Origin: an uncultured SAR116 cluster alpha proteobacterium
GTDB taxonomy: Bacteria > Pseudomonadota > Alphaproteobacteria > Puniceispirillales > Puniceispirillaceae
DNA length: 54,296 nt
NCBI GenBank assembly: GCA_902523435.1
Contig: CABYZM010000007.1
Span: forward strand, 1-54,296
Direction: 5' to 3'
The notes beneath the pieces were generated by a model. It was given only the letters and a program-made list of their open reading frames with translations. It was not told where the DNA came from and made no database searches. Position numbers and translations under genes: made by a program. Below, piece after piece: positions 1 to 54,296 of the stretch; the stretch's first letter is position 1, and each line of letters opens with the position of its first letter.

Positions 1-14
1 ATAGAGGCTCTGAC

Positions 15-413
15 ATGACGGATATTTCCCCCTTACACCAAGCATTGCAGTTCACGGCAGATGGACTTATCCCTGCTATCGCCCAACAATTTGACACAGG
101 CGAGGTGCTGATGATGGCCTGGATGAATAGAAGCAGTCTTGCTGAGACACTGGCTACTGGACGGATCTGTTACTGGTCGCGCTCGCGCGGTACTTTGTGG
201 CGCAAGGGCGATACATCCGGCCATATCCAGAAGCTGATTGAGCTGCGCTACGATTGTGATGCAGATACAATATTAGTGCTGGTGGACCAATCCGGAGCCG
301 CCTGTCATGAAGGCACGCGAAGCTGTTTTACCCGAAGGCTTGAGATGGATGGCAGAATCAGTCAGGCGGAAACCGCCTACCCCACAAGGATAGACGAAAG
401 CGCACGCCAATGA
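15..413 (+). CDS. hisI: Phosphoribosyl-AMP cyclohydrolase HisI
   Basis: Third step of histidine biosynthesis: opens the adenine ring of phosphoribosyl-AMP in the cytoplasm. The 132-aa length fits the monofunctional (HisI-only) form, with no HisE domain. Visible family motifs are the VLMMAWMN segment (residues 31-38), YWSRSR..LW.KG.TSG (53-69), the metal-binding D80-x-D82-x-D84 cluster, and the zinc cysteines C81, C97 and C104 in the ACH.G..SCF block. The ATG lies just inside the window, with a purine-rich AGAGG a few bases upstream. The stop overlaps the ATG of the next small gene (ATGA), so the two are probably translationally coupled. The C-terminal 20 residues are not conserved-looking. 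Confidence 0.97.
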
Positions 414-598
414 CAGATACACCGCCAGTGATCCCACCTGTAATAAGAGTATCAAAAGAAATTATCTGGCATATGACCTGTGGACAATGTGGCTATTACT
501 GGACTGTCCCCACCATGCGTGAGGAGGATAATCCCAGCCGTCGCGCTTGGACCTGCCCTCTCTGCGCCACTAAAAGCACGGCTGAACGCGCAGACTAA
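410..598 (+). CDS. Small zinc-ribbon protein
   Basis: A 62-aa protein with two CxxC knuckles (MTCGQC near residues 23-28 and CPLC near 49-52) separated by about 20 residues, the geometry of a rubredoxin-type or zinc-ribbon knuckle. It starts inside the hisI stop codon (ATGA overlap), which argues that it is a real, co-translated gene. The partner and function are unknown. The [17 protein letters not shown] segment between the knuckles carries no recognisable catalytic motif. The family is not recognised with certainty; the metal-binding role is inferred from the cysteines. Confidence 0.7.
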
Positions 599-619
599 TT
601 GATATGATCATAGCTATGA

Positions 620-1762
620 CTATCGGGCTGTGATCTGCTTTAAGGCTGCATCAAAGCTGTCAACCGTTCGGTCAATATTCATCAACTTATCCAGACCAAA
701 TAAGCCAATGCGGAATGACATATAATCAGTGGACTCACCAATTTCCAGCGGCACACCTGCTGCGATTTGTAAGCCAGCTTCAATAAACTTCTTACCTGAT
801 CTCATATCCGGATCATCTGTGAAATTCACAATTACAGACGGGGCTTTAAAGCCTTCTGCCGCAACAGAAACAAAGCCATAAGATTCAGTTAGAGCGCGCA
901 TTCTGACCCCCAAATCAATCTGCGCCTGTTTGACCAAGGCAAAGCCGATATTCCTTGTTTCATGAACCGCATCACGAAACAGGCGCAGCCCATCAGTTGG
1001 CATCGTAGCATGATATGCATGCCCCCCATTTTCATAAGCCTGCATAATCGACAGCCACTTTTTTAAATCTGCAGCATATGAAGTGCTTGTGGTCTTTTCA
1101 ATACGGTCAAGACCGCCTGCCCCCAGCATAATCACTCCAGCACAAGGGCTGGCTGTCCAGCCTTTCTGCGGCGCCGTCAGAAGCACATCAACGCCCAGGC
1201 CTGCCATATCCACATACAGCGCGCCAGAAGCCACACAGTCTAGAACAAAAATAGCTCCGGCCTGATGAGCAGCCACGGCAATACCGGCAATGTAGTCATC
1301 AGGCAGGACCATACCTGCGGAGGTTTCTACGTGCGGAGCACAGACCACATCGGGTGCATAGTCGGCGATCTGCTGCTGGATATCTGCCAAGGGAGAGGGC
1401 GCAAAGGGCTGGCGTTTGTTTGCGCCGGCCTCTGCCTGTTGCTGCCTAGCATATAAAACTTTGGTATCCGAGGTGATTCGGCCTTTTTCAAAAATTTCAG
1501 ACCAGCGGAACGAAAACCATCCATTACGGATGACAAGACATTTGGCATTTGTGCCAAACTGACGTGCGATCGCTTCCATGCCAAACGTACCACCCCCTGG
1601 AACTAGTATCGATGCTTCTGCATTATAAGCTGACTTCAGATCCACAGACAGATCCCGCATGACAACCTGAAAAGATTTCGACATCGAATTGAGCGAACGG
1701 TCATTAAACACAACTGAATATTCAAGCAAGCCGTCCTTATCCACCTGTTCGAAAAGTGCCAT
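620..1762 (-). CDS. Class V aminotransferase (alanine/serine-glyoxylate type)
   Basis: A 380-aa PLP-dependent fold-type I enzyme of the class V group that includes alanine-glyoxylate and serine-glyoxylate aminotransferases. The sequence shows the phosphate-binding glycine loop PGGGTFGMEA (residues 55-64), the cofactor aspartate in FVLDCVASGA (D175), and the Schiff-base lysine in TAPQKGW (K200). Full length for the family. It has a strong Shine-Dalgarno (AAGGAGG) five to six bases before the ATG. The gene stands alone, divergent from the oxygenase-like gene. The amino donor cannot be told from sequence reading. Glyoxylate as acceptor is inferred from family resemblance only. Confidence 0.85.
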   Translation of the reverse strand: MALFEQVDKDGLLEYSVVFNDRSLNSMSKSFQVVMRDLSVDLKSAYNAEASILVPGGGTFGMEAIARQFGTNAKCLVIRNGWFSFRWSEIFEKGRITSDTKVLYARQQQAEAGANKRQPFAPSPLADIQQQIADYAPDVVCAPHVETSAGMVLPDDYIAGIAVAAHQAGAIFVLDCVASGALYVDMAGLGVDVLLTAPQKGWTASPCAGVIMLGAGGLDRIEKTTSTSYAADLKKWLSIMQAYENGGHAYHATMPTDGLRLFRDAVHETRNIGFALVKQAQIDLGVRMRALTESYGFVSVAAEGFKAPSVIVNFTDDPDMRSGKKFIEAGLQIAAGVPLEIGESTDYMSFRIGLFGLDKLMNIDRTVDSFDAALKQITAR

Positions 1763-1919
1763 TTTTGCCTCCTTAAATTTTCAACGTCGCTAATTATCAT
1801 GCTACCGGTTCATGAAAATCAGCAACAGAACATAATACTATACAATTTATATGTTGATAATGATATTTATAGATCACTTTGTTGTTTCATCCATTACTAA
1901 CATTCAAGAAAGAGAGACC

Positions 1920-2567
1920 ATGGCTGACACTCCTCAAAAGGCATCCCCAGGCAGCCCCACATTCCACCGATTATGGCCAACTTTGTTTATGGCCGTCACC
2001 CTGCCTGGCCATGAACAGGCCAATGCCATGCTGAGCGGTCTGGTTCTGGAAAAAAATGCTGAACAGGAGCAGATGACAACAAATTATCTGGACCAAAATT
2101 TGTTGGACGACGAAAATCCTGCTGTTCTTTGGTTGCGTCAGTGTTTTGACAAAGCGGTCCATGACTATGCACAGGAATTAGGCATCACCTATCCGTTAGA
2201 CTGGACGCTTCAGGCCTGGCCTAATGTGAATTTCAAAGGCGATTATCACAATCTACATAACCACCCGCATGCCTGGCTGTCCGGAACCTATTATTTAAAT
2301 GTGCCTGATCAAGGCGCGGCAGATACCTTTCGGTCTGATTTGAACCCCGGAGCAATTAGCTTTTTTGATCCTCGCCCACAAGCCAACATGGGAGCTGTGC
2401 GCGATGATGGGCAATTTGATCCTGAATTCAGGCGGCTACCAGACTCTGGTGAACTCTTCTTATGGCCCGCTTTTCTACATCATCTTGTGCATCCAAACTT
2501 GGTGGATGTGCCGCGGCTGTCAATTTCATTCAATGTAGTGCTGCGAAATAAGGCAAATTATCTGTAG
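1920..2567 (+). CDS. Putative 2OG-Fe(II) oxygenase (TIGR02466-like)
   Basis: A 215-aa protein resembling the TIGR02466 group of putative 2-oxoglutarate/Fe(II)-dependent oxygenases. Visible signatures are NLHNHPHAWLSGTYYL (residues 111-126) with candidate iron histidines, a FFDPRP turn (149-153), and the distal histidine and arginine in HHLVHPN and RLSISFN (187-205), where the arginine would hold 2-oxoglutarate. I chose the ATG at 1920, preceded by AAGAAAGAGAG, over an upstream in-frame start that lacks a ribosome site. The substrate is unknown. The promoter region is shared with the divergent aminotransferase, about 157 bases. Confidence 0.75.
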   Translation: MADTPQKASPGSPTFHRLWPTLFMAVTLPGHEQANAMLSGLVLEKNAEQEQMTTNYLDQNLLDDENPAVLWLRQCFDKAVHDYAQELGITYPLDWTLQAWPNVNFKGDYHNLHNHPHAWLSGTYYLNVPDQGAADTFRSDLNPGAISFFDPRPQANMGAVRDDGQFDPEFRRLPDSGELFLWPAFLHHLVHPNLVDVPRLSISFNVVLRNKANYL

Positions 2568-2600
2568 AGCAGAGCCAGATAGCGGCAACTTGTCACCAGG

Positions 2601-3080
2601 TCAGTCATCACTTCGGCAAGTATAGGTGCGCTGGCATTGCAACGAGGGTGACATGCTGACAGATGTGTCCTCAAGGTCGCGGCCCTGACGCATATAAACA
2701 CACATGCGCGAGCCTGTTTCAGGGTCAATATACTGGCGGCGCAGGCGACATATATTTGCGACTTGTGTGGGCGGTTTAGCCTTACGGCGGCATTTCGCCT
2801 TCTCGCGGCCCAAAATTGTCTGTGGCCATTTCAGACGCAGATTATCCCACAGAGAGCAATGCGCTTTCTCCTCTGACCCCTCATAAATACGCCCTTCGCC
2901 GAAAGCAGGCCCTATCATTACGATAACAGCGACGATAACAGCCATACCTATTGATAAAGTCGCTTTATGAAATGGCCGATTTGTTTTGACTTGCAATGAC
3001 ACAGCTGAGCCCATTCTTTTTTCAGCACTGCCACACCTTAATGATGAGGCTGCTGCAAACTTAACTAAGTGTAACGCCAT
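2601..3080 (-). CDS. Hypothetical membrane or secreted cysteine-containing protein
   Basis: A 159-aa protein of unknown family. A single hydrophobic segment (LSIGMAVIVAVIVMIGPAFG, roughly residues 42-61) follows a basic stretch, so it is either a signal-anchor or an export signal with an unusually long n-region. The downstream part is basic and contains six cysteines (C91, C107, C119, C136, C158 region) suited to periplasmic disulfides. The start is uncertain. No clear Shine-Dalgarno precedes the first ATG, and an internal methionine (MGSAV) about 22 residues later would give a more typical signal sequence. No functional neighbour is obvious. Confidence 0.5.
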   Translation of the reverse strand: MALHLVKFAAASSLRCGSAEKRMGSAVSLQVKTNRPFHKATLSIGMAVIVAVIVMIGPAFGEGRIYEGSEEKAHCSLWDNLRLKWPQTILGREKAKCRRKAKPPTQVANICRLRRQYIDPETGSRMCVYMRQGRDLEDTSVSMSPSLQCQRTYTCRSDD

Positions 3081-3265
3081 AAAATAGATGATGTATAGAG
3101 CTTGTGACTACAAAAATGATCTTTGCCTATCCCATTAATCTAAATTAAATAAATCTCACTGATTGCCGTTTATACTCGGTGAGAAGATCATAATTGAAGT
3201 TGCGATGATTGATCTTAAATTATCGCACGGATACCAGCACATTACCTCAGAACAGGAGAGAGGGA

Positions 3266-3715
3266 ATGCTTAGCAGATTTTGTATGCTCGCAAGTTTATT
3301 TTCAGCTTTAATCGGGTTGTCCTCCTGCCAGTTCTTTGTGGATGGGCGTAATGAATCTCTGCTAGTGGTTAGTGCTGCGGATTGGGCTGAATTGCATAGG
3401 TTTAAAGAAGAGCAGCGTCAAGCTAAGCTTGAGGCCAACAAACCACAAGCTCTGCCTGGTTCTGAGACGATCAGTTTTTCAAACGTGTCTGATGCGTATC
3501 TAGCTGGATGCCGGACGCTCGGCATTGTTGAGGTGCATCATTATGGCAGCTATGATGAAGCCCTGATCCTTATGCGCAATCAAGCCCATCAGCTTGCCGC
3601 AAGTGTAATTGTTCCACTTGATATCTATCAGGACCAAACTGTGCGTGTTGACGATGCTGGCCGGCTGAATTTCGTGAAAGGCCGGATGCTGCGATGCCCT
3701 CAGAAGCCTGCTTAA
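3266..3715 (+). CDS. Putative lipoprotein, DUF4156-like
   Basis: A 149-aa predicted lipoprotein. A short hydrophobic signal ends in a lipobox L-S-S-C, placing the lipidated cysteine at about residue 20. The body resembles small outer-membrane lipoproteins of the DUF4156 type: C-R-T-L-G-x-V..., then ..ALxxMRNxAxxLxAxxxxxLD.. and a late cysteine. I chose the ATG at 3266 because GGAGAG lies directly upstream; the longer frame start has no ribosome site. It is followed 16 bases later by a small unknown gene on the same strand. Function unknown; the family assignment is a resemblance only. Confidence 0.6.
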   Translation: MLSRFCMLASLFSALIGLSSCQFFVDGRNESLLVVSAADWAELHRFKEEQRQAKLEANKPQALPGSETISFSNVSDAYLAGCRTLGIVEVHHYGSYDEALILMRNQAHQLAASVIVPLDIYQDQTVRVDDAGRLNFVKGRMLRCPQKPA

Positions 3716-3731
3716 TAGGAAGCGTGAACAA

Positions 3732-4061
3732 ATGGTTAATATCATTGAACTTGACCTTTATAGGGAACGTCGTGCAGCAGCGCAAAAAATGAATCGCAAA
3801 GCTAGGCCACGAACAGCTAACAAATTTATGAAGGCACAGGCCTTCGAAAAGCTGACTTTGGAAATTGACGATATGCTGGAAGATAAAGCTCGTGATCGGG
3901 CCATGCCTGACGCAGTGGCCATGGCAGCGGGTCACTACGCAGCAATGCGATTATTCCAAAACTATGGCCGCGCACAGACACTAGCCTTTTTCGAAGACTG
4001 TATCCAGACAGCTGAAATTTGTGATGAAATCCTTACTCAGCTAGATGACGAACTTGTCTGA
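3732..4061 (+). CDS. Conserved-looking small hypothetical protein
   Basis: A 109-aa, probably alpha-helical and cytoplasmic protein with no membrane segment. The N-terminal half is basic (RERRAAAQKMNRKARPR) and the C-terminal half acidic. It lies 16 bases after the lipoprotein gene, with an AGGAAGCG ribosome site, so it is probably co-transcribed. Its 3' end overlaps the 3' end of the convergent bactofilin gene by about 25 bases. I do not recognise the family. Confidence 0.55.
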   Translation: MVNIIELDLYRERRAAAQKMNRKARPRTANKFMKAQAFEKLTLEIDDMLEDKARDRAMPDAVAMAAGHYAAMRLFQNYGRAQTLAFFEDCIQTAEICDEILTQLDDELV

Positions 4062-4375
4062 TCAGGCTTGCGTCTGACAGTACCAGAAATATCAGCACCA
4101 GCATCCACTGATAACGCATGAGCGACCATTTCACCAGCAACTACCGCCTGTTCCGAAACAGTCAGATGGTCTGTCTCGAGCACCCCATTGAAGCGGCCCG
4201 CAATGTCCATTTCAGTTGCCCTGACTAGCCCCTCAAATACAGCTTCCTTTGTAATCTCAACTGAACCTGCTGTCATTTCGCCTTCAAAACGACCGGCAAT
4301 TACAACAGTCTGGCCAGGGGCATGGAAGACACCTGTCAACTTTAAATCAACACCGATATAAGTTGAATCACTCAT
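4037..4375 (-). CDS. Bactofilin family protein (third of three)
   Basis: A 112-aa bactofilin-like protein, the shortest of three tandem copies. It has the repeated beta-helix pattern of alternating hydrophobics with glycines (IAGRFEGEMTAGSVEI..., ITKEAVFEGLVRATEMDIAGRFNG...). Bactofilins polymerise without nucleotide into cytoskeletal filaments that scaffold envelope enzymes. The ATG at 4375 overlaps the end of the preceding bactofilin (ATGAGTGA), so translation is probably coupled; the longer frame start would lie well inside the upstream gene. It ends in a serine run (SSSSS). The canonical core is slightly short, so this copy may be a co-polymer or regulator. Confidence 0.8.
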   Translation of the reverse strand: MSDSTYIGVDLKLTGVFHAPGQTVVIAGRFEGEMTAGSVEITKEAVFEGLVRATEMDIAGRFNGVLETDHLTVSEQAVVAGEMVAHALSVDAGADISGTVRRKPDQTSSSSS

Positions 4376-4805
4376 CGGAGGCCTGTTTTTCTGTCTTGGC
4401 AGACGGCTCGAGATCATGCAGGTCTGTTAAAAACTTTGCTTCTGTTATTGCTAAAGGATCTACACCTGCATCTTCAAGTTCTGCCCAATTATGCAGAATG
4501 TGACAGTTCAGTGCCGCACCTCTGTCCATTTGCAGCGCGTTGTACTCGATCTCGCCAAAAATGCGGGCTGTACGCATTATCCAAACGCTGGAAGCTTTCA
4601 TCCTACCTTTATATTCGCCAGCAAACACGCCCAGCTTAATGTCAAGATTTCCCGCGAGTCTGGCCCCTTCATGAAGATGAAGACGACCTGTCGAGACATC
4701 GGCATTAACCTCACCGTGAATATCCAGCGCAGCCGCCTTAACCAGCTTCCCAGTGAAGGTAGCACCTGCGCCAATAACTGACTTACGGGAACCGTTTTCT
4801 GACAT
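4368..4805 (-). CDS. Bactofilin family protein (second of three)
   Basis: A 145-aa protein with the bactofilin core: VIGAGATFTGKLVKAAALDIHGEVNADVSTGRLHLHEGARLAGNL..., successive beta-helix rungs with GxxxG-type turns. Unlike the others it has a longer C-terminal tail (residues 105-145), predicted helical and charged. It sits 11 bases after the first bactofilin and overlaps the third, forming one transcript. Role inferred from the family: a membrane-associated filament that localises cell-wall enzymes, plausibly the M23 peptidase encoded divergently. Confidence 0.85.
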   Translation of the reverse strand: MSENGSRKSVIGAGATFTGKLVKAAALDIHGEVNADVSTGRLHLHEGARLAGNLDIKLGVFAGEYKGRMKASSVWIMRTARIFGEIEYNALQMDRGAALNCHILHNWAELEDAGVDPLAITEAKFLTDLHDLEPSAKTEKQASDE

Positions 4806-4816
4806 GCCCTACCTGT

Positions 4817-5206
4817 TTATTTTTCAGTCTTTGGTAGAGTAACCGCTTCTTTTTGCGGCTTTTGGGTGACTTGCACAAAATTGCCGTCAATCTGCGCACC
4901 TTCAGCCACCTCAATGCTCTCGTAAGTGAGTGAGCCCTTAACCACAGCCTTTGATTTAATCTGCAGCCGCTCAACCACAATATCACCATCAACATGGCCA
5001 TCAATTACAGCAAGCTTAGCTGATATCTTGCCTGTGACCCGGCCTGTGCCATCAACTGTTAGCTGATCACAGGTAATATCACCATCAAGACTACCTGCCA
5101 AAAAGACATGCTCAGGCGAATCAATTTCACCTTTAATGCGTATACTTGCGCCTATATTTGCTGTCTGCGGCGTTGAAGACCCTCGGGCTGGTTTATTTCT
5201 AAACAT
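4817..5206 (-). CDS. Bactofilin family protein (first of three)
   Basis: A 129-aa bactofilin. The classic motif order is seen: SIRIKGEIDSPEHVFLAGSLDGDITCDQLTVDGTGRVTGKISAKLAVIDGHVDGDIVVERLQIKSKAVVKGSL, followed by the usual end TYESIEVAEGAQIDGNF. The N-terminus is short and unstructured, and the C-terminal tail is proline/lysine-rich. It is the first gene of a three-bactofilin operon. The 135-base gap to the divergent tail-anchored protein and M23 peptidase should hold both promoters. This copy is the closest of the three to the standard bactofilin core. Confidence 0.92.
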   Translation of the reverse strand: MFRNKPARGSSTPQTANIGASIRIKGEIDSPEHVFLAGSLDGDITCDQLTVDGTGRVTGKISAKLAVIDGHVDGDIVVERLQIKSKAVVKGSLTYESIEVAEGAQIDGNFVQVTQKPQKEAVTLPKTEK

Positions 5207-5404
5207 AATTTATACTGCTATATCAATAGGTTAAAAGATGTGCTCTGATGTTTTCAGGGACAATGACTCAACAAGAACGGATTCGCTAATGTAGAATAAA
5301 CCAAAATAACTCTAAACACTACATCAGCTATAAATGCTTGCTTGTTTCAGACGTTGAACAATACAGGGTGTTGGCGCAATCGAGCAGGGCAAAGGCAAAG
5401 ATTA

Positions 5405-5782
5405 ATGGTCGTGGACGTAATTGATATCCGCAAACGGATCGAAAAAATCAGAAATGAGGTGTCGGAGGCGATTGTATCTAAACACAGCTACAATCTGCCC
5501 GATGAGAATCTGCGCGATGATGTAAATTTCTCAATTCAGGATTCTTCGCTGAATCAGCCTGAAGCTGACGCGTCACTTGATGAGCAACAAGCTTTGGAAA
5601 AAAGGCGAACAGGCGTGACCGATACCACCATCGCCATGCATAATGCGCTTACCAAAGCCATGTCAATGCCTTCATTCAACCTAAACATCAAGAATCGGCA
5701 GTCAAGTGGCCTAATAATCACGCTGATTCTCTTGCAGCTGATCTCAAATGTAATATTGATGGCGATTTTACTGCTTAAATAA
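5405..5782 (+). CDS. Small tail-anchored membrane protein
   Basis: A 125-aa protein whose only hydrophobic stretch is at the very C-terminus (GLIITLILLQLISNVILMAILLL), so it should be anchored in the inner membrane with its helical, charged N-terminal part in the cytoplasm. The ATG at 5405 is preferred over the TTG-initiated longer frame. It ends 9 bases before the M23 peptidase start, so the two form an operon facing the bactofilins. The family is not recognised. The position suggests an adaptor between bactofilin filaments and the peptidase; this is an inference from gene order only. Confidence 0.6.
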   Translation: MVVDVIDIRKRIEKIRNEVSEAIVSKHSYNLPDENLRDDVNFSIQDSSLNQPEADASLDEQQALEKRRTGVTDTTIAMHNALTKAMSMPSFNLNIKNRQSSGLIITLILLQLISNVILMAILLLK

Positions 5783-5791
5783 GGACTGGTT

Positions 5792-7111
5792 ATGTTCAGC
5801 TGGGTGATACATAAACTAGCTTCAGTTCTTCCGCCCGCGGTTGATTCCAACAGTGAACACATGCGCTTTTCAACAACGCAAAATCGTCTGTTCCTACGCG
5901 AAACACGATTCTTATTTTTAAGCGCTAACGGCCCAAAAGAATTCTGCCTAAGGCCCGCACATATTATTTCTGGTTTCACTGGGGGGATCGGCCTCACTAT
6001 TCTTATTTTACTGGCCCCTGCCTTGCCAAATCTACCCTCTTTTTCATCATTGTCCTCCCTCAGCTTCGTAAAACAGCTGGCGACACGAATTCCCATCACA
6101 TCTAAGCAAACAGACCTAAAAGATACCAAAGCAGCCTGGCCACCTTTTTTGGAAGACTCAGTTATAACGACATTATTGTCTCCCCATTTGCCAGCTCTGG
6201 ACAACGTATCTGAGCAAAAGTTACCCTTAAAAGAGAATAACGAGCAAAAAACAAGCCTGTTGGCCCTCCAGCAGACGATCATCATAGAGCCCCAGCAATA
6301 TTTAAGTATTGAAGAGCCGAATGATGAGTTAGTCTCCACACTATCGACCCTGCAGAAAAACAGCGATCTAGAAAGTGCTGAACGAAAAGTTGAAGTGGTA
6401 GCCACGCCTGTTGCTCGCCCGGCTGCTGAGCCCATGGACCCTGAATTTGTTAGTTTTGACGGACTGCGCAACCCGCCTCTACAAACTCCACAAATGAAGC
6501 TACATAGACGTTTTGCCAAAGTACTAAAAGAGGTTGAGCGTATTAAAGTCATGCTGGACAAACTGGGGATCACTCCTGACAGTGAACCTGAACAATGGAA
6601 CCCTGCACTTGCAGCTGCTGAAGAACATGTGCCTGCGCTATATCTTTACCGAGACAGCTGGCGTGAATTGTTGCATATGCTGCCATTGCAGGCCCCGTTG
6701 CGCTATTATTATGTGACAAGCCCTTATGGCATGCGCACTAATAAAAAGACCGGGGTGACGCGGTTTCATCACGGAGTCGACCTGGCAGGAACCTGGAAAG
6801 CCAAGCTGCGTCCTCCAGCTAGTGGCGTAGTCACATTTTCTGGACGGGATGGCGGTTTTGGGAAAGTGGTCAGGGTCCAGCACGCCCATGGCATTGAGAC
6901 TGTTTATGCGCATCTATCCTCTGTGCTGGTCAGCAAAGGCAGCTTTGTAACCACACAGGATATATTAGGCACAATGGGTAATACAGGCCATTCAGATGGC
7001 ATGCATCTTCATTATGAGATCCGGATTGATGGCAGATCCAAGGACCCTGAAGATTTTTTCACCTATGGCCATAAATTGACAATCACTGGTGCTTTGTCAG
7101 GCGAAATGTAA
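5792..7111 (+). CDS. M23 family metallopeptidase (LytM-type, bactofilin-associated)
   Basis: A 439-aa peptidoglycan peptidase. One membrane helix lies near residues 50-75 (HIISGFTGGIGLTILILLAPAL), then a long low-complexity periplasmic linker (80-215), a helical region (220-285), and a C-terminal LytM domain. Zinc-site residues are visible: FHHGVD (H and D near 327-330), YAHL, and the final HLHYEI. All four ligands appear present, so the enzyme should be an active endopeptidase rather than a degenerate activator. Divergent from three bactofilins, an arrangement known from other bacteria where bactofilin positions an M23 enzyme to shape the cell or stalk. Confidence 0.92.
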   Translation: MFSWVIHKLASVLPPAVDSNSEHMRFSTTQNRLFLRETRFLFLSANGPKEFCLRPAHIISGFTGGIGLTILILLAPALPNLPSFSSLSSLSFVKQLATRIPITSKQTDLKDTKAAWPPFLEDSVITTLLSPHLPALDNVSEQKLPLKENNEQKTSLLALQQTIIIEPQQYLSIEEPNDELVSTLSTLQKNSDLESAERKVEVVATPVARPAAEPMDPEFVSFDGLRNPPLQTPQMKLHRRFAKVLKEVERIKVMLDKLGITPDSEPEQWNPALAAAEEHVPALYLYRDSWRELLHMLPLQAPLRYYYVTSPYGMRTNKKTGVTRFHHGVDLAGTWKAKLRPPASGVVTFSGRDGGFGKVVRVQHAHGIETVYAHLSSVLVSKGSFVTTQDILGTMGNTGHSDGMHLHYEIRIDGRSKDPEDFFTYGHKLTITGALSGEM

Positions 7112-7229
7112 GCAAATAATTTTCTGTTTTTTAAAGCTGTTGAGCACGTTTGTTCCCTGTCTGGCACAGAGGTTGCACCTTTTACTTTGTTTGCCCAGGA
7201 TTAGGCATCGGATAAGAAGGACTAGAAAT

Positions 7230-7409
7230 ATGCGTGCAAAAAAACAACCTGCAGAAAAAATGGCCATCAAGTTTGTTGAATTTGATCAGAACGACGAGCC
7301 TATTTGTGAGAATCTGATACCGCTCGGACTGTATTTGCATGAATATGAAGCCAGCGAGCATGAACGTGAAATGACCGCAAAACTCTCTGCAATGTTTGCC
7401 AAACGCTGA
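7230..7409 (+). CDS. Small hypothetical protein (59 aa)
   Basis: A 59-aa cytoplasmic protein, charged and without membrane segments or cysteine clusters (one Cys). The ATG at 7230 is supported by AAGAAGGA seven to nine bases upstream; the longer frame reaching into the peptidase gene is not credible. It ends just before the rpoN terminator and is convergent with rpoN. Its function is unknown. Confidence 0.5.
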   Translation: MRAKKQPAEKMAIKFVEFDQNDEPICENLIPLGLYLHEYEASEHEREMTAKLSAMFAKR

Positions 7410-7434
7410 GCTACTCCCGCAACTTTTCTCAAGT

Positions 7435-7465
7435 AAAAAACCCCGACGGTTTCGAACCGCCGGGG
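7435..7465 (-). terminator. Intrinsic terminator of rpoN
   Basis: A 10-bp GC-rich stem (7441-7450 with 7456-7465, one mismatch) and a 5-base loop. On the minus strand it is followed by a run of six U residues (A-run at 7435-7440 on the plus strand). The U-run side shows that it terminates minus-strand transcription, about 60 bases after the rpoN stop. On the plus strand there is no U-tract. Confidence 0.85.
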
Positions 7466-7524
7466 AAAGTAAAGCCACATACAACTGAGGCTTTGGGAGA
7501 AACTAAAAAGTTTTTGTCCAATTC

Positions 7525-9039
7525 TCAGCGGAATTCAGATAATCTGGCTCGCATCCGCCGCTGAGAAGAGGATGGAATATTCAGCATTTCGCGATATTTC
7601 GCAACCGTACGGCGGGCCAAGTCAATGCCGTGTTCTGAAATGACTTTTGAAATGGCTTCATCGCTAAGCGGTTTCCCTGGAACTTCTTGTGAAATAATTT
7701 TCTTAACCATATTCCGCACAGAAGCAGCAGAGGCATTCATATCTGAATCACGCGAAGCGATATTGACGCTGAAGAAAGACTTAAGTGGCATGCCGCCTCG
7801 CGGGGTAGAAATTAGCAAACCAGTTGTCACTCTGCTAACTGTACTTTCATGCATGCCAACAGCCAGCGCCACATCCCGCAGAGACAACGGTTTTAGGTAG
7901 TCTAGACCTTTTTCAAGAAAGTCAGTCTGGTGACGTATTATCTCGGCACTGATCTTCAATGTTGTCTGATTACGTTGCTCAACAGCGCGTTTTAGCCAGC
8001 GCGCATTTGTTAATGTTTCTGCGGAATAATCCTGCACCGCCTGATCAGCACATTTCTTTTTAGCCATCAGCTCTGCATAATGTTCATTTACCAGAACCGA
8101 TGGCAGGGTTGACCGGTTTAATTCAACTGACCAGCCCTGTTTTTTCCGAGTCACAATGACGTCTGGGTTGGGCATTTCTCGGAATTCAATCCCTAGATGT
8201 TCACCTGGCTTCGGGTTCAACGTTCGGATTATCGAAAGCATCTCGATAATATCTTCGGGTGCGCACTTAAATTTGCGAGCCAGTTGTTTAATCTCACCGC
8301 GGCCAAGTTGTTCTAGATTATCCAGAAGTTGACCAAATAATGGGGAAAACTGGTTGTTTTCAATCAGCTGAATCTTTAAACACTCGGCCAAATCTCGGGC
8401 AAACAGACCAGCAGGCTCAAACCCTTGTAACGCTGCCAGAACGGTCTCAGCCTGCTCAACTGAGCAGCCACTTTCTTCGGCGATAGCCTTTACCGTATTG
8501 CCGATCCAGCCAGATGGTTCAAGTGCATTGATAAAGTGTGTGGCAATAATTCGGTCAGCTGGGTCGGTAAAGGTCAGGTTCATTTGTTTGAAAAGCATCG
8601 GGTAAAACCCATCTTCAGAAGCAAGACTGTTAATCAAGTCAAAATCACCATTCGTATAATTCTGTCCCGTCCCTGCTTTGCGCGGCATATCGACAAGAGC
8701 CGTATCAAAGCGATTCTCAATTTCTTGGTTTTGGGTTGGATCATCCGCCAAGGCTGCACTTTCGCGCAGAGCAGACACATCATTCTGACCTTCAGTAGTT
8801 GCCAAATTCTTGTTCAGAGCTTCAGAGTCTGATGGTCCGCTGGTCAGTCTGGCTTCTTCACTCAAATCTTTTTCGGTTGCTCCGGTGACTTCCAAAAACG
8901 GGTTATCATACATTTGTTCCTGCAAATGCTGGGATAATTCCAAATTGGTCATCTGCAATAACTTTATTGCCTGTTGCAGCTGAGGCGTCATTACAAGTGA
9001 CTGCTTCTGACGTAGTTTTATAGATTGTGATAATTGCAT
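7525..9039 (-). CDS. rpoN: RNA polymerase sigma-54 factor RpoN
   Basis: Sigma-54, which binds -24/-12 promoters and needs AAA+ enhancer-binding proteins to open them. The 504 aa contain Region I (QSLVMTPQLQQAIKLLQM, residues 13-30) that contacts activators, an acidic Region II (about 50-115), the core-binding domain, a helix-turn-helix (LRDVALAVGMHESTVSRV) and the signature RpoN box ARRTVAKYRE near residue 475. I chose the ATG at 9039 with GGGAGAG upstream; an upstream in-frame start would add a poor N-terminus. It lies inside the flagellar locus whose promoters it should read (motA, fliO, fliK, fleT, fliD, flagellin 2), so it may be a flagellum-dedicated RpoN. Confidence 0.97.
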   Translation of the reverse strand: MQLSQSIKLRQKQSLVMTPQLQQAIKLLQMTNLELSQHLQEQMYDNPFLEVTGATEKDLSEEARLTSGPSDSEALNKNLATTEGQNDVSALRESAALADDPTQNQEIENRFDTALVDMPRKAGTGQNYTNGDFDLINSLASEDGFYPMLFKQMNLTFTDPADRIIATHFINALEPSGWIGNTVKAIAEESGCSVEQAETVLAALQGFEPAGLFARDLAECLKIQLIENNQFSPLFGQLLDNLEQLGRGEIKQLARKFKCAPEDIIEMLSIIRTLNPKPGEHLGIEFREMPNPDVIVTRKKQGWSVELNRSTLPSVLVNEHYAELMAKKKCADQAVQDYSAETLTNARWLKRAVEQRNQTTLKISAEIIRHQTDFLEKGLDYLKPLSLRDVALAVGMHESTVSRVTTGLLISTPRGGMPLKSFFSVNIASRDSDMNASAASVRNMVKKIISQEVPGKPLSDEAISKVISEHGIDLARRTVAKYREMLNIPSSSQRRMRARLSEFR

Positions 9040-9281
9040 AACATCTCTCCCTGCATGTTCTCTTCGCAAACAACGGTGCGCAGACGGCACAAGTTTTGCA
9101 AAATAAACGTTTGACGGGATGATTTGTCAGATTTTCAACACTTGATTTTGTTTAATTTCAATGGTTTAAGAATTTTAAGTAATAATTTATTAATTTTTAT
9201 GTCAGAATTTGGACATGATAAATAGGCTGTTTCGCATCAACTAGAAGCGCAAACAGCAAAACTAAAGAGTTAAGATAGAGA

Positions 9282-9527
9282 ATGTTTTCCACTCGTACAG
9301 AAGTCAAACGCGAGCCCTGCCGACGCTGTCAAATCCTACGGGTTTTTCTCGCTATGATTTTAGGAGTGATTATATTTGGTGTTCTGGCACGTGACCTTCT
9401 TCAAACGCTCGCTGGGTTAAAACCTTCGATGTTTGGATGGTTATTTGCCTGTCTTCCTATTGTGTTATTTGGACTGAAGTTCTGGGCACATAAATATAAG
9501 TCAGCTTCGGACAGGTCTCCAAACTAG
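9282..9527 (+). CDS. Small two-helix membrane protein
   Basis: An 81-aa protein with an N-terminal CRRC motif (residues 13-16) before two hydrophobic segments (about 22-43 and 50-68) separated by a short loop. Both ends are probably cytoplasmic. It has a purine-rich region before the ATG (AGATAGAGA). It faces the DUF1566 gene with only six bases between the stops. The family is not recognised. Confidence 0.55.
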   Translation: MFSTRTEVKREPCRRCQILRVFLAMILGVIIFGVLARDLLQTLAGLKPSMFGWLFACLPIVLFGLKFWAHKYKSASDRSPN

Positions 9528-9533
9528 ATGGCG

Positions 9534-10079
9534 CTAACGATTGCGAACTAGACGGACTGCTAGTCGCTGATAGGGAAAAAAACGGCCATAACTGTGCCCG
9601 GTCATAAAATTAACCGACCAGAGATTTTTTGGAGAAATCCAATTCTGTTGCCCCGTCCAATATGGTTCAGACACTGTCCCAGGAAAAATGGATTTGTGGA
9701 TTTTTGGCGCTGGACAACTTTCACAGACCAGAAATTCGAGTTCTTTGCGGGTTGGTAGGCGCCACATACCACCCAACTCACGATTAGCAATCTTAATGGC
9801 CTCAGCCACCTCATCTTGAGTCAGACGTAGTACCTCCCCTATGCATTGCCCCTCATCAAATTGCTGACCAAGAGAACATCTTAGCCATTCCACTCCAGAA
9901 CGCAGATCAATAACTTTGTCGTCCTTGACGATGTAAGCACCATCATCTTGTTTCTGGGCCTGAATAAACTTAGCGGAAGCCATCTCACTATTGGTAATGC
10001 CCAAAAAGCAAACACCAAAGAAAAATAGCATTACAATACGCTTCAAAACTGACGTGGTTCTAGGGCGGTCAAGCTTCAT
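9534..10079 (-). CDS. Exported DUF1566 (Lcl C-terminal domain) protein
   Basis: A 181-aa secreted protein: basic N-terminus, hydrophobic core (IVMLFFFGVCFLGI, residues 15-28) and likely cleavage after an A-S-A near residue 36. The mature part contains the DUF1566 signature: VEWLRCSLGQ..., GGMWRLPTRKELEFLV, and the end YWTGQ.....WSVNF..G........RLAVRLVR. Four cysteines (C68, C78, two in CESCP) may form disulfides. Such domains occur in periplasmic and surface proteins of unclear function. It lies between rpoN and the stator operon, but no direct flagellar role is evident. Confidence 0.75.
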   Translation of the reverse strand: MKLDRPRTTSVLKRIVMLFFFGVCFLGITNSEMASAKFIQAQKQDDGAYIVKDDKVIDLRSGVEWLRCSLGQQFDEGQCIGEVLRLTQDEVAEAIKIANRELGGMWRLPTRKELEFLVCESCPAPKIHKSIFPGTVSEPYWTGQQNWISPKNLWSVNFMTGHSYGRFFPYQRLAVRLVRNR

Positions 10080-10207
10080 ATTTTAATTATAGGCAATTTA
10101 AGATATATTGACTATGTTAAAAACAGAAACGGGTTTCAGAACATCCACAAATTGTATCTTGTTCGCTTTGCAAACAGAATGGCGAAAAATATATGATTTT
10201 GCTCAGT

Positions 10208-10224
10208 TTGGTATCAAACTTGCA
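10208..10224 (+). promoter_or_regulatory. Sigma-54 promoter of motA-motB (pomAB)
   Basis: TTGGTAT-N5-TTGCA: the GG of the -24 and the GC of the -12 element are exactly 12 bases apart as required. The -24 box deviates (TGGTAT for TGGCAC). It lies about 63 bases upstream of the motA ATG. No competing gene start exists in between. Confidence 0.7.
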
Positions 10225-10286
10225 AACTTTTCTCGGTCAACTTTGCAGCTTCTTAATATGTAACAGGCAAAACAGGTGAATTGCTA

Positions 10287-11048
10287 ATGGATATAGCATC
10301 TCTAATTGGTCTAATCGGCGGAATTGGTATGATTCTAGGCGCAATGATATCAGGCGGCGGAATTGCTCCGTTTGTCGACGTTCCATCTATTCTAATTGTA
10401 TTTGGAGGAACTGCATTTCTCGTTATGTATGCCATCCCTTTACCCGTTTTTCTAGGCCATTTTGGCGCAATGGGTAAAGCCTTTTTGCCGCCTATCAAAA
10501 AGATGGACGAGCTAATAGAGCGGATGGTTGAGTTGTCAGGGATTGCCCGAAAAGATGGCATGATGGCCTTAGAAGGGCAAGAAGTGCCCGATAAGTTTTT
10601 TCAAAAAGGGCTACAAATGTTAGTTGACGGAGCAGATGAGGCCAAGCTCGTTACGCAATTAAACAAAGAAATCAAAGCTATGAAAAAGCGCCACGAGGTC
10701 AATCAGAATGCGGTGAAGTGTTGGATTGACATTGCCCCTGCCATGGGCATGGTTGGAACACTCATCGGTCTGGTGCTCATGCTAGGTAATATGTCTGACC
10801 CGAAGGCTATTGGCCCAGCGATGGCTGTGGCGTTACTTACCACAATGTATGGTGCTATCATAGCTAATGTTCTGTTTCTGCCTCTGTTAAACAAACTGGA
10901 GGGGTACACCGAATATGAATTGGTTTACCGTGAGATGGTTGTGACCGGTTTGCGAAACATCGCCCGCAGCGAGTCACCACGCAATATCCAGGATCAAATG
11001 GTGGCTAATCTTGCTCCAAAAATGCAAGAAAAATTAGAAATGGCTTAA
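10287..11048 (+). CDS. pomA: Flagellar stator subunit MotA/PomA (PomA-like)
   Basis: Proton- or sodium-channel subunit of the stator, inner membrane, forming an A5B2 complex with the next gene product. The 253 aa have four membrane helices (about 5-25, 30-50, 150-170, 180-202). The N-terminal MDIASLIGLIGG..., FVDVPSILIVFGGTAF and the APAMGMVGTLIGLVLMLGNMSDPKAIGPAMAVALLTTMYGAIIANVLFLP block match Vibrio PomA much more closely than E. coli MotA, which is longer. The real start is the ATG at 10287, after CAGGTGA; the TTG two codons earlier is unlikely. Co-transcribed with motB from a sigma-54 promoter. Sodium coupling is inferred from this resemblance. Confidence 0.9.
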   Translation: MDIASLIGLIGGIGMILGAMISGGGIAPFVDVPSILIVFGGTAFLVMYAIPLPVFLGHFGAMGKAFLPPIKKMDELIERMVELSGIARKDGMMALEGQEVPDKFFQKGLQMLVDGADEAKLVTQLNKEIKAMKKRHEVNQNAVKCWIDIAPAMGMVGTLIGLVLMLGNMSDPKAIGPAMAVALLTTMYGAIIANVLFLPLLNKLEGYTEYELVYREMVVTGLRNIARSESPRNIQDQMVANLAPKMQEKLEMA

Positions 11049-11101
11049 TGCAGAAGCAAAATAATTAGGCTTTCAGTCCGAATGAAACAAAGGCAGAAAT
11101 A

Positions 11102-12235
11102 ATGGCAGAAGAAGTTGCGCAAGAAGTTGAGGAAGAAGAAGAGGAATGTCCTAAATGCCCGCCCGTAGGCGCTCCAGCATGGATGGCAACATTTGCCGAT
11201 ATGGCTACGCTGCTGATGGCCTTTTTTGTGCTAATTCTATCTTTCGCAGAATTTAACGTTCCAAAATTCAAGCAAATTTCAGGGTCATTGCGTAACGCAT
11301 TTGGCGTACAGAAAATTGTGCCTATTGTTGAGCAGCCCAAGGGTACAACTGTTTTGTCCTTAAATTTTAGTCCATCGCCAAGTAAATCTGTCACGAATGA
11401 AATGACTCAACAAACTACTCAAGTTAATCAACCCGATCTTGAAGTTCAGAATAAAACAAAAGATGGGGAGGGCGACGCTAAAGATAGCGCTGATGATGTA
11501 GTCAAAGCGCTGGAAGAAGCTATTGCTAGGGGTGATGTTGAAATTCAAACTTTAGGGGAAAAGGTAGTTGTTAATTTCACTCCGACTGAAGCTGAAGAAC
11601 AGGATTTGCCGCAATTACTTCAAAAAACATTGAATGCAGTCGAACGAGCAAAGTCTGCGGCGGGAAAATCTGATCAAGAGGTGATGTTTGGCGGGCTGGA
11701 AAATACGCTGGCACAACTGGCGCAGGCAACAGCTGAATTAACAGAACAAGCTCAAGAGCAAGCAGAAAACCAGAAAAAATCAGAGGATGATGCAATTAAA
11801 GCTGCTGATGAGCTAAAAATCGCCTTAAAACAGCAAATAGATCAAGGTCTGGTTGGAGTTGAACAGGATGAGGATAAGGTAATTATTACCGTAGGCGCTG
11901 GGGGGGCATTTGCTTCTGGCTCAGCTGACCTCACCGCAGAAGCAATTGCTATTATGCAGCAGATCGCAGGAGTGAATGCAGAAAATGACTCTGAAATAAC
12001 CGTATCGGGGCATACAGACGATGTTCCACTAATTTTCGGTTCTCGTTATCGTGACAATTGGGATTTGGCAGCTGCACGTTCTGCATCTGTTGTTCAATCC
12101 CTATCTGCCGATGGGATAATTTCAGATGAACGGCTTGAAGCTATCAGCTATGGCGAAAGTCGCCCCGTAGACAGCAATGAAACAGCTGATGGACGGTCAA
12201 AAAATAGACGGATCGAGATTGAAATCAATTACTAA
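11102..12235 (+). CDS. pomB: Flagellar stator subunit MotB/PomB (PomB-like), extended
   Basis: Stator B subunit anchoring to peptidoglycan. N-terminal CPKCPP followed by W-M-A-T-F-A-D33-M-A-T-L-L-M-A-F-F and SFAEFNVPKFKQISGSLRNAFGVQ closely parallels PomB of sodium-driven motors. D33 is the ion-binding aspartate. A C-terminal OmpA/MotB peptidoglycan-binding domain is at about 285-377 (VSGHTDDVP, NWDLAAARSASV, ISYGESRPV, NRRIEIEI). At 377 aa it is longer than the usual 300-320. The extra part is a helical linker plus an apparent copy (about 130-160) of the pre-OmpA motif near 238-265. It starts 53 bases after pomA. Confidence 0.9.
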   Translation: MAEEVAQEVEEEEEECPKCPPVGAPAWMATFADMATLLMAFFVLILSFAEFNVPKFKQISGSLRNAFGVQKIVPIVEQPKGTTVLSLNFSPSPSKSVTNEMTQQTTQVNQPDLEVQNKTKDGEGDAKDSADDVVKALEEAIARGDVEIQTLGEKVVVNFTPTEAEEQDLPQLLQKTLNAVERAKSAAGKSDQEVMFGGLENTLAQLAQATAELTEQAQEQAENQKKSEDDAIKAADELKIALKQQIDQGLVGVEQDEDKVIITVGAGGAFASGSADLTAEAIAIMQQIAGVNAENDSEITVSGHTDDVPLIFGSRYRDNWDLAAARSASVVQSLSADGIISDERLEAISYGESRPVDSNETADGRSKNRRIEIEINY

Positions 12236-12390
12236 ATTTTCGGTCAATCTTTTTTGCAGAGCCAAAGTAATTTTGAGGTCTCCTTCCATAACACAATCAT
12301 TCATGCTGCATTATTGATAAATTCTTATCTGAACTAGACCTAAGATTTTTGTATTACAAAACCTCTTCAATAGATTTTTGGTTATCTAAA

Positions 12391-14286
12391 ATGTCAGAAT
12401 TAAATGTGAACTTAAAAGTTGAAGATAAACATTTTCTATCTCTCTATGAAAAGGGAAACTTTGACCAACTACTTCGTTCAACAACGAAAAAAATTAAGCT
12501 TGGCAAAAAAAGTGCGAATAATTTTGTATTAAGAGGTCTTGCTTTAAATGCTAAAGAAAAATTCACGTTGGCACAAAATGATTTTCTTGAAGCAAAGAAA
12601 CTGGGTGCTAAAAACGCGATCATTGAACCGTTAATTAAAAAAAATCAGCTCAACGCTACCTTCATAAAATATTTAGAAGCATTCCTGATTGACGAAGATA
12701 ACAAAGACAATCTTTTTGATTTGGGAATAACTCTAACCCAGTTGGATCCCAACTCAACCATATTAACGAACAAAACAAGATATAAACAACTATCTTTACT
12801 CTTTATAAAATTGATGGATACAAACGGCTCAGTTATTCCAACAAAATTAGGTCCAATAGTTTACAAACATATAAAAGCGGATCCGGAAATTATTAATTTT
12901 CAGGATCACATAGCGAATGAAAATAAAGGGCTGTCTGAGAACCAGTTAAATTTATTGGAACGGTTGTCAGTAAATCCACTATTAAAGAGAATTCTCTCAT
13001 ATTGCGTGTGCACGGATAGACGAATCGAAATAATTATACGTTTAGCTAGGAGGTATTTCCTTAGTATCCAAAATGATATCAAAATAAGTCAGCAGCTTTT
13101 TGAAATGATGAGCGGTATTTCGATTCAAATGTTCTTAAATGAATACGTGTATGATATCTCTGACGAAGAAGTCAAAATTGTTAGCAACCTACTCAATGAA
13201 GTAGAAAGAGATCTGAGTAACAATAAATCTCCTGACGAACGAACACTGCTAAAAATTTCTTTGTATCAAGAGCTGTCAATATTTAACTTAACAGAGCACA
13301 GAAAAAAATTATCCCGCTTGGAGCAAATTTTTCAGCGTCACATAGACAATAAAAATGATGAGAAGCTCATTGCCGAAACGTTCAAAAAAAATGATTTAAT
13401 ACAGGATACAGTATCTGAACGAGTACGGCGGCAATATGAAGAAAACCCTTTTCCACGATGGGAAAATACGAAATTCAATCGAAAACCACTATCTCTCGAA
13501 AGTATTATCCAAAGCCAGCAGACTAAATTAAAAGTGCACAATCTTTTTGCCGAACCCACGCTTAAAGCTTTGGTTGCAGGGTGCGGCACTGGGCGAGAAC
13601 CGATAGTTTTGGCAAAAAATATAAAAAATATAAAGGTTGATGCAATTGACTTAAGCATAAAAAGTCTTTCTTATGCAAAACGCAAAGCAGATGAATTGAA
13701 TCTCCAAAATATTGATTTCATTCATCAAGATATTTTGAATCTGGCAAATACTAAAAAGAAATACCACATTATACACAGCTCAGGTGTATTGCATCATATG
13801 GACAAACCCAGTGTTGGGCTGGGAATACTTTCCAACTTGTTAGAGGACGAAGGTTATATGCATATAGCACTATACAGCACGCAAGCCCGTCGTGGCTTTA
13901 GGCAAATACAAGACGCTATATTGACGGAAAAAAATCTAGAACCTGACCTCAAAACTATAAGAGAACTTCGTGAGTTCTTATTCGCGAGAGCATTTAAAGA
14001 TACTTCAATTTATCCCGTGACTAATATGGTTGATTTGTTCTCAACCAGCCAATTTCGAGACTTATTGTTTCATGAGCAGGAACATACGTTTTCTCTCTTA
14101 GAAATACGTGACCTCCTTGAGGAGAGCGAATTAGAGTTTTGCGGTTTTAGCTTAACCTCTGAACTTCCAACTCAGGGGCTTGATGAAAAGACGTTTTTTG
14201 AGCTAGAAAAGTGGCACGAAATAGAGCAACAGAACCCTAATTTATTCATAGGCATGTATCAATTTTACTGCCAAAAAAAACACTGA
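12391..14286 (+). CDS. TPR-containing class I SAM-dependent methyltransferase
   Basis: A 631-aa two-part protein. The N-terminal third is helical with TPR-like repeats (LLRSTTKKIKLGKKSANNFVLRGLALNAKEKFTLAQNDFLEAKKLG). The middle is helical without motif. The C-terminal part is a Rossmann methyltransferase: QYEENPFPRW lead-in (near residue 347), motif I VAGCGTG (about 394), DLS acidic loop, and the HIIHSSGVLHHM post-motif. I chose the ATG at 12391; the earlier TTG is poorer. Noticeably AT-rich compared with its neighbours, which may indicate transfer. Such TPR-methyltransferases often act on glycans or proteins. Its place after the stator genes makes flagellin or flagellin-glycan methylation possible but unproven. 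Confidence 0.8.
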   Translation: MSELNVNLKVEDKHFLSLYEKGNFDQLLRSTTKKIKLGKKSANNFVLRGLALNAKEKFTLAQNDFLEAKKLGAKNAIIEPLIKKNQLNATFIKYLEAFLIDEDNKDNLFDLGITLTQLDPNSTILTNKTRYKQLSLLFIKLMDTNGSVIPTKLGPIVYKHIKADPEIINFQDHIANENKGLSENQLNLLERLSVNPLLKRILSYCVCTDRRIEIIIRLARRYFLSIQNDIKISQQLFEMMSGISIQMFLNEYVYDISDEEVKIVSNLLNEVERDLSNNKSPDERTLLKISLYQELSIFNLTEHRKKLSRLEQIFQRHIDNKNDEKLIAETFKKNDLIQDTVSERVRRQYEENPFPRWENTKFNRKPLSLESIIQSQQTKLKVHNLFAEPTLKALVAGCGTGREPIVLAKNIKNIKVDAIDLSIKSLSYAKRKADELNLQNIDFIHQDILNLANTKKKYHIIHSSGVLHHMDKPSVGLGILSNLLEDEGYMHIALYSTQARRGFRQIQDAILTEKNLEPDLKTIRELREFLFARAFKDTSIYPVTNMVDLFSTSQFRDLLFHEQEHTFSLLEIRDLLEESELEFCGFSLTSELPTQGLDEKTFFELEKWHEIEQQNPNLFIGMYQFYCQKKH

Positions 14287-14308
14287 GCATTTAGGCCTAT
14301 AAATAGCA

Positions 14309-15115
14309 CTAACTATTTACTTCTGCCTCAAGTTGTGCCCTCGCCTCTCTCATCAAGTTAGCTATACGTTCTTCCTCCGCCTCATCGACCACAGGTGCAG
14401 GCACATATGAAAACTTGAAACGACATTTTGGATCAAAACGGCGCAGCGTTTCTTGTGCTCTGCGTGTTGAACATTCTGCAAAAACAAACCAAAAGGTATA
14501 TTCCAAATATAGGGCATAGCCGCGCAACATTGTAACTTGAGCCTTATGGAAATAAACACTCATCATCAAATAGATTAATCCGAAAAGAATAGGATGAATC
14601 AAAAATGTCACGGCATATGTTATTAAGACTGCGGCCAATGGCGCCCACATGCGATGATAAAGCAACCAAAATGGGGGCACAAGGGTTGCATAGGCTGAGT
14701 GTTCTGTGCTGTATAATTGCACATTACGTCGCATATCTCGCTGTGCTTCAAAACTTTTGTAATTCTCTTTTGGTTCTATTTGATGCTCGGGCAATTTTTC
14801 GGTAATCTTTGCAACATCCTCATCTGATGCGTATTTATAATTACAGTTAAGAGATTGTTCCACGAGGACTTCAAAAAATTCACCTTTTCGGAAGATCGTG
14901 AATAATGCTGGCAACTCTTCGTGGTCACTTAGTTTATTATCAAATTTGTCAATATCCCAAGTTATTGGGTTATGATCGATAGCAACAAAAACATCATCTG
15001 CCTTCAGGCACAACTCCCGTGCGTAAGACAATCTGTAAAACGATTCAATGGCAATAAAGTTCGTGCCCTCAGTTGACATATCTGTCTTATCATCCCTTTT
15101 ACTATCCTCGGCCAT
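14309..15115 (-). CDS. Membrane protein, DUF2628-like
   Basis: A 268-aa protein with a soluble N-terminal half and a hydrophobic hairpin near residues 148-195 (PPFWLLYHRMWAPLAAVLITYAVTFLIHPILFGLIYLMMSVYFH). The P-x-F-W-x-L-Y-x-R-M-W signature followed by two helices resembles DUF2628 inner-membrane proteins. The C-terminus is charged and helical. No ribosome site is evident before the ATG. It follows the coiled-coil gene by about 43 bases on the same strand and may be co-transcribed with it. Role unknown. Confidence 0.5.
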   Translation of the reverse strand: MAEDSKRDDKTDMSTEGTNFIAIESFYRLSYARELCLKADDVFVAIDHNPITWDIDKFDNKLSDHEELPALFTIFRKGEFFEVLVEQSLNCNYKYASDEDVAKITEKLPEHQIEPKENYKSFEAQRDMRRNVQLYSTEHSAYATLVPPFWLLYHRMWAPLAAVLITYAVTFLIHPILFGLIYLMMSVYFHKAQVTMLRGYALYLEYTFWFVFAECSTRRAQETLRRFDPKCRFKFSYVPAPVVDEAEEERIANLMREARAQLEAEVNS

Positions 15116-15158
15116 GTTACACAGTCTACTGTTTAATGGTTATGGTGGCTCGCCCCAC

Positions 15159-15896
15159 CTAAGGGAAGCTAATCTTATCTTGTTGAACTTCCAGAAGTTG
15201 CAGAATTTTCATATTTTGTCCTGTTAGCACTTCAACCTGAGCAGAAGTGTTTTTCTGGGTTGCAGATAGAGCGCTGATTTCGCTATTTTTAACCAGCTTG
15301 CTTTCAATGTTTTTAATAGTCTTGCCTAAGCCAGCTTCCATGCTCGCCAATTTGATCGCCAACTGATTATTCTGTCCCATAGCCTTTGAAATCACTTCAT
15401 TTGCCAAGCTTTCTGAGAGGGCTAAATTCGAGTCAGCTACAGCTTTAGTCGATGCTTGCATTTCACTTGCGAGTGTTGTTGATGTCTTCTCAATCAGTTT
15501 CATCATTTGGGTCATTTTGTCAGATGATTCCTTGTTTAGTTCAACAAGTTCAGCCTGTTGCTCTAGGGCAACATTCAAATCAGCTAGAATAGTATTCAAA
15601 TTGTCAATGTTTTCAGCAAACACAACAAGACCTTCGCGATTTGTTTTTGTCATAAGACGCAATTCGCCAAGTGTTTTGAAATAGAGTACAGCAGAAAACC
15701 CAAGACCAGCAATAGCAGCTGCCATCGCCGTTACAAAAGTGATAGAGGTGTATTTATGAATTTGAGACACTTTACTCTCCAGCTTTTTGTGTTCACGTTT
15801 AACTTGACTGTATTCAGAGGTCACATCGGTTGCAGCGTCAGCTGCGTCTAGGGCCAGCTTGATGCTCTCCTGCACCGAATTCAATTCGCTAGACAT
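15159..15896 (-). CDS. Single-pass membrane protein with long coiled coil
   Basis: A 245-aa protein: N-terminal helix (about 1-45), one membrane segment (ITFVTAMAAAIAGLGFSAVLYF, about 52-73), then about 160 residues of heptad-like, alanine/serine/leucine-rich helix predicted to form a coiled coil (ENIDNLNTILADLNVALEQQAELVELN...). It resembles the stalk of a methyl-accepting protein without a signalling tip, but no family is recognised. The ATG at 15896 has GAGGA nine bases upstream; the in-frame TTG before it is unlikely. It lies downstream of the fliO-flhB operon, so a flagellum-linked role is only positional. Confidence 0.55.
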   Translation of the reverse strand: MSSELNSVQESIKLALDAADAATDVTSEYSQVKREHKKLESKVSQIHKYTSITFVTAMAAAIAGLGFSAVLYFKTLGELRLMTKTNREGLVVFAENIDNLNTILADLNVALEQQAELVELNKESSDKMTQMMKLIEKTSTTLASEMQASTKAVADSNLALSESLANEVISKAMGQNNQLAIKLASMEAGLGKTIKNIESKLVKNSEISALSATQKNTSAQVEVLTGQNMKILQLLEVQQDKISFP

Positions 15897-15941
15897 TGAT
15901 CTCAATCCTCATTCAAATCTACCTAGAGAGGCGATAATTTT

Positions 15942-16184
15942 TTAACCAGTTAAATCCACTTCACCTGGCCGTTTTTTTTGCGTTACTTTCCGCAATTTGC
16001 TAATCGATGGTTTCTTTAAATAATATGCACATTGTATGCCAGTTGCCTCATAAACAGTTTGCGCTGGCAGGTTTTTCCCTTTGAAGCCAAAATTACGACA
16101 TCCCCAAGGACGGTGCGGATCATAGGTAATAAAAAAGTGCTGGCACCCGTGACAGTTAGTGCGGAATTTTGGCACGTTCTTCAT
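15942..16184 (-). CDS. Small four-cysteine conserved protein after flhB
   Basis: An 80-aa cytoplasmic protein with the pattern C-x2-C-x-HFFITYDP-x4-PWGC-x3-GFK-x9-VYEATG-x2-C (C11, C14, C29, C52). Four cysteines suggest a structural metal site. Small proteins with this C..CxHFxxTxDxxxPxGCxxxGFK pattern occur near flagellar export genes in other Proteobacteria and are sometimes mis-annotated as DNA glycosylases. Here too it ends the fliO-P-Q-R-flhB operon, two bases after the preceding small membrane gene. Function unknown. Confidence 0.65.
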   Translation of the reverse strand: MKNVPKFRTNCHGCQHFFITYDPHRPWGCRNFGFKGKNLPAQTVYEATGIQCAYYLKKPSISKLRKVTQKKRPGEVDLTG

Positions 16185-16186
16185 GC

Positions 16187-16399
16187 CTAACCTCTCAGCT
16201 TTTCAATAAGATCATGAATTACATAACGCAGCCCACCTGCAAAACAGGCTAGAGCGCACATCATAAGACCCCAACCCCGCATGCCATAGCCAGACTGAAG
16301 ATAATCAGATGCCTGAAGAGCAAAAAAAGCTGCTAGTACAAAATAGCAAACTGTACTAATCATCGTGCCAACAGTCCGCTCATGTGATTTACGCTTCAT
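16187..16399 (-). CDS. Small two-helix membrane protein overlapping flhB
   Basis: A 70-aa protein with two hydrophobic helices (about 11-30 and 38-57) and basic ends. I set the start at the ATG inside the last codons of flhB (11-base overlap), with AGGA upstream; the longer frame would lie far inside flhB. Its coupling to flhB and the next cysteine protein implies co-expression with the export apparatus. The family is not recognised. Confidence 0.55.
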   Translation of the reverse strand: MKRKSHERTVGTMISTVCYFVLAAFFALQASDYLQSGYGMRGWGLMMCALACFAGGLRYVIHDLIEKLRG

Positions 16400-17570
16400 A
16401 ATCCGTCCTATTGTTGTTTTTAGCTGCCAAAGACTGCCCATTTTCTGAGAATTTCATTTCTTCTGGTATTTCTACATCTGGCTCAGCTAGCGCCTCACCT
16501 TTATCTACACGATACAGATAGGCCAAAACAACTGCTACCGCCTGATAAAGCTGTTCAGCAATCTCAGAACCAATTTCTCCGGTGAAATATAAAGCACGTG
16601 CGAGAAGTGGCGAACGAAACATCGTCACATTCGAAGCCTTTGCACGGTCAATGATCTGATGAGCCATGTTGCCTCTGCCCATTGCTAATATCCGTGGTGC
16701 TTCTGATGAACCGACTTCATATTTCAAAGCAACAGCAAAATGGGTCGGGTTGGTGATCACAGCAGTAGCATCAGGCACATCAGAAAGCGCCGCCTGTTGA
16801 CGGCTGGCATTTGCCGCTGTTTCCATTTGCATTCTGCGGATTTTCGCTTTTACCTCCGGGGAGCCTTCGGTCTGTTTATATTCATCTTTCACTTCCTGCT
16901 TAGTCATTCGTAGAGACTGTATATGTGTATGGCGCTGCCAGAAATAGTCGATCATTGCAATAATTGCCAGAATTATCAAAAGCATCCCAAGAAGAAATGG
17001 AAAATTCAATAGAGATGAAATGGTTGCAGCTCCGAGATCGCGTGACGGCAATTGCAGAACAGAAGGCAGACGAGCATAAATAACAACGGCAGCAATGCTA
17101 AATAACAACACTACTTTCAAAACGGATTTTGTAAGCTCCATTAACCCTTTTGTTCCAAACATTCTTTTGAAACCTTGCAATGGGTTGAGACGATTTCCTT
17201 TAAAGTTTAGGGCCTTGGGGGCAAAATTTAAACCGCCGACTGCAACCTGTGTACCGATCACAATAATTATCATCGGCACGCCAATTACTAAACCAGAAAT
17301 GATAATCGATAAAATTAATTCATAAAACCGCTCAAAAATCATTGTGATAAGATCATCAGGACGTGTGAAATGAAAAAGCCGTGACCAGTAAGAAAGGGCT
17401 TTCTGAGCAAAAAAAGGCGTCACAAACATCATTAGAAATGCTGCAAACATGGAAGTGAAAACAAACATCTCTTTCGAGGTGAGGATCTTGCCGTCCTCAG
17501 CAGATTTTTGAAGTTTTCGTTGGGAGGGGTCTTCGGTCTTTTCTTGACCATCCTGACTTTCTTCAGCCAT
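16389..17570 (-). CDS. flhB: Flagellar export switch protein FlhB
   Basis: Inner-membrane component of the flagellar type III export gate that switches substrate from rod/hook to filament type. The 393 aa show four membrane helices in the first ~215 residues, then the cytoplasmic domain with the autocleavage motif N-P-T-H in VITNPTHFAVALKYE (near residue 270), and the family-typical SSEAPRILAMGRGNMAHQIIDRAKASNVTMFRSPLLARALY. The ATG overlaps the fliR stop by 8 bases. The C-terminal 40 residues are variable and acidic. Complete and expected to be functional. flhA, its usual partner, is not in the window. Confidence 0.97.
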   Translation of the reverse strand: MAEESQDGQEKTEDPSQRKLQKSAEDGKILTSKEMFVFTSMFAAFLMMFVTPFFAQKALSYWSRLFHFTRPDDLITMIFERFYELILSIIISGLVIGVPMIIIVIGTQVAVGGLNFAPKALNFKGNRLNPLQGFKRMFGTKGLMELTKSVLKVVLLFSIAAVVIYARLPSVLQLPSRDLGAATISSLLNFPFLLGMLLIILAIIAMIDYFWQRHTHIQSLRMTKQEVKDEYKQTEGSPEVKAKIRRMQMETAANASRQQAALSDVPDATAVITNPTHFAVALKYEVGSSEAPRILAMGRGNMAHQIIDRAKASNVTMFRSPLLARALYFTGEIGSEIAEQLYQAVAVVLAYLYRVDKGEALAEPDVEIPEEMKFSENGQSLAAKNNNRTDYEA

Positions 17571-18390
17571 AGGTTACTGCCCCCATCACAAAGTGAAAAT
17601 TATCAATTGTTGATTGAACTAGGTCTTTGAGAGCAAGTGATATTGTTCCAATTGACATGTAAAGAACAACAAAGACAGCCAGCATCGAGATCGGAAAGCC
17701 AAAAGAGAATAGGTTCAACTGCGGAGCTGAACGCGTGATTACTCCAATCGCCAGATTTATGAGCAGCATGGTTATTGCAATGGGCATCATTATAATTGTA
17801 GCTGCTAGGAACATAGAACCAGCCGCGGAAATGCCACCATTTATTAAAACTCCAAAAGCTGGCATTTGACCAATTGGCAAATAACTGTAGCTTTCAAGCA
17901 TTATTCTTATAACAACAAGATGTCCGTTCATACCAAGGAATAAGACAACAAGAAATAAAGAAAACATCTTTGAAACAACCGGTGTTGAAGCTCCTGTGCT
18001 CGGATCAATCTGAGCTGCAAACCCAAGACCAGCAGAAGTTGCAATCTTTTCTCCTGCTAGCACGGCAGCTGAAAAAGCTATTGTGATGATCAAACCTGCG
18101 GAAAGGCCAACAACAAGTTCGGTGATAACCACACCTAGAACTTGTAATTCGCTGTAGCTGTCTACTGTGGGTACATCTACATAGCCCATTATGACGACAC
18201 CCAGGAGTGCAGATAAAATAATACGGATTTGCAGAGGCACATTCGCGGCCCCAAATACGGGAACTGCCACAATAAAAGCCCCAATACGAAGCGTTGCCAA
18301 AAAAAACTGGGCTAACAACGACATAACAGCCTGCAGCTCAAGCCCTGGAAGGCCTCCCATATTATTGAGTAATGTGAGGGGAAGATGCAT
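17563..18390 (-). CDS. fliR: Flagellar export protein FliR
   Basis: A 275-aa integral membrane subunit of the export gate core (FliP5-FliQ4-FliR1). At least six hydrophobic segments are seen, with FliR hallmarks: FFLATLRIGAFIVAVPVFG, GEKIATSAGLGFAAQIDPSTGASTPVVSKMF and the C-terminal FSFGFPISMLAVFVVLYMS. The family's usual length is about 260. It starts 17 bases after the fliQ stop and overlaps flhB, so it belongs to the fliO-P-Q-R-flhB unit. Confidence 0.95.
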   Translation of the reverse strand: MHLPLTLLNNMGGLPGLELQAVMSLLAQFFLATLRIGAFIVAVPVFGAANVPLQIRIILSALLGVVIMGYVDVPTVDSYSELQVLGVVITELVVGLSAGLIITIAFSAAVLAGEKIATSAGLGFAAQIDPSTGASTPVVSKMFSLFLVVLFLGMNGHLVVIRIMLESYSYLPIGQMPAFGVLINGGISAAGSMFLAATIIMMPIAITMLLINLAIGVITRSAPQLNLFSFGFPISMLAVFVVLYMSIGTISLALKDLVQSTIDNFHFVMGAVTYG

Positions 18391-18407
18391 TATTGGGCGT
18401 CCTAGGC

Positions 18408-18677
18408 TTAGCCAATTTGAGTGATTTGGTCAAAAATGAAAGCAAAATAATCCGTTAGATTCACCAGTATGAAATTGGCTGCAAATCCGAATGTCAGTAA
18501 AACCAAAACCAATTTAGGCACAAAGCTAAGTGTCATTTCATTTATTGAAGTCGCAGCCTGTATGATTCCGATCAACAAACCAATGGCGAGAGCGACCCCC
18601 AGAATAGGGCCAGCTATTATAACAATCTGCCACATTGCCATCCGCAAGAACTCAACATTCATATCAAAATCAAACAT
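18408..18677 (-). CDS. fliQ: Flagellar export protein FliQ
   Basis: An 89-aa export-gate subunit with two membrane helices. The recognisable pattern is MWQIVIIAGPILGVALAIGLLIGIIQAATSINEMTLSFVPKL, the FliQ/SctS signature, and a second helix up to a short C-terminus. Full length for the family. It lies between fliP (33-base gap) and fliR (17-base gap). Confidence 0.95.
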   Translation of the reverse strand: MFDFDMNVEFLRMAMWQIVIIAGPILGVALAIGLLIGIIQAATSINEMTLSFVPKLVLVLLTFGFAANFILVNLTDYFAFIFDQITQIG

Positions 18678-18710
18678 TATTCAGTCTTTCTTTATTTCTA
18701 CATTGACCCT

Positions 18711-19523
18711 TTAGGCCGAATATGTTGCGACCAAAGAACCAACAGTCATTGCCCAACCATCAACCAGAACAAATAAAAGCAGTTTGAAAGGCAGCGACAC
18801 CAGCATAGGACTTAGCATCATCATCCCTAGGGACATCAACACAGAGGCAATAACCATATCAATCACAAGGAATGGCAAAAATAAAAGGAAACCAATCTGA
18901 AAAGCTGTTTTAAGTTCAGAAGTGATGAAGGCAGGTAACAAAATGGTGAGAGGCACATCCTCGGCTGCCTCAAATCCTGTTTCATTTGCCATGTCAGCAA
19001 ACATATTCAAATCATCTTTACGGGTATTTTTGACAAGAAAATCCTTCATGGTATTGCTGGCATTGGTTAAGGCAATATCAGCTGACAGGTCTCCATTAAG
19101 ATAGGGATCCGCAGCCTCCTCATAAACAGTTGTCAGCGTTGGCGCCATGATAAACAAAGACAGAAACAAAGCTATTGCAATGAGCACCTGATTAGGTGGC
19201 GTCTGCTGCGTGCCCATTGCCTGTCGTAAAATTGACAGAACAATGATTATCCGAGTGAAAGAGGTCATGCCCAAGACCAGTGATGGCAATAAAGTTAGTG
19301 CCGTCATTAGAGCTAGCACTTGCAATGAGAGGCTGTAGGATGTTGAACCGTCACCGAATTCAGTTGAGGTCAAAGCAGGCAAACCACCTGTAAGACCAGC
19401 AAGGTTGTCGGCGGCCGTCGCTATCCCGCTAGTTGCCAAAAAGATCAAAGTGCCTGTTGCAGCAATGCCCAAAAAACTTATAAAGTTTATCAAAAATCTG
19501 AATGTTAAATGTTGATATTGCAT
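18711..19523 (-). CDS. fliP: Flagellar export protein FliP
   Basis: A 270-aa main subunit of the export-gate core. It has an N-terminal signal peptide/hydrophobic leader to about residue 37, then the family block LQVLALMTALTLLPSLVLGMTSFTRIIIVLSILRQAMGTQQTPPNQVLIAIALFLSLFIMAPT. The periplasmic part is followed by the C-terminal pair of helices (FLLFLPFLVIDMVIASVLMSLGMMMLSP, FKLLLFVLVDGW). The ATG at 19523 overlaps the fliO stop by one base (TGATG), so it is preferred over the TTG one codon upstream. Confidence 0.97.
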   Translation of the reverse strand: MQYQHLTFRFLINFISFLGIAATGTLIFLATSGIATAADNLAGLTGGLPALTSTEFGDGSTSYSLSLQVLALMTALTLLPSLVLGMTSFTRIIIVLSILRQAMGTQQTPPNQVLIAIALFLSLFIMAPTLTTVYEEAADPYLNGDLSADIALTNASNTMKDFLVKNTRKDDLNMFADMANETGFEAAEDVPLTILLPAFITSELKTAFQIGFLLFLPFLVIDMVIASVLMSLGMMMLSPMLVSLPFKLLLFVLVDGWAMTVGSLVATYSA

Positions 19524-20011
19524 CAATTATTTCTCCAACCTTTGAATTTTGCTGCAAAATCTGCAATTTCTTGTGGCCCTATCTCATGGGGCTGTGGTTC
19601 ATCATCAACTTTATCACTATGACGGGAAAACTCATTCTTTAGTTCAAGTGGGGTCTGGTCGGATGAAGGCTCTTGAGAACTAACTTGGTCAGACGGATTA
19701 TCATTCCGAGTAACGAGGGGATCAAATGGCAGATTTGATGTTTGGGGAACTGTTAATGAGAGCGGTAGGAGTGAAGGCTGAAATCCCTTGCCAGAGAGCA
19801 TAACAAATTCATGTTTATCGATTGCAATGAGGCGCAGTCGCTCAGTAGGACTAACAGCTGTCTCTTCAACAACGTGAATACGCTGACCTTTATGTAAATT
19901 GGCACGTATAAAACTACCCTTCATACGTAAAAATAATAATAGACCTATCAGACATGAGAGAAACACAACAGTTATGACAATCTGTTGCATTCCTACAATT
20001 TGAGTAATCAT
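19523..20011 (-). CDS. fliO: Flagellar biosynthesis protein FliO
   Basis: A 162-aa protein with one N-terminal membrane helix (IVITVVFLSCLIGLLLFLRM, about residues 9-28) and a small beta-rich cytoplasmic domain containing HVVEETAVSPTERLRLIAIDKHEFVMLSG, the poorly conserved FliO pattern. FliO helps assemble the FliP ring. The C-terminal tail is proline/serine-rich and acidic. I set the start at 20011 because the longer frame lacks a signal-like N-terminus and AAGGTTGAAG lies before this ATG. First gene of the unit served by the sigma-54 promoter at 20076. Confidence 0.85.
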   Translation of the reverse strand: MITQIVGMQQIVITVVFLSCLIGLLLFLRMKGSFIRANLHKGQRIHVVEETAVSPTERLRLIAIDKHEFVMLSGKGFQPSLLPLSLTVPQTSNLPFDPLVTRNDNPSDQVSSQEPSSDQTPLELKNEFSRHSDKVDDEPQPHEIGPQEIADFAAKFKGWRNN

Positions 20012-20075
20012 AATCTTCAACCTTTTCTTTTCCAGCCAAGCCAAACGTAAGTTTTTCAGCCCAGCATTTAAGAAA

Positions 20076-20092
20076 GGCAAAAATCATGCCAT
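20076..20092 (-). promoter_or_regulatory. Sigma-54 promoter of fliO-P-Q-R-flhB
   Basis: On the minus strand TGGCATG-N4-TTTGCC: -24 TGGCAT and -12 TTGCC with GG and GC 12 bases apart. The expected transcription start is near 20064, about 50 bases before the fliO ATG. It lies in the 200-base gap between fliN and fliO, where a promoter is expected. Confidence 0.75.
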
Positions 20093-20108
20093 TGAAAAAA
20101 ATTCTGTT

Positions 20109-20131
20109 AAAACATTTTAACACAATGTTTT
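20109..20131 (-). terminator. Possible terminator after fliN
   Basis: An 8-bp perfect inverted repeat (AAAACATT / AATGTTTT) with a 7-base loop, about 80 bases after the fliN stop. It is followed on the minus strand by a U-rich stretch a few bases away. The stem is AT-only apart from one pair and so thermodynamically weak. It may separate the fliK-N transcript from the fliO unit. Confidence 0.3.
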
Positions 20132-20211
20132 AATTGTATTTTTTAGAAAGAGTGTGTTACTAGATATTTGAAATGTTTTGTCGGATTATTGACAGGCCCT
20201 AACACCTTAAA

Positions 20212-20562
20212 CTAAAGGTTCTCAACCCGCTTTTCAGGATCAACAATCTCCGTAAAACGCACCCCGAAACGTTCGCCAACCATTACAATTTCGCCTTTTG
20301 CAATCATGGTCCCATTCACCAAAATATCGAGTGGGTCACCTGCTAAACGGTCCAACTCAATTACAGACCCTTCATTAAGGCGCAACAAATCTCTTATTTT
20401 GATTTCTGTATTGCCAACCTCAACGGAAAGCTGAACCTCGATGTTTTCAAGCACACGGAGGTTTTCAGATGAAGCAATTCCCGAGGACGCGCTTGGAGGG
20501 GCGCTGAAGTCACGAAGCCCATCTTCTTGTTGCTGCTCATTCATTTCTTGTTCTTCAGCCAT
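20212..20562 (-). CDS. fliN: Flagellar motor switch protein FliN
   Basis: A 116-aa C-ring protein. After a polar, glutamine-rich N-terminus, the SpoA (surface presentation) domain occupies residues 36-110: LENIEVQLSVEVGNTEIKIRDLLRLNEGSVIELDRLAGDPLDILVNGTMIAKGEIVMVGERFGVRFTEIV, matching FliN closely. It has a good ribosome site (GAGGATAAAAATCATG). It follows fliM by 50 bases and ends the fliK-L-M-N group. Confidence 0.97.
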   Translation of the reverse strand: MAEEQEMNEQQQEDGLRDFSAPPSASSGIASSENLRVLENIEVQLSVEVGNTEIKIRDLLRLNEGSVIELDRLAGDPLDILVNGTMIAKGEIVMVGERFGVRFTEIVDPEKRVENL

Positions 20563-20612
20563 GATTTTTATCCTCGTAGATTCATGCCAACGGTTTTTCT
20601 GCTGGTCTGCGT

Positions 20613-21578
20613 TTACAAACGTTTTTGTAGATTAATCGCCGACTTTCCTGCCACTTCACCCATTTCGCCAGTAAAAAAGGGTTTGTCTTCCACTTTAATA
20701 GTAACGCCCTCATTTATCATCATCGGGACCACATCCCCAATTTTAAGCCTCGTCATATTGCCAACTGACATCACCGGTTGCCCTAGGAGAGCCGAGAGAT
20801 TCAGTGGAATATTCAACACTGCCTTTTCCATCATTTCACGCCAAGAGAGATTATCTTGGCTAGAATCTGACTGAACCCTAGAACGCAGCTGGGTAGCAAT
20901 TGGCTTGAGCGTCTGTAAAGGATAAACAATGTCCAAAGTATCTGACCCCGCTCCTGGAAGCTGAATCACAAACGAACAGATTATTACCAGCTCATTTCCA
21001 TCTACAACAGAAGCAAATTGGGTATTCACCTCACGCCCTTGCTCTATCAATGAAATCGGCATTAAATCCCGCCAAGAATTCATCAGAGCATCATTTAACC
21101 CTTCAGAAACTAGCTCAATCACTCGCTCCTCTGTCGAGGTAAATTCAGCGCGGGTTCCTCCGGCGCTGGTGATTGTTCCACCATAAAATGCGGCCGTCAG
21201 TATTGAAATAAATTTAGGTGGCATAGTAAGTAGCACTGGCCCCCTGAGCTCTTCTAAACGGGAAATATTTAAATTCATAAAGGCATCGATGCTGGCACAA
21301 TACTCGTCAAAAGTTTTAACCTCAGGTGCAAATGATGTTATTCTGGGTTGGATGCGCAACATTGGCAAAAACACTGTTCGGGCTTGACGGGCAAATCGCT
21401 CATTCACTTGACGAAGAGCATAATAATCACCCATTAGAGAAAGATCGTCCTCGCCAAAGGCAAAAGGGCGAACATCATCTGAAGATGAAACGTCAATATT
21501 GACCGTTTTTGAGCTATCCTGCAGCCCTTCCATGAGCGCATTTACTTCATCACTGGTCAGTTTTTTTGAAGCCATCAT
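20613..21578 (-). CDS. fliM: Flagellar motor switch protein FliM
   Basis: A 321-aa C-ring protein that binds phosphorylated CheY and switches rotation direction. The N-terminal CheY-binding peptide is visible (LTSDEVNALMEGL, residues 6-18), followed by the middle domain (about 45-225, with FAPEVKTFDEYCASI and LEELRGPVLLTMPPKF) and a C-terminal SpoA domain (NIPLNLSALLGQPVMSVGNMTRLKIGDVVPM, about 249-310). Normal length. It lies between fliL and fliN in the fliK-N group. The intact CheY peptide implies chemotactic control, though no che genes are in the window. Confidence 0.96.
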   Translation of the reverse strand: MMASKKLTSDEVNALMEGLQDSSKTVNIDVSSSDDVRPFAFGEDDLSLMGDYYALRQVNERFARQARTVFLPMLRIQPRITSFAPEVKTFDEYCASIDAFMNLNISRLEELRGPVLLTMPPKFISILTAAFYGGTITSAGGTRAEFTSTEERVIELVSEGLNDALMNSWRDLMPISLIEQGREVNTQFASVVDGNELVIICSFVIQLPGAGSDTLDIVYPLQTLKPIATQLRSRVQSDSSQDNLSWREMMEKAVLNIPLNLSALLGQPVMSVGNMTRLKIGDVVPMMINEGVTIKVEDKPFFTGEMGEVAGKSAINLQKRL

Positions 21579-21632
21579 CTAAACCTGTTTTCGATTTGAA
21601 ACTTTCTTTATTACCTTTAGTCTTATAAAAGT

Positions 21633-22214
21633 TTACTGAAGAACAAAAGAGGTAAAGTGCACCTCTTCAATGCCACCAAAATCTTCCAATTGCATCAGCT
21701 TTTCATTCACTCCATCTCTAAGTGCACGTGCCAGGGCCTCTCTTCCCTGCTTTCCCTGTATTTCTTCTTCGGTAAATTCGCTCATCACGTTCAGAATTTG
21801 TGATCTGAGCGCGAGCTGATGATCTTCAACATTTCCTATAACTTCATCATCATATTGTGTAGATACACCAAGTCCAACCTGCAAGAATTTACGGGATGCC
21901 TTCAGGTTTGTGGTGAAAGTGCCAGGAAATTCAAAATAGGTAGTCACAAAAGTCTCAATTTCAGGCGTTTCCTTGACAACCTTCTGATTGCCAAGGGCTG
22001 CCTCCTCTTCAGCTTCACGCGCAGCATCGGCCTCTGCCATTTTCTTTTCAATAATCGTCTCTATTTCATCAGAGGGATCTGGTTGAGCGCTGCCAAAAAG
22101 AATATAGCCTCCACCTAGACCAGCCCCGACCAAGATTAGACCTCCAACAACAAATAATAGAATACGCAGAATAAAGCCTTTTTTCTTTGGCTCATCATTT
22201 TCTTCATCTGCCAT
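21633..22214 (-). CDS. fliL: Flagellar basal-body-associated protein FliL
   Basis: A 193-aa inner-membrane protein around the stator. It has a short cytoplasmic, lysine-rich N-terminus, one membrane helix (ILRILLFVVGGLILVGAGLGGGYILFG, about 15-41), an acidic helical linker (50-80), and the periplasmic stomatin-like FliL domain ending in the typical KLMQLEDFGGIEEVHFTSFVLQ. It has a strong ribosome site AAGGAGAT. FliL stabilises stator units and increases torque in other species, which fits the PomAB-type stator encoded nearby. Confidence 0.93.
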   Translation of the reverse strand: MADEENDEPKKKGFILRILLFVVGGLILVGAGLGGGYILFGSAQPDPSDEIETIIEKKMAEADAAREAEEEAALGNQKVVKETPEIETFVTTYFEFPGTFTTNLKASRKFLQVGLGVSTQYDDEVIGNVEDHQLALRSQILNVMSEFTEEEIQGKQGREALARALRDGVNEKLMQLEDFGGIEEVHFTSFVLQ

Positions 22215-22300
22215 CTTTATATCTCCTTAGCTTTTATAACGGCATGTTGCCGCTACCTTTTTCAGCTCTTCCAATTTTTAAGACCCTGTATTGACGGTAA

Positions 22301-23677
22301 TCACGCCTTCAAATTAACTAACCCGTCAGATGTATCAGGATCATCACTCTTGCTATCTCTTTCAGCTCCACCGGGTGCACCCGCTTGTTCATTTTGCTTA
22401 CCTTGTCTTTCAAAGCCATGATTTTGCCCACCGGCAAATGCATCGAACTGACCAAGCTTTAGTCCAGTTTCGCTCAGCATGTTTGACAGCCGCCCTTCCG
22501 CCTCAATCAAGATTTGTGCAGCTGAACTTGTTTCCGTCCTCAAAATCACATTTGTCTGATCCATGGCAACTGAGAGACTAATTTTTAAACGTCCAAGACT
22601 ACGTGGATGCAACTCAATTTCGAGACCCTTTGCGCCAGTTCCAAGTTCACGCTCAATTCGGCGGATAAGTTTACTCGTCCATTTTTCATCTTGCATATCT
22701 AGTACGTCAAGCCATTGTTCGGCGAGGTCAGAGGGTGATGTTCCTCCATAGGCAGAGCTAAATCCTGATTGCTGACCCCCATTTTGAGTGGAATTTGTAT
22801 ATTGACCAACTGATGAAAAGCCAGTTTGGATGTCAGCAACAGTAACTTTGGAGAGCTGTGGTGATGGAACCGCTGAGCGGGCAAAGCTTCTAGCAGGTTG
22901 CTCGCCAACGTCAATGAGCCGCTCTGTTTTCAGACTATTTGTGTCAAGAATTTTATTGTCCTCTAGTGTGCTTAATTGCGCATCAGGTGATAACTCTACC
23001 CTTAATACAGACCTGTGCGCTCTATCACCTTTAAGATTAATAATCTGACGAGAAGCTTTCGCCCCTCTTCCTGAATTATTTCCTTCTTTGTTCAAAAATC
23101 CAATACTAGTTTTTTCTCCAATCCGCGGCGGAGGTGGGCCAATAAATTCGGGATCAAGTTCTGACACTTGATGCTTCTGCCCAGCCTGTGCAGTGCTCGC
23201 TGACTTTGCTGCAGTTTCTGTGACGTGGGATTGTTTTAAATCCTCTGCAAGCGCAGCCATCTGTGGCTCTTTCTGCAGGAAACTTGTACCAGCAAGTCGT
23301 TGAACATTTTCTGTCAATTTGCTGTCTGCAGCCAAAAGGCCAGCATCAGGCAGCTTTTTCACCTCAAGGCTGACATTGTCAGTCTTCCCATCTTCAGTTG
23401 TGTTTTGGTTTGAGGTGTCATTTTTCTGATCCAACTTAGACGGGCCCACCCCCCCCAAAGCAGTTAAAAGGGACGGCTCGGTTATCAGGTCAGCATCCGT
23501 TATGTTTTCCTTTGTCTGGGCTGCCTCAGAATCATCTTCTTTCTGTGCAGGATGCATTCCGCCAAATAACGCTGAAAACAAACCTTCACCGCTCTCACCA
23601 GCCGGGCTATCGCCTTCTTTTGTAGTTCCTTTGATAATCGGCGTTTGAGCGCCAGATGTAGCAACAATTTTTGACAT
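22301..23677 (-). CDS. fliK: Flagellar hook-length control protein FliK
   Basis: A 458-aa molecular ruler. The N-terminal 330 residues are low-complexity, polar and disordered-looking (ruler part). The conserved C-terminal Flg_hook domain is clear: LGTGAKGLEIELHPRSLGRLKISLSVAMDQTNVILRTETSSAAQILIEAEGRLSNMLSETGLKLGQFDAFAG (about 343-413), followed by a Q/G-rich tail. I chose the ATG at 23677, preceded by AGGATAGG. It begins its own unit: a sigma-54 promoter lies 50 bases upstream, between fliJ and fliK. The ruler length should match hook length. Confidence 0.93.
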   Translation of the reverse strand: MSKIVATSGAQTPIIKGTTKEGDSPAGESGEGLFSALFGGMHPAQKEDDSEAAQTKENITDADLITEPSLLTALGGVGPSKLDQKNDTSNQNTTEDGKTDNVSLEVKKLPDAGLLAADSKLTENVQRLAGTSFLQKEPQMAALAEDLKQSHVTETAAKSASTAQAGQKHQVSELDPEFIGPPPPRIGEKTSIGFLNKEGNNSGRGAKASRQIINLKGDRAHRSVLRVELSPDAQLSTLEDNKILDTNSLKTERLIDVGEQPARSFARSAVPSPQLSKVTVADIQTGFSSVGQYTNSTQNGGQQSGFSSAYGGTSPSDLAEQWLDVLDMQDEKWTSKLIRRIERELGTGAKGLEIELHPRSLGRLKISLSVAMDQTNVILRTETSSAAQILIEAEGRLSNMLSETGLKLGQFDAFAGGQNHGFERQGKQNEQAGAPGGAERDSKSDDPDTSDGLVNLKA

Positions 23678-23727
23678 AAACCTATCCTGTTTCTCAGAAC
23701 GAAAACGCAAATTCGCCTAAAGGCGGG

Positions 23728-23744
23728 TGCAAGTTGAGTGCCAA
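23728..23744 (-). promoter_or_regulatory. Sigma-54 promoter of fliK-L-M-N
   Basis: On the minus strand TTGGCACTCAACTTGCA: a full consensus -24 (TTGGCAC) and -12 (TTGCA) with correct spacing. Expected start near 23716, about 39 bases before the fliK ATG. It sits between fliJ and fliK and so splits the long minus-strand flagellar run into separate transcripts. Confidence 0.88.
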
Positions 23745-23765
23745 AGTGTCTGTTCTAAGCCGGTC

Positions 23766-24203
23766 TTAGTGTTTTGTTGAGCGCCTTCGAAGCTCCGTCA
23801 ACCGCTCATCAGCCTTGTCTAGTTCAAGTTTTTTGGCTTGGCTGACTAACTCATCAGCCCGCTCCTGTTTTCTAGCCCTTTTCTGTTCTGCGCGGACTAG
23901 ATCACTCTGCATCGACTGCATTTCTTTTTCTAGATGAACGCAACGATTTTCAGCTATCTCAAGCTGGTCACGGACCTGCGTATTATACCAAGATGAGGAG
24001 TGCAGAGCCATTGCAGTCTTTGCCAAATCCTGCGAATTGGTCTCTTCAACTAAGTTTTCAAGCTTGTTGCGAACATCATTATTCTTGTTCAGTTCATCAC
24101 GTAATGCATTTAAGGACTGTCGTTTTCGGAATGCGTCAAGCTTATCACGCAGCGCCATTTTCTTAAAAATAGAGGCTCGCCTCATCTTTTCCTCAGAACT
24201 CAT
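23766..24203 (-). CDS. fliJ: Flagellar export chaperone FliJ
   Basis: A 145-aa protein predicted to be almost entirely coiled coil, with charged heptads from residue 10 to 140 (MALRDKLDAFRKRQSLNALRDELNKNNDVRNKLENL...EKEMQSMQSDLVRAEQKRARKQERADELVSQAKKLE). Size and position match FliJ, the stalk of the FliI ATPase ring. The start overlaps the fliI stop by one base (TAATG), so it is translationally coupled to the ATPase. Sequence conservation of FliJ is low; the call rests on coiled coil plus position. Confidence 0.88.
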   Translation of the reverse strand: MSSEEKMRRASIFKKMALRDKLDAFRKRQSLNALRDELNKNNDVRNKLENLVEETNSQDLAKTAMALHSSSWYNTQVRDQLEIAENRCVHLEKEMQSMQSDLVRAEQKRARKQERADELVSQAKKLELDKADERLTELRRRSTKH

Positions 24204-25534
24204 TATGACGCTCCAGCGAAGAGCCCCTGAAGCCCGGCCACAGCCTCCTCAAAGGAAGATTTCTCATTGTAAGGCTGTTGAATATGACCCATGAGTTGAG
24301 GCCAAAGCTGGACGGCAAGATCAAGATCAGGATCTTGACCTGGACTATAGCCACCCATCAAAATGAGGTCACGATTTTCAAGATAAAGCGAAACAAGACG
24401 TCGGAACACAACGGCATTCTCAGTCTGCTGCGGTGTAACAATCTCGTTCATCACACGACTGACCGAGGCTGGCACGTCAATTGCTGGATAAATGCCAAGT
24501 TGCGTCTGCTGACGCGACAGTAATATATGCCCGTCTAAAATCGCTCGAGCGGCATCAACCACCGGGTCATTAGCATCATCACCGTCTGCGAGAACTGTAT
24601 AAAATGATGTGATTGAACCCTGACTTTTGAGACCTGTGCCAGATCGCTCTATTAGCGACGGGATGAGGGAAACCACAGACGGAGGATACCCTTTTGATGT
24701 TGGCTGTTCGCCCAACGCCAAGCCAATTTCACGTCTTGCGTGAGCAACGCGCGTCAAAGAATCCATGATAAGAAGTACATTATTACCTTTATCCCGAAAA
24801 TATTCAGCAATCGCCGTTGCCCGTTTAGCTGCGCGTATACGCAATAAAGGTGATCTATCAGCTGGTTCTGCAACTACCACAGTGCGATTTTTGGTATTTG
24901 CGCTAAATACCGTATTCACAAATTCTCCTACCTCTCGGCCCCGCTCTCCAATTAATCCAACTACCACAACTTCCGCCTCTGTGAAGCGTGTCATCATGCT
25001 CAGGAGTACAGATTTACCAACCCCGGAGCCAGCAATAATTCCTAACCGCTGACCCTGACCAACGGTCAAAAGTGAATTTATTACCCTCACACCCACATCA
25101 AGGCGTGTATCAATAGGCTTGCGAGCAAGAGGATTGATTTTTACCCCATCAATTGGCCAGTTATCTGTCAATTTTGGTATCGCTTGACCGTCAAGACTTC
25201 GACCAAGGCTGTCAATCACTCGACCAAGAAGACCTTTGCCAACTGGAATCATGTAGCCGTCATCATATACAGCCACCTTGGCCCCAACACTTATACGAGC
25301 CCCCGTTTCATGAACACACAAAAGGTTATTTTTATTCTGAAAACCGATTACTTCAGCTAATATTTGGGCATCTTCTATAGTTTCAATTAGACATAAGGTG
25401 CCTATAGTTGCGGGAAATCCATCACATTCAATTAAATGGCCATCAAACCTACTTACCCGACCAAAAAAATTAACCCGAGCTGGCTCAGCAGCATTCTTGG
25501 CTGCGCTGACTAGACTTTGGGTCAATATACTCAT
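24203..25534 (-). CDS. fliI: Flagellum-specific ATPase FliI
   Basis: A 443-aa F1-beta-like ATPase of the flagellar type III export machine, cytoplasmic. Walker A GIIAGSGVGKSVLL (about 164-177), Walker B LLIMDSLTRVAHARREIGLALGEQP (about 253-275), and the SFYTVLADGDDANDPVVDAARAILDGHILLSR block are present. Normal length and complete. The ATG overlaps the fliH stop (ATGA). Directly upstream, at the 3' end of fliH, lies the 45-bp tandem repeat. Confidence 0.97.
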   Translation of the reverse strand: MSILTQSLVSAAKNAAEPARVNFFGRVSRFDGHLIECDGFPATIGTLCLIETIEDAQILAEVIGFQNKNNLLCVHETGARISVGAKVAVYDDGYMIPVGKGLLGRVIDSLGRSLDGQAIPKLTDNWPIDGVKINPLARKPIDTRLDVGVRVINSLLTVGQGQRLGIIAGSGVGKSVLLSMMTRFTEAEVVVVGLIGERGREVGEFVNTVFSANTKNRTVVVAEPADRSPLLRIRAAKRATAIAEYFRDKGNNVLLIMDSLTRVAHARREIGLALGEQPTSKGYPPSVVSLIPSLIERSGTGLKSQGSITSFYTVLADGDDANDPVVDAARAILDGHILLSRQQTQLGIYPAIDVPASVSRVMNEIVTPQQTENAVVFRRLVSLYLENRDLILMGGYSPGQDPDLDLAVQLWPQLMGHIQQPYNEKSSFEEAVAGLQGLFAGAS

Positions 25535-27069
25535 TTTTCATCACTTTCAACTGGTTCAAAACCTTCCAATACAGGTATTTCATCTTCGCTTTCAACTGGT
25601 TCAAAACCTTCCAATACAGGTATTTCATCTTCGCTTTCAACTGGTTCAAAACCTTCCAATACAGGTATTTCATCTTCGCTTTCAACTGGTTCAAAACCTT
25701 CCAATACAGGTATTTCATCTTCGCTTTCAACTGGTTCAAAACCTTCCAATACAGGTATTTCGTCCTCTCCCTCAACTTCCTTACTAGGCTCTGGTATGAA
25801 AGCAGGCCGTTGCGCAACCGTAGCATTTTGCAGAGCGGAAACAGAATCTGTAGCGTCTACTTCATCTGGAATAGACATTGACGAATTTTCTCCATTTTGT
25901 TCTTCAGACTGTATAGGTTCATTTTCCTCCGGAATTTTTTCTGTGCTTAATACTGACTGGCCATCATCAATATCGTTATATAATTTATCTGCAGAAACAC
26001 CAGAGTAACCTTCTGAATTTTGTTCATCAGTCCTTACCTTTTGAGCTTTTTCCATACTCTTTTCTAAGTTTGTACCAGAATCATCATCAATGAGATGTTC
26101 ACCTTGCGATTTGTGAAGTGTCCCAAGTATTCCCGCTCTTTTCTCTGCATCAGGCTGGACTTTGTCAGAAATTTCTACACCCCCTAATTTCAGGTGCATA
26201 TCGCCATTCATTAAATTTTCATCAGATACAAACTGCCAATCTGAAGGCATTGGTCTATCTTGAAGCCAACCTTCAATCGCAGCCAAATCTGCTGGATTTA
26301 GTCGGATCTCTGCTTGTTGAGCTCCAATTTTTATATCCTCAACGGTCTTTTTAATCCGAGCTACAAGGCCATCAGGATTTTCACTAATTTCTAATCCAGC
26401 GCGCTCAGTTGCCAATTCAAGAACAGCTTTGTTGATTGCTGTTTCCAAAGCTGAACTATCGACAGCATCAGGACTTGCAATCGCTTCTATTGCTTTTTGG
26501 AATTTTTCGATTACTGCTTCACGCTCTCGCTCCTTTTTCTCAAGGAACCTGATTTCCTCTGGGGACGGATCAGCCGTTTTAGCGGCTTCAAGTCCAGCTT
26601 CAAATCCCCGCTTGTATCCGTTTTCTTCGGCTGCTATCCGAATAGCCTCCTCTTCCTCCCGACGCTGCTGCTCTTCTGCTTCCTCTGCTTTCTGCTGGGC
26701 CTGATCATCGAAGCTTACAGACTCATCAGAGAGCTGAGCGTCAATTTCATTGCTAGAACATTCTTCCGCGTCCAAGTTAGAGCCACTACCTTCGGTTTTG
26801 GCAGCGCTTTCGTTGTGCGCCGACTCCATGGTGGTCTCGGATTTCTCAGCTCTCTTCTGTTCTTGTTTTTGCTCTGCTGCAAAGGCGATTTCAACCAAAG
26901 ACCGAGGCTTAAATACTTTGTCTTCTGTTGCAATCAGTGTTTCAGATTTTTGAAACCGTGCCGCCTGAACAGTTTTCAAAATACGGGTTATCTCGCCTTC
27001 TTCAAGCGCCTGAGCATAGTCATTTTGACCATCTTTTTGCTCTAGTTTTTCTTCGGTTAAAATTGTCAT
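25531..27069 (-). CDS. fliH: Flagellar assembly protein FliH, with long repeat-bearing tail
   Basis: A negative regulator and adaptor of FliI; FliH is usually about 200-280 aa, here 512. The FliH-like core (about 1-275) has the QAARFQ region, an E/Q-rich coiled coil (QQKAEEAEEQQRREEEEAIRIAAEENGYKRGFEAGLEA) and the C-terminal domain (AVLELATERAGLEISENPDGLVARIKKTVEDI...EIRLNPADLAAIEGWL). The remaining ~235 residues are very acidic and disordered-looking. They end in about five copies of a 15-residue unit EDEIPVLEGFEPVES. Translation is coupled to fliI. The N-terminal part is recognised with confidence; the tail has no known function. Confidence 0.88.
   Translation of the reverse strand: MTILTEEKLEQKDGQNDYAQALEEGEITRILKTVQAARFQKSETLIATEDKVFKPRSLVEIAFAAEQKQEQKRAEKSETTMESAHNESAAKTEGSGSNLDAEECSSNEIDAQLSDESVSFDDQAQQKAEEAEEQQRREEEEAIRIAAEENGYKRGFEAGLEAAKTADPSPEEIRFLEKKEREREAVIEKFQKAIEAIASPDAVDSSALETAINKAVLELATERAGLEISENPDGLVARIKKTVEDIKIGAQQAEIRLNPADLAAIEGWLQDRPMPSDWQFVSDENLMNGDMHLKLGGVEISDKVQPDAEKRAGILGTLHKSQGEHLIDDDSGTNLEKSMEKAQKVRTDEQNSEGYSGVSADKLYNDIDDGQSVLSTEKIPEENEPIQSEEQNGENSSMSIPDEVDATDSVSALQNATVAQRPAFIPEPSKEVEGEDEIPVLEGFEPVESEDEIPVLEGFEPVESEDEIPVLEGFEPVESEDEIPVLEGFEPVESEDEIPVLEGFEPVESDEK
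25545..25760 (-). repeat. 45-bp tandem repeat, five copies, in the 3' end of fliH
   Basis: Units start at 25545, 25590, 25635, 25680 and 25725 (plus-strand coordinates). The first four are base-for-base identical; the fifth matches over about 37 bases and then drifts. 45 bp is a multiple of three, so copy-number change would add or remove 15 acidic residues (EDEIPVLEGFEPVES) without breaking frame. Identity at synonymous positions means recent amplification, probably by replication slippage. Confidence 0.97.
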
Positions 27070-27127
27070 TCAGTGACTATCCTCTTAGATCTTAACTGAT
27101 GATCATAGACGGGTGTTAGCAACGGTA

Positions 27128-28177
27128 TCAGACAAAATCGTCTCCGCCACGGCCAGCTAGCACAATAGTCCCTTCATCAGACATCCGTCGAGCAACATTG
27201 ATGATTTCTTTCTGCGCTGTCTGCACCTCTGTGAGGCGAACCGGTCCAAGCGCTTCCATTTCATCAACAATATTGGCTGCTGCCCGCTTTGACATGCAAG
27301 AAAATAGTTTTTCACGAAGGGGTTCGTCAGCTCCCTTGAGGGCTAGAACCAACAATTCATTATCTACCGATCGCAGCAATGTCTGCAATGAGCGTTCATC
27401 AGACAAAATTAGATTATCAAAAACAAACATACTTTCCGTGATAGCCTGCATCAATTCTCGGTCGTTACGAGAAATATCCTTCATTATGCGCTGTTCCATA
27501 TTCTGCTTTGTGAAATTCATAATCCGCGCAGCAGCGTCAATACCACCCACCTTTGCTGCACGAAGTGAGGTATTGGCCTTAAATTTGGTTTGCATGACGT
27601 TTTCTAATTCTGAAAGAGCGTCTGGTCCTACTGTCTGAAGAGTAGCAATTCGTCGAACGATTTCAGCCTGTAGGGGGTCTGGCAGCAGACCAAGTACGTC
27701 AGCTGCCTGTCCAGCATCTAGATATGAAATAATCAAGGCAATAATCTGAGGATGTTCATCGATGATCAGCTCGGCTATTGAACGAGCATCCATCCAGTCA
27801 AGAATTTCAATTGGGCGAGCGGAGGTCGATGGCGCAATTCGGCTTAGCACTGATTGAGCCTTGTCCTCACCCAATGCTTTACTCATCACATTTCGGATGT
27901 AATTCCCAGCGCCCATGCCAAGGCTAGTCTGTGCTTTAATAATTGCTAAAAACTCATCTAGAACAGCATTTACTGTATCCTGGTCTAAACCCTGAACTGA
28001 ATACATCGCTGTACCCAAATGCTGTACCTCTTTTGGGGAGAGATTACGAATTATTTCTGATGCTTCATCCTCGCCCAAAAGCATCATTAATATTGCTGAT
28101 TTCTGTGTCCCCGTCAAACGTTCAAATTGGGTTCTTTCGTCATCGTTCATCGCTTCTGCTGCTACAGCCATTTTCAT
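27128..28177 (-). CDS. fliG: Flagellar motor switch protein FliG
   Basis: A 349-aa rotor protein that contacts the stator. It has an N-terminal FliF-binding domain (TGTQKSAILMMLLGEDEASEIIRNLSPKEVQHLGTAM), a middle armadillo region (EHPQIIALIISYLDAGQAADVLGLLPDPLQAEIVRRIA) and a C-terminal torque domain (VFDNLILSDERSLQTLLRSVDNELLVLALKGADEPLREKLFSCMSKRAA...EALGPVRLTEVQTAQKEIINVARR). The charged torque-helix residues (DERSLQ..LRSVDNE) are intact. It has AAGGAA before the ATG, lies after fliF, and is complete. Confidence 0.97.
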   Translation of the reverse strand: MKMAVAAEAMNDDERTQFERLTGTQKSAILMMLLGEDEASEIIRNLSPKEVQHLGTAMYSVQGLDQDTVNAVLDEFLAIIKAQTSLGMGAGNYIRNVMSKALGEDKAQSVLSRIAPSTSARPIEILDWMDARSIAELIIDEHPQIIALIISYLDAGQAADVLGLLPDPLQAEIVRRIATLQTVGPDALSELENVMQTKFKANTSLRAAKVGGIDAAARIMNFTKQNMEQRIMKDISRNDRELMQAITESMFVFDNLILSDERSLQTLLRSVDNELLVLALKGADEPLREKLFSCMSKRAAANIVDEMEALGPVRLTEVQTAQKEIINVARRMSDEGTIVLAGRGGDDFV

Positions 28178-28237
28178 ATTTCCTTATTAATATTAGCCAA
28201 TGCTTAGAAGTTTGTTAAGTCAAATTGGACGGTTAAG

Positions 28238-29950
28238 TTATAGGTCTATGTCACGCTGCATCATGCTTTTGAAGACATTTGATACGCGGCCAGCTTCATC
28301 TGCAACAATCATTCGAATAACTGCCACTTTGTCATCATAAGTATTCGCAGTGTCTAACATTTCAGCAGATATCGCTTGTTTCTTTGGCTTTAATTTAGCT
28401 TTGATATCCTCAAGGCTCTCTCCTTCACCAACCTCTATTTGATCCAAATCAACGTCATCTTCACTCACACTCGCTGCAGAACCGGGTGTTGCGGCTGGAA
28501 CCAAAATACGACTCAGAAGCGGTCTGATGATCCCCAAAATAACAATCGCTAATATCAGGATTATTGCAAACTGGTTTAAAGTACTCCGGAACCAAGATGA
28601 ATCATACCAAGCAGCTTCCACACCTTCTAGCTCTTTTATAAACGCTGAACTAGAAACAGTAAGGCTATCCCCTCTATTTACGTCGATTCCGATAGCATCT
28701 GCCACAAGCGCCTCTATTTTCCGCATGAGATCATCAGACAGGGGTACAGATGTCTCTAAACCTGTCTCAGGATCAATAATATTTTGCTCACGAACTAGGA
28801 CTGCAGCATTTATCTTTTGAATTCGATGTGAGGGCTTAAGCGTATTGGAAACAGTTCGGCTTACTTCATAGTTTTTTACCTCACTAGAGGATTTTGAGCG
28901 CAAATCCTCTTCCCCAGAAATTGACGTATTTTGTGTAGAAATATCTGGTGATTGTGGCGGCGTATTTGAGACAGCCCCGGGTATTCCTTTCGCTGGCGTT
29001 TCACGAGTTAAATCCTCTGTATTTTGCTCAGAACGAAGTGCATTCCCATCTGGGTCAACAATTTCCTCTGTTACCTCGGACCTAGTGAAATCAATGTCAA
29101 GATTTACTTGTGCATTAATATTACCGGGCCCAACGATCGGTGTTAGTAATGATATAATACGGTTGCGGTAGGTTTCCTCCATTCTAACCCTATGCTCAAA
29201 TTCTGCATCGTTGATGCGCCCGTTGGCAGTAGTTGGATTTGATAGTAAACTACCACTTTGATCGATTACAGAAACATCTTCCTTTGCCAACTTAGGCACT
29301 GAGGAAGATACTAGATGTATGATTGCTTCAACTTGTGTCCTGCCAAGTATTCTTCCTGATGCCAACTGTACAAAAACAGAGGCTGAGGGTCTAGCCTCCT
29401 GCCGAATAAAAACTTCGCGCTCCGGTATTGCCAGATGCACACGCGCAGACAAAACGTGTTCAATTTCGGCAATAGACCGAGCAAGCTCTAATTCTTGAGC
29501 TTGTTTCAAACGCATCGACTCAACAGAACGACTTGACCCCATCTGAATCGAGTCAAGATTCTCATAGCCAGTTGGCACAACTGTTGGCAGGCCCTGTGCT
29601 GCCAGCATAATGCGCGATGAATGATAGTCAGATGTTGGAACTAGGACATCTCCAGTCGTGGGGTCGAGCACAACACTCACACCGGAATTTTTTAACGCCT
29701 CAAGAACTCGTGATTTTTCTGTTTCAGGTAGAGAAGAATACAAGGTCGTAAGTGATGGCTGCTGCATGAAAAAATAAGCGACTAGTCCAAAAATAGTGAC
29801 GAGAACCGCCACAATTGTTGGCAAAGCACGCTGAAAAGCTGGCTGTTCTGAGACCTTTTGGAAACCGTAAAAATAACTTCCAATTCTCGAAATAAATCCA
29901 GCTCGTTCATTCGTAATATCTGTAGAGCTAGTTGCCGCTATATCTGCCAT
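28238..29950 (-). CDS. fliF: Flagellar MS-ring protein FliF
   Basis: A 570-aa MS-ring protein on which the C-ring and export gate assemble. There are two membrane helices (about 42-64 and 461-481). The periplasmic ring-building motif with YSSLPETEKSRVLEALKNSGV..., the AQGLPTVVPTGYENLD loop and the LKQAQELELARSIAEIEHVLSARVHLAIPEREVF block are clear. The C-terminal tail (DVDLDQIEVGEGESLEDIKAKLKPKKQ...VAVIRMIVADEAGRVSNVFKSMM) carries the FliG-binding site. GAGAGAAG precedes the ATG. Normal length. Confidence 0.97.
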   Translation of the reverse strand: MADIAATSSTDITNERAGFISRIGSYFYGFQKVSEQPAFQRALPTIVAVLVTIFGLVAYFFMQQPSLTTLYSSLPETEKSRVLEALKNSGVSVVLDPTTGDVLVPTSDYHSSRIMLAAQGLPTVVPTGYENLDSIQMGSSRSVESMRLKQAQELELARSIAEIEHVLSARVHLAIPEREVFIRQEARPSASVFVQLASGRILGRTQVEAIIHLVSSSVPKLAKEDVSVIDQSGSLLSNPTTANGRINDAEFEHRVRMEETYRNRIISLLTPIVGPGNINAQVNLDIDFTRSEVTEEIVDPDGNALRSEQNTEDLTRETPAKGIPGAVSNTPPQSPDISTQNTSISGEEDLRSKSSSEVKNYEVSRTVSNTLKPSHRIQKINAAVLVREQNIIDPETGLETSVPLSDDLMRKIEALVADAIGIDVNRGDSLTVSSSAFIKELEGVEAAWYDSSWFRSTLNQFAIILILAIVILGIIRPLLSRILVPAATPGSAASVSEDDVDLDQIEVGEGESLEDIKAKLKPKKQAISAEMLDTANTYDDKVAVIRMIVADEAGRVSNVFKSMMQRDIDL

Positions 29951-29996
29951 GTTACTTCTCTCTTCACTTCAGGTAGAATTATTTGTGAAACAGCCA

Positions 29997-30377
29997 TCAA
30001 ACTGGCATATTCATGATATCTTTGTACGCAGTCATAACCTTATTTCGAATATTGAGTGTCAATTGAAAACCTAATGAGGAGACCTGCTGATTGACCATCA
30101 CTTTTGACAAGTCCTGTTCTCTCCCTAATTCGTAGTCTCGTGTGATCTTTGCTGCCTCGTTTTGAGCATCAGCAACGGAGTTTAGTGCATTTGCAATGCG
30201 GCTAGGAAAGCTGGTTTCTACTCGGTCGGGAGTAAATACCTTATCCGCCTGTTGCAATAATTGAGTGCGAAGAGATGTCTGAGTTGGCTGTTCTGCTAGC
30301 CCAGTGGCCAGACTAGATTTAGCCTGTTCATTCATGTATGGGATGCGTGTGGAGGTCATGGATACTTTATCAATCAT
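29997..30377 (-). CDS. fliE: Flagellar hook-basal body protein FliE
   Basis: A 126-aa protein joining the MS ring to the rod. The C-terminal half is typical: FPSRIANALNSVADAQNEAAKITRDYELGREQDLSKVMVNQQVSSLGFQLTLNIRNKVMTAYKDIMNMPV, including the Q-x-S-x-x-F-Q-x-x-x-x-x-R-N-K-x-x-x-A-Y-x-x-I-x-x-M-x-V end. The start is uncertain: the first ATG has no good ribosome site, and internal methionines at 30359 and 30335 would give lengths closer to the usual 105-110. It lies after fleT and before fliF. Confidence 0.92.
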   Translation of the reverse strand: MIDKVSMTSTRIPYMNEQAKSSLATGLAEQPTQTSLRTQLLQQADKVFTPDRVETSFPSRIANALNSVADAQNEAAKITRDYELGREQDLSKVMVNQQVSSLGFQLTLNIRNKVMTAYKDIMNMPV

Positions 30378-30415
30378 TAGTCGGTCTCAATCTTTATGTT
30401 TGGTCTATAAATCTA

Positions 30416-31642
30416 TCATGCATGCAATTCAGAGTGCTGGTGTGATTTGGGCTGTCCGTGCTCAGACAATTGGGTATCGACTACGCTATCGATCATAATG
30501 TCTTCTGCAGTTATGTGCTTATCAACACAAAGAACCAAAGCGCGCTGCAAGACGTTTTCTAACTCACGCACGTTCCCGGGCCAGTTATAAGAAATGAGTA
30601 TTTCCGCAGCACTGGTATGCAAAGCTGGAAGCAAACTATTGTCCGCGCAATGTCGTTTCAGAAGAATCGTACTTATGGCAATAATGTCATCTTTACGATC
30701 ATACAAATTTCGGGTGGCTAGCGGAAATACATTCAATCGGTAAAACAAATCTTCACGAAAACGACCCTCACGCACTTCGGTTATCATATTTCTGTTGGTA
30801 GTGGCTATTACACGAACATCTACACTCATCTCCCGCTGGCTGCCTAGCGGGGTGACTTTCTTTTCCTGCAAAGCCCTTAATAATTTAGCTTGAAGGCCAA
30901 GTGGCATTTCTGAAATTTCATCCAGAAGAAGAGTGCCGCCGTCAGCAGCGCGAAATATACCCTTATTGGCAGTTGATGCTCCAGTAAAAGCCCCTTTCTC
31001 ATGACCAAATAAAATCGCTTCCAGCATGTTTTCGGGGATTGCAGCGCAGTTTACAGCAACAAATGGGGCGTCATGGCGGCCAGATTGATTATGGATAAAA
31101 CGAGCCAAGACCTCTTTACCCGTACCTGTTGGCCCGTTAATAAAGACAGTAACATCTGTCTTACTAACACGGCGGGACAACGCCATTAATTCAAGACTTT
31201 TTTGGTCAGCTACAGCTACATAATCATCATCAAGAAGCAGAGTACAAGCCATTTGTAGCGAATAATTCGAACAACATTCGGGGCTAAGACTGTTGTCTGT
31301 GCAATCCGATGCAGCCATATTTAAGTTTATGAAATTGCCTTTCATTTCTGTGCTAACAGAAAATTTTCCACTGTCATCACAACCCAAAACAAGCACGCGA
31401 CTGGCTTTAAGGCTGCGTGCAATTTCTGTTACAGCAGAGACCCCACCTTTTGCGTCAGCATAACTGCGGCTACACACAAACGCATCAGCTACCTTTGCCG
31501 GAGATGCTGATTTTACAGTGAGATTGTTTTCTGACCTATCTATCTTTTCAAACCAATAAATTTCTGCCATGCGGCGTTCCAAAAAAGCCGCTAACTGCTG
31601 TGCACCAATTAGGCTAGTTTTTTCAATTGCTATAATCGCCAC
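30416..31642 (-). CDS. fleT: Sigma-54 activator without DNA-binding domain (FleT-like)
   Basis: A 408-aa bacterial enhancer-binding protein. The N-terminal ~130 residues match no receiver domain. The AAA+ domain (about 150-380) has Walker A GPTGTGKE, the sigma-54-contacting loop [10 protein letters not shown], Walker B GTLLLDE, the DVRVIATTN sensor I and the [15 protein letters not shown] sensor II. After it only ~30 polar residues remain, with no Fis-type helix-turn-helix. In Rhodobacter sphaeroides the FleT activator also lacks an HTH, acts with FleQ and is encoded just before fliEFGHIJ, exactly as here. Starts at GTG 31642 after GGGAG. FlbD-like is the alternative name. Confidence 0.85.
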   Translation of the reverse strand: MAIIAIEKTSLIGAQQLAAFLERRMAEIYWFEKIDRSENNLTVKSASPAKVADAFVCSRSYADAKGGVSAVTEIARSLKASRVLVLGCDDSGKFSVSTEMKGNFINLNMAASDCTDNSLSPECCSNYSLQMACTLLLDDDYVAVADQKSLELMALSRRVSKTDVTVFINGPTGTGKEVLARFIHNQSGRHDAPFVAVNCAAIPENMLEAILFGHEKGAFTGASTANKGIFRAADGGTLLLDEISEMPLGLQAKLLRALQEKKVTPLGSQREMSVDVRVIATTNRNMITEVREGRFREDLFYRLNVFPLATRNLYDRKDDIIAISTILLKRHCADNSLLPALHTSAAEILISYNWPGNVRELENVLQRALVLCVDKHITAEDIMIDSVVDTQLSEHGQPKSHQHSELHA

Positions 31643-31677
31643 GATTTTTACTCCCGTTACATGTGCTACGTGTCAGA

Positions 31678-31694
31678 GGCAAAAAGTAGGCCAA
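31678..31694 (-). promoter_or_regulatory. Sigma-54 promoter of fleT-fliEFGHIJ
   Basis: On the minus strand TTGGCCTACTTTTTGCC: GG and GC 12 bases apart, -24 TGGCCT (two mismatches to TGGCAC), -12 TTTGC. Expected start about 24 bases before the GTG of fleT. It lies in the 232-base, very AT-rich divergent region shared with fleQ, where an enhancer site for FleQ would be expected. Confidence 0.6.
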
Positions 31695-31874
31695 TTTAAA
31701 AAACATGGCTAAAAAACCATTTAAGGTATTGTTTTTTCGAATTTTTTTAATTTTTTATTTTTGGTTCATTTTTTTGACATTTTTAAAATTGACCTTAATA
31801 TTAAAAGCAATTTTTTGACTCTTTTTCAATTCAGTTAGTTAGACGAGAATAGAAGTAGAAGCGGTTTATGGCGA

Positions 31875-32981
31875 ATGAGCGGACTTGATGAACTAATAGT
31901 AGGCCAGTCTGCACCTATGCGTGAAGTGAAGCGGTTAATTGAACTAGCTGCTCCCTCCACCACAACCATTTTGGTACAAGGTGAAACTGGAACTGGCAAA
32001 GAACTCGTCGCTCGCGCTATACATAATTTATCAAAGCGCAAGGGAAAACTAGTATCCGTCAACTGTTCAGCAATTCCGGCCGAATTGCTTGAAAGTGAGT
32101 TATTCGGTCATGAAAAGGGCGCATTCACTGGTGCAGATAAAACGAGATCGGGGCGTTTCGAGATGGCATCTGGCGGAACTTTATTTTTGGATGAAATCGG
32201 CGATATGCCTCTTTCTCTGCAGGCCAAACTTCTACGCGCATTGGAGAATCGTACAATACAAAGGGTTGGTGGCGGCAACGAAGTTGAAGTTGATTTTCGT
32301 TTGGTTTGTGCCACACATCAGAACATAGAAGGTGATATAGAATCTGGAAAATTCAGAGCTGACTTGTTTTACAGGATTAATGTGTTTCCAATTACTGTCC
32401 CCGCACTAGCAAGCCGGTCGGTTGACATTCCTGCTATTCTGACATCCATGCTCAGAAGTGAAAAAAAAGATAATAATAATCAGCCTGTTTTTACAGACGG
32501 GGCTCACGCTGAAATGATGCGTTATCCATGGCCAGGCAATGTCCGAGAACTTCGCAATGTGCTGGAACGCGCCTGCCTTTTATTTCCTGGACGCCAGATC
32601 GAACAAGCGGATGTCAAAAATAATCTGCTAAGGATAAAGGTGCCTGACCCTATTGAAGAGCAAGAGGCATTATGGGCAGCCACATCAAATCTAGACTCCG
32701 TTGCAAAAGTTTCTGAGGGTAAAAATAGGGGATCTGAGATGCCTTTGCCGCATCCATCTCATTATCAGGACTGGTTCTCTTTCTTTGACGACATTGATTT
32801 GCGTCGACATCTGCAAGATGTTGAGATCGTGCTAATAGAAGCTGCACTTTTGAAGTCTGATGGAATGATATCAGCTGCAGCAGACAGCTTAAAACTCAGG
32901 CGGACAACTTTAATTGAAAAAATGAAAAAATTTATGATTGAAAAGCCCATCAATGCAAACAGGCCACCTGAAATAGAATAG
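31875..32981 (+). CDS. fleQ: Flagellar sigma-54 activator FleQ-like, no receiver domain
   Basis: A 368-aa enhancer-binding protein consisting of an AAA+ domain almost from residue 1 and a C-terminal DNA-binding domain. Seen: Walker A GETGTGKE (residues 37-44), [10 protein letters not shown], Walker [32 protein letters not shown], and the FleQ/FlrA-type Fis helix-turn-helix [22 protein letters not shown] near the end. The FleQ N-terminal domain is absent, as in the short FleQ of R. sphaeroides. Divergent from fleT; its 3' end nearly touches the fliT-like gene. Expected to bind enhancers for the whole flagellar regulon, perhaps as a mixed ring with FleT. Confidence 0.88.
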
Positions 32982-32986
32982 GCTTG

Positions 32987-33280
32987 CTAGTTCGTGTATG
33001 CCATCTGTGCTCTGCGGGTGCGACTTTGTCGGAACGTGAGTTCCTCCATTTCTTTCTCAATGGACTTGATTAACTCGGCATTGTCTTTGGCGCATTGCTC
33101 AATAAAATTGAAAAAACTTTCATCTATTTCTGACATTTCCATCAAACAAAGGTCTCGAAGAATATCCTGACGTGCACGATCAAGAGTTATAGCACGGTTA
33201 AAATCTTTGTCCGTGATAGCTGTCGCAATGTGGCCGTTGAGGGCAGAGAATTGGTCTCTGATTTCAGCCATATTCAACAT
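32987..33280 (-). CDS. Probable flagellar chaperone, FliT-like
   Basis: A 97-aa all-helical acidic protein (AEIRDQFSALNGHIATAITDKDFNRAITLDRARQDILRDLCLMEMSEIDESFFNFIEQCAKDNAELIKSIEKEMEE). Size, helix pattern and position directly after fliS, with overlap of its end, fit FliT, the export chaperone of the cap protein FliD, or a related FlaG-region helper. FliT sequences are poorly conserved, so the call is position-based. The start is uncertain between 33280 and 33271; both overlap the fliS 3' end. Confidence 0.6.
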   Translation of the reverse strand: MLNMAEIRDQFSALNGHIATAITDKDFNRAITLDRARQDILRDLCLMEMSEIDESFFNFIEQCAKDNAELIKSIEKEMEELTFRQSRTRRAQMAYTN

Positions 33281-33671
33281 TCTGCTTACCCATTTCATCC
33301 CAAGCATCGCGGATGTCAGCGAGACAGTGAATCGCTTGTATAGTGCCTTCAGCCTTATTCGTACTCAAATCCTCCATAAGCTTTTGGCGAGCAAATTCGT
33401 AAAGTTGAAATAAATTTTCTGCAATGTCTCCGCCCTTTTCAAAGTCAAGACTGCTCTGTAAGGCATAAATAATTGTCAATGCTCGCGCAAAGTGTTTAGA
33501 TTTCAGTTCTTGCTGACCGCCATTCAAAATATCAATATTTTCTGCAAAAATTCCCATTGATTTTAGAAGAGCATTCAACATGGCTAGCACTATTAAATGT
33601 GGATCTTCTGTTTCCTGCAGAGCCTGATTTTCAGCATTTTGATATGCTTTTGTGATTTTCCCGTAATTCAT
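33264..33671 (-). CDS. fliS: Flagellin export chaperone FliS
   Basis: A 135-aa helical chaperone that keeps flagellin unfolded for export. It has a typical start MNYGKITKAYQNAENQALQETEDPHLIVLAMLNALLKSMGIFAENID and the later IIYALQSSLDFEKGGDIAENLFQLYEFARQKLMEDLS segment, matching FliS. The ATG at 33671 has AGGTGAAAGCAGGA in front; the longer frame would give an unusual N-terminus. With the two giant flagellins encoded here, FliS must handle clients of about 1000 residues. Confidence 0.92.
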   Translation of the reverse strand: MNYGKITKAYQNAENQALQETEDPHLIVLAMLNALLKSMGIFAENIDILNGGQQELKSKHFARALTIIYALQSSLDFEKGGDIAENLFQLYEFARQKLMEDLSTNKAEGTIQAIHCLADIRDAWDEMGKQNVEYG

Positions 33672-33727
33672 TCCTGCTTTCACCTCGATTTCTTGCATAA
33701 ATCGTCGCAATGTATTACTTTTAACTT

Positions 33728-34102
33728 ATGTATGTTCCCATGCTTCATGATGCGCAACCAACAAGACTTGCTTCTGCTTCCGACCGCTCATCGAAAGCTT
33801 CCCATATCAGTGCTTCTGGAGGCAGTGCAAGTCTTATGCCAGCAGAACGGCTGACTAGCGGATATATTGAGCCCACTGAGAATGTTTCGAAGATATTTTC
33901 TGAACAATCTGGGCTTCCATTGGGTCAAATCCGGTCTGTCCGGCAGGCACCCTCCTCTGTTGTTACAGAACAGTACTTGCAAGCTAGAGCCGCCTCTGCG
34001 CCAATTTACATTCAGAACATGAGTGCAACTCGGACGGAACGCATATCCAATTTATATGCTGATACTCCACGTTTTAGGAATCAAATAGATATCTTAGCCT
34101 AA
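33728..34102 (+). CDS. Hypothetical protein between fliS and the ClC gene
   Basis: A 124-aa protein, serine/alanine-rich and largely disordered-looking, without membrane segments or signal peptide. Divergent from fliS with only 56 bases between the starts. A start at MLHDAQP five codons in is possible. I do not recognise it. Its position inside the flagellar locus suggests a flagellum-specific substrate or regulator, but there is no motif evidence. Confidence 0.45.
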   Translation: MYVPMLHDAQPTRLASASDRSSKASHISASGGSASLMPAERLTSGYIEPTENVSKIFSEQSGLPLGQIRSVRQAPSSVVTEQYLQARAASAPIYIQNMSATRTERISNLYADTPRFRNQIDILA

Positions 34103-34120
34103 AGTCCGTAAATCGTAGAC

Positions 34121-35824
34121 TCAACCGTGCTCGAGCTTGTGCACGTCCGACTGAGCCTTCAAGTAGACCAAAAATAGATCTGCTTCTGTCACAATTCCCA
34201 AAAGTACGCCACTTTCTTGATCAACAACCGCCATAGCCTCCCCGACAAAGTCTGAAGCAATTTTTATTGCTTGAAACATTGAAGAGTCTGCAGGAATGAT
34301 AATATCTGAAGTCAACACACTCGTATGGACCTCATCATTTTGCCTTGATTTTAAAAGTTGTGGTAGAAACAACTTGCCGACATAAGTGCCATCCTCTGCT
34401 ACACAATATGCTTCCGTCTGCTGTTCTTTTTTAAGCAATTCTATTGTTCTTTGAACACTTTCATTTGGACGCACTCTGAGAAACTCTGTTTTTACAATTT
34501 CAACTATTGGCTGCTCCATAAGAGCAAGATTTCCACGACCAAGAGACACATCAATATTTCGACGCTTGAGTTGTTCATCAAATAATGAATGGCTGAATAC
34601 TAGATGACTAAATAAATTTGCCACTACAACACTTAACATAGCAGCAACTGCAAAATCATAAGATTCTGTTAGTTCAAATACCAACATCACCATTGAAATA
34701 GGTGCACCAACAATTGTTCCAGAAACAGCAGCCATTCCAGCAATCATGAGAGTTACGGAAGAGACTTCAAAACCAATTGACGACAGTGATACAGACAACA
34801 GCGCTCCTGACAAAGCCCCAATAATTAAAGCCGGAGAAACAAAGCCTCCTACAAATCCAAAACAAATCGAAATTAGAATGGCAATAATCTTGGTTATGAA
34901 AAGTAAAATCAACGCATTAGCTGCATACTCTCCAGACAAGATACTTACAAGGGGTTTCATTCCAATTCCAATTGTTTCTGGAATATATATGGCAAGGACA
35001 CCCAGGCCTAAAATAGCAATTGTTCCAGTGTAAATAACGTGCAGATTTAACTTATTCACAGCAGCTATACCACTTAACGTAGACTTCATTATAAACACAG
35101 CTATCAAACTAAAAAGTAGGCCTCCAACTAACAAAGCTGGAACTTGTTTGATTAACGGTTCAGGAACAAAATTCAATACTAAAATGTTATCGTTTAAATT
35201 TAACCATTCACCCACTGAAGCTGCACAAATGCTAGAAATAGCGATTGGGGCGACTGCTTTCACTGAGAAATGCCTTAAGATAGCTTCATGAGCAAAAATC
35301 ACACCGGCAATAGGCGCTTGAAACCCTGCAGAAATCGCTGCAGCTACCCCACAGCCCAGAAAAATGTCATTTGACAAGTTTACCGAAGCGAGATTGTATT
35401 TTCTAAAAAGTCCGCCGATTAGCGCTCCCATGTGCACTATAGGGCCATATTGTCCTAAAGAGGCTCCAGCACTTAGTGAAGTGAATGCAGCAAATACTGT
35501 CCCAAAACCTTGACGAATATCCATATTTCGGTCCGGCCTATGAGCACAATAAATTGCGTCCGCCGGACCTTGCCAAGAGGTGCAGCCTAAAATCTTTTTT
35601 ATGAAAAAAACAAAGATAAAGCCGATAGTTAACCAAGCAAATGGTATTACGTATTCAGTAGATTGAATAAAGGAAAACTGTGAAAGTAAGGACAGACGAA
35701 GTGCTTCAAAGAATTTAATTCCATAAACAAAGATGTTTGCCGCTAAAGAAACAACGGCTCCAATCGTTAACCCTGTTAACGAAGAAATTAATAAGTATTG
35801 AATTAATCTTAATTTAGTTTGCAA
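34121..35824 (-). CDS. ClC-family anion channel/transporter with CBS pair
   Basis: A 567-aa ClC-type membrane protein: about ten hydrophobic helices (to residue ~430) and two C-terminal CBS domains (about 450-560; e.g. VVDQESGVLLGIVTEADLFLVYL). The family's filter loops are recognisable but altered: the GSGIP region reads CTSWQGPADAI, the GREGP motif reads GQYGP (gating glutamate replaced by tyrosine), and the EE pair after APIAGVIFA reads H-E-A (proton-glutamate position is alanine). GFVGGFVSPAL keeps the GxFxP loop. These losses suggest a passive channel rather than an H+/Cl- antiporter. Unusual neighbour for flagellar genes. Confidence 0.88.
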   Translation of the reverse strand: MQTKLRLIQYLLISSLTGLTIGAVVSLAANIFVYGIKFFEALRLSLLSQFSFIQSTEYVIPFAWLTIGFIFVFFIKKILGCTSWQGPADAIYCAHRPDRNMDIRQGFGTVFAAFTSLSAGASLGQYGPIVHMGALIGGLFRKYNLASVNLSNDIFLGCGVAAAISAGFQAPIAGVIFAHEAILRHFSVKAVAPIAISSICAASVGEWLNLNDNILVLNFVPEPLIKQVPALLVGGLLFSLIAVFIMKSTLSGIAAVNKLNLHVIYTGTIAILGLGVLAIYIPETIGIGMKPLVSILSGEYAANALILLFITKIIAILISICFGFVGGFVSPALIIGALSGALLSVSLSSIGFEVSSVTLMIAGMAAVSGTIVGAPISMVMLVFELTESYDFAVAAMLSVVVANLFSHLVFSHSLFDEQLKRRNIDVSLGRGNLALMEQPIVEIVKTEFLRVRPNESVQRTIELLKKEQQTEAYCVAEDGTYVGKLFLPQLLKSRQNDEVHTSVLTSDIIIPADSSMFQAIKIASDFVGEAMAVVDQESGVLLGIVTEADLFLVYLKAQSDVHKLEHG

Positions 35825-35884
35825 ATTACTCGACTGACTATAAAAGACTGCTTTTTACTTCCTTTAGTGTTACACAATTTCGAT

Positions 35885-35902
35885 TTAGGCACAAAAATTG
35901 CT
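35885..35902 (+). promoter_or_regulatory. Sigma-54 promoter of fliD
   Basis: TTAGGCACAAAAATTGCT: GGCAC in the -24 and TTGCT in the -12 element, GG and GC 12 bases apart; the T of TGG is replaced by A. Expected start near 35913, 30 bases before the fliD ATG. Confidence 0.75.
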
Positions 35903-35942
35903 CTCACTTACAGATACTTTTTCAAGGTTTATGGACTGATTT

Positions 35943-38900
35943 ATGCAAAATGGGATCGATTACCTTAGCGCATTAAATGTGGGAAGTGGTCTCAACGTTA
36001 CTCAGATTGTTGATGCAATCGTTGACGCAGAACGCGTGCCACAAGAAAATGCCATCCAAAAAAGGATTGATGACCGAACAGTGTCGGTTTCAGCTCTCGG
36101 TCAATTAAAGGGCGATTTAACTACACTGGATAAAAGTCTTGAGTCAATTGACGGCAAGACCGGCCTTGTCACTAATTCATCAAGCACAGCAGTTACTGTT
36201 GAAGAAACTGGAACTTATTCAGTTGAGCCATTTGAACATGAGTTGAACATTACACAAATAGCCAAAAGTCACACCGTGTCTTTTGCTGGTTTTACCTCTG
36301 CCACATCAACATCAAGTACAGAGAGCATACTAATTGAATTTGGGGAATGGAACACTGCTCGAGACACTTTTACTGTAAACACCGACCGTGCGGCTCAAAC
36401 CGTTAATGTTGGGACAGGTCCAAATACAATAAGTGCAATAGCAGATGCGGTAAACGCAGCGAATATTGGTGTCACAGCTAGTGTCATCAAATTGAGTGAG
36501 GGTAGCTATTCTATATCTTTTATGAGCCCAACTGGTCTGGACAATCAAATGAGGATTACAGCAACAGGAGCTTCAGACAGAATTACGGATATTACGGCTA
36601 CAACTGTAGAAGGTTTTGACATAACGATACCAGCGCCCTCTGCCAGCAGTTCAGGCACGGACTTAGAAAGATTTGTAAACGATTATCCTGGGGGCAACTA
36701 TTCAATTTCCGGAGATATTAAATTCACTATAAATAGCTCTACCGGTGAAATAACAAGCACGGATATGATTGCCTTTTCAGATGGCGCGAACCGGACTTTG
36801 ACAAGAACTTATACTAGTGGGAGCAATACAATTAGTGAGACAGTTTTCATAACTGTCACAGAGGACACTGCTAAAACAGTCATTAGACAAGCTCGTTCAG
36901 AGCTCGACATTCATACTCTTGATGGTCTGACTATAAATGCAATCTCTGGAGGTCAATCTGGAGCGACCCAAGGTAGTTTAAGTGCGCAGCTTGCCACATT
37001 TATTTCAGAAACTAGAGCATTAAACGGAACAGATGGAAACTTCTCATTAGGTGGAGCCGATGCTAGTGATTTCACGCTTAACACCAGCACTGGTGCAATA
37101 GTTTATTCAGGTGGTGGCCAAATTACTGGAGATAAAAACCTAACACTAACTTATCAAGCGGCAAATGGGGACACTTTTGTTGAGACAATCGTAGTTGACC
37201 ACGACAATTCTCATGTATCAATTCATGAATCTACCCTAAATGCAGTGAACGGCGGCGGAAAAATTGTCTACGATTTAGGAAACAATACAAACTTTTCGTC
37301 TCGTCTTCAGACTGTATTCAATGCTGCCTCCACACCTCAATTTTCGTTGTCCGGGCAGCCAGCAGGCGTGACGGTTAATCATGTTGAAGAAACTTACACT
37401 ACCAGCGGTGTTAATATAGGTTCTGCGCCAGCAGAAAACGATATTTATGAGCTTGTGGTAGGTTCCACAACTTTGAGAACAGCCTCTGCTGGCGTAGGGG
37501 GATATACCTCTTTAAATGATATTGTAACCGCTTTGCAAAATGATAGTGATTATGCAGGGGCGCCCTTTACTATTTCAGACACAAATGGCGCAACTGCTGG
37601 GGGAGAAATACAAGTAATCTATAAAACGGGCGGGCCTTTAACCGACCAGACCATAAATTTCACAAAAGTCCAGGAAACCGAGAGGTATCGTACATCTACA
37701 TCAATAAATATTGGTTCGACCAACCAATCGAATGACGTTTTTGAGCTTGATGTCGATGGCATTGTTTTAACAACTGCTGCTGCTGGAGCGGGAGGATACA
37801 CATCATTAGATGACGTGATTACAGCGCTTCAAGCCGACGCAGATTATGCCACAGCACCCTTCACGGTTGATTTAGGCGGTTCTCTTGCCACGCCCAGAAT
37901 TCGCGTCGAATACAAATCACCAGGCGATCAAGGCGACGTGAACATTACATTTACTAAAACTGCAGGAACGGTTGATGGTGATTTTAACAACGGTGGTTAC
38001 GATGGTACTGTGATATCACCATCTAGGAATGGTTATGGAATTCAAACTGGTTTTAATAATGGAGGATTTAATAACGCCACCCAAACCCCAGATGCAGGGT
38101 TAGATGGAAGGTATGCCCTTGAGTTTGACTTTTCAGACGCATCACTGAATGCAGGGCAGAATGTGAATTTTGATATCAACTTTAGTGATGGTGGAGTTTT
38201 AAAACACACAGAAAAGGTATCTTTCACAGTAAGCGCAGGGAGTGATTCAGTCTCACGTGCGGCAGACAATGGTCCAGTAGATTTCACAGTTGAAACAGCC
38301 GGCATGTCAGTCAGCAATAATACAACTACCGAGCCCGATTATGAAAACACCGCAACGACCTCAGCGGCTTCTCTTTCGTTGAACTATAATCCCACAATAC
38401 GAGTTGCAGATAATCGCCATTTTGCAATGGCAGGGCAAAATGCTCTATTCACATTCAATGGTGTCAATATCATCCGTGAGGAAAATGAAGTTGAAGACCT
38501 GATTAACGGTATAAAATTAACTCTCAATGATACAACTACAGGCAACATAACAATAGGCGCGTCCTATGATGCCACTAAAGCACTGGCAGACCTGAAGGGT
38601 TTTGTGGCCGAGCTAAACGGTATGATCTCGAAGCTAACTACACTTACGTTTAGGGGAACGCCAGGAGAGGCCGATCAAGGCCCATTAGCAGATGATAATT
38701 TAGCAAAATCGTACCTAAGGACATTGAAGTCTCTAACAACTAAGCCGATTGTAGGCTATGGCGACTCGGACACCTTTCTATCAAATTTTGGTGTTATGAC
38801 AGAAAGAGATGGCTCCCTGACTGTTGATGAAACGAGATTTAACAAGTTTTTTGCAGCAAATCCTGATTCCTTTTCAGCTGTTATGAACAGCAGGGTCGTC

Positions 38901-39404
38901 GCAGATAGTAGTTTAGTCAAACCGGAATTATCCGGCACAGCATGGGAGCCTGGAAAATTCGAGTTTAATATTGACCCAGACAACACAGCAGATATAAGAA
39001 AAGTACTGCCAACACCAGCAGAAACAGCAACCACTGAATTGAGTCTTTCCAACGGTAGATATCTATCTACATCTGGCGGAGCGAGGGGCCTTGCTGTAAC
39101 TCTTTTAGGTGAGGGACAGGATACTAATATTTTTATCGGCAAAAGCCTTTTAGATATGGTTCGAGATTTTGCCGCCCCTATTATATCTTCCACTAGTGAT
39201 ATCACTAGTAGAATAAGCAACTACAATAAAGATGTTGCAGATTACAAAACAGATTTAGAAGAATTAAACAAAAGAATAGAAAACTCTAGATTACGCTATA
39301 CCAAACAATTCAGTGATATGAACTCTGCAGTCTCTGGTTTCAAAAAAACAGAAGAGCTTCTTACAAATTTTCAAGAAGCATGGAAAGCTTCATTGAGCCG
39401 ATAA
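35943..39404 (+). CDS. fliD: Filament cap protein FliD, giant form
   Basis: Cap (HAP2) that folds flagellin at the filament tip. Usual FliD is 450-650 aa; here 1153. N-terminus is typical (SALNVGSGLNVTQIVDAIVDAERVPQENAIQKRI..., then the FliD_N ITQIAKSHTVSFAGF region) and so is the C-terminal coiled coil (LDMVRDFAAPIISSTSDITSRISNYNKDVADYKTDLEELNKRIENSRLRYTKQFSDMNSAVSGFKKTEELL). The middle (about residues 230-800) holds cadherin-like modules shared with flagellin 2 and a tandem pair of ~95-residue units (GSAPAENDIYELVVGS... and GSTNQSNDVFELDVDG...). Convergent with the 161-aa gene. Confidence 0.93.
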   Translation: MQNGIDYLSALNVGSGLNVTQIVDAIVDAERVPQENAIQKRIDDRTVSVSALGQLKGDLTTLDKSLESIDGKTGLVTNSSSTAVTVEETGTYSVEPFEHELNITQIAKSHTVSFAGFTSATSTSSTESILIEFGEWNTARDTFTVNTDRAAQTVNVGTGPNTISAIADAVNAANIGVTASVIKLSEGSYSISFMSPTGLDNQMRITATGASDRITDITATTVEGFDITIPAPSASSSGTDLERFVNDYPGGNYSISGDIKFTINSSTGEITSTDMIAFSDGANRTLTRTYTSGSNTISETVFITVTEDTAKTVIRQARSELDIHTLDGLTINAISGGQSGATQGSLSAQLATFISETRALNGTDGNFSLGGADASDFTLNTSTGAIVYSGGGQITGDKNLTLTYQAANGDTFVETIVVDHDNSHVSIHESTLNAVNGGGKIVYDLGNNTNFSSRLQTVFNAASTPQFSLSGQPAGVTVNHVEETYTTSGVNIGSAPAENDIYELVVGSTTLRTASAGVGGYTSLNDIVTALQNDSDYAGAPFTISDTNGATAGGEIQVIYKTGGPLTDQTINFTKVQETERYRTSTSINIGSTNQSNDVFELDVDGIVLTTAAAGAGGYTSLDDVITALQADADYATAPFTVDLGGSLATPRIRVEYKSPGDQGDVNITFTKTAGTVDGDFNNGGYDGTVISPSRNGYGIQTGFNNGGFNNATQTPDAGLDGRYALEFDFSDASLNAGQNVNFDINFSDGGVLKHTEKVSFTVSAGSDSVSRAADNGPVDFTVETAGMSVSNNTTTEPDYENTATTSAASLSLNYNPTIRVADNRHFAMAGQNALFTFNGVNIIREENEVEDLINGIKLTLNDTTTGNITIGASYDATKALADLKGFVAELNGMISKLTTLTFRGTPGEADQGPLADDNLAKSYLRTLKSLTTKPIVGYGDSDTFLSNFGVMTERDGSLTVDETRFNKFFAANPDSFSAVMNSRVVADSSLVKPELSGTAWEPGKFEFNIDPDNTADIRKVLPTPAETATTELSLSNGRYLSTSGGARGLAVTLLGEGQDTNIFIGKSLLDMVRDFAAPIISSTSDITSRISNYNKDVADYKTDLEELNKRIENSRLRYTKQFSDMNSAVSGFKKTEELLTNFQEAWKASLSR

Positions 39405-39406
39405 TA

Positions 39407-39427
39407 ATTTCCTTATTTAAAGGAAAT
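39407..39427. terminator. Possible bidirectional terminator after fliD
   Basis: A perfect 8-bp inverted repeat (ATTTCCTT / AAGGAAAT) with a 5-base AT loop, immediately after the fliD stop and overlapping the 3' end of the convergent gene. It has no long U-tract on either strand, so it may be weak. Confidence 0.35.
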
Positions 39428-39902
39428 CTAAAGGGTTGCTGTTTTTACTTGCGATTTCAGCTAAAAATGGGATTTCAGTTTGAATAGATAGTGACCAATT
39501 GTGTGGCGCTAAAACTGCCTTTTCAGAACGATGAGCAAATAGATAAGCCTTAAATCTTTTTGGTGTTGTTTCAACAGAATACTCTTTTTCCTTAATCCCT
39601 GCCCATGCATTGCCAAACATTGGCTTTAGATTGCGTTTCACACCCTGAAACGAATAGTGAAGACGAAAGTAAGAAAATCCCTCAAGCAAACTTACAGCGT
39701 GTTCGCCAGCCTCTATTTCACCTAAGACCCGGACCATCGCCTCCGCCGATAACTCCATCTCATCACCAGACAATTCCTTATACTCTTCCGATAATCCAGA
39801 AGCGTATTTGGCAGCGCCTAGAGTTAAAGCCACATCATTCTTAATGAAAAGAGAGGCAATCTCAGCGCACACAATATCAAAAATCCAGTCTGGGCAATAC
39901 AT
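39417..39902 (-). CDS. Hypothetical protein between fliD and flagellin 1
   Basis: A 161-aa mixed alpha/beta cytoplasmic protein without signal or membrane segment. Notable parts are AKYASGLSEEYKELSGDEMELSAEAMVRVLGEIEAGEHAVSLLEG and the more beta-like FRLHYSFQGVKRNLKPMFGNAWAGIKEKEYSVETTPKRFKAYLFAHRSEKAVLAPHNWSLSIQTEIPFL. I do not recognise the family. It lies alone on the minus strand, convergent with fliD and divergent from flagellin 1; no sigma-54 promoter is seen upstream. Its setting suggests a filament-related role (chaperone, regulator) but nothing more. Confidence 0.55.
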   Translation of the reverse strand: MYCPDWIFDIVCAEIASLFIKNDVALTLGAAKYASGLSEEYKELSGDEMELSAEAMVRVLGEIEAGEHAVSLLEGFSYFRLHYSFQGVKRNLKPMFGNAWAGIKEKEYSVETTPKRFKAYLFAHRSEKAVLAPHNWSLSIQTEIPFLAEIASKNSNPLDFL

Positions 39903-40120
39903 TTAGCAACCGTTATTTAACTTCAGTGAACTATTCAGTCTTATCTCTATTTTTCATGATAAAGTATATTGGTTTTAGCTGTTAACACTCGATAATAGTG
40001 ACATAATTGATTTTCTTCAAAGAATTAAAAAAAAATTTAAAACATTTTTTACTCTGTCGTTGTATTTTTCGTGGCCGCTGTTGGCCTTTTACCCAGTTAA
40101 TACAGACTTTGGAGAAAAAA

Positions 40121-42949
40121 ATGACTGTTATTAATACAAATGTTGGAGCATTGAAAGCGCGTGTCGCTAATTTTGCTGCCCAAACAAACATGGAAAAGGC
40201 CATGGAGCGTCTGTCCTCAGGTTTGCAAATTAATTCAGCTTCTGATGACGCCGCTGGTTTGGCCGTTGCTACTAAGATGGAAAGTCAAATACGTGGAGTG
40301 AATATGGCCATCAGAAATTCAAATGATGGTATTTCACTTGTACAGACAGCTGAATCCGGTATGGCAGAAATTTCGAACATGGTTATTCGGATGCGTGAAC
40401 TATCAGTCCAAATGGCCAACGGAATTTACTCTGACGGCGACCGCACCAATGCTCAGTTGGAAGTCGACGCTCTTCTTGCCGAAATCAACAAAATTTCAGA
40501 AAATACCGCGTTTAACGGGGTCAAAGTGCTTGATGGTTCTTATGACTCAGAAATTCGCGCTGGTAATACCAATGCTGAAGTGGTGAACATTCAAGTAGAA
40601 CGTATGCACACCGACTCCCTTGGTGGAACCGCAATTACCACTCGGTCTGACGCCGCAGTTGATACATCAGCGACTTTCGTCCACACAGCCGCTAAGACAT
40701 TGATAAATGTTCAGGAAGGGCAGGTTCAAGTATCAAAGGATGTATTCAGTCAGGGTTTTAAGGACTTTGTCATTGCAAATGCAGCGGGCACTTATGCTGT
40801 TTCAACGACAGATGACGGTGCTTTGTTCCAAGTTGATCAGACAACTGGCGGCATTAGTCTCAAAGAAACCACTGGAGAGCTCGATTTTAACACGGCTCGC
40901 GACTTGAATTTCGACGGCGTTTATGAATTTTCAGTTACTTACACTGTTGGCTCCGAATCTGTCACTGAACACGTCAAACTGACAGTAACCGATACTGCGA
41001 CTAAAACCTCTGCAGCCAACACTGGTACAACAAACTTAACTGTCGAAGAAGCTGAAAACGTTCAATTCGAGACAGTTGGTGTGAACGGTGTTTTAAGTGA
41101 CGCATTTAAAGAATTTGTTGCCTCCGATACTGGAACTGGAACATTCGCTCTCGTGGCTGGCGATGACGCTGACCACAACGGCTCAACCACAGCTGGAGAT
41201 TTTACTGTCAACTCTGCAACCGGCCTAATTACAGCAAAAACTGGACGGTTAGATTTTGAAAACCCTAATGACGTTGGTGGAACTAACCACGACAATAGTT
41301 ATCTGATCACAATGACCTACACATCGTCCACAAATAAAGTGTATACAGAGACAATCAATATCGACGTGACTGATAACGCTACAGAAGATGCTGGTTCGGT
41401 GGCAATTGCATCAGAAAGGGCGCATATTGGAAGAAGCGCAATACAGCTTAGCCAAGATGATAGCACCAACCACCTAGATTTTAGTGTGTCAACTGTTCAG
41501 GATATGTTGTCATCTGGAGCAAAAGAATTTATTGCTCGTCACGGCGGAACCGCTGCAGCAGGCAATGTGTTTGGTCTCCTCGCCATAAGCTCTGAAACAA
41601 TGACTGGTGGAGCTGCTGCTAACGTAGGTGCTATTGCTACTGGTAACGAGTTCGGTATTGACACTAATGTCGCCGCAACCGCAGATGACTTGAACACCGC
41701 CAACGAAGTGCGACTAGGCGTTGGCGATGATTCTGGGAATGGTGTTATTACATTAACACTAACACTCTCTAACGCAACCGATCAGACTGCCGCTACAACC
41801 GAATTATTTACTGAAACTATTGTAGTAAGTGTAACTGACAACCATGCAGCGGGTACTGGTAATTATACCCAGGACTCAACCGGTGCAACAGAACAGGGCG
41901 GTGCTATCAGCACTTACACTGGCACATCAAACGGTGAAGCGGTTACGTTAAACCTTGGCGATAGAACAATATTTGCTGACCTGGTAGCCTACACAGAAAT
42001 TGCAGGAAATTCAGGCGGTAGCTATGCGCTTTTTGACTTTGATGGTAATCCTTACACTAAGGCAGCTGACGGTATCGCAAACGCAGAGGCAGGTTCTAAC
42101 ACTGATGCTAAAGGTTATGAGCTGGTAGGAAGCACTCTTACACTTGATGCTGGTGCTGACGCAGGACAATACAAGGCTCGAGTCGTCTACACAGATTTGG
42201 GGGGCAATACATTCACCCAGCAGATTGACTTGACAACTACAGCCGCAGCGCATCCTTCAACAGCTTCAGTTTCACAGAAGTCAACCGACCAATTAAAAGA
42301 TGGAATAACTGCATCTACCGAAGTGGTTGGCGGAAAATCTGTTCTTAACGTAAATGAAGCAATGGAAGCAACCATTCAGGTGAGCGGTGGTTCAGGTGTA
42401 CTTAGCCCAGAGCTAGGCACTTTCCAGACTTCATATGCAAAAGGCACCTTCAGTCTTTCCGGTGCTGATGCGGCTGATTTTGAAGTGTCTAAAACTGGAG
42501 ATATTACGTCAAAAGTTATCATGAACTTTGAAGATAAAGCTCAGTATAACTTTAACCTTGTGTATTCTCAGGGTGATAATGTCTACACCGAGACTATTCA
42601 ATTGAATGTTGTTAACAGCACAGCTGATGATGGAAATCACATTGCTAACGTGAATATTACATCGCAAGCAGGTGCATTAGAGGCGATATCAATTTTGGAT
42701 ACTGCTCTGAATTCAATTACAGCTGCACAAGCGAAATTGGGTTCGACACAGAACAGACTGCAGCATAACATAGATAACTTGACTGCTTTGTCTTCACAGA
42801 CAGAAACGGCAAAAGGGCGTATTACTGACGCAGATTATGCCGCAGAGACAAGTCAGCTATCAAAGCAACAAATTTTGTCTCAAGCTGCAACATCTATGCT
42901 TGCTCAGGCAAATCAATCCAAGCAAAGCGTATTAGCTTTACTTCAGTAA
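40121..42949 (+). CDS. Giant flagellin 1
   Basis: Filament subunit of 942 aa (usual 270-550). The N-terminal D0/D1 is intact (INTNVGALKARVANFAAQTNMEKAMERLSSGLQINSASDDAAGLAVATKMESQIRG..., to about residue 160), as is the C-terminal D1/D0 (ISILDTALNSITAAQAKLGSTQNRLQHNIDNLTALSSQTETAKGRITDADYAAETSQLSKQQILSQAATSMLAQANQSKQSVLALLQ). Between them are about five beta-rich cadherin-like modules of ~100-130 residues, each ending in a TExIxxxVTD strand (e.g. GTFSLSGADAADFEV...). The ATG at 40121 has GGAG; the longer upstream frame is not credible. No clear sigma-54 promoter. Ends at a bidirectional terminator. Confidence 0.95.
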   Translation: MTVINTNVGALKARVANFAAQTNMEKAMERLSSGLQINSASDDAAGLAVATKMESQIRGVNMAIRNSNDGISLVQTAESGMAEISNMVIRMRELSVQMANGIYSDGDRTNAQLEVDALLAEINKISENTAFNGVKVLDGSYDSEIRAGNTNAEVVNIQVERMHTDSLGGTAITTRSDAAVDTSATFVHTAAKTLINVQEGQVQVSKDVFSQGFKDFVIANAAGTYAVSTTDDGALFQVDQTTGGISLKETTGELDFNTARDLNFDGVYEFSVTYTVGSESVTEHVKLTVTDTATKTSAANTGTTNLTVEEAENVQFETVGVNGVLSDAFKEFVASDTGTGTFALVAGDDADHNGSTTAGDFTVNSATGLITAKTGRLDFENPNDVGGTNHDNSYLITMTYTSSTNKVYTETINIDVTDNATEDAGSVAIASERAHIGRSAIQLSQDDSTNHLDFSVSTVQDMLSSGAKEFIARHGGTAAAGNVFGLLAISSETMTGGAAANVGAIATGNEFGIDTNVAATADDLNTANEVRLGVGDDSGNGVITLTLTLSNATDQTAATTELFTETIVVSVTDNHAAGTGNYTQDSTGATEQGGAISTYTGTSNGEAVTLNLGDRTIFADLVAYTEIAGNSGGSYALFDFDGNPYTKAADGIANAEAGSNTDAKGYELVGSTLTLDAGADAGQYKARVVYTDLGGNTFTQQIDLTTTAAAHPSTASVSQKSTDQLKDGITASTEVVGGKSVLNVNEAMEATIQVSGGSGVLSPELGTFQTSYAKGTFSLSGADAADFEVSKTGDITSKVIMNFEDKAQYNFNLVYSQGDNVYTETIQLNVVNSTADDGNHIANVNITSQAGALEAISILDTALNSITAAQAKLGSTQNRLQHNIDNLTALSSQTETAKGRITDADYAAETSQLSKQQILSQAATSMLAQANQSKQSVLALLQ

Positions 42950-42966
42950 AATTGAACAAAATAACG

Positions 42967-42997
42967 AAAAAAGGGCGCCCTCACCGGCGCCCTTTTT
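42967..42997. terminator. Bidirectional terminator between the two flagellin genes
   Basis: A perfect 7-bp GC stem (GGGCGCC 42973-42979 with GGCGCCC 42986-42992) and 6-base loop, flanked by five to six A on the left and five T on the right. Both convergent flagellin genes can therefore end here. Confidence 0.93.
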
Positions 42998-43000
42998 ATT

Positions 43001-46000
43001 TTACCCTTGAAGAAGAGTTAGAATTGATTGGGAGGTTCGATTAGCTTGGGCTAACATGGATTGGGCGGCTTGTGAGAGAACCTGAGCTTTTGTCATCTCA
43101 GTTGTTTCCACAGCTATATCTGCATCTTGTATGCGTGACCGCGCAGCTTTAGTATTCACAACAACATTCGAAAGGTTGTTTATTGTATGCTGCATCCTAG
43201 ACATGACAGCACCAAGGTCCGAACGTTCAAGGTCAATTCTTACCAAAGCACCGTCGACTGCCGTAAGCATCTTTTTAGCACCTTCAACAGTCATGACATC
43301 CAAAGATGACACAGAAGAGAGTGTTGCTGCCCCAGGCACTGTTTGGAAAAGACCACCACCATTTACACCTGTTTTTCCTACATCAACCGAGAAAATATAG
43401 GGTGAATGGAAGGTAACTTGACCGGTTGACCGGAAGGTATCGTTGTTGCCAACACCCTTTCTCAATTGTTGGGTCTCACCAATACTCACAAAGTTGTCAT
43501 CTGTAGATGAAACATTCATCGGGATGTCGAGCACGGACAACGTGAAATTTTCTAGCACGATATCATACCCTTCATTAGAGAATAGGTGCATAATATCGCC
43601 TCTATTGGAAACCTTGGCGCTAATACCTGTTTTTCCAGATATTGAATTAACAGCATTTGCCAGATCACGAACACTTGCATCTCGTCCGCCTATCAAGCCA
43701 AAATCAACATTAGCTGCAACCGTAATTGGGGAATCATTTACGCCTTGAAGACTGAAAGTTACAGTATCAGTTTTTAAGTCTGATTGGTCAGGAAAACTTA
43801 TATTGACCCTAGTCATGGCGTCTGCATAGACACCCGTCTCGCTCTGCTCAGCATTGATAGCCTGAACGATGTCATATGCCGAAGATTTTCCATTAACATC
43901 GATTACTTTGGTGCCAACATTTCCAAAGATTGTTAGATCCTCATCCTCGTTTATTAAGCTAGCCGCTGTAGTACTATCTGTTCCTAAAAGAGGTTTGCCA
44001 GCTGCTTGGTTCGCGTTGTTATCTGAGGTATCATCTGTAATTGTAACAGTGATCACATCCGTGAAGTTGTTGGTACCTTGGGTGTATTTTAAACTCACCT
44101 CATAAGTGCGGTCCAATCCATTATCATCTGGTATTTCAAAATCGACATGTGATTTGGACTTAATCTGCCCTGTCGTCGCGTCAACCGAAAATAACGCTGC
44201 ATCAGTGCCCGCTATAGAGAATGTACCACCAGTATTTGCAGTAACAAAGTTCCTCAAATTGACACTCTGAGAATCAGGCTCGAGTACTATTTGAGCGCCC
44301 TCTGCCATGGTTATTGCAGTGTTAATCTGGCCATTTGTGCCATCTGTATAACTAGGCGTGCCACTACCAGAAGTGTATGCTGGGCCTTCATTTCCAGTGT
44401 GATTTGTAGTTGTGGAACTAGCGTTAGGTACAGTGAAGCTTCCAGGACTAACATCTGTAGCTCGCGAGACAGAATCAGCCGGCTGTGAGCCAGCAACAGT
44501 AAATGAAACTTGCTCTGTATGAGCTACAACGCCGCCATTAGTTAAAGTCATTTCAAATGAAACAGTTGTACCTGCCGCCAAGGTGCCATGTGATAAATCA
44601 AATGCCAAATTGTCTGATGCTGGTGAATTCACTGTTACACCTGTGGGAGCACCGGTCAGAGTTACTACTGTGGCGCCACTTGTAAAAGCAGTATCAAATG
44701 CAGTAGAAAAATTTCCAGTAGTGTTCATATCATAGTTTACAGAGCCGGGAACAGCAGCAGAGGCCACGTTCAAAGTTACCTCACCAATCGACGGATTAGA
44801 AGTTGAATGGTCTATAACGATAGTTTCTGTAAAGACGTCACCTACATCTGAAGTAAATGTCAATTCAAGGGTTTTATCAGTATTGAGCAATGTCGGCGAG
44901 GACGCCCATGTAATTTGACCTGAAGTTGCATCTACCCTAAACTGTGCTGCATCCGCACCACCCAAAGTAAATGTCCCGTTGGTGCTAGATACTGCTCTCG
45001 AATCCTGAACAAACGTCGCAAGTTGCGCACTAAGTGAGCCTTGAGTGGCGTTGCTTTGGTTCGTCGTTGAATCGATAGCATTTATAGTTATATCATCCAC
45101 GCTATTGACATTTATGGTAGAAGTAGCAGAGCGGACGATAGTATTTGGGTTCACATCAGTGAGAGTCAATGTAATTGTCTCTGTGAAGATGTTAGGGCCC
45201 TGCGTATAAACCCTTTCAACAGTTTGTGTGTTTGGAAATTCCGTTGTAGCTTTAGTATTGTCAAATTGCTTTAAACTTGTACTAGTGATTACACCTGTGG
45301 AAGCGTCTACAGAAAAACCTGAAGTCGTGGTCGAATAGGATCCGCCGGGATAAGTGGTTGCAAAAGTATCAAGCGCTGAACCACTAGAAGCCGGACCGGT
45401 GATTGTCATATGAAAACCCTCGTTAAGGGTAACAGCGCCTGTGCCACTATTTACAATATTGTTAGAAGTGGTTGAAGTAGTCGCCAATGACTCGGTAACA
45501 ATCCTATTTCCAGAGTTAATTACATCTGTCTTAAGGATGAACTCGCCTAGGCCGGTTGGCTTGACATCCTCTATGGACAATGTTGCGGTATCGTTTGGCT
45601 GAAATCCAACTTGGAATGTGGTATCAATAAAAGACCCATTAAGCATTTTTACGCCGTTAAAAGTAGAGCTTTCAGCAATCCTGTGAAGTTCATCCTGCAA
45701 AGCACCAACCTCATTTTGGATGGCTTGACGATCCTGTCCTGTGTAAACACCGTTTGCAGATTGCACAGATAATTCACGCATTCTGTGGAGGATGGCAGTC
45801 ACTTCTTCGATTGCTCCTTCAGCAGTTTGAGTCAAAGAGATTGCGTCAGCGGCATTTCTAATAGCAGCTTCCAAACCTTTGATTTGCGAAGTCATTCGAT
45901 TAACGATTGACGCCCCTGCAGCATCATCTACTGCATGATTCAAGCGCAGTCCTGATGAAATGCGTTCGAGTGCTTTGTTCATTCCATCTTCTTTATTGCG

Positions 46001-46051
46001 AAGATGGTAAAGGGTCGTTACCCCGGCCATATTTGTATTAATCTTGCTCAT
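43001..46051 (-). CDS. Giant flagellin 2
   Basis: Filament subunit of 1016 aa, convergent with flagellin 1. N-terminal D0/D1 reads INTNMAGVTTLYHLRNKEDGMNKALERISSGLRLNHAVDDAAGASIVNRMTSQIKG. C-terminal D1/D0 ends in NVVVNTKAARSRIQDADIAVETTEMTKAQVLSQAAQSMLAQANRTSQSILTLLQG. The centre has four cadherin-like modules and a flagellin-hook-IN-like module (FSLQGVNDSPITVAANV...DLANAVNSISGKTGISAKV). Modules 1-3 match the middle of FliD. The ATG at 46051 overlaps the stop of a 63-codon ORF (ATGA). Two sigma-54 promoters lie upstream. It differs strongly from flagellin 1, even in D0/D1. Confidence 0.95.
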   Translation of the reverse strand: MSKINTNMAGVTTLYHLRNKEDGMNKALERISSGLRLNHAVDDAAGASIVNRMTSQIKGLEAAIRNAADAISLTQTAEGAIEEVTAILHRMRELSVQSANGVYTGQDRQAIQNEVGALQDELHRIAESSTFNGVKMLNGSFIDTTFQVGFQPNDTATLSIEDVKPTGLGEFILKTDVINSGNRIVTESLATTSTTSNNIVNSGTGAVTLNEGFHMTITGPASSGSALDTFATTYPGGSYSTTTSGFSVDASTGVITSTSLKQFDNTKATTEFPNTQTVERVYTQGPNIFTETITLTLTDVNPNTIVRSATSTINVNSVDDITINAIDSTTNQSNATQGSLSAQLATFVQDSRAVSSTNGTFTLGGADAAQFRVDATSGQITWASSPTLLNTDKTLELTFTSDVGDVFTETIVIDHSTSNPSIGEVTLNVASAAVPGSVNYDMNTTGNFSTAFDTAFTSGATVVTLTGAPTGVTVNSPASDNLAFDLSHGTLAAGTTVSFEMTLTNGGVVAHTEQVSFTVAGSQPADSVSRATDVSPGSFTVPNASSTTTNHTGNEGPAYTSGSGTPSYTDGTNGQINTAITMAEGAQIVLEPDSQSVNLRNFVTANTGGTFSIAGTDAALFSVDATTGQIKSKSHVDFEIPDDNGLDRTYEVSLKYTQGTNNFTDVITVTITDDTSDNNANQAAGKPLLGTDSTTAASLINEDEDLTIFGNVGTKVIDVNGKSSAYDIVQAINAEQSETGVYADAMTRVNISFPDQSDLKTDTVTFSLQGVNDSPITVAANVDFGLIGGRDASVRDLANAVNSISGKTGISAKVSNRGDIMHLFSNEGYDIVLENFTLSVLDIPMNVSSTDDNFVSIGETQQLRKGVGNNDTFRSTGQVTFHSPYIFSVDVGKTGVNGGGLFQTVPGAATLSSVSSLDVMTVEGAKKMLTAVDGALVRIDLERSDLGAVMSRMQHTINNLSNVVVNTKAARSRIQDADIAVETTEMTKAQVLSQAAQSMLAQANRTSQSILTLLQG

Positions 46052-46239
46052 TTCGCTTGCCAATCCAGTTTAGTTGGACACCCTGCGTTGTTGCAAATGC
46101 CGTGCCAATCACACGCAGCGTTGCCAGTTAATCTAGTCTTAGTAAAAAATGAAGGGTTGCCTGGGGGCATTACCTTTCCTTTCTCTAGAGACAGTCCTGG
46201 GGGTTCAGCCCAGGCAATTTTGAAAAATTGGTTTTGCAT
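46048..46239 (-). CDS. Small ORF (63 aa) coupled to flagellin 2, uncertain
   Basis: A 63-codon frame with GAGAGAAAG six bases before its ATG, about 40 bases downstream of the distal sigma-54 promoter. Its stop overlaps the flagellin 2 start (ATGA). Three cysteines near the end (ACDWHGICNNAGC). No family recognised. Against it: the proximal sigma-54 promoter and an inverted repeat are inside the frame, so the coding appearance may be a by-product of a duplicated promoter region. If real, it could couple or regulate flagellin translation. Confidence 0.35.
   Translation of the reverse strand: MQNQFFKIAWAEPPGLSLEKGKVMPPGNPSFFTKTRLTGNAACDWHGICNNAGCPTKLDWQAK
46092..46108 (-). promoter_or_regulatory. 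Proximal sigma-54 promoter of flagellin 2
   Basis: On the minus strand TTGGCACGGCATTTGCA: an exact match to the -24/-12 consensus. Expected start near 46080, about 30 bases before the flagellin ATG. Confidence 0.93.
46157..46217 (-). other. Inverted repeat in the flagellin 2 leader
   Basis: Perfect 9-bp arms TTGCCTGGG (46157-46165) and CCCAGGCAA (46209-46217) with a 43-base loop, plus two direct copies of CCTGGGGG (46160 and 46196). It lies between the two sigma-54 promoters, so only the longer transcript would contain the hairpin. No terminator-like U-tract follows. Confidence 0.5.
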
Positions 46240-46278
46240 TGTGCTTTCTCTCACAATTAATTTGACACGGTGAAAAAG

Positions 46279-46295
46279 TGCAAATGCTGTGCCAA
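46279..46295 (-). promoter_or_regulatory. Distal sigma-54 promoter upstream of flagellin 2
   Basis: On the minus strand TTGGCACAGCATTTGCA, identical to the proximal promoter at 16 of 17 positions. Expected start near 46267, about 28 bases before the small ORF. Downstream flanks of both promoters also look alike (GTGTCAAATTAA versus GTGTCCAACTAA), indicating a duplication. Confidence 0.88.
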
Positions 46296-46403
46296 AGTGA
46301 AACATCAGACTCAGAAAACAGTTATAAGGTAATGATTTTGTTGAATTCCCTGAAATTTGTTTGCTATTATGTTTTCCTGTCAATTTTTTGAATTCGAATA
46401 ATT

Positions 46404-46433
46404 AAAAAGGGCAGAAACATGCCCTGCCCTTTT
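46404..46433 (-). terminator. Terminator of the flgH-I-J-K-L run
   Basis: A 10-bp stem (AAAAGGGCAG / CTGCCCTTTT) with a 9-base loop, followed by U residues on the minus strand, about 26 bases after the flgL stop. Its A/T flanks on both sides could also let it work on the plus strand. Confidence 0.85.
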
Positions 46434-46459
46434 GTACAATTTTGTTATTGAAGATTTGT

Positions 46460-47746
46460 TTAGCGAATATAATCAAAAAGACTTTGTTGACCGATATTCG
46501 CAAAAGCTTGTTGCGCCGCATCACGGTTTGTTAACTGCGACTGTAACTCTGTTACAAGTTTTGCCAAATCAGCGTCACCCATAGCAGATATATCTCTTGT
46601 CACCGCTAACTTTCTACTTTGGAGCACTTCGATTTGAATCTCAGCCTTCGCCATTTGCGCTCCCAGTCTAGCTTGCTGTAATGCAAGATGATCAATGGAA
46701 CTTAGAACGTTTTCTATGCCACGTCCAAGCAGTTGATCCTCGTCGGTTAAAACTCTTTCTTTACCAATTTCTGCTCCATTCACATCAAGCGCTATCACTG
46801 CCATATTATAAAAACCAGCCTGACTAGCAATGCCTTCACCCTCAATTTCGACGTCTTCTATTACGATCAAGTCTGTGGTTGTTTCTGTTAGAAAAATAGC
46901 GCCGGTCTTTTTATCAAATTCTGCAGTAACACCTGTCAGATCTGACTTAGCATTAATTGCATCTGCTAGATTTTTTTCCATCCCTGATGCTAATGTTGTT
47001 GCAATAGTTACAGCACCAACTCCACCTTTCAAAGTAAATGACCAGTCTTGATTTTGTCTTGGTAAATCAAGCCTAACTCTCGCACTGCCTTGAGCTGTAG
47101 CCATTTCGTTGATTTCTCGAAGAGGGTCTATTGAACCCATCAACCCTTCAACAACTTCAAAAACACTTTTCGGTCCACCGGCTGTCTGCACTCTCCCAAA
47201 CACACTTTCACCATCAACTGCTGTTGATACGTTAACATTCTCTGATACTTGAACCGTATGAATGCCTCGGTCTCCATTGTAAGAAACCGTGCCATCCAAA
47301 TTCCTCACAAACGCATCAGCATCTGTCTTAAAACCTGAAAATAGACTTTGGCCATATGCATCTCGGGTATTTGCTAATTCAACCAGAGTTTGGTGAAGGG
47401 CTTGCATCTCAGTCAGTATAGCTTTCCTGCTGAACCCATCATAGGCTGGACTGCGTGCCTGTGTTGCTAGTTCTGAAATACGGGTCATCACAGATATTGT
47501 CTCTTGCAACGTCTTATCACTTGCACTGAGACGAAGTTGAGCTTTATAGGCATTATCCTCAAAACGATTTAAAAGCTGTTCTTGTTCTCTGGCGGCTGAC
47601 AATTGCGCTGCAGCAACTGGGTCATCAGATGCTTTCAAGATTGCTTTTCCAGAAGCAATTTTTTCCTGCTTTTTTTGAATGTCTTCTGTCAGTTTTCCAA
47701 ACTGTCTAATTTGCTGTTCGTTAAATAATTTTGTACTTACCTGCAT
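46460..47746 (-). CDS. flgL: Hook-filament junction protein FlgL (HAP3)
   Basis: A 428-aa junction protein. N-terminal MQVSTKLFNEQQIRQFGKLTEDIQKKQEKIASGKAILKASDDPVAAAQLSAAREQEQLLNRFEDNAYKAQLRLSASDKTLQETISVMTRISELATQA is typical FlgL, and the C-terminal helix runs to an end in the D0 domain (LQSRKLAVTRDISAMGDADLAKLVTELQSQLTNRDAAQQAFANIGQQSLFDYI). A flagellin-hook-IN-like stretch sits near residues 225-290. Length is only slightly above normal, in contrast to its giant partners. The ATG at 47746 has GGAGG; the TTG one codon before is less likely. Confidence 0.94.
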   Translation of the reverse strand: MQVSTKLFNEQQIRQFGKLTEDIQKKQEKIASGKAILKASDDPVAAAQLSAAREQEQLLNRFEDNAYKAQLRLSASDKTLQETISVMTRISELATQARSPAYDGFSRKAILTEMQALHQTLVELANTRDAYGQSLFSGFKTDADAFVRNLDGTVSYNGDRGIHTVQVSENVNVSTAVDGESVFGRVQTAGGPKSVFEVVEGLMGSIDPLREINEMATAQGSARVRLDLPRQNQDWSFTLKGGVGAVTIATTLASGMEKNLADAINAKSDLTGVTAEFDKKTGAIFLTETTTDLIVIEDVEIEGEGIASQAGFYNMAVIALDVNGAEIGKERVLTDEDQLLGRGIENVLSSIDHLALQQARLGAQMAKAEIQIEVLQSRKLAVTRDISAMGDADLAKLVTELQSQLTNRDAAQQAFANIGQQSLFDYIR

Positions 47747-47757
47747 CAAAACCTCCG

Positions 47758-50700
47758 TTAGACAACCTCAATCAGAGTTTGAAATAGCTCTCTCGCTGTT
47801 GATATTACTCGTGCTGATGCTTGATAGGCCTGCTGAAATTCAATAAGGGCGGCAGCTTCACTGTCAAGATTAACTCCCGAGAATTGCGCCTCAGACTCAA
47901 TGGCGGCCTCTCTTGTAGCGTCCGCACCATCTAGCGCCTGCTCATTGGACCGAACAGATGCACCAACAGTTGCTACAATTGTGGAAAAAATATCAGAAAA
48001 CCCTCCGGAACCTTTACCATTCATATCGCCAGATTGTTGTGCGATCATAGCCGCTAAGTTCCTGGAATCACCCGCCCCACTTTCTGTGCGCTCTATGGAA
48101 AATTGGTCGTTGAATGCAGACTTGCCTTTAAGCTGGACCTGATAGTTGTCAAATGTGAAAATATTATTTTCATCAACTGTGCGGGTTGCAATTGAATGTC
48201 CTGTATTTTTGTCAAGTATTTCGTAACGAAGTGAATCGTCAGAAACCGCTTTGATGGTCAATCCACCTCGGTCTAGTGCTGCGGCAATATAGGCATCAGA
48301 TTCAGTAGCTATCTGATCATAAACTCCATTAATCAGCCTTGCTCCAGAGCCTGTTGTGAATACTAGAAGATCTTCGACAGCGGTGTCATTGATAAATATT
48401 GTTTGGCTAGCTAAGCTGTTTGCAGTAGCAGTAACATCCACGACATCACCCTTTAAGCTCTCCACCAAAATATGTTCATCAGTAAGCTGAAGCTTTAGGT
48501 CAGCTGTTTTCATGCCAAGCGCATTTTGTGGTTCAGCAAATGAGACGCTATTTACGTTTGGGTCATATTCAATAATCACACGCCCACTGTCTGAACCTGT
48601 AACAGTTGAATTTATCAAAACACCATTTGGTAAAGCTGGAGCAGTTGTAAGAATACCATTTGCATCCATAGTGACTGTGTGAATTGTATTGTTTATAGTT
48701 AGATTTAAACTAGGTAAATCAGCAGCAGCCGTAAACTTAGTACTCGCAAAACGCATTTTAGTAGTGTTTAATCCAAATGAAGTAGCATTGTCGCTATTTC
48801 CAGAAATTTTTGTGTCCGATGTCACGGTTACGACTTGTCCTGATAGTGTACCACCAGCAATTATTTGCAGTTTCAACTGATTATCAAAATAGGCTGTCAA
48901 ACGGCCTTCTTCGCCTCCAGACACTTGAAGCTCATCATCGACCATCTTAATTAGGTAGGTGTCACCAGAGAAATCTACATAAACCCCATCACCGTTTTGG
49001 GGCATGGATTTTGCCGCTACAGAAGAAGACAAGGTTAGAGTAGAATTTGATGACGCATCAACGAAGTTCACTGAGCCCATCGAGAAACTTTGACCAACCT
49101 CTTTTGCCTCAATTCTTAATTTGAATTCCGTAACTGAGTTTACAACCTCTGAAAATGCTGTTGCGGTTACTCCTAGATTAGCTCCATTCACAAGGAAAGC
49201 GGCTGCCTCATTTAATTGCTGAGCTGTTGTTACTGCATTTCCTAGACCATCACCATTTGCCATATTCACTGTCAATGTCTGTCCGGCAACCGTAAGATTC
49301 ATCGTATCCGCACTTGGATCAATAACCGTTGGACCAGAAAAAGTGTATACCAAACTCTGTGGCTTCGCTGCGGCATCACCGCCACTTAAGCTGGCTAATG
49401 GCGCCTGTTGACGAAGCTTATCTACCAATTCACGCTGGATGCCGGCCTTTGTCATTACATCAGAACTTCCAGAAGACACCTCAGCTGAAAAAGTGATGTT
49501 GTTGTCACTTGTAGGCAAATCTAAACTATAGCGGCCTGCGGCAGCGACAGCGCGCTGACCGTCAAATGACGCTTCATTCCGGTCAGCTTCATCATTCACG
49601 ATAAATTGAATGGTTTTTTTATCTGAACTGGCATTAGGGGTGATTTCAACTAATCCGTTTCTGGTAGTGTCAGCCACGCTATTTGAAGTAACACCTTCTT
49701 CGGTTATAAGACTAAAGCTATTGGCTGAATCCAACTCCACCAAACCGGAAAAACGAGCGTGATCAACAGGTGCGTTAGCACCACCAAGTAATACGGAGGC
49801 TGCCGCTCCGTGGCCTTTAGCATCAATAGGCTTTGCATTTAATTGAGGTGAGGTTGAAAGATAATCAGAGATAAAAATATCTTTTCCATCAGCTTTTACC
49901 AAAATAATGCGTTTTTTATTGCTTGAGAGTTCAGCAGTTATGCCTGTGCGACTTGACTGGTCATTAATCGCATTCACAAGATTCGTCAGATCATTTTGCA
50001 CAACGTTTGTTTGAACTTGTATTGGTATGCGGTTATCACCTTCAAGCTTAAAACTCACTGTTCCTGAAGCAGACAAATCCGATAACTCAACCCGCATGTT
50101 CGCACTTGCTTTAATCCCTAAATTTTGAAGCCTCTCGTTAAGGTTTTTTGCTACATCGCTCGCTGCATCCCCGGACCGTAGTTCAACAGATGTTGTCATG
50201 CCATTGCTCAAAGCAATTCTTATTGTCTGGTCAGCAGCATTGCTGGTTGGCATGCTTCCACGGCCGAATTGAGCTGACGCGCCTACGCCATCAGCGCCAA
50301 TTGTCAAGGTGTGCATACCTGACGAACGAGCAATGTTTATTGCCATATTCCTATAAGCCGGCTCTTTTTGATTCAAATATTCACCGGTGTATACAGCTTG
50401 TCTAGAAAAACCGTTTTCGTTCGTAATAATTTCATTGAGTTGCTCATTCGTTAGGACAGTTCCAGCAATATGGCGGCCTTCCCGTGTGAAAATTTGCAAA
50501 TCAGACGCTGAAATAGAATCTTTTACAGATGCTCTGAGTGCACCGCTCCCGATAGATAACTGTGGCAAATGAGTGTCAGAATCATCAAAATCCCCTCGAG
50601 AACTTGTTAGTGTTAATGCCCCATTTGCCCCACTCGCATAAAGACCATAATCAATAAGAGAATTACTGTTTTCATCTGTTAGCACACCTTTATTAAGCAT

Positions 50701-52389
50701 GTCAGCTACTTCTCTGGTATCTGACCAACGGTTAGTTGACGGTGCTGAAGGGAAAATTGAATTGTAATTTAAATTAAAAGTAAATGGACCAGCAGGAGTT
50801 GTATCTTCCAGCTTAAAACTAAGCTGTGTTAAATTCGACAATTCTAAGTCAGAGACCTGAAATTTTGCTGATGCTTGTCTAGCTAGCGAGGTTAAGGCTG
50901 CAGGCCCGGAACCAGCAGGTATTTCAGCGACTAAGCCATCACGAATAAATTCTGAGGCTTCAATTGGTGAGGGCGAATTAACAAGAACTTCGTCAAGACG
51001 CGGTAATTGTGTTTTGTCGCTTGGCGCAACAATATCGATATCAATATCAGCATCTGACAGGTTATCTGCATTAGCAGTGATCAATATTCCAGATGCCGCC
51101 GCCAACTGTTGGGGTTTTTCAAGCAAAAATCGCATGCCCGAAGCAGCGCCAGTGAGCGTTGAAAGATGAAAAACATCCCCTGCTGCTGCCTGACCGTCAA
51201 TCCGGAGAGTAAAGCCGGGTCCTTTCACCTCTTTTGAACCACGAAGAGGGGTATCCAAAGCAGGACCAGATATTGTCCAAACATCATCTTCTTTTGAGTA
51301 AGTTGCTGTTAAATCGGAAAGAGGTAACAACTCAGGGTTTGTAATTAAAAGCTCACCTCTAACTTCACTGCGATTAGTTATACCCAATGACAAAGTCATG
51401 TTTTTATCCGAAAACATATTTGTGCCGGCTTCACCCTCAAGAGTGATACCTTTCGAGTGTTGCCGATTCATTTCTTGGCTCATCAAGGCAGCAAGGTGAT
51501 TCACATCTTTCAGTGCCTCCATAACTGCCTTATTTGCGTCGATTAAACCGCCTGTCATGCCAGCAGTTATCTGGTTGGTAGCAATATCCTCTCCTCCGGT
51601 CCTAATCAATGGCTGCATTCCACTGCTAGTCTTTCGCACTCCAGTCATTATAGCCTGCTTACCTTCAACGATAGTTGGTCCGACACCAGATGATCCCAAT
51701 TTTACATTCACTACGCCACGTCCACTGTAGCTTACCGTCAGATCAGTAAGCTTTGACAAATTGGTAATTGCTTTATCACGCAGATCATAAATTGAATTTG
51801 GAGATTGACCAGACTGACCAGCTGCCATGATTCTTCCGTTTATATTTGCTAGCTGATTGCTGATCAAATTAATCGTATCAATGCTGTCATCCATTAGAGA
51901 TTCGGTATTGGCAAGCAGTTGTTCAAGCTGCGCGGCATAGTTGTTGAAGCCAGCTGCAAGTGACTTACCTTGTTCAATTGCAACTGCACGCGGCGCAATA
52001 TCACTTGGCAAGGCTGCAACTTCTCTTAAACTATCAAAAAAACTCCCGATTTGTGCACCTAGATTGCCTTTATCAGGCAAAAGCATATTCTCTAGTTCTT
52101 TTAACTGTTTGACAAAAACATCAAGTTTTTCAAAACTAGCTGATGCCGAACGGGCTCGGTCTAAAAGATACTGATCGAAAGATCTATTGATATCTGTCAC
52201 CCGAACGCCTAGTCCGGTCTGAACAGGGAGACTGGTAACACCACCTTGGGAACCAGTCACTTCTTCTAGTTTAGCCTCTCGACGTTTATAGCCCTCAGTA
52301 TTAATATTGGCAATATTCTGACCAGTCACCGTCAATGATTGACGGTAAGAATTTAAGGCAGATTTTCCAACATCAAATAGGCTGCTCAT
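47758..52389 (-). CDS. flgK: Hook-filament junction protein FlgK (HAP1), giant form
   Basis: Junction protein of 1543 aa; FlgK is usually 450-700. N-terminal D0/D1 is typical (SLFDVGKSALNSYRQSLTVTGQNIANINTEGYKRREAKLEEV... to about residue 230), as is the C-terminal end (NEQALDGADATREAAIESEAQFSGVNLDSEAAALIEFQQAYQASARVISTARELFQTLIEVV). About 1000 residues of beta-rich modules sit between, including hook-IN-like units (e.g. FKLEGDNRIPIQVQTNV...NDLTNLVNAINDQSSRTGITAEL) resembling those in flagellin 2. No frameshift is seen, so the frame is real. GGAG precedes the ATG. Confidence 0.95.
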   Translation of the reverse strand: MSSLFDVGKSALNSYRQSLTVTGQNIANINTEGYKRREAKLEEVTGSQGGVTSLPVQTGLGVRVTDINRSFDQYLLDRARSASASFEKLDVFVKQLKELENMLLPDKGNLGAQIGSFFDSLREVAALPSDIAPRAVAIEQGKSLAAGFNNYAAQLEQLLANTESLMDDSIDTINLISNQLANINGRIMAAGQSGQSPNSIYDLRDKAITNLSKLTDLTVSYSGRGVVNVKLGSSGVGPTIVEGKQAIMTGVRKTSSGMQPLIRTGGEDIATNQITAGMTGGLIDANKAVMEALKDVNHLAALMSQEMNRQHSKGITLEGEAGTNMFSDKNMTLSLGITNRSEVRGELLITNPELLPLSDLTATYSKEDDVWTISGPALDTPLRGSKEVKGPGFTLRIDGQAAAGDVFHLSTLTGAASGMRFLLEKPQQLAAASGILITANADNLSDADIDIDIVAPSDKTQLPRLDEVLVNSPSPIEASEFIRDGLVAEIPAGSGPAALTSLARQASAKFQVSDLELSNLTQLSFKLEDTTPAGPFTFNLNYNSIFPSAPSTNRWSDTREVADMLNKGVLTDENSNSLIDYGLYASGANGALTLTSSRGDFDDSDTHLPQLSIGSGALRASVKDSISASDLQIFTREGRHIAGTVLTNEQLNEIITNENGFSRQAVYTGEYLNQKEPAYRNMAINIARSSGMHTLTIGADGVGASAQFGRGSMPTSNAADQTIRIALSNGMTTSVELRSGDAASDVAKNLNERLQNLGIKASANMRVELSDLSASGTVSFKLEGDNRIPIQVQTNVVQNDLTNLVNAINDQSSRTGITAELSSNKKRIILVKADGKDIFISDYLSTSPQLNAKPIDAKGHGAAASVLLGGANAPVDHARFSGLVELDSANSFSLITEEGVTSNSVADTTRNGLVEITPNASSDKKTIQFIVNDEADRNEASFDGQRAVAAAGRYSLDLPTSDNNITFSAEVSSGSSDVMTKAGIQRELVDKLRQQAPLASLSGGDAAAKPQSLVYTFSGPTVIDPSADTMNLTVAGQTLTVNMANGDGLGNAVTTAQQLNEAAAFLVNGANLGVTATAFSEVVNSVTEFKLRIEAKEVGQSFSMGSVNFVDASSNSTLTLSSSVAAKSMPQNGDGVYVDFSGDTYLIKMVDDELQVSGGEEGRLTAYFDNQLKLQIIAGGTLSGQVVTVTSDTKISGNSDNATSFGLNTTKMRFASTKFTAAADLPSLNLTINNTIHTVTMDANGILTTAPALPNGVLINSTVTGSDSGRVIIEYDPNVNSVSFAEPQNALGMKTADLKLQLTDEHILVESLKGDVVDVTATANSLASQTIFINDTAVEDLLVFTTGSGARLINGVYDQIATESDAYIAAALDRGGLTIKAVSDDSLRYEILDKNTGHSIATRTVDENNIFTFDNYQVQLKGKSAFNDQFSIERTESGAGDSRNLAAMIAQQSGDMNGKGSGGFSDIFSTIVATVGASVRSNEQALDGADATREAAIESEAQFSGVNLDSEAAALIEFQQAYQASARVISTARELFQTLIEVV

Positions 52390-52392
52390 AAA

Positions 52393-52692
52393 TTACTCCG
52401 TATGCCTAATGCCACCAAGTTGCCGAACAAGTGCATTCGCAATACCAAGGTCAATTGAACCCGCAAGCTGTTGTGCGCGCGCCTGATCCAATAGAGAATT
52501 ATAAGTTTCAGTGCCTTTATTTCCAAATATATCCTCAGCCAGCTTAGTCTTTCGCGACTGTGCCAGAAACTGATTTATAAATATTGCCTCAAACTGTTCA
52601 GCGACTTCGTGTAAATCACTTTTTGAATCAGGTAATTTAACGAGATTTTCAGTCATTAACGGACTGACTGTATTTTTTACTTCCATTCTCAT
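52393..52692 (-). CDS. flgJ: FlgJ-type rod-binding protein, no muramidase domain
   Basis: A 99-aa protein corresponding to the FlgJ N-terminal rod-binding domain: DLHEVAEQFEAIFINQFLAQSRKTKLAEDIFGNKGTETYNSLLDQARAQQLAGSIDLGIANALVRQL. The peptidoglycan-hydrolase domain of enteric FlgJ is absent, as usual in Alphaproteobacteria, so another hydrolase must open the wall for the rod. It lies between flgI (15-base gap) and flgK (3-base gap). Confidence 0.92.
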   Translation of the reverse strand: MRMEVKNTVSPLMTENLVKLPDSKSDLHEVAEQFEAIFINQFLAQSRKTKLAEDIFGNKGTETYNSLLDQARAQQLAGSIDLGIANALVRQLGGIRHTE

Positions 52693-52707
52693 TAGCTCTC
52701 TTAGTTA

Positions 52708-53844
52708 CTAAATCACAACCAGTTCTGCTCGAAGGGACCCTGCCTCGCGGAGTGCTTCAAGAATTGCTACTAGGTCTGCAGGACTTGTGCCTACTGCATT
52801 TATTGCCTCCACTATTTCTGAAAGTTCAACACCTGGGTCGAACATGAACGCACGAGCCTGCTCTTGCTCAACGTCAATTTCGGTATCCGCTACCTGCTCG
52901 GCAGCACCAGGAGCAGCAACAACCGCGCCATCCACAGCTCCAATAGCATTCTGCTGCACAATTTGAGGATTTTCGTCAACACGCACAGTCAACGAGCCGT
53001 GGGTCACAGCCGCGGGTGTCACCCTTACATCTCCACCAATTACAACAGTACCAGTGCGAGCATTCACAACTACTTTTGCTGACTGTCGCTCAGGCTCGAT
53101 CTCAATATTTTCTAGCATGGAAATGAAGGATACCTTCTGCGAGGGTTCAACAGGAGCGCGCACCTTCACTGATCTTGCATCCAATGGCACAGCCACACCA
53201 TTTCCAAAAACATTATTGATTGCTTCAGCCACCTGATTCGTTATTGAAAAATCACCTTGATGCAGGTTAAGAATTAAATTGTCTGTTTCAAGAAAGCCGG
53301 TTTCAATAAGTCGTTCAACTGTTCCTCCCCCAGGAATGCGTCCAACAGTTGGAATATTTACGATAAGGGATGAGCCATCAGCACCCTCGACACCAAGACC
53401 GCCAACAAGCAAATTTCCCTGCGCAACAGCATAAGCTTCTCCATCTGCGCCCAGAAGAGGGGTCATTAAAAGAGTGCCTCCTCGCAGTGATTTCGATTGC
53501 CCCACTGTTGAGACAGTAACATCCAATCGTTGACCAGGTTTGGCAAAGGCGGGTAGTTCTGCTGTAACAATCACAGCGGCAGAATTTTTGCCATTCAAAT
53601 CTAAGGCTGAACTTGTAGTTACACCAAATTGGCCAATAAGTGATTGCATGGACTGGAGGGTCAATTGTGAACTGCCATCGCCAGTCCCTGGCAGCCCAAC
53701 CACAAGCCCATAACCAACTAATTGATTAGCCCGCACCCCAGCAATCGAAGTGAGATCCTTAAGCCTATCTGCATGCGCTGTATTTACAGCCATAAGGAAT
53801 ATTGCAGTAACAAATATGGAAATTAATGACAAAATAATCCTCAT
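52708..53844 (-). CDS. flgI: Flagellar P-ring protein FlgI
   Basis: A 378-aa periplasmic P-ring protein. It has a signal peptide ([23 protein letters not shown], cleavage near residue 25), then the very conserved [33 protein letters not shown]...[71 protein letters not shown] and the C-terminal [38 protein letters not shown]. Complete. Between flgH and flgJ. Confidence 0.97.
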
Positions 53845-53871
53845 CGTAATATTTTATTCCTCAATTTATGA

Positions 53872-54296
53872 TTAAAAAGGTGAAACAGCACGCAAAGTTC
53901 GGCTGAGCCAACCCGGCTTAGATGAATCAGCAATATTGCCCGCTCCTATGTAACTTATTTGCGCGTCTGCTAGACGATTTGATGGAACGGTATTTCCAGC
54001 CGAAATATCCTCTGGCCGCACAATGCCACTTACTCGGATATATTCCTTACCATCATTCAGGGTAAGTTCTTTCTGGCCAAGAATACCCATATGGCCATTT
54101 TCGAAAATGCGCACCACTGTAACGGATAGACGACCAGTTAGCGAATTTGACTGGGCCGCATTGCCACTCCCACTAAACGTTTGTGCAGTGCTTGCATTCA
54201 GGCTATTTTTTGCCTCACCATTAGCCAATCCACCAGTAAGTATATTTGGAAGGCCTACAGGCAAGCCCAAATCATATGAATCGGCCTTTGAGGATG
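53872..54296 (-). CDS. flgH: Flagellar L-ring protein FlgH (C-terminal part, cut by window edge)
   Basis: The C-terminal ~141 residues of the outer-membrane L-ring lipoprotein. The frame stays open to the end of the window, so the gene start and lipobox lie outside. Recognisable: LTGRLSVTVVRIFENGHMGILGQKELTLNDGKEYIRVSGIVRPEDISAGNTVPSNRLADAQISYIGAGNIADSSKPGWLSRTLRAVSPF. The serine/asparagine-rich stretch before it is the usual variable region. It precedes flgI by 27 bases. Confidence 0.94.
   Translation of the reverse strand, partial: SSKADSYDLGLPVGLPNILTGGLANGEAKNSLNASTAQTFSGSGNAAQSNSLTGRLSVTVVRIFENGHMGILGQKELTLNDGKEYIRVSGIVRPEDISAGNTVPSNRLADAQISYIGAGNIADSSKPGWLSRTLRAVSPF

Follow-up and report, generated by a model that had tools for sequence, protein, structure and literature searches.

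The outer flagellar surface in this alphaproteobacterial order (Puniceispirillales) is probably built partly from swapped parts, through a sharing of modules that recurs across the order and is each time private to a genome or lineage. We explain it, with a probability that we put at a little under four in five, by recurrent duplicative transfer of surface modules from one axial protein to another; the hook and junction would already have been enlarged in an ancestor. As far as the sequences can be read, the homology of the shared modules, the order of their repeats, their restriction to a clade, and parallel events with other partners in relatives are all in evidence.

The window, i.e., the whole 54,296-nucleotide stretch analyzed, carries an ordinary flagellar cluster comprising genes for FliE, two sigma-54 activators, and FliS, followed by FliD, two flagellins, FlgL, FlgK, a rod-binding protein, FlgI, and FlgH (Table 1). 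A chloride channel gene is interspersed in the cluster. The protein lengths and positions given by the first-pass annotation were confirmed by the open reading frames, and the standard ends that it had assigned to all the enlarged proteins were recovered as Pfam domains at their termini. FlaB reaches the giant-flagellin length (>1000 aa, Thomson et al. 2018), while FlaA is only "large." The hook gene, flgE, was found neither in the window nor in the source metagenome-assembled genome (MAG), which is 64% complete.

Table 1. Flagellar genes of the window and subdivisions of the FliD middle
Feature	Coordinates	Strand	Description
fliS (flagellin export chaperone)	33267..33710	-	usual size; PF02561 E 1.7e-21
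fliD (filament cap)	35943..39404	+	1153 aa; FliD_N (E 1.6e-11) and FliD_C (E 2.2e-35) at ends (Pfam)
FliD repeat R1 (aa 218-308)	36594..36866	+	repeat HMM 66 bits; pairs with FlaB R1; AF2 model (pLDDT 89) with cadherin-like fold
FliD repeat R2 (aa 320-423)	36900..37211	+	repeat HMM 57 bits; pairs with FlaB R2
FliD repeat R3, first half (aa ~425-480)	37215..37382	+	collinear with FlaB R3
Insertion nested in FliD R3	37383..38060	+	~226 aa; two tandem modules of ~95-100 aa, both visible in translation
FliD repeat R3, second half (aa ~707-766)	38061..38240	+	repeat HMM; HSP to FlaB
Flagellin FlaA	40121..42949	+	942 aa; Flagellin_N/_C (Pfam)
Flagellin FlaB	43001..46051	-	1016 aa; Flagellin_N/_C, Flagellin_IN (Pfam)
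flgL	46460..47746	-	428 aa, near normal; TIGR02550 over cut-off
flgK	47758..52389	-	1543 aa; helical PF22638 (FlgK_D1) E 3.9e-50 and rod/hook ends; flgK_ends over cut-off
flgJ-like rod-binding gene, flgI, flgH	52393..54270	-	Rod-binding and FlgH Pfam matches; FlgI by sequence/position

A Pfam scan of the long middles of FliD, the flagellins, and FlgK returned Flagellin_IN and subthreshold matches to Cadherin, and nothing else. The same scan detected no peptidase family in FlaA or FlaB, so that a proteolytic flagellin (flagellinolysin), with a metalloprotease in its middle, was ruled out for both. The reading frames were open, and divergence from orthologues was much greater at codon position 3 than at the first two, inserts included (for FliD 218-480, the values against orthologues were 0.79 for amino acids and 0.44 for position 3). 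The long regions are thus under constraint at the protein level.

An all-against-all comparison of the five window proteins aligned FliD 223-479 with FlaB 211-475 at 42% identity over 269 columns, with a compositionally adjusted E of 1e-50, and a further segment pair linked FliD 727-841 to FlaB 488-621 (ORF numbering; E 2e-13). FliD 218-766 holds three FlaB repeats in the order in which they stand in FlaB (42 to 45% identity, E ~1e-50). A model of the repeat, derived from the window sequences, located four copies in FlaA (aa 194-292, 305-419, 601-709, and 741-833, the third of them weak), three copies plus a weak one in FlaB (R1, 206-300; R2, 312-418; weak R3, 423-522; R4, 579-674), and, in FliD, two copies together with a weak third that is split. 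It found none in FlgK, nor in any FliD outside the clade G000/G004/G005, while many flagellins of the family carry between 1 and 14 copies in tandem. A tree built from 41 repeats grouped FliD R1 with FlaB R1 (support, 99/92) and FliD R2 with FlaB R2 (100/99), and the FliD branches were nested among flagellin repeats.

When FliD R1-R2 was used as the query against 136 genomes of the order (E<=1e-8), it matched only FliD and FlaB of G000, G004, and G005, plus a distant flagellin of G001. The R1-R3 block was missing from every other FliD aligned outside this clade, and the two tandem modules nested in R3 were likewise absent from FliD outside it. The simplest history that these sequences suggest is that fliD received a copy of the FlaB block once, before the three genomes diverged; since the repeat is widespread in flagellins, the direction was probably from flagellin to FliD. 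An assembly artifact was ruled out, as the copies are 40 to 70% identical and the arrangement is the same in three separate assemblies. A search for tandem DNA repeats marking a recent expansion found none. A phage origin was also rejected: no PHROG was obtained for FliD or FlgK, and the single flagellin PHROG covers the flagellin ends. One match from the genome scan, in Vagococcus (L035), proved to be a series of ordinary flagellins merged by the search.

Profile comparison and predicted fold both point, with moderate scores, to a cadherin-like repeat. A 16-row repeat alignment compared with PDB gave cadherins as nearly all of the top 60 matches (best E, 6e-7), and the AlphaFold2 model of the repeat (pLDDT 89) gave cadherins as nearly all of its best Foldseek matches (E ~2e-4, TM ~0.6). 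The Pfam Cadherin model stayed below its cut-off on the window proteins. Of the calcium-binding motifs (xEx, LDRE, and DxNDN), regular expressions found the early E in 82 of 96 repeats and an LDRE-like motif in 24 of the 96. The window repeat may thus be likened to the cadherin EC repeats in profile and predicted fold, but it keeps the motifs of the calcium site only in part. A cadherin-like fold of the repeat does not imply adhesion. The model of full-length FlaB (four alignment rows) had a pLDDT of 39 and was set aside.

We then compared all the axial proteins with one another. Modules were strongly shared in several lineages, and the partner pairs differed from one lineage to the next. FliD and FlgK of G007 share a module at 71% identity over 120 aa, which in FlgK is a clean 120-aa insertion relative to seven otherwise collinear FlgKs and which, among 20 genomes searched, occurred only in those two proteins of G007 itself. 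One module of G013 is common to FlgE, FlgK, and FliD, with three-way identities of 49 to 67%. The g14 lineage (G027/G039) shows sharing among flagellin, FlgK, and FliD, at about 56 to 57% over 431 columns for flagellin and FlgK, and g13 shows sharing between FliD and FlgK (53%). The two modules that were searched more widely, in 136 and 20 genomes, were essentially confined to the axial proteins of one lineage.

The preference for partners of the same lineage was marked. With lineages shuffled between protein classes, the mean score was 574 bits against 2448 bits observed, a value that none of 20,000 shuffles reached; the shuffles, together with the compositionally adjusted E of the FliD-FlaB pair, rule out chance or low-complexity similarity. 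Twenty-two pairs above 70 bits were from the same lineage and four from different ones, all four between the neighboring genera g7 and g8. Third-position identity in most shared pairs was 0.26 to 0.41, i.e., synonymous sites were saturated, which indicates that the sharing events are old. The exception is the flagellin-FlgK pair of G039, in which 71% third-position identity at identical residues points to a recent exchange. Outside this pair, saturation hides the copying itself at the DNA level.

Sharing was also met beyond the order, in other alphaproteobacterial families. A FliD of 1056 aa in G093 shares modules with flagellins and also with the 541-aa FlgL of its own genome, and the 950-aa FliD of G111 shares modules with flagellins of its own genome. 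Sharing between the large FliD (>900 aa) of G122 and its own flagellin was weak, and the FliDs of 1039 aa in G072 and 1017 aa in G093 had no detectable module partner.

These patterns bear on two other histories. FliD, flagellin, FlgK, and FlgE could always have had such middles, which most lineages then lost; the distant kinship of the protein ends, the common Flagellin_IN, and a background of about 50 to 60 bits between FlgK and flagellins across many lineages would fit this. However, the modules vary by lineage and pair within it, and the insertion in the G007 FlgK is clean relative to its collinear relatives. Old common descent is refuted for the strong pairs and holds only for the Flagellin_IN background; as a general account, we consider it very improbable. 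Alternatively, the proteins could have drawn their modules independently from a common nonflagellar pool, such as adhesins, phage, or transferred DNA. Giant nonflagellar ORFs of G031, G025, and G013 do contain weaker cadherin-like repeats, and Flagellin_IN is itself an old motif common to flagellin, FlgL, and FlgK, but in the genomes searched the tight repeat family was confined to flagellins and to FliD of the G000/G004/G005 clade, R1-R2-R3 are collinear in FliD and FlaB, and the G007 module had no other carrier among 20 genomes, all of which makes such recruitment unlikely. A third, unsampled donor may have supplied two axial genes of one cell.

We also determined the sizes of the axial proteins in 41 genomes, that of the window and 40 relatives at the genus, family, and order levels. 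FlgK was 1114 to 2475 aa long in nearly every surveyed genome of the order in which it was found, the exceptions of 438 and 871 aa (G033 and G002) lying near contig ends and being incompletely read. It was giant even where flagellins had 260 to 310 aa (G024, G025, and G018). FlgE had 1269 to 1576 aa in the 14 related genomes read. In G025, a flagellin of 282 aa and a FliD of 574 aa accompany a FlgK of 1200 aa and a FlgE of 1394 aa. Outside the order, FlgE mostly had 410 to 760 aa and reached at least 988 aa in 5 of 57 genomes; FlgE and FlgK were both large in G047 (1282/1285 aa) and G128 (1254/1408 aa). FlgK of other alphaproteobacterial families had a median of 634 aa and exceeded 1000 aa in 3 of 65 copies, and the source FlgK lies far above this. 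The flagellins of the order spanned 260 to 2101 aa and FliD 506 to 1169 aa, a FliD of ~1150 aa being limited to the source genome and two congeners. The source FliD also tops the range in the other families (29 copies; median, 693 aa; 6 copies above 900 aa).

The first-pass annotation had read the four long proteins as a matched, co-evolved expansion of the whole filament surface, which would give a thick or bristled and possibly adhesive filament. On such a reading, the cap and junction would have to grow to fit a thick filament. All four proteins are indeed large here, and the length survey that it proposed gave positive rank correlations in the order, between flagellin and FlgK (rho 0.56, p 0.01) and between flagellin and FliD (rho 0.40, p 0.06), which are weak and come from a statistic that ignores kinship. 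Yet FliD had only 565 to 692 aa in four genomes with flagellins of 1015 to 2101 aa (G001, G007, G010, and G020; in G001, flagellins of up to 2101 aa occur with FliDs of 576 and 692 aa), FlgK of 1114 to 1219 aa and FlgE of ~1400 aa occurred with flagellins of 260 to 404 aa, and FlgL does not follow at all. As a rule, matched enlargement is largely refuted, and we hold it to be quite unlikely. Giant flagellins with a normal FliD, one half of the case that the annotation had named as contrary to it, thus exist, while the other half, a normal FlgK beside them, did not appear, FlgK being giant wherever it was read whole. Giant FlgK and FlgE beside small flagellins, together with the weak correlations, indicate that a large hook and junction is an old, order-wide trait irrespective of filament size and that the size of the cap is not tied to that of the filament. 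The joint evolution of the surface that the annotation had proposed therefore stands for modules, which are private to lineages and common to cap, filament, and junction, but not for sizes, which are at most weakly coupled.

Duplicative transfer between axial genes would have proceeded as follows. The D0/D1 ends of axial proteins polymerize, and the middle faces outward. Flagellar subunits traverse the export channel unfolded, so that any middle able to fold afterwards is open to swapping without harm to assembly. After an old, order-wide growth of FlgE and FlgK that did not follow filament size, the middles of axial proteins would have accepted beta-rich modules, presumably outward-facing once the ends had polymerized, and a module present in one axial gene would repeatedly have been copied into another of the same genome, probably by within-genome recombination. 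The three-repeat cadherin-like block of FlaB would thus have been copied in register into the middle of fliD in an ancestor of three species; the FliD block would afterwards have diverged under constraint, and its R3 would later have been split by the nested tandem insertion. We can only guess at why such copies were retained: cap, filament, and junction might then display a matching surface or, alternatively, the repeats might do an identical binding job on each part. Adhesion or escape from phage might also be the selective reason. More broadly, and with rather less than even confidence, we suggest a concerted evolution of the surface, in which genome-private modules copied among hook, junction, filament, and cap genes give a common outer surface and the axial genes serve as mutual sources of hypervariable regions.

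Giant flagellins of marine gammaproteobacteria exceed 800 to 1000 aa, carry tandem repeats between normal D0/D1 regions, and grow by repeat duplication (Thomson et al. 2018, PMC6248924). That study, which makes no mention of FliD or FlgK, raises the question of whether the remaining parts of the flagellum are enlarged to match, and the order provides an answer: hook and junction reach giant length whatever the size of the filament, and cap size is independent. The giant flagellins there are gammaproteobacterial, while here the repeat is cadherin-like, and we add to that work measurements of hook, junction, and cap and the module sharing among them. Exchange of modules among FliD, flagellin, FlgK, and FlgE was not described in the literature that we searched, the coverage of which was incomplete and is not proof of absence. 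The sharing also bears on the question, left open, of where hypervariable regions of flagellar surface proteins originate (PMC7018530), as an axial gene may acquire its new surface modules from a second one in the same genome; such transfers are at the same time natural swap experiments on the surface function of the cap and junction. In flagellin hypervariable regions, the surface middle is replaced and the ends are kept, with recombination ending in the conserved flanks; among those of Escherichia coli and Salmonella, no common blocks were found, and their source was left open and thought to lie outside the species (PMC7018530). Here, by contrast, a partner is visible among the axial genes of the genome itself. 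A precedent within the proteins themselves is Flagellin_IN (PF07196), a module common to flagellin, FlgL, and FlgK that is also present here; it is, however, old and crosses lineages, whereas the modules described here are lineage-private and larger.

In the window, the third cadherin-like repeat of FliD holds two nested tandem modules of approximately 95 to 100 aa each, for which a source was looked for and none was found. Two small ORFs within the same flagellar cluster were without a Pfam family.

The cadherin-like repeat was also found in relatives. Fourteen copies lie in tandem within a 2101-aa flagellin of G001. Several flagellins of G020 carry a single one. The latter genome has nine flagellin genes arrayed in one region, mostly encoding proteins of 400 to 520 aa (one is of 1015 aa), and two additional flagellin genes nearby. 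At least 71 weak matches to the repeat were detected across the whole genome of G031; the ORFs that hold them are very large, reaching 12514 aa. Separate searches of that genome for flagellin, FliD, and FlgK gave no match.

Coordinates of the features described
Feature	Genome	Contig	Positions	Locus
Nested modules in FliD	window		37383-38060	
Small ORF	window		33728-34102	
Small ORF	window		39417-39902	
Repeat-rich flagellin	G001	C29	9646-15948	L098
Flagellin array	G020	C1	2231603-2247672	L104, L105
Enlarged FlgL	G093	C2	36776-38398	L136
Giant FlgE	G004	C100	25175-28984	
Giant FlgE	G005	C7	2248-6057	
Giant FlgE	G007	C10	295195-299304	

Outside the order, in G093 (another alphaproteobacterial family), FlgL is enlarged to 541 aa, and one of its modules recurs (33%) in the FliD of 1056 aa that this genome encodes.

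The hook protein FlgE is 1269 to 1576 aa long order-wide, twofold to threefold its typical size (14 relatives, namely, G004, G005, G007, and 11 others; loci L191-L207), and flagellin size had no bearing on its length across these relatives.
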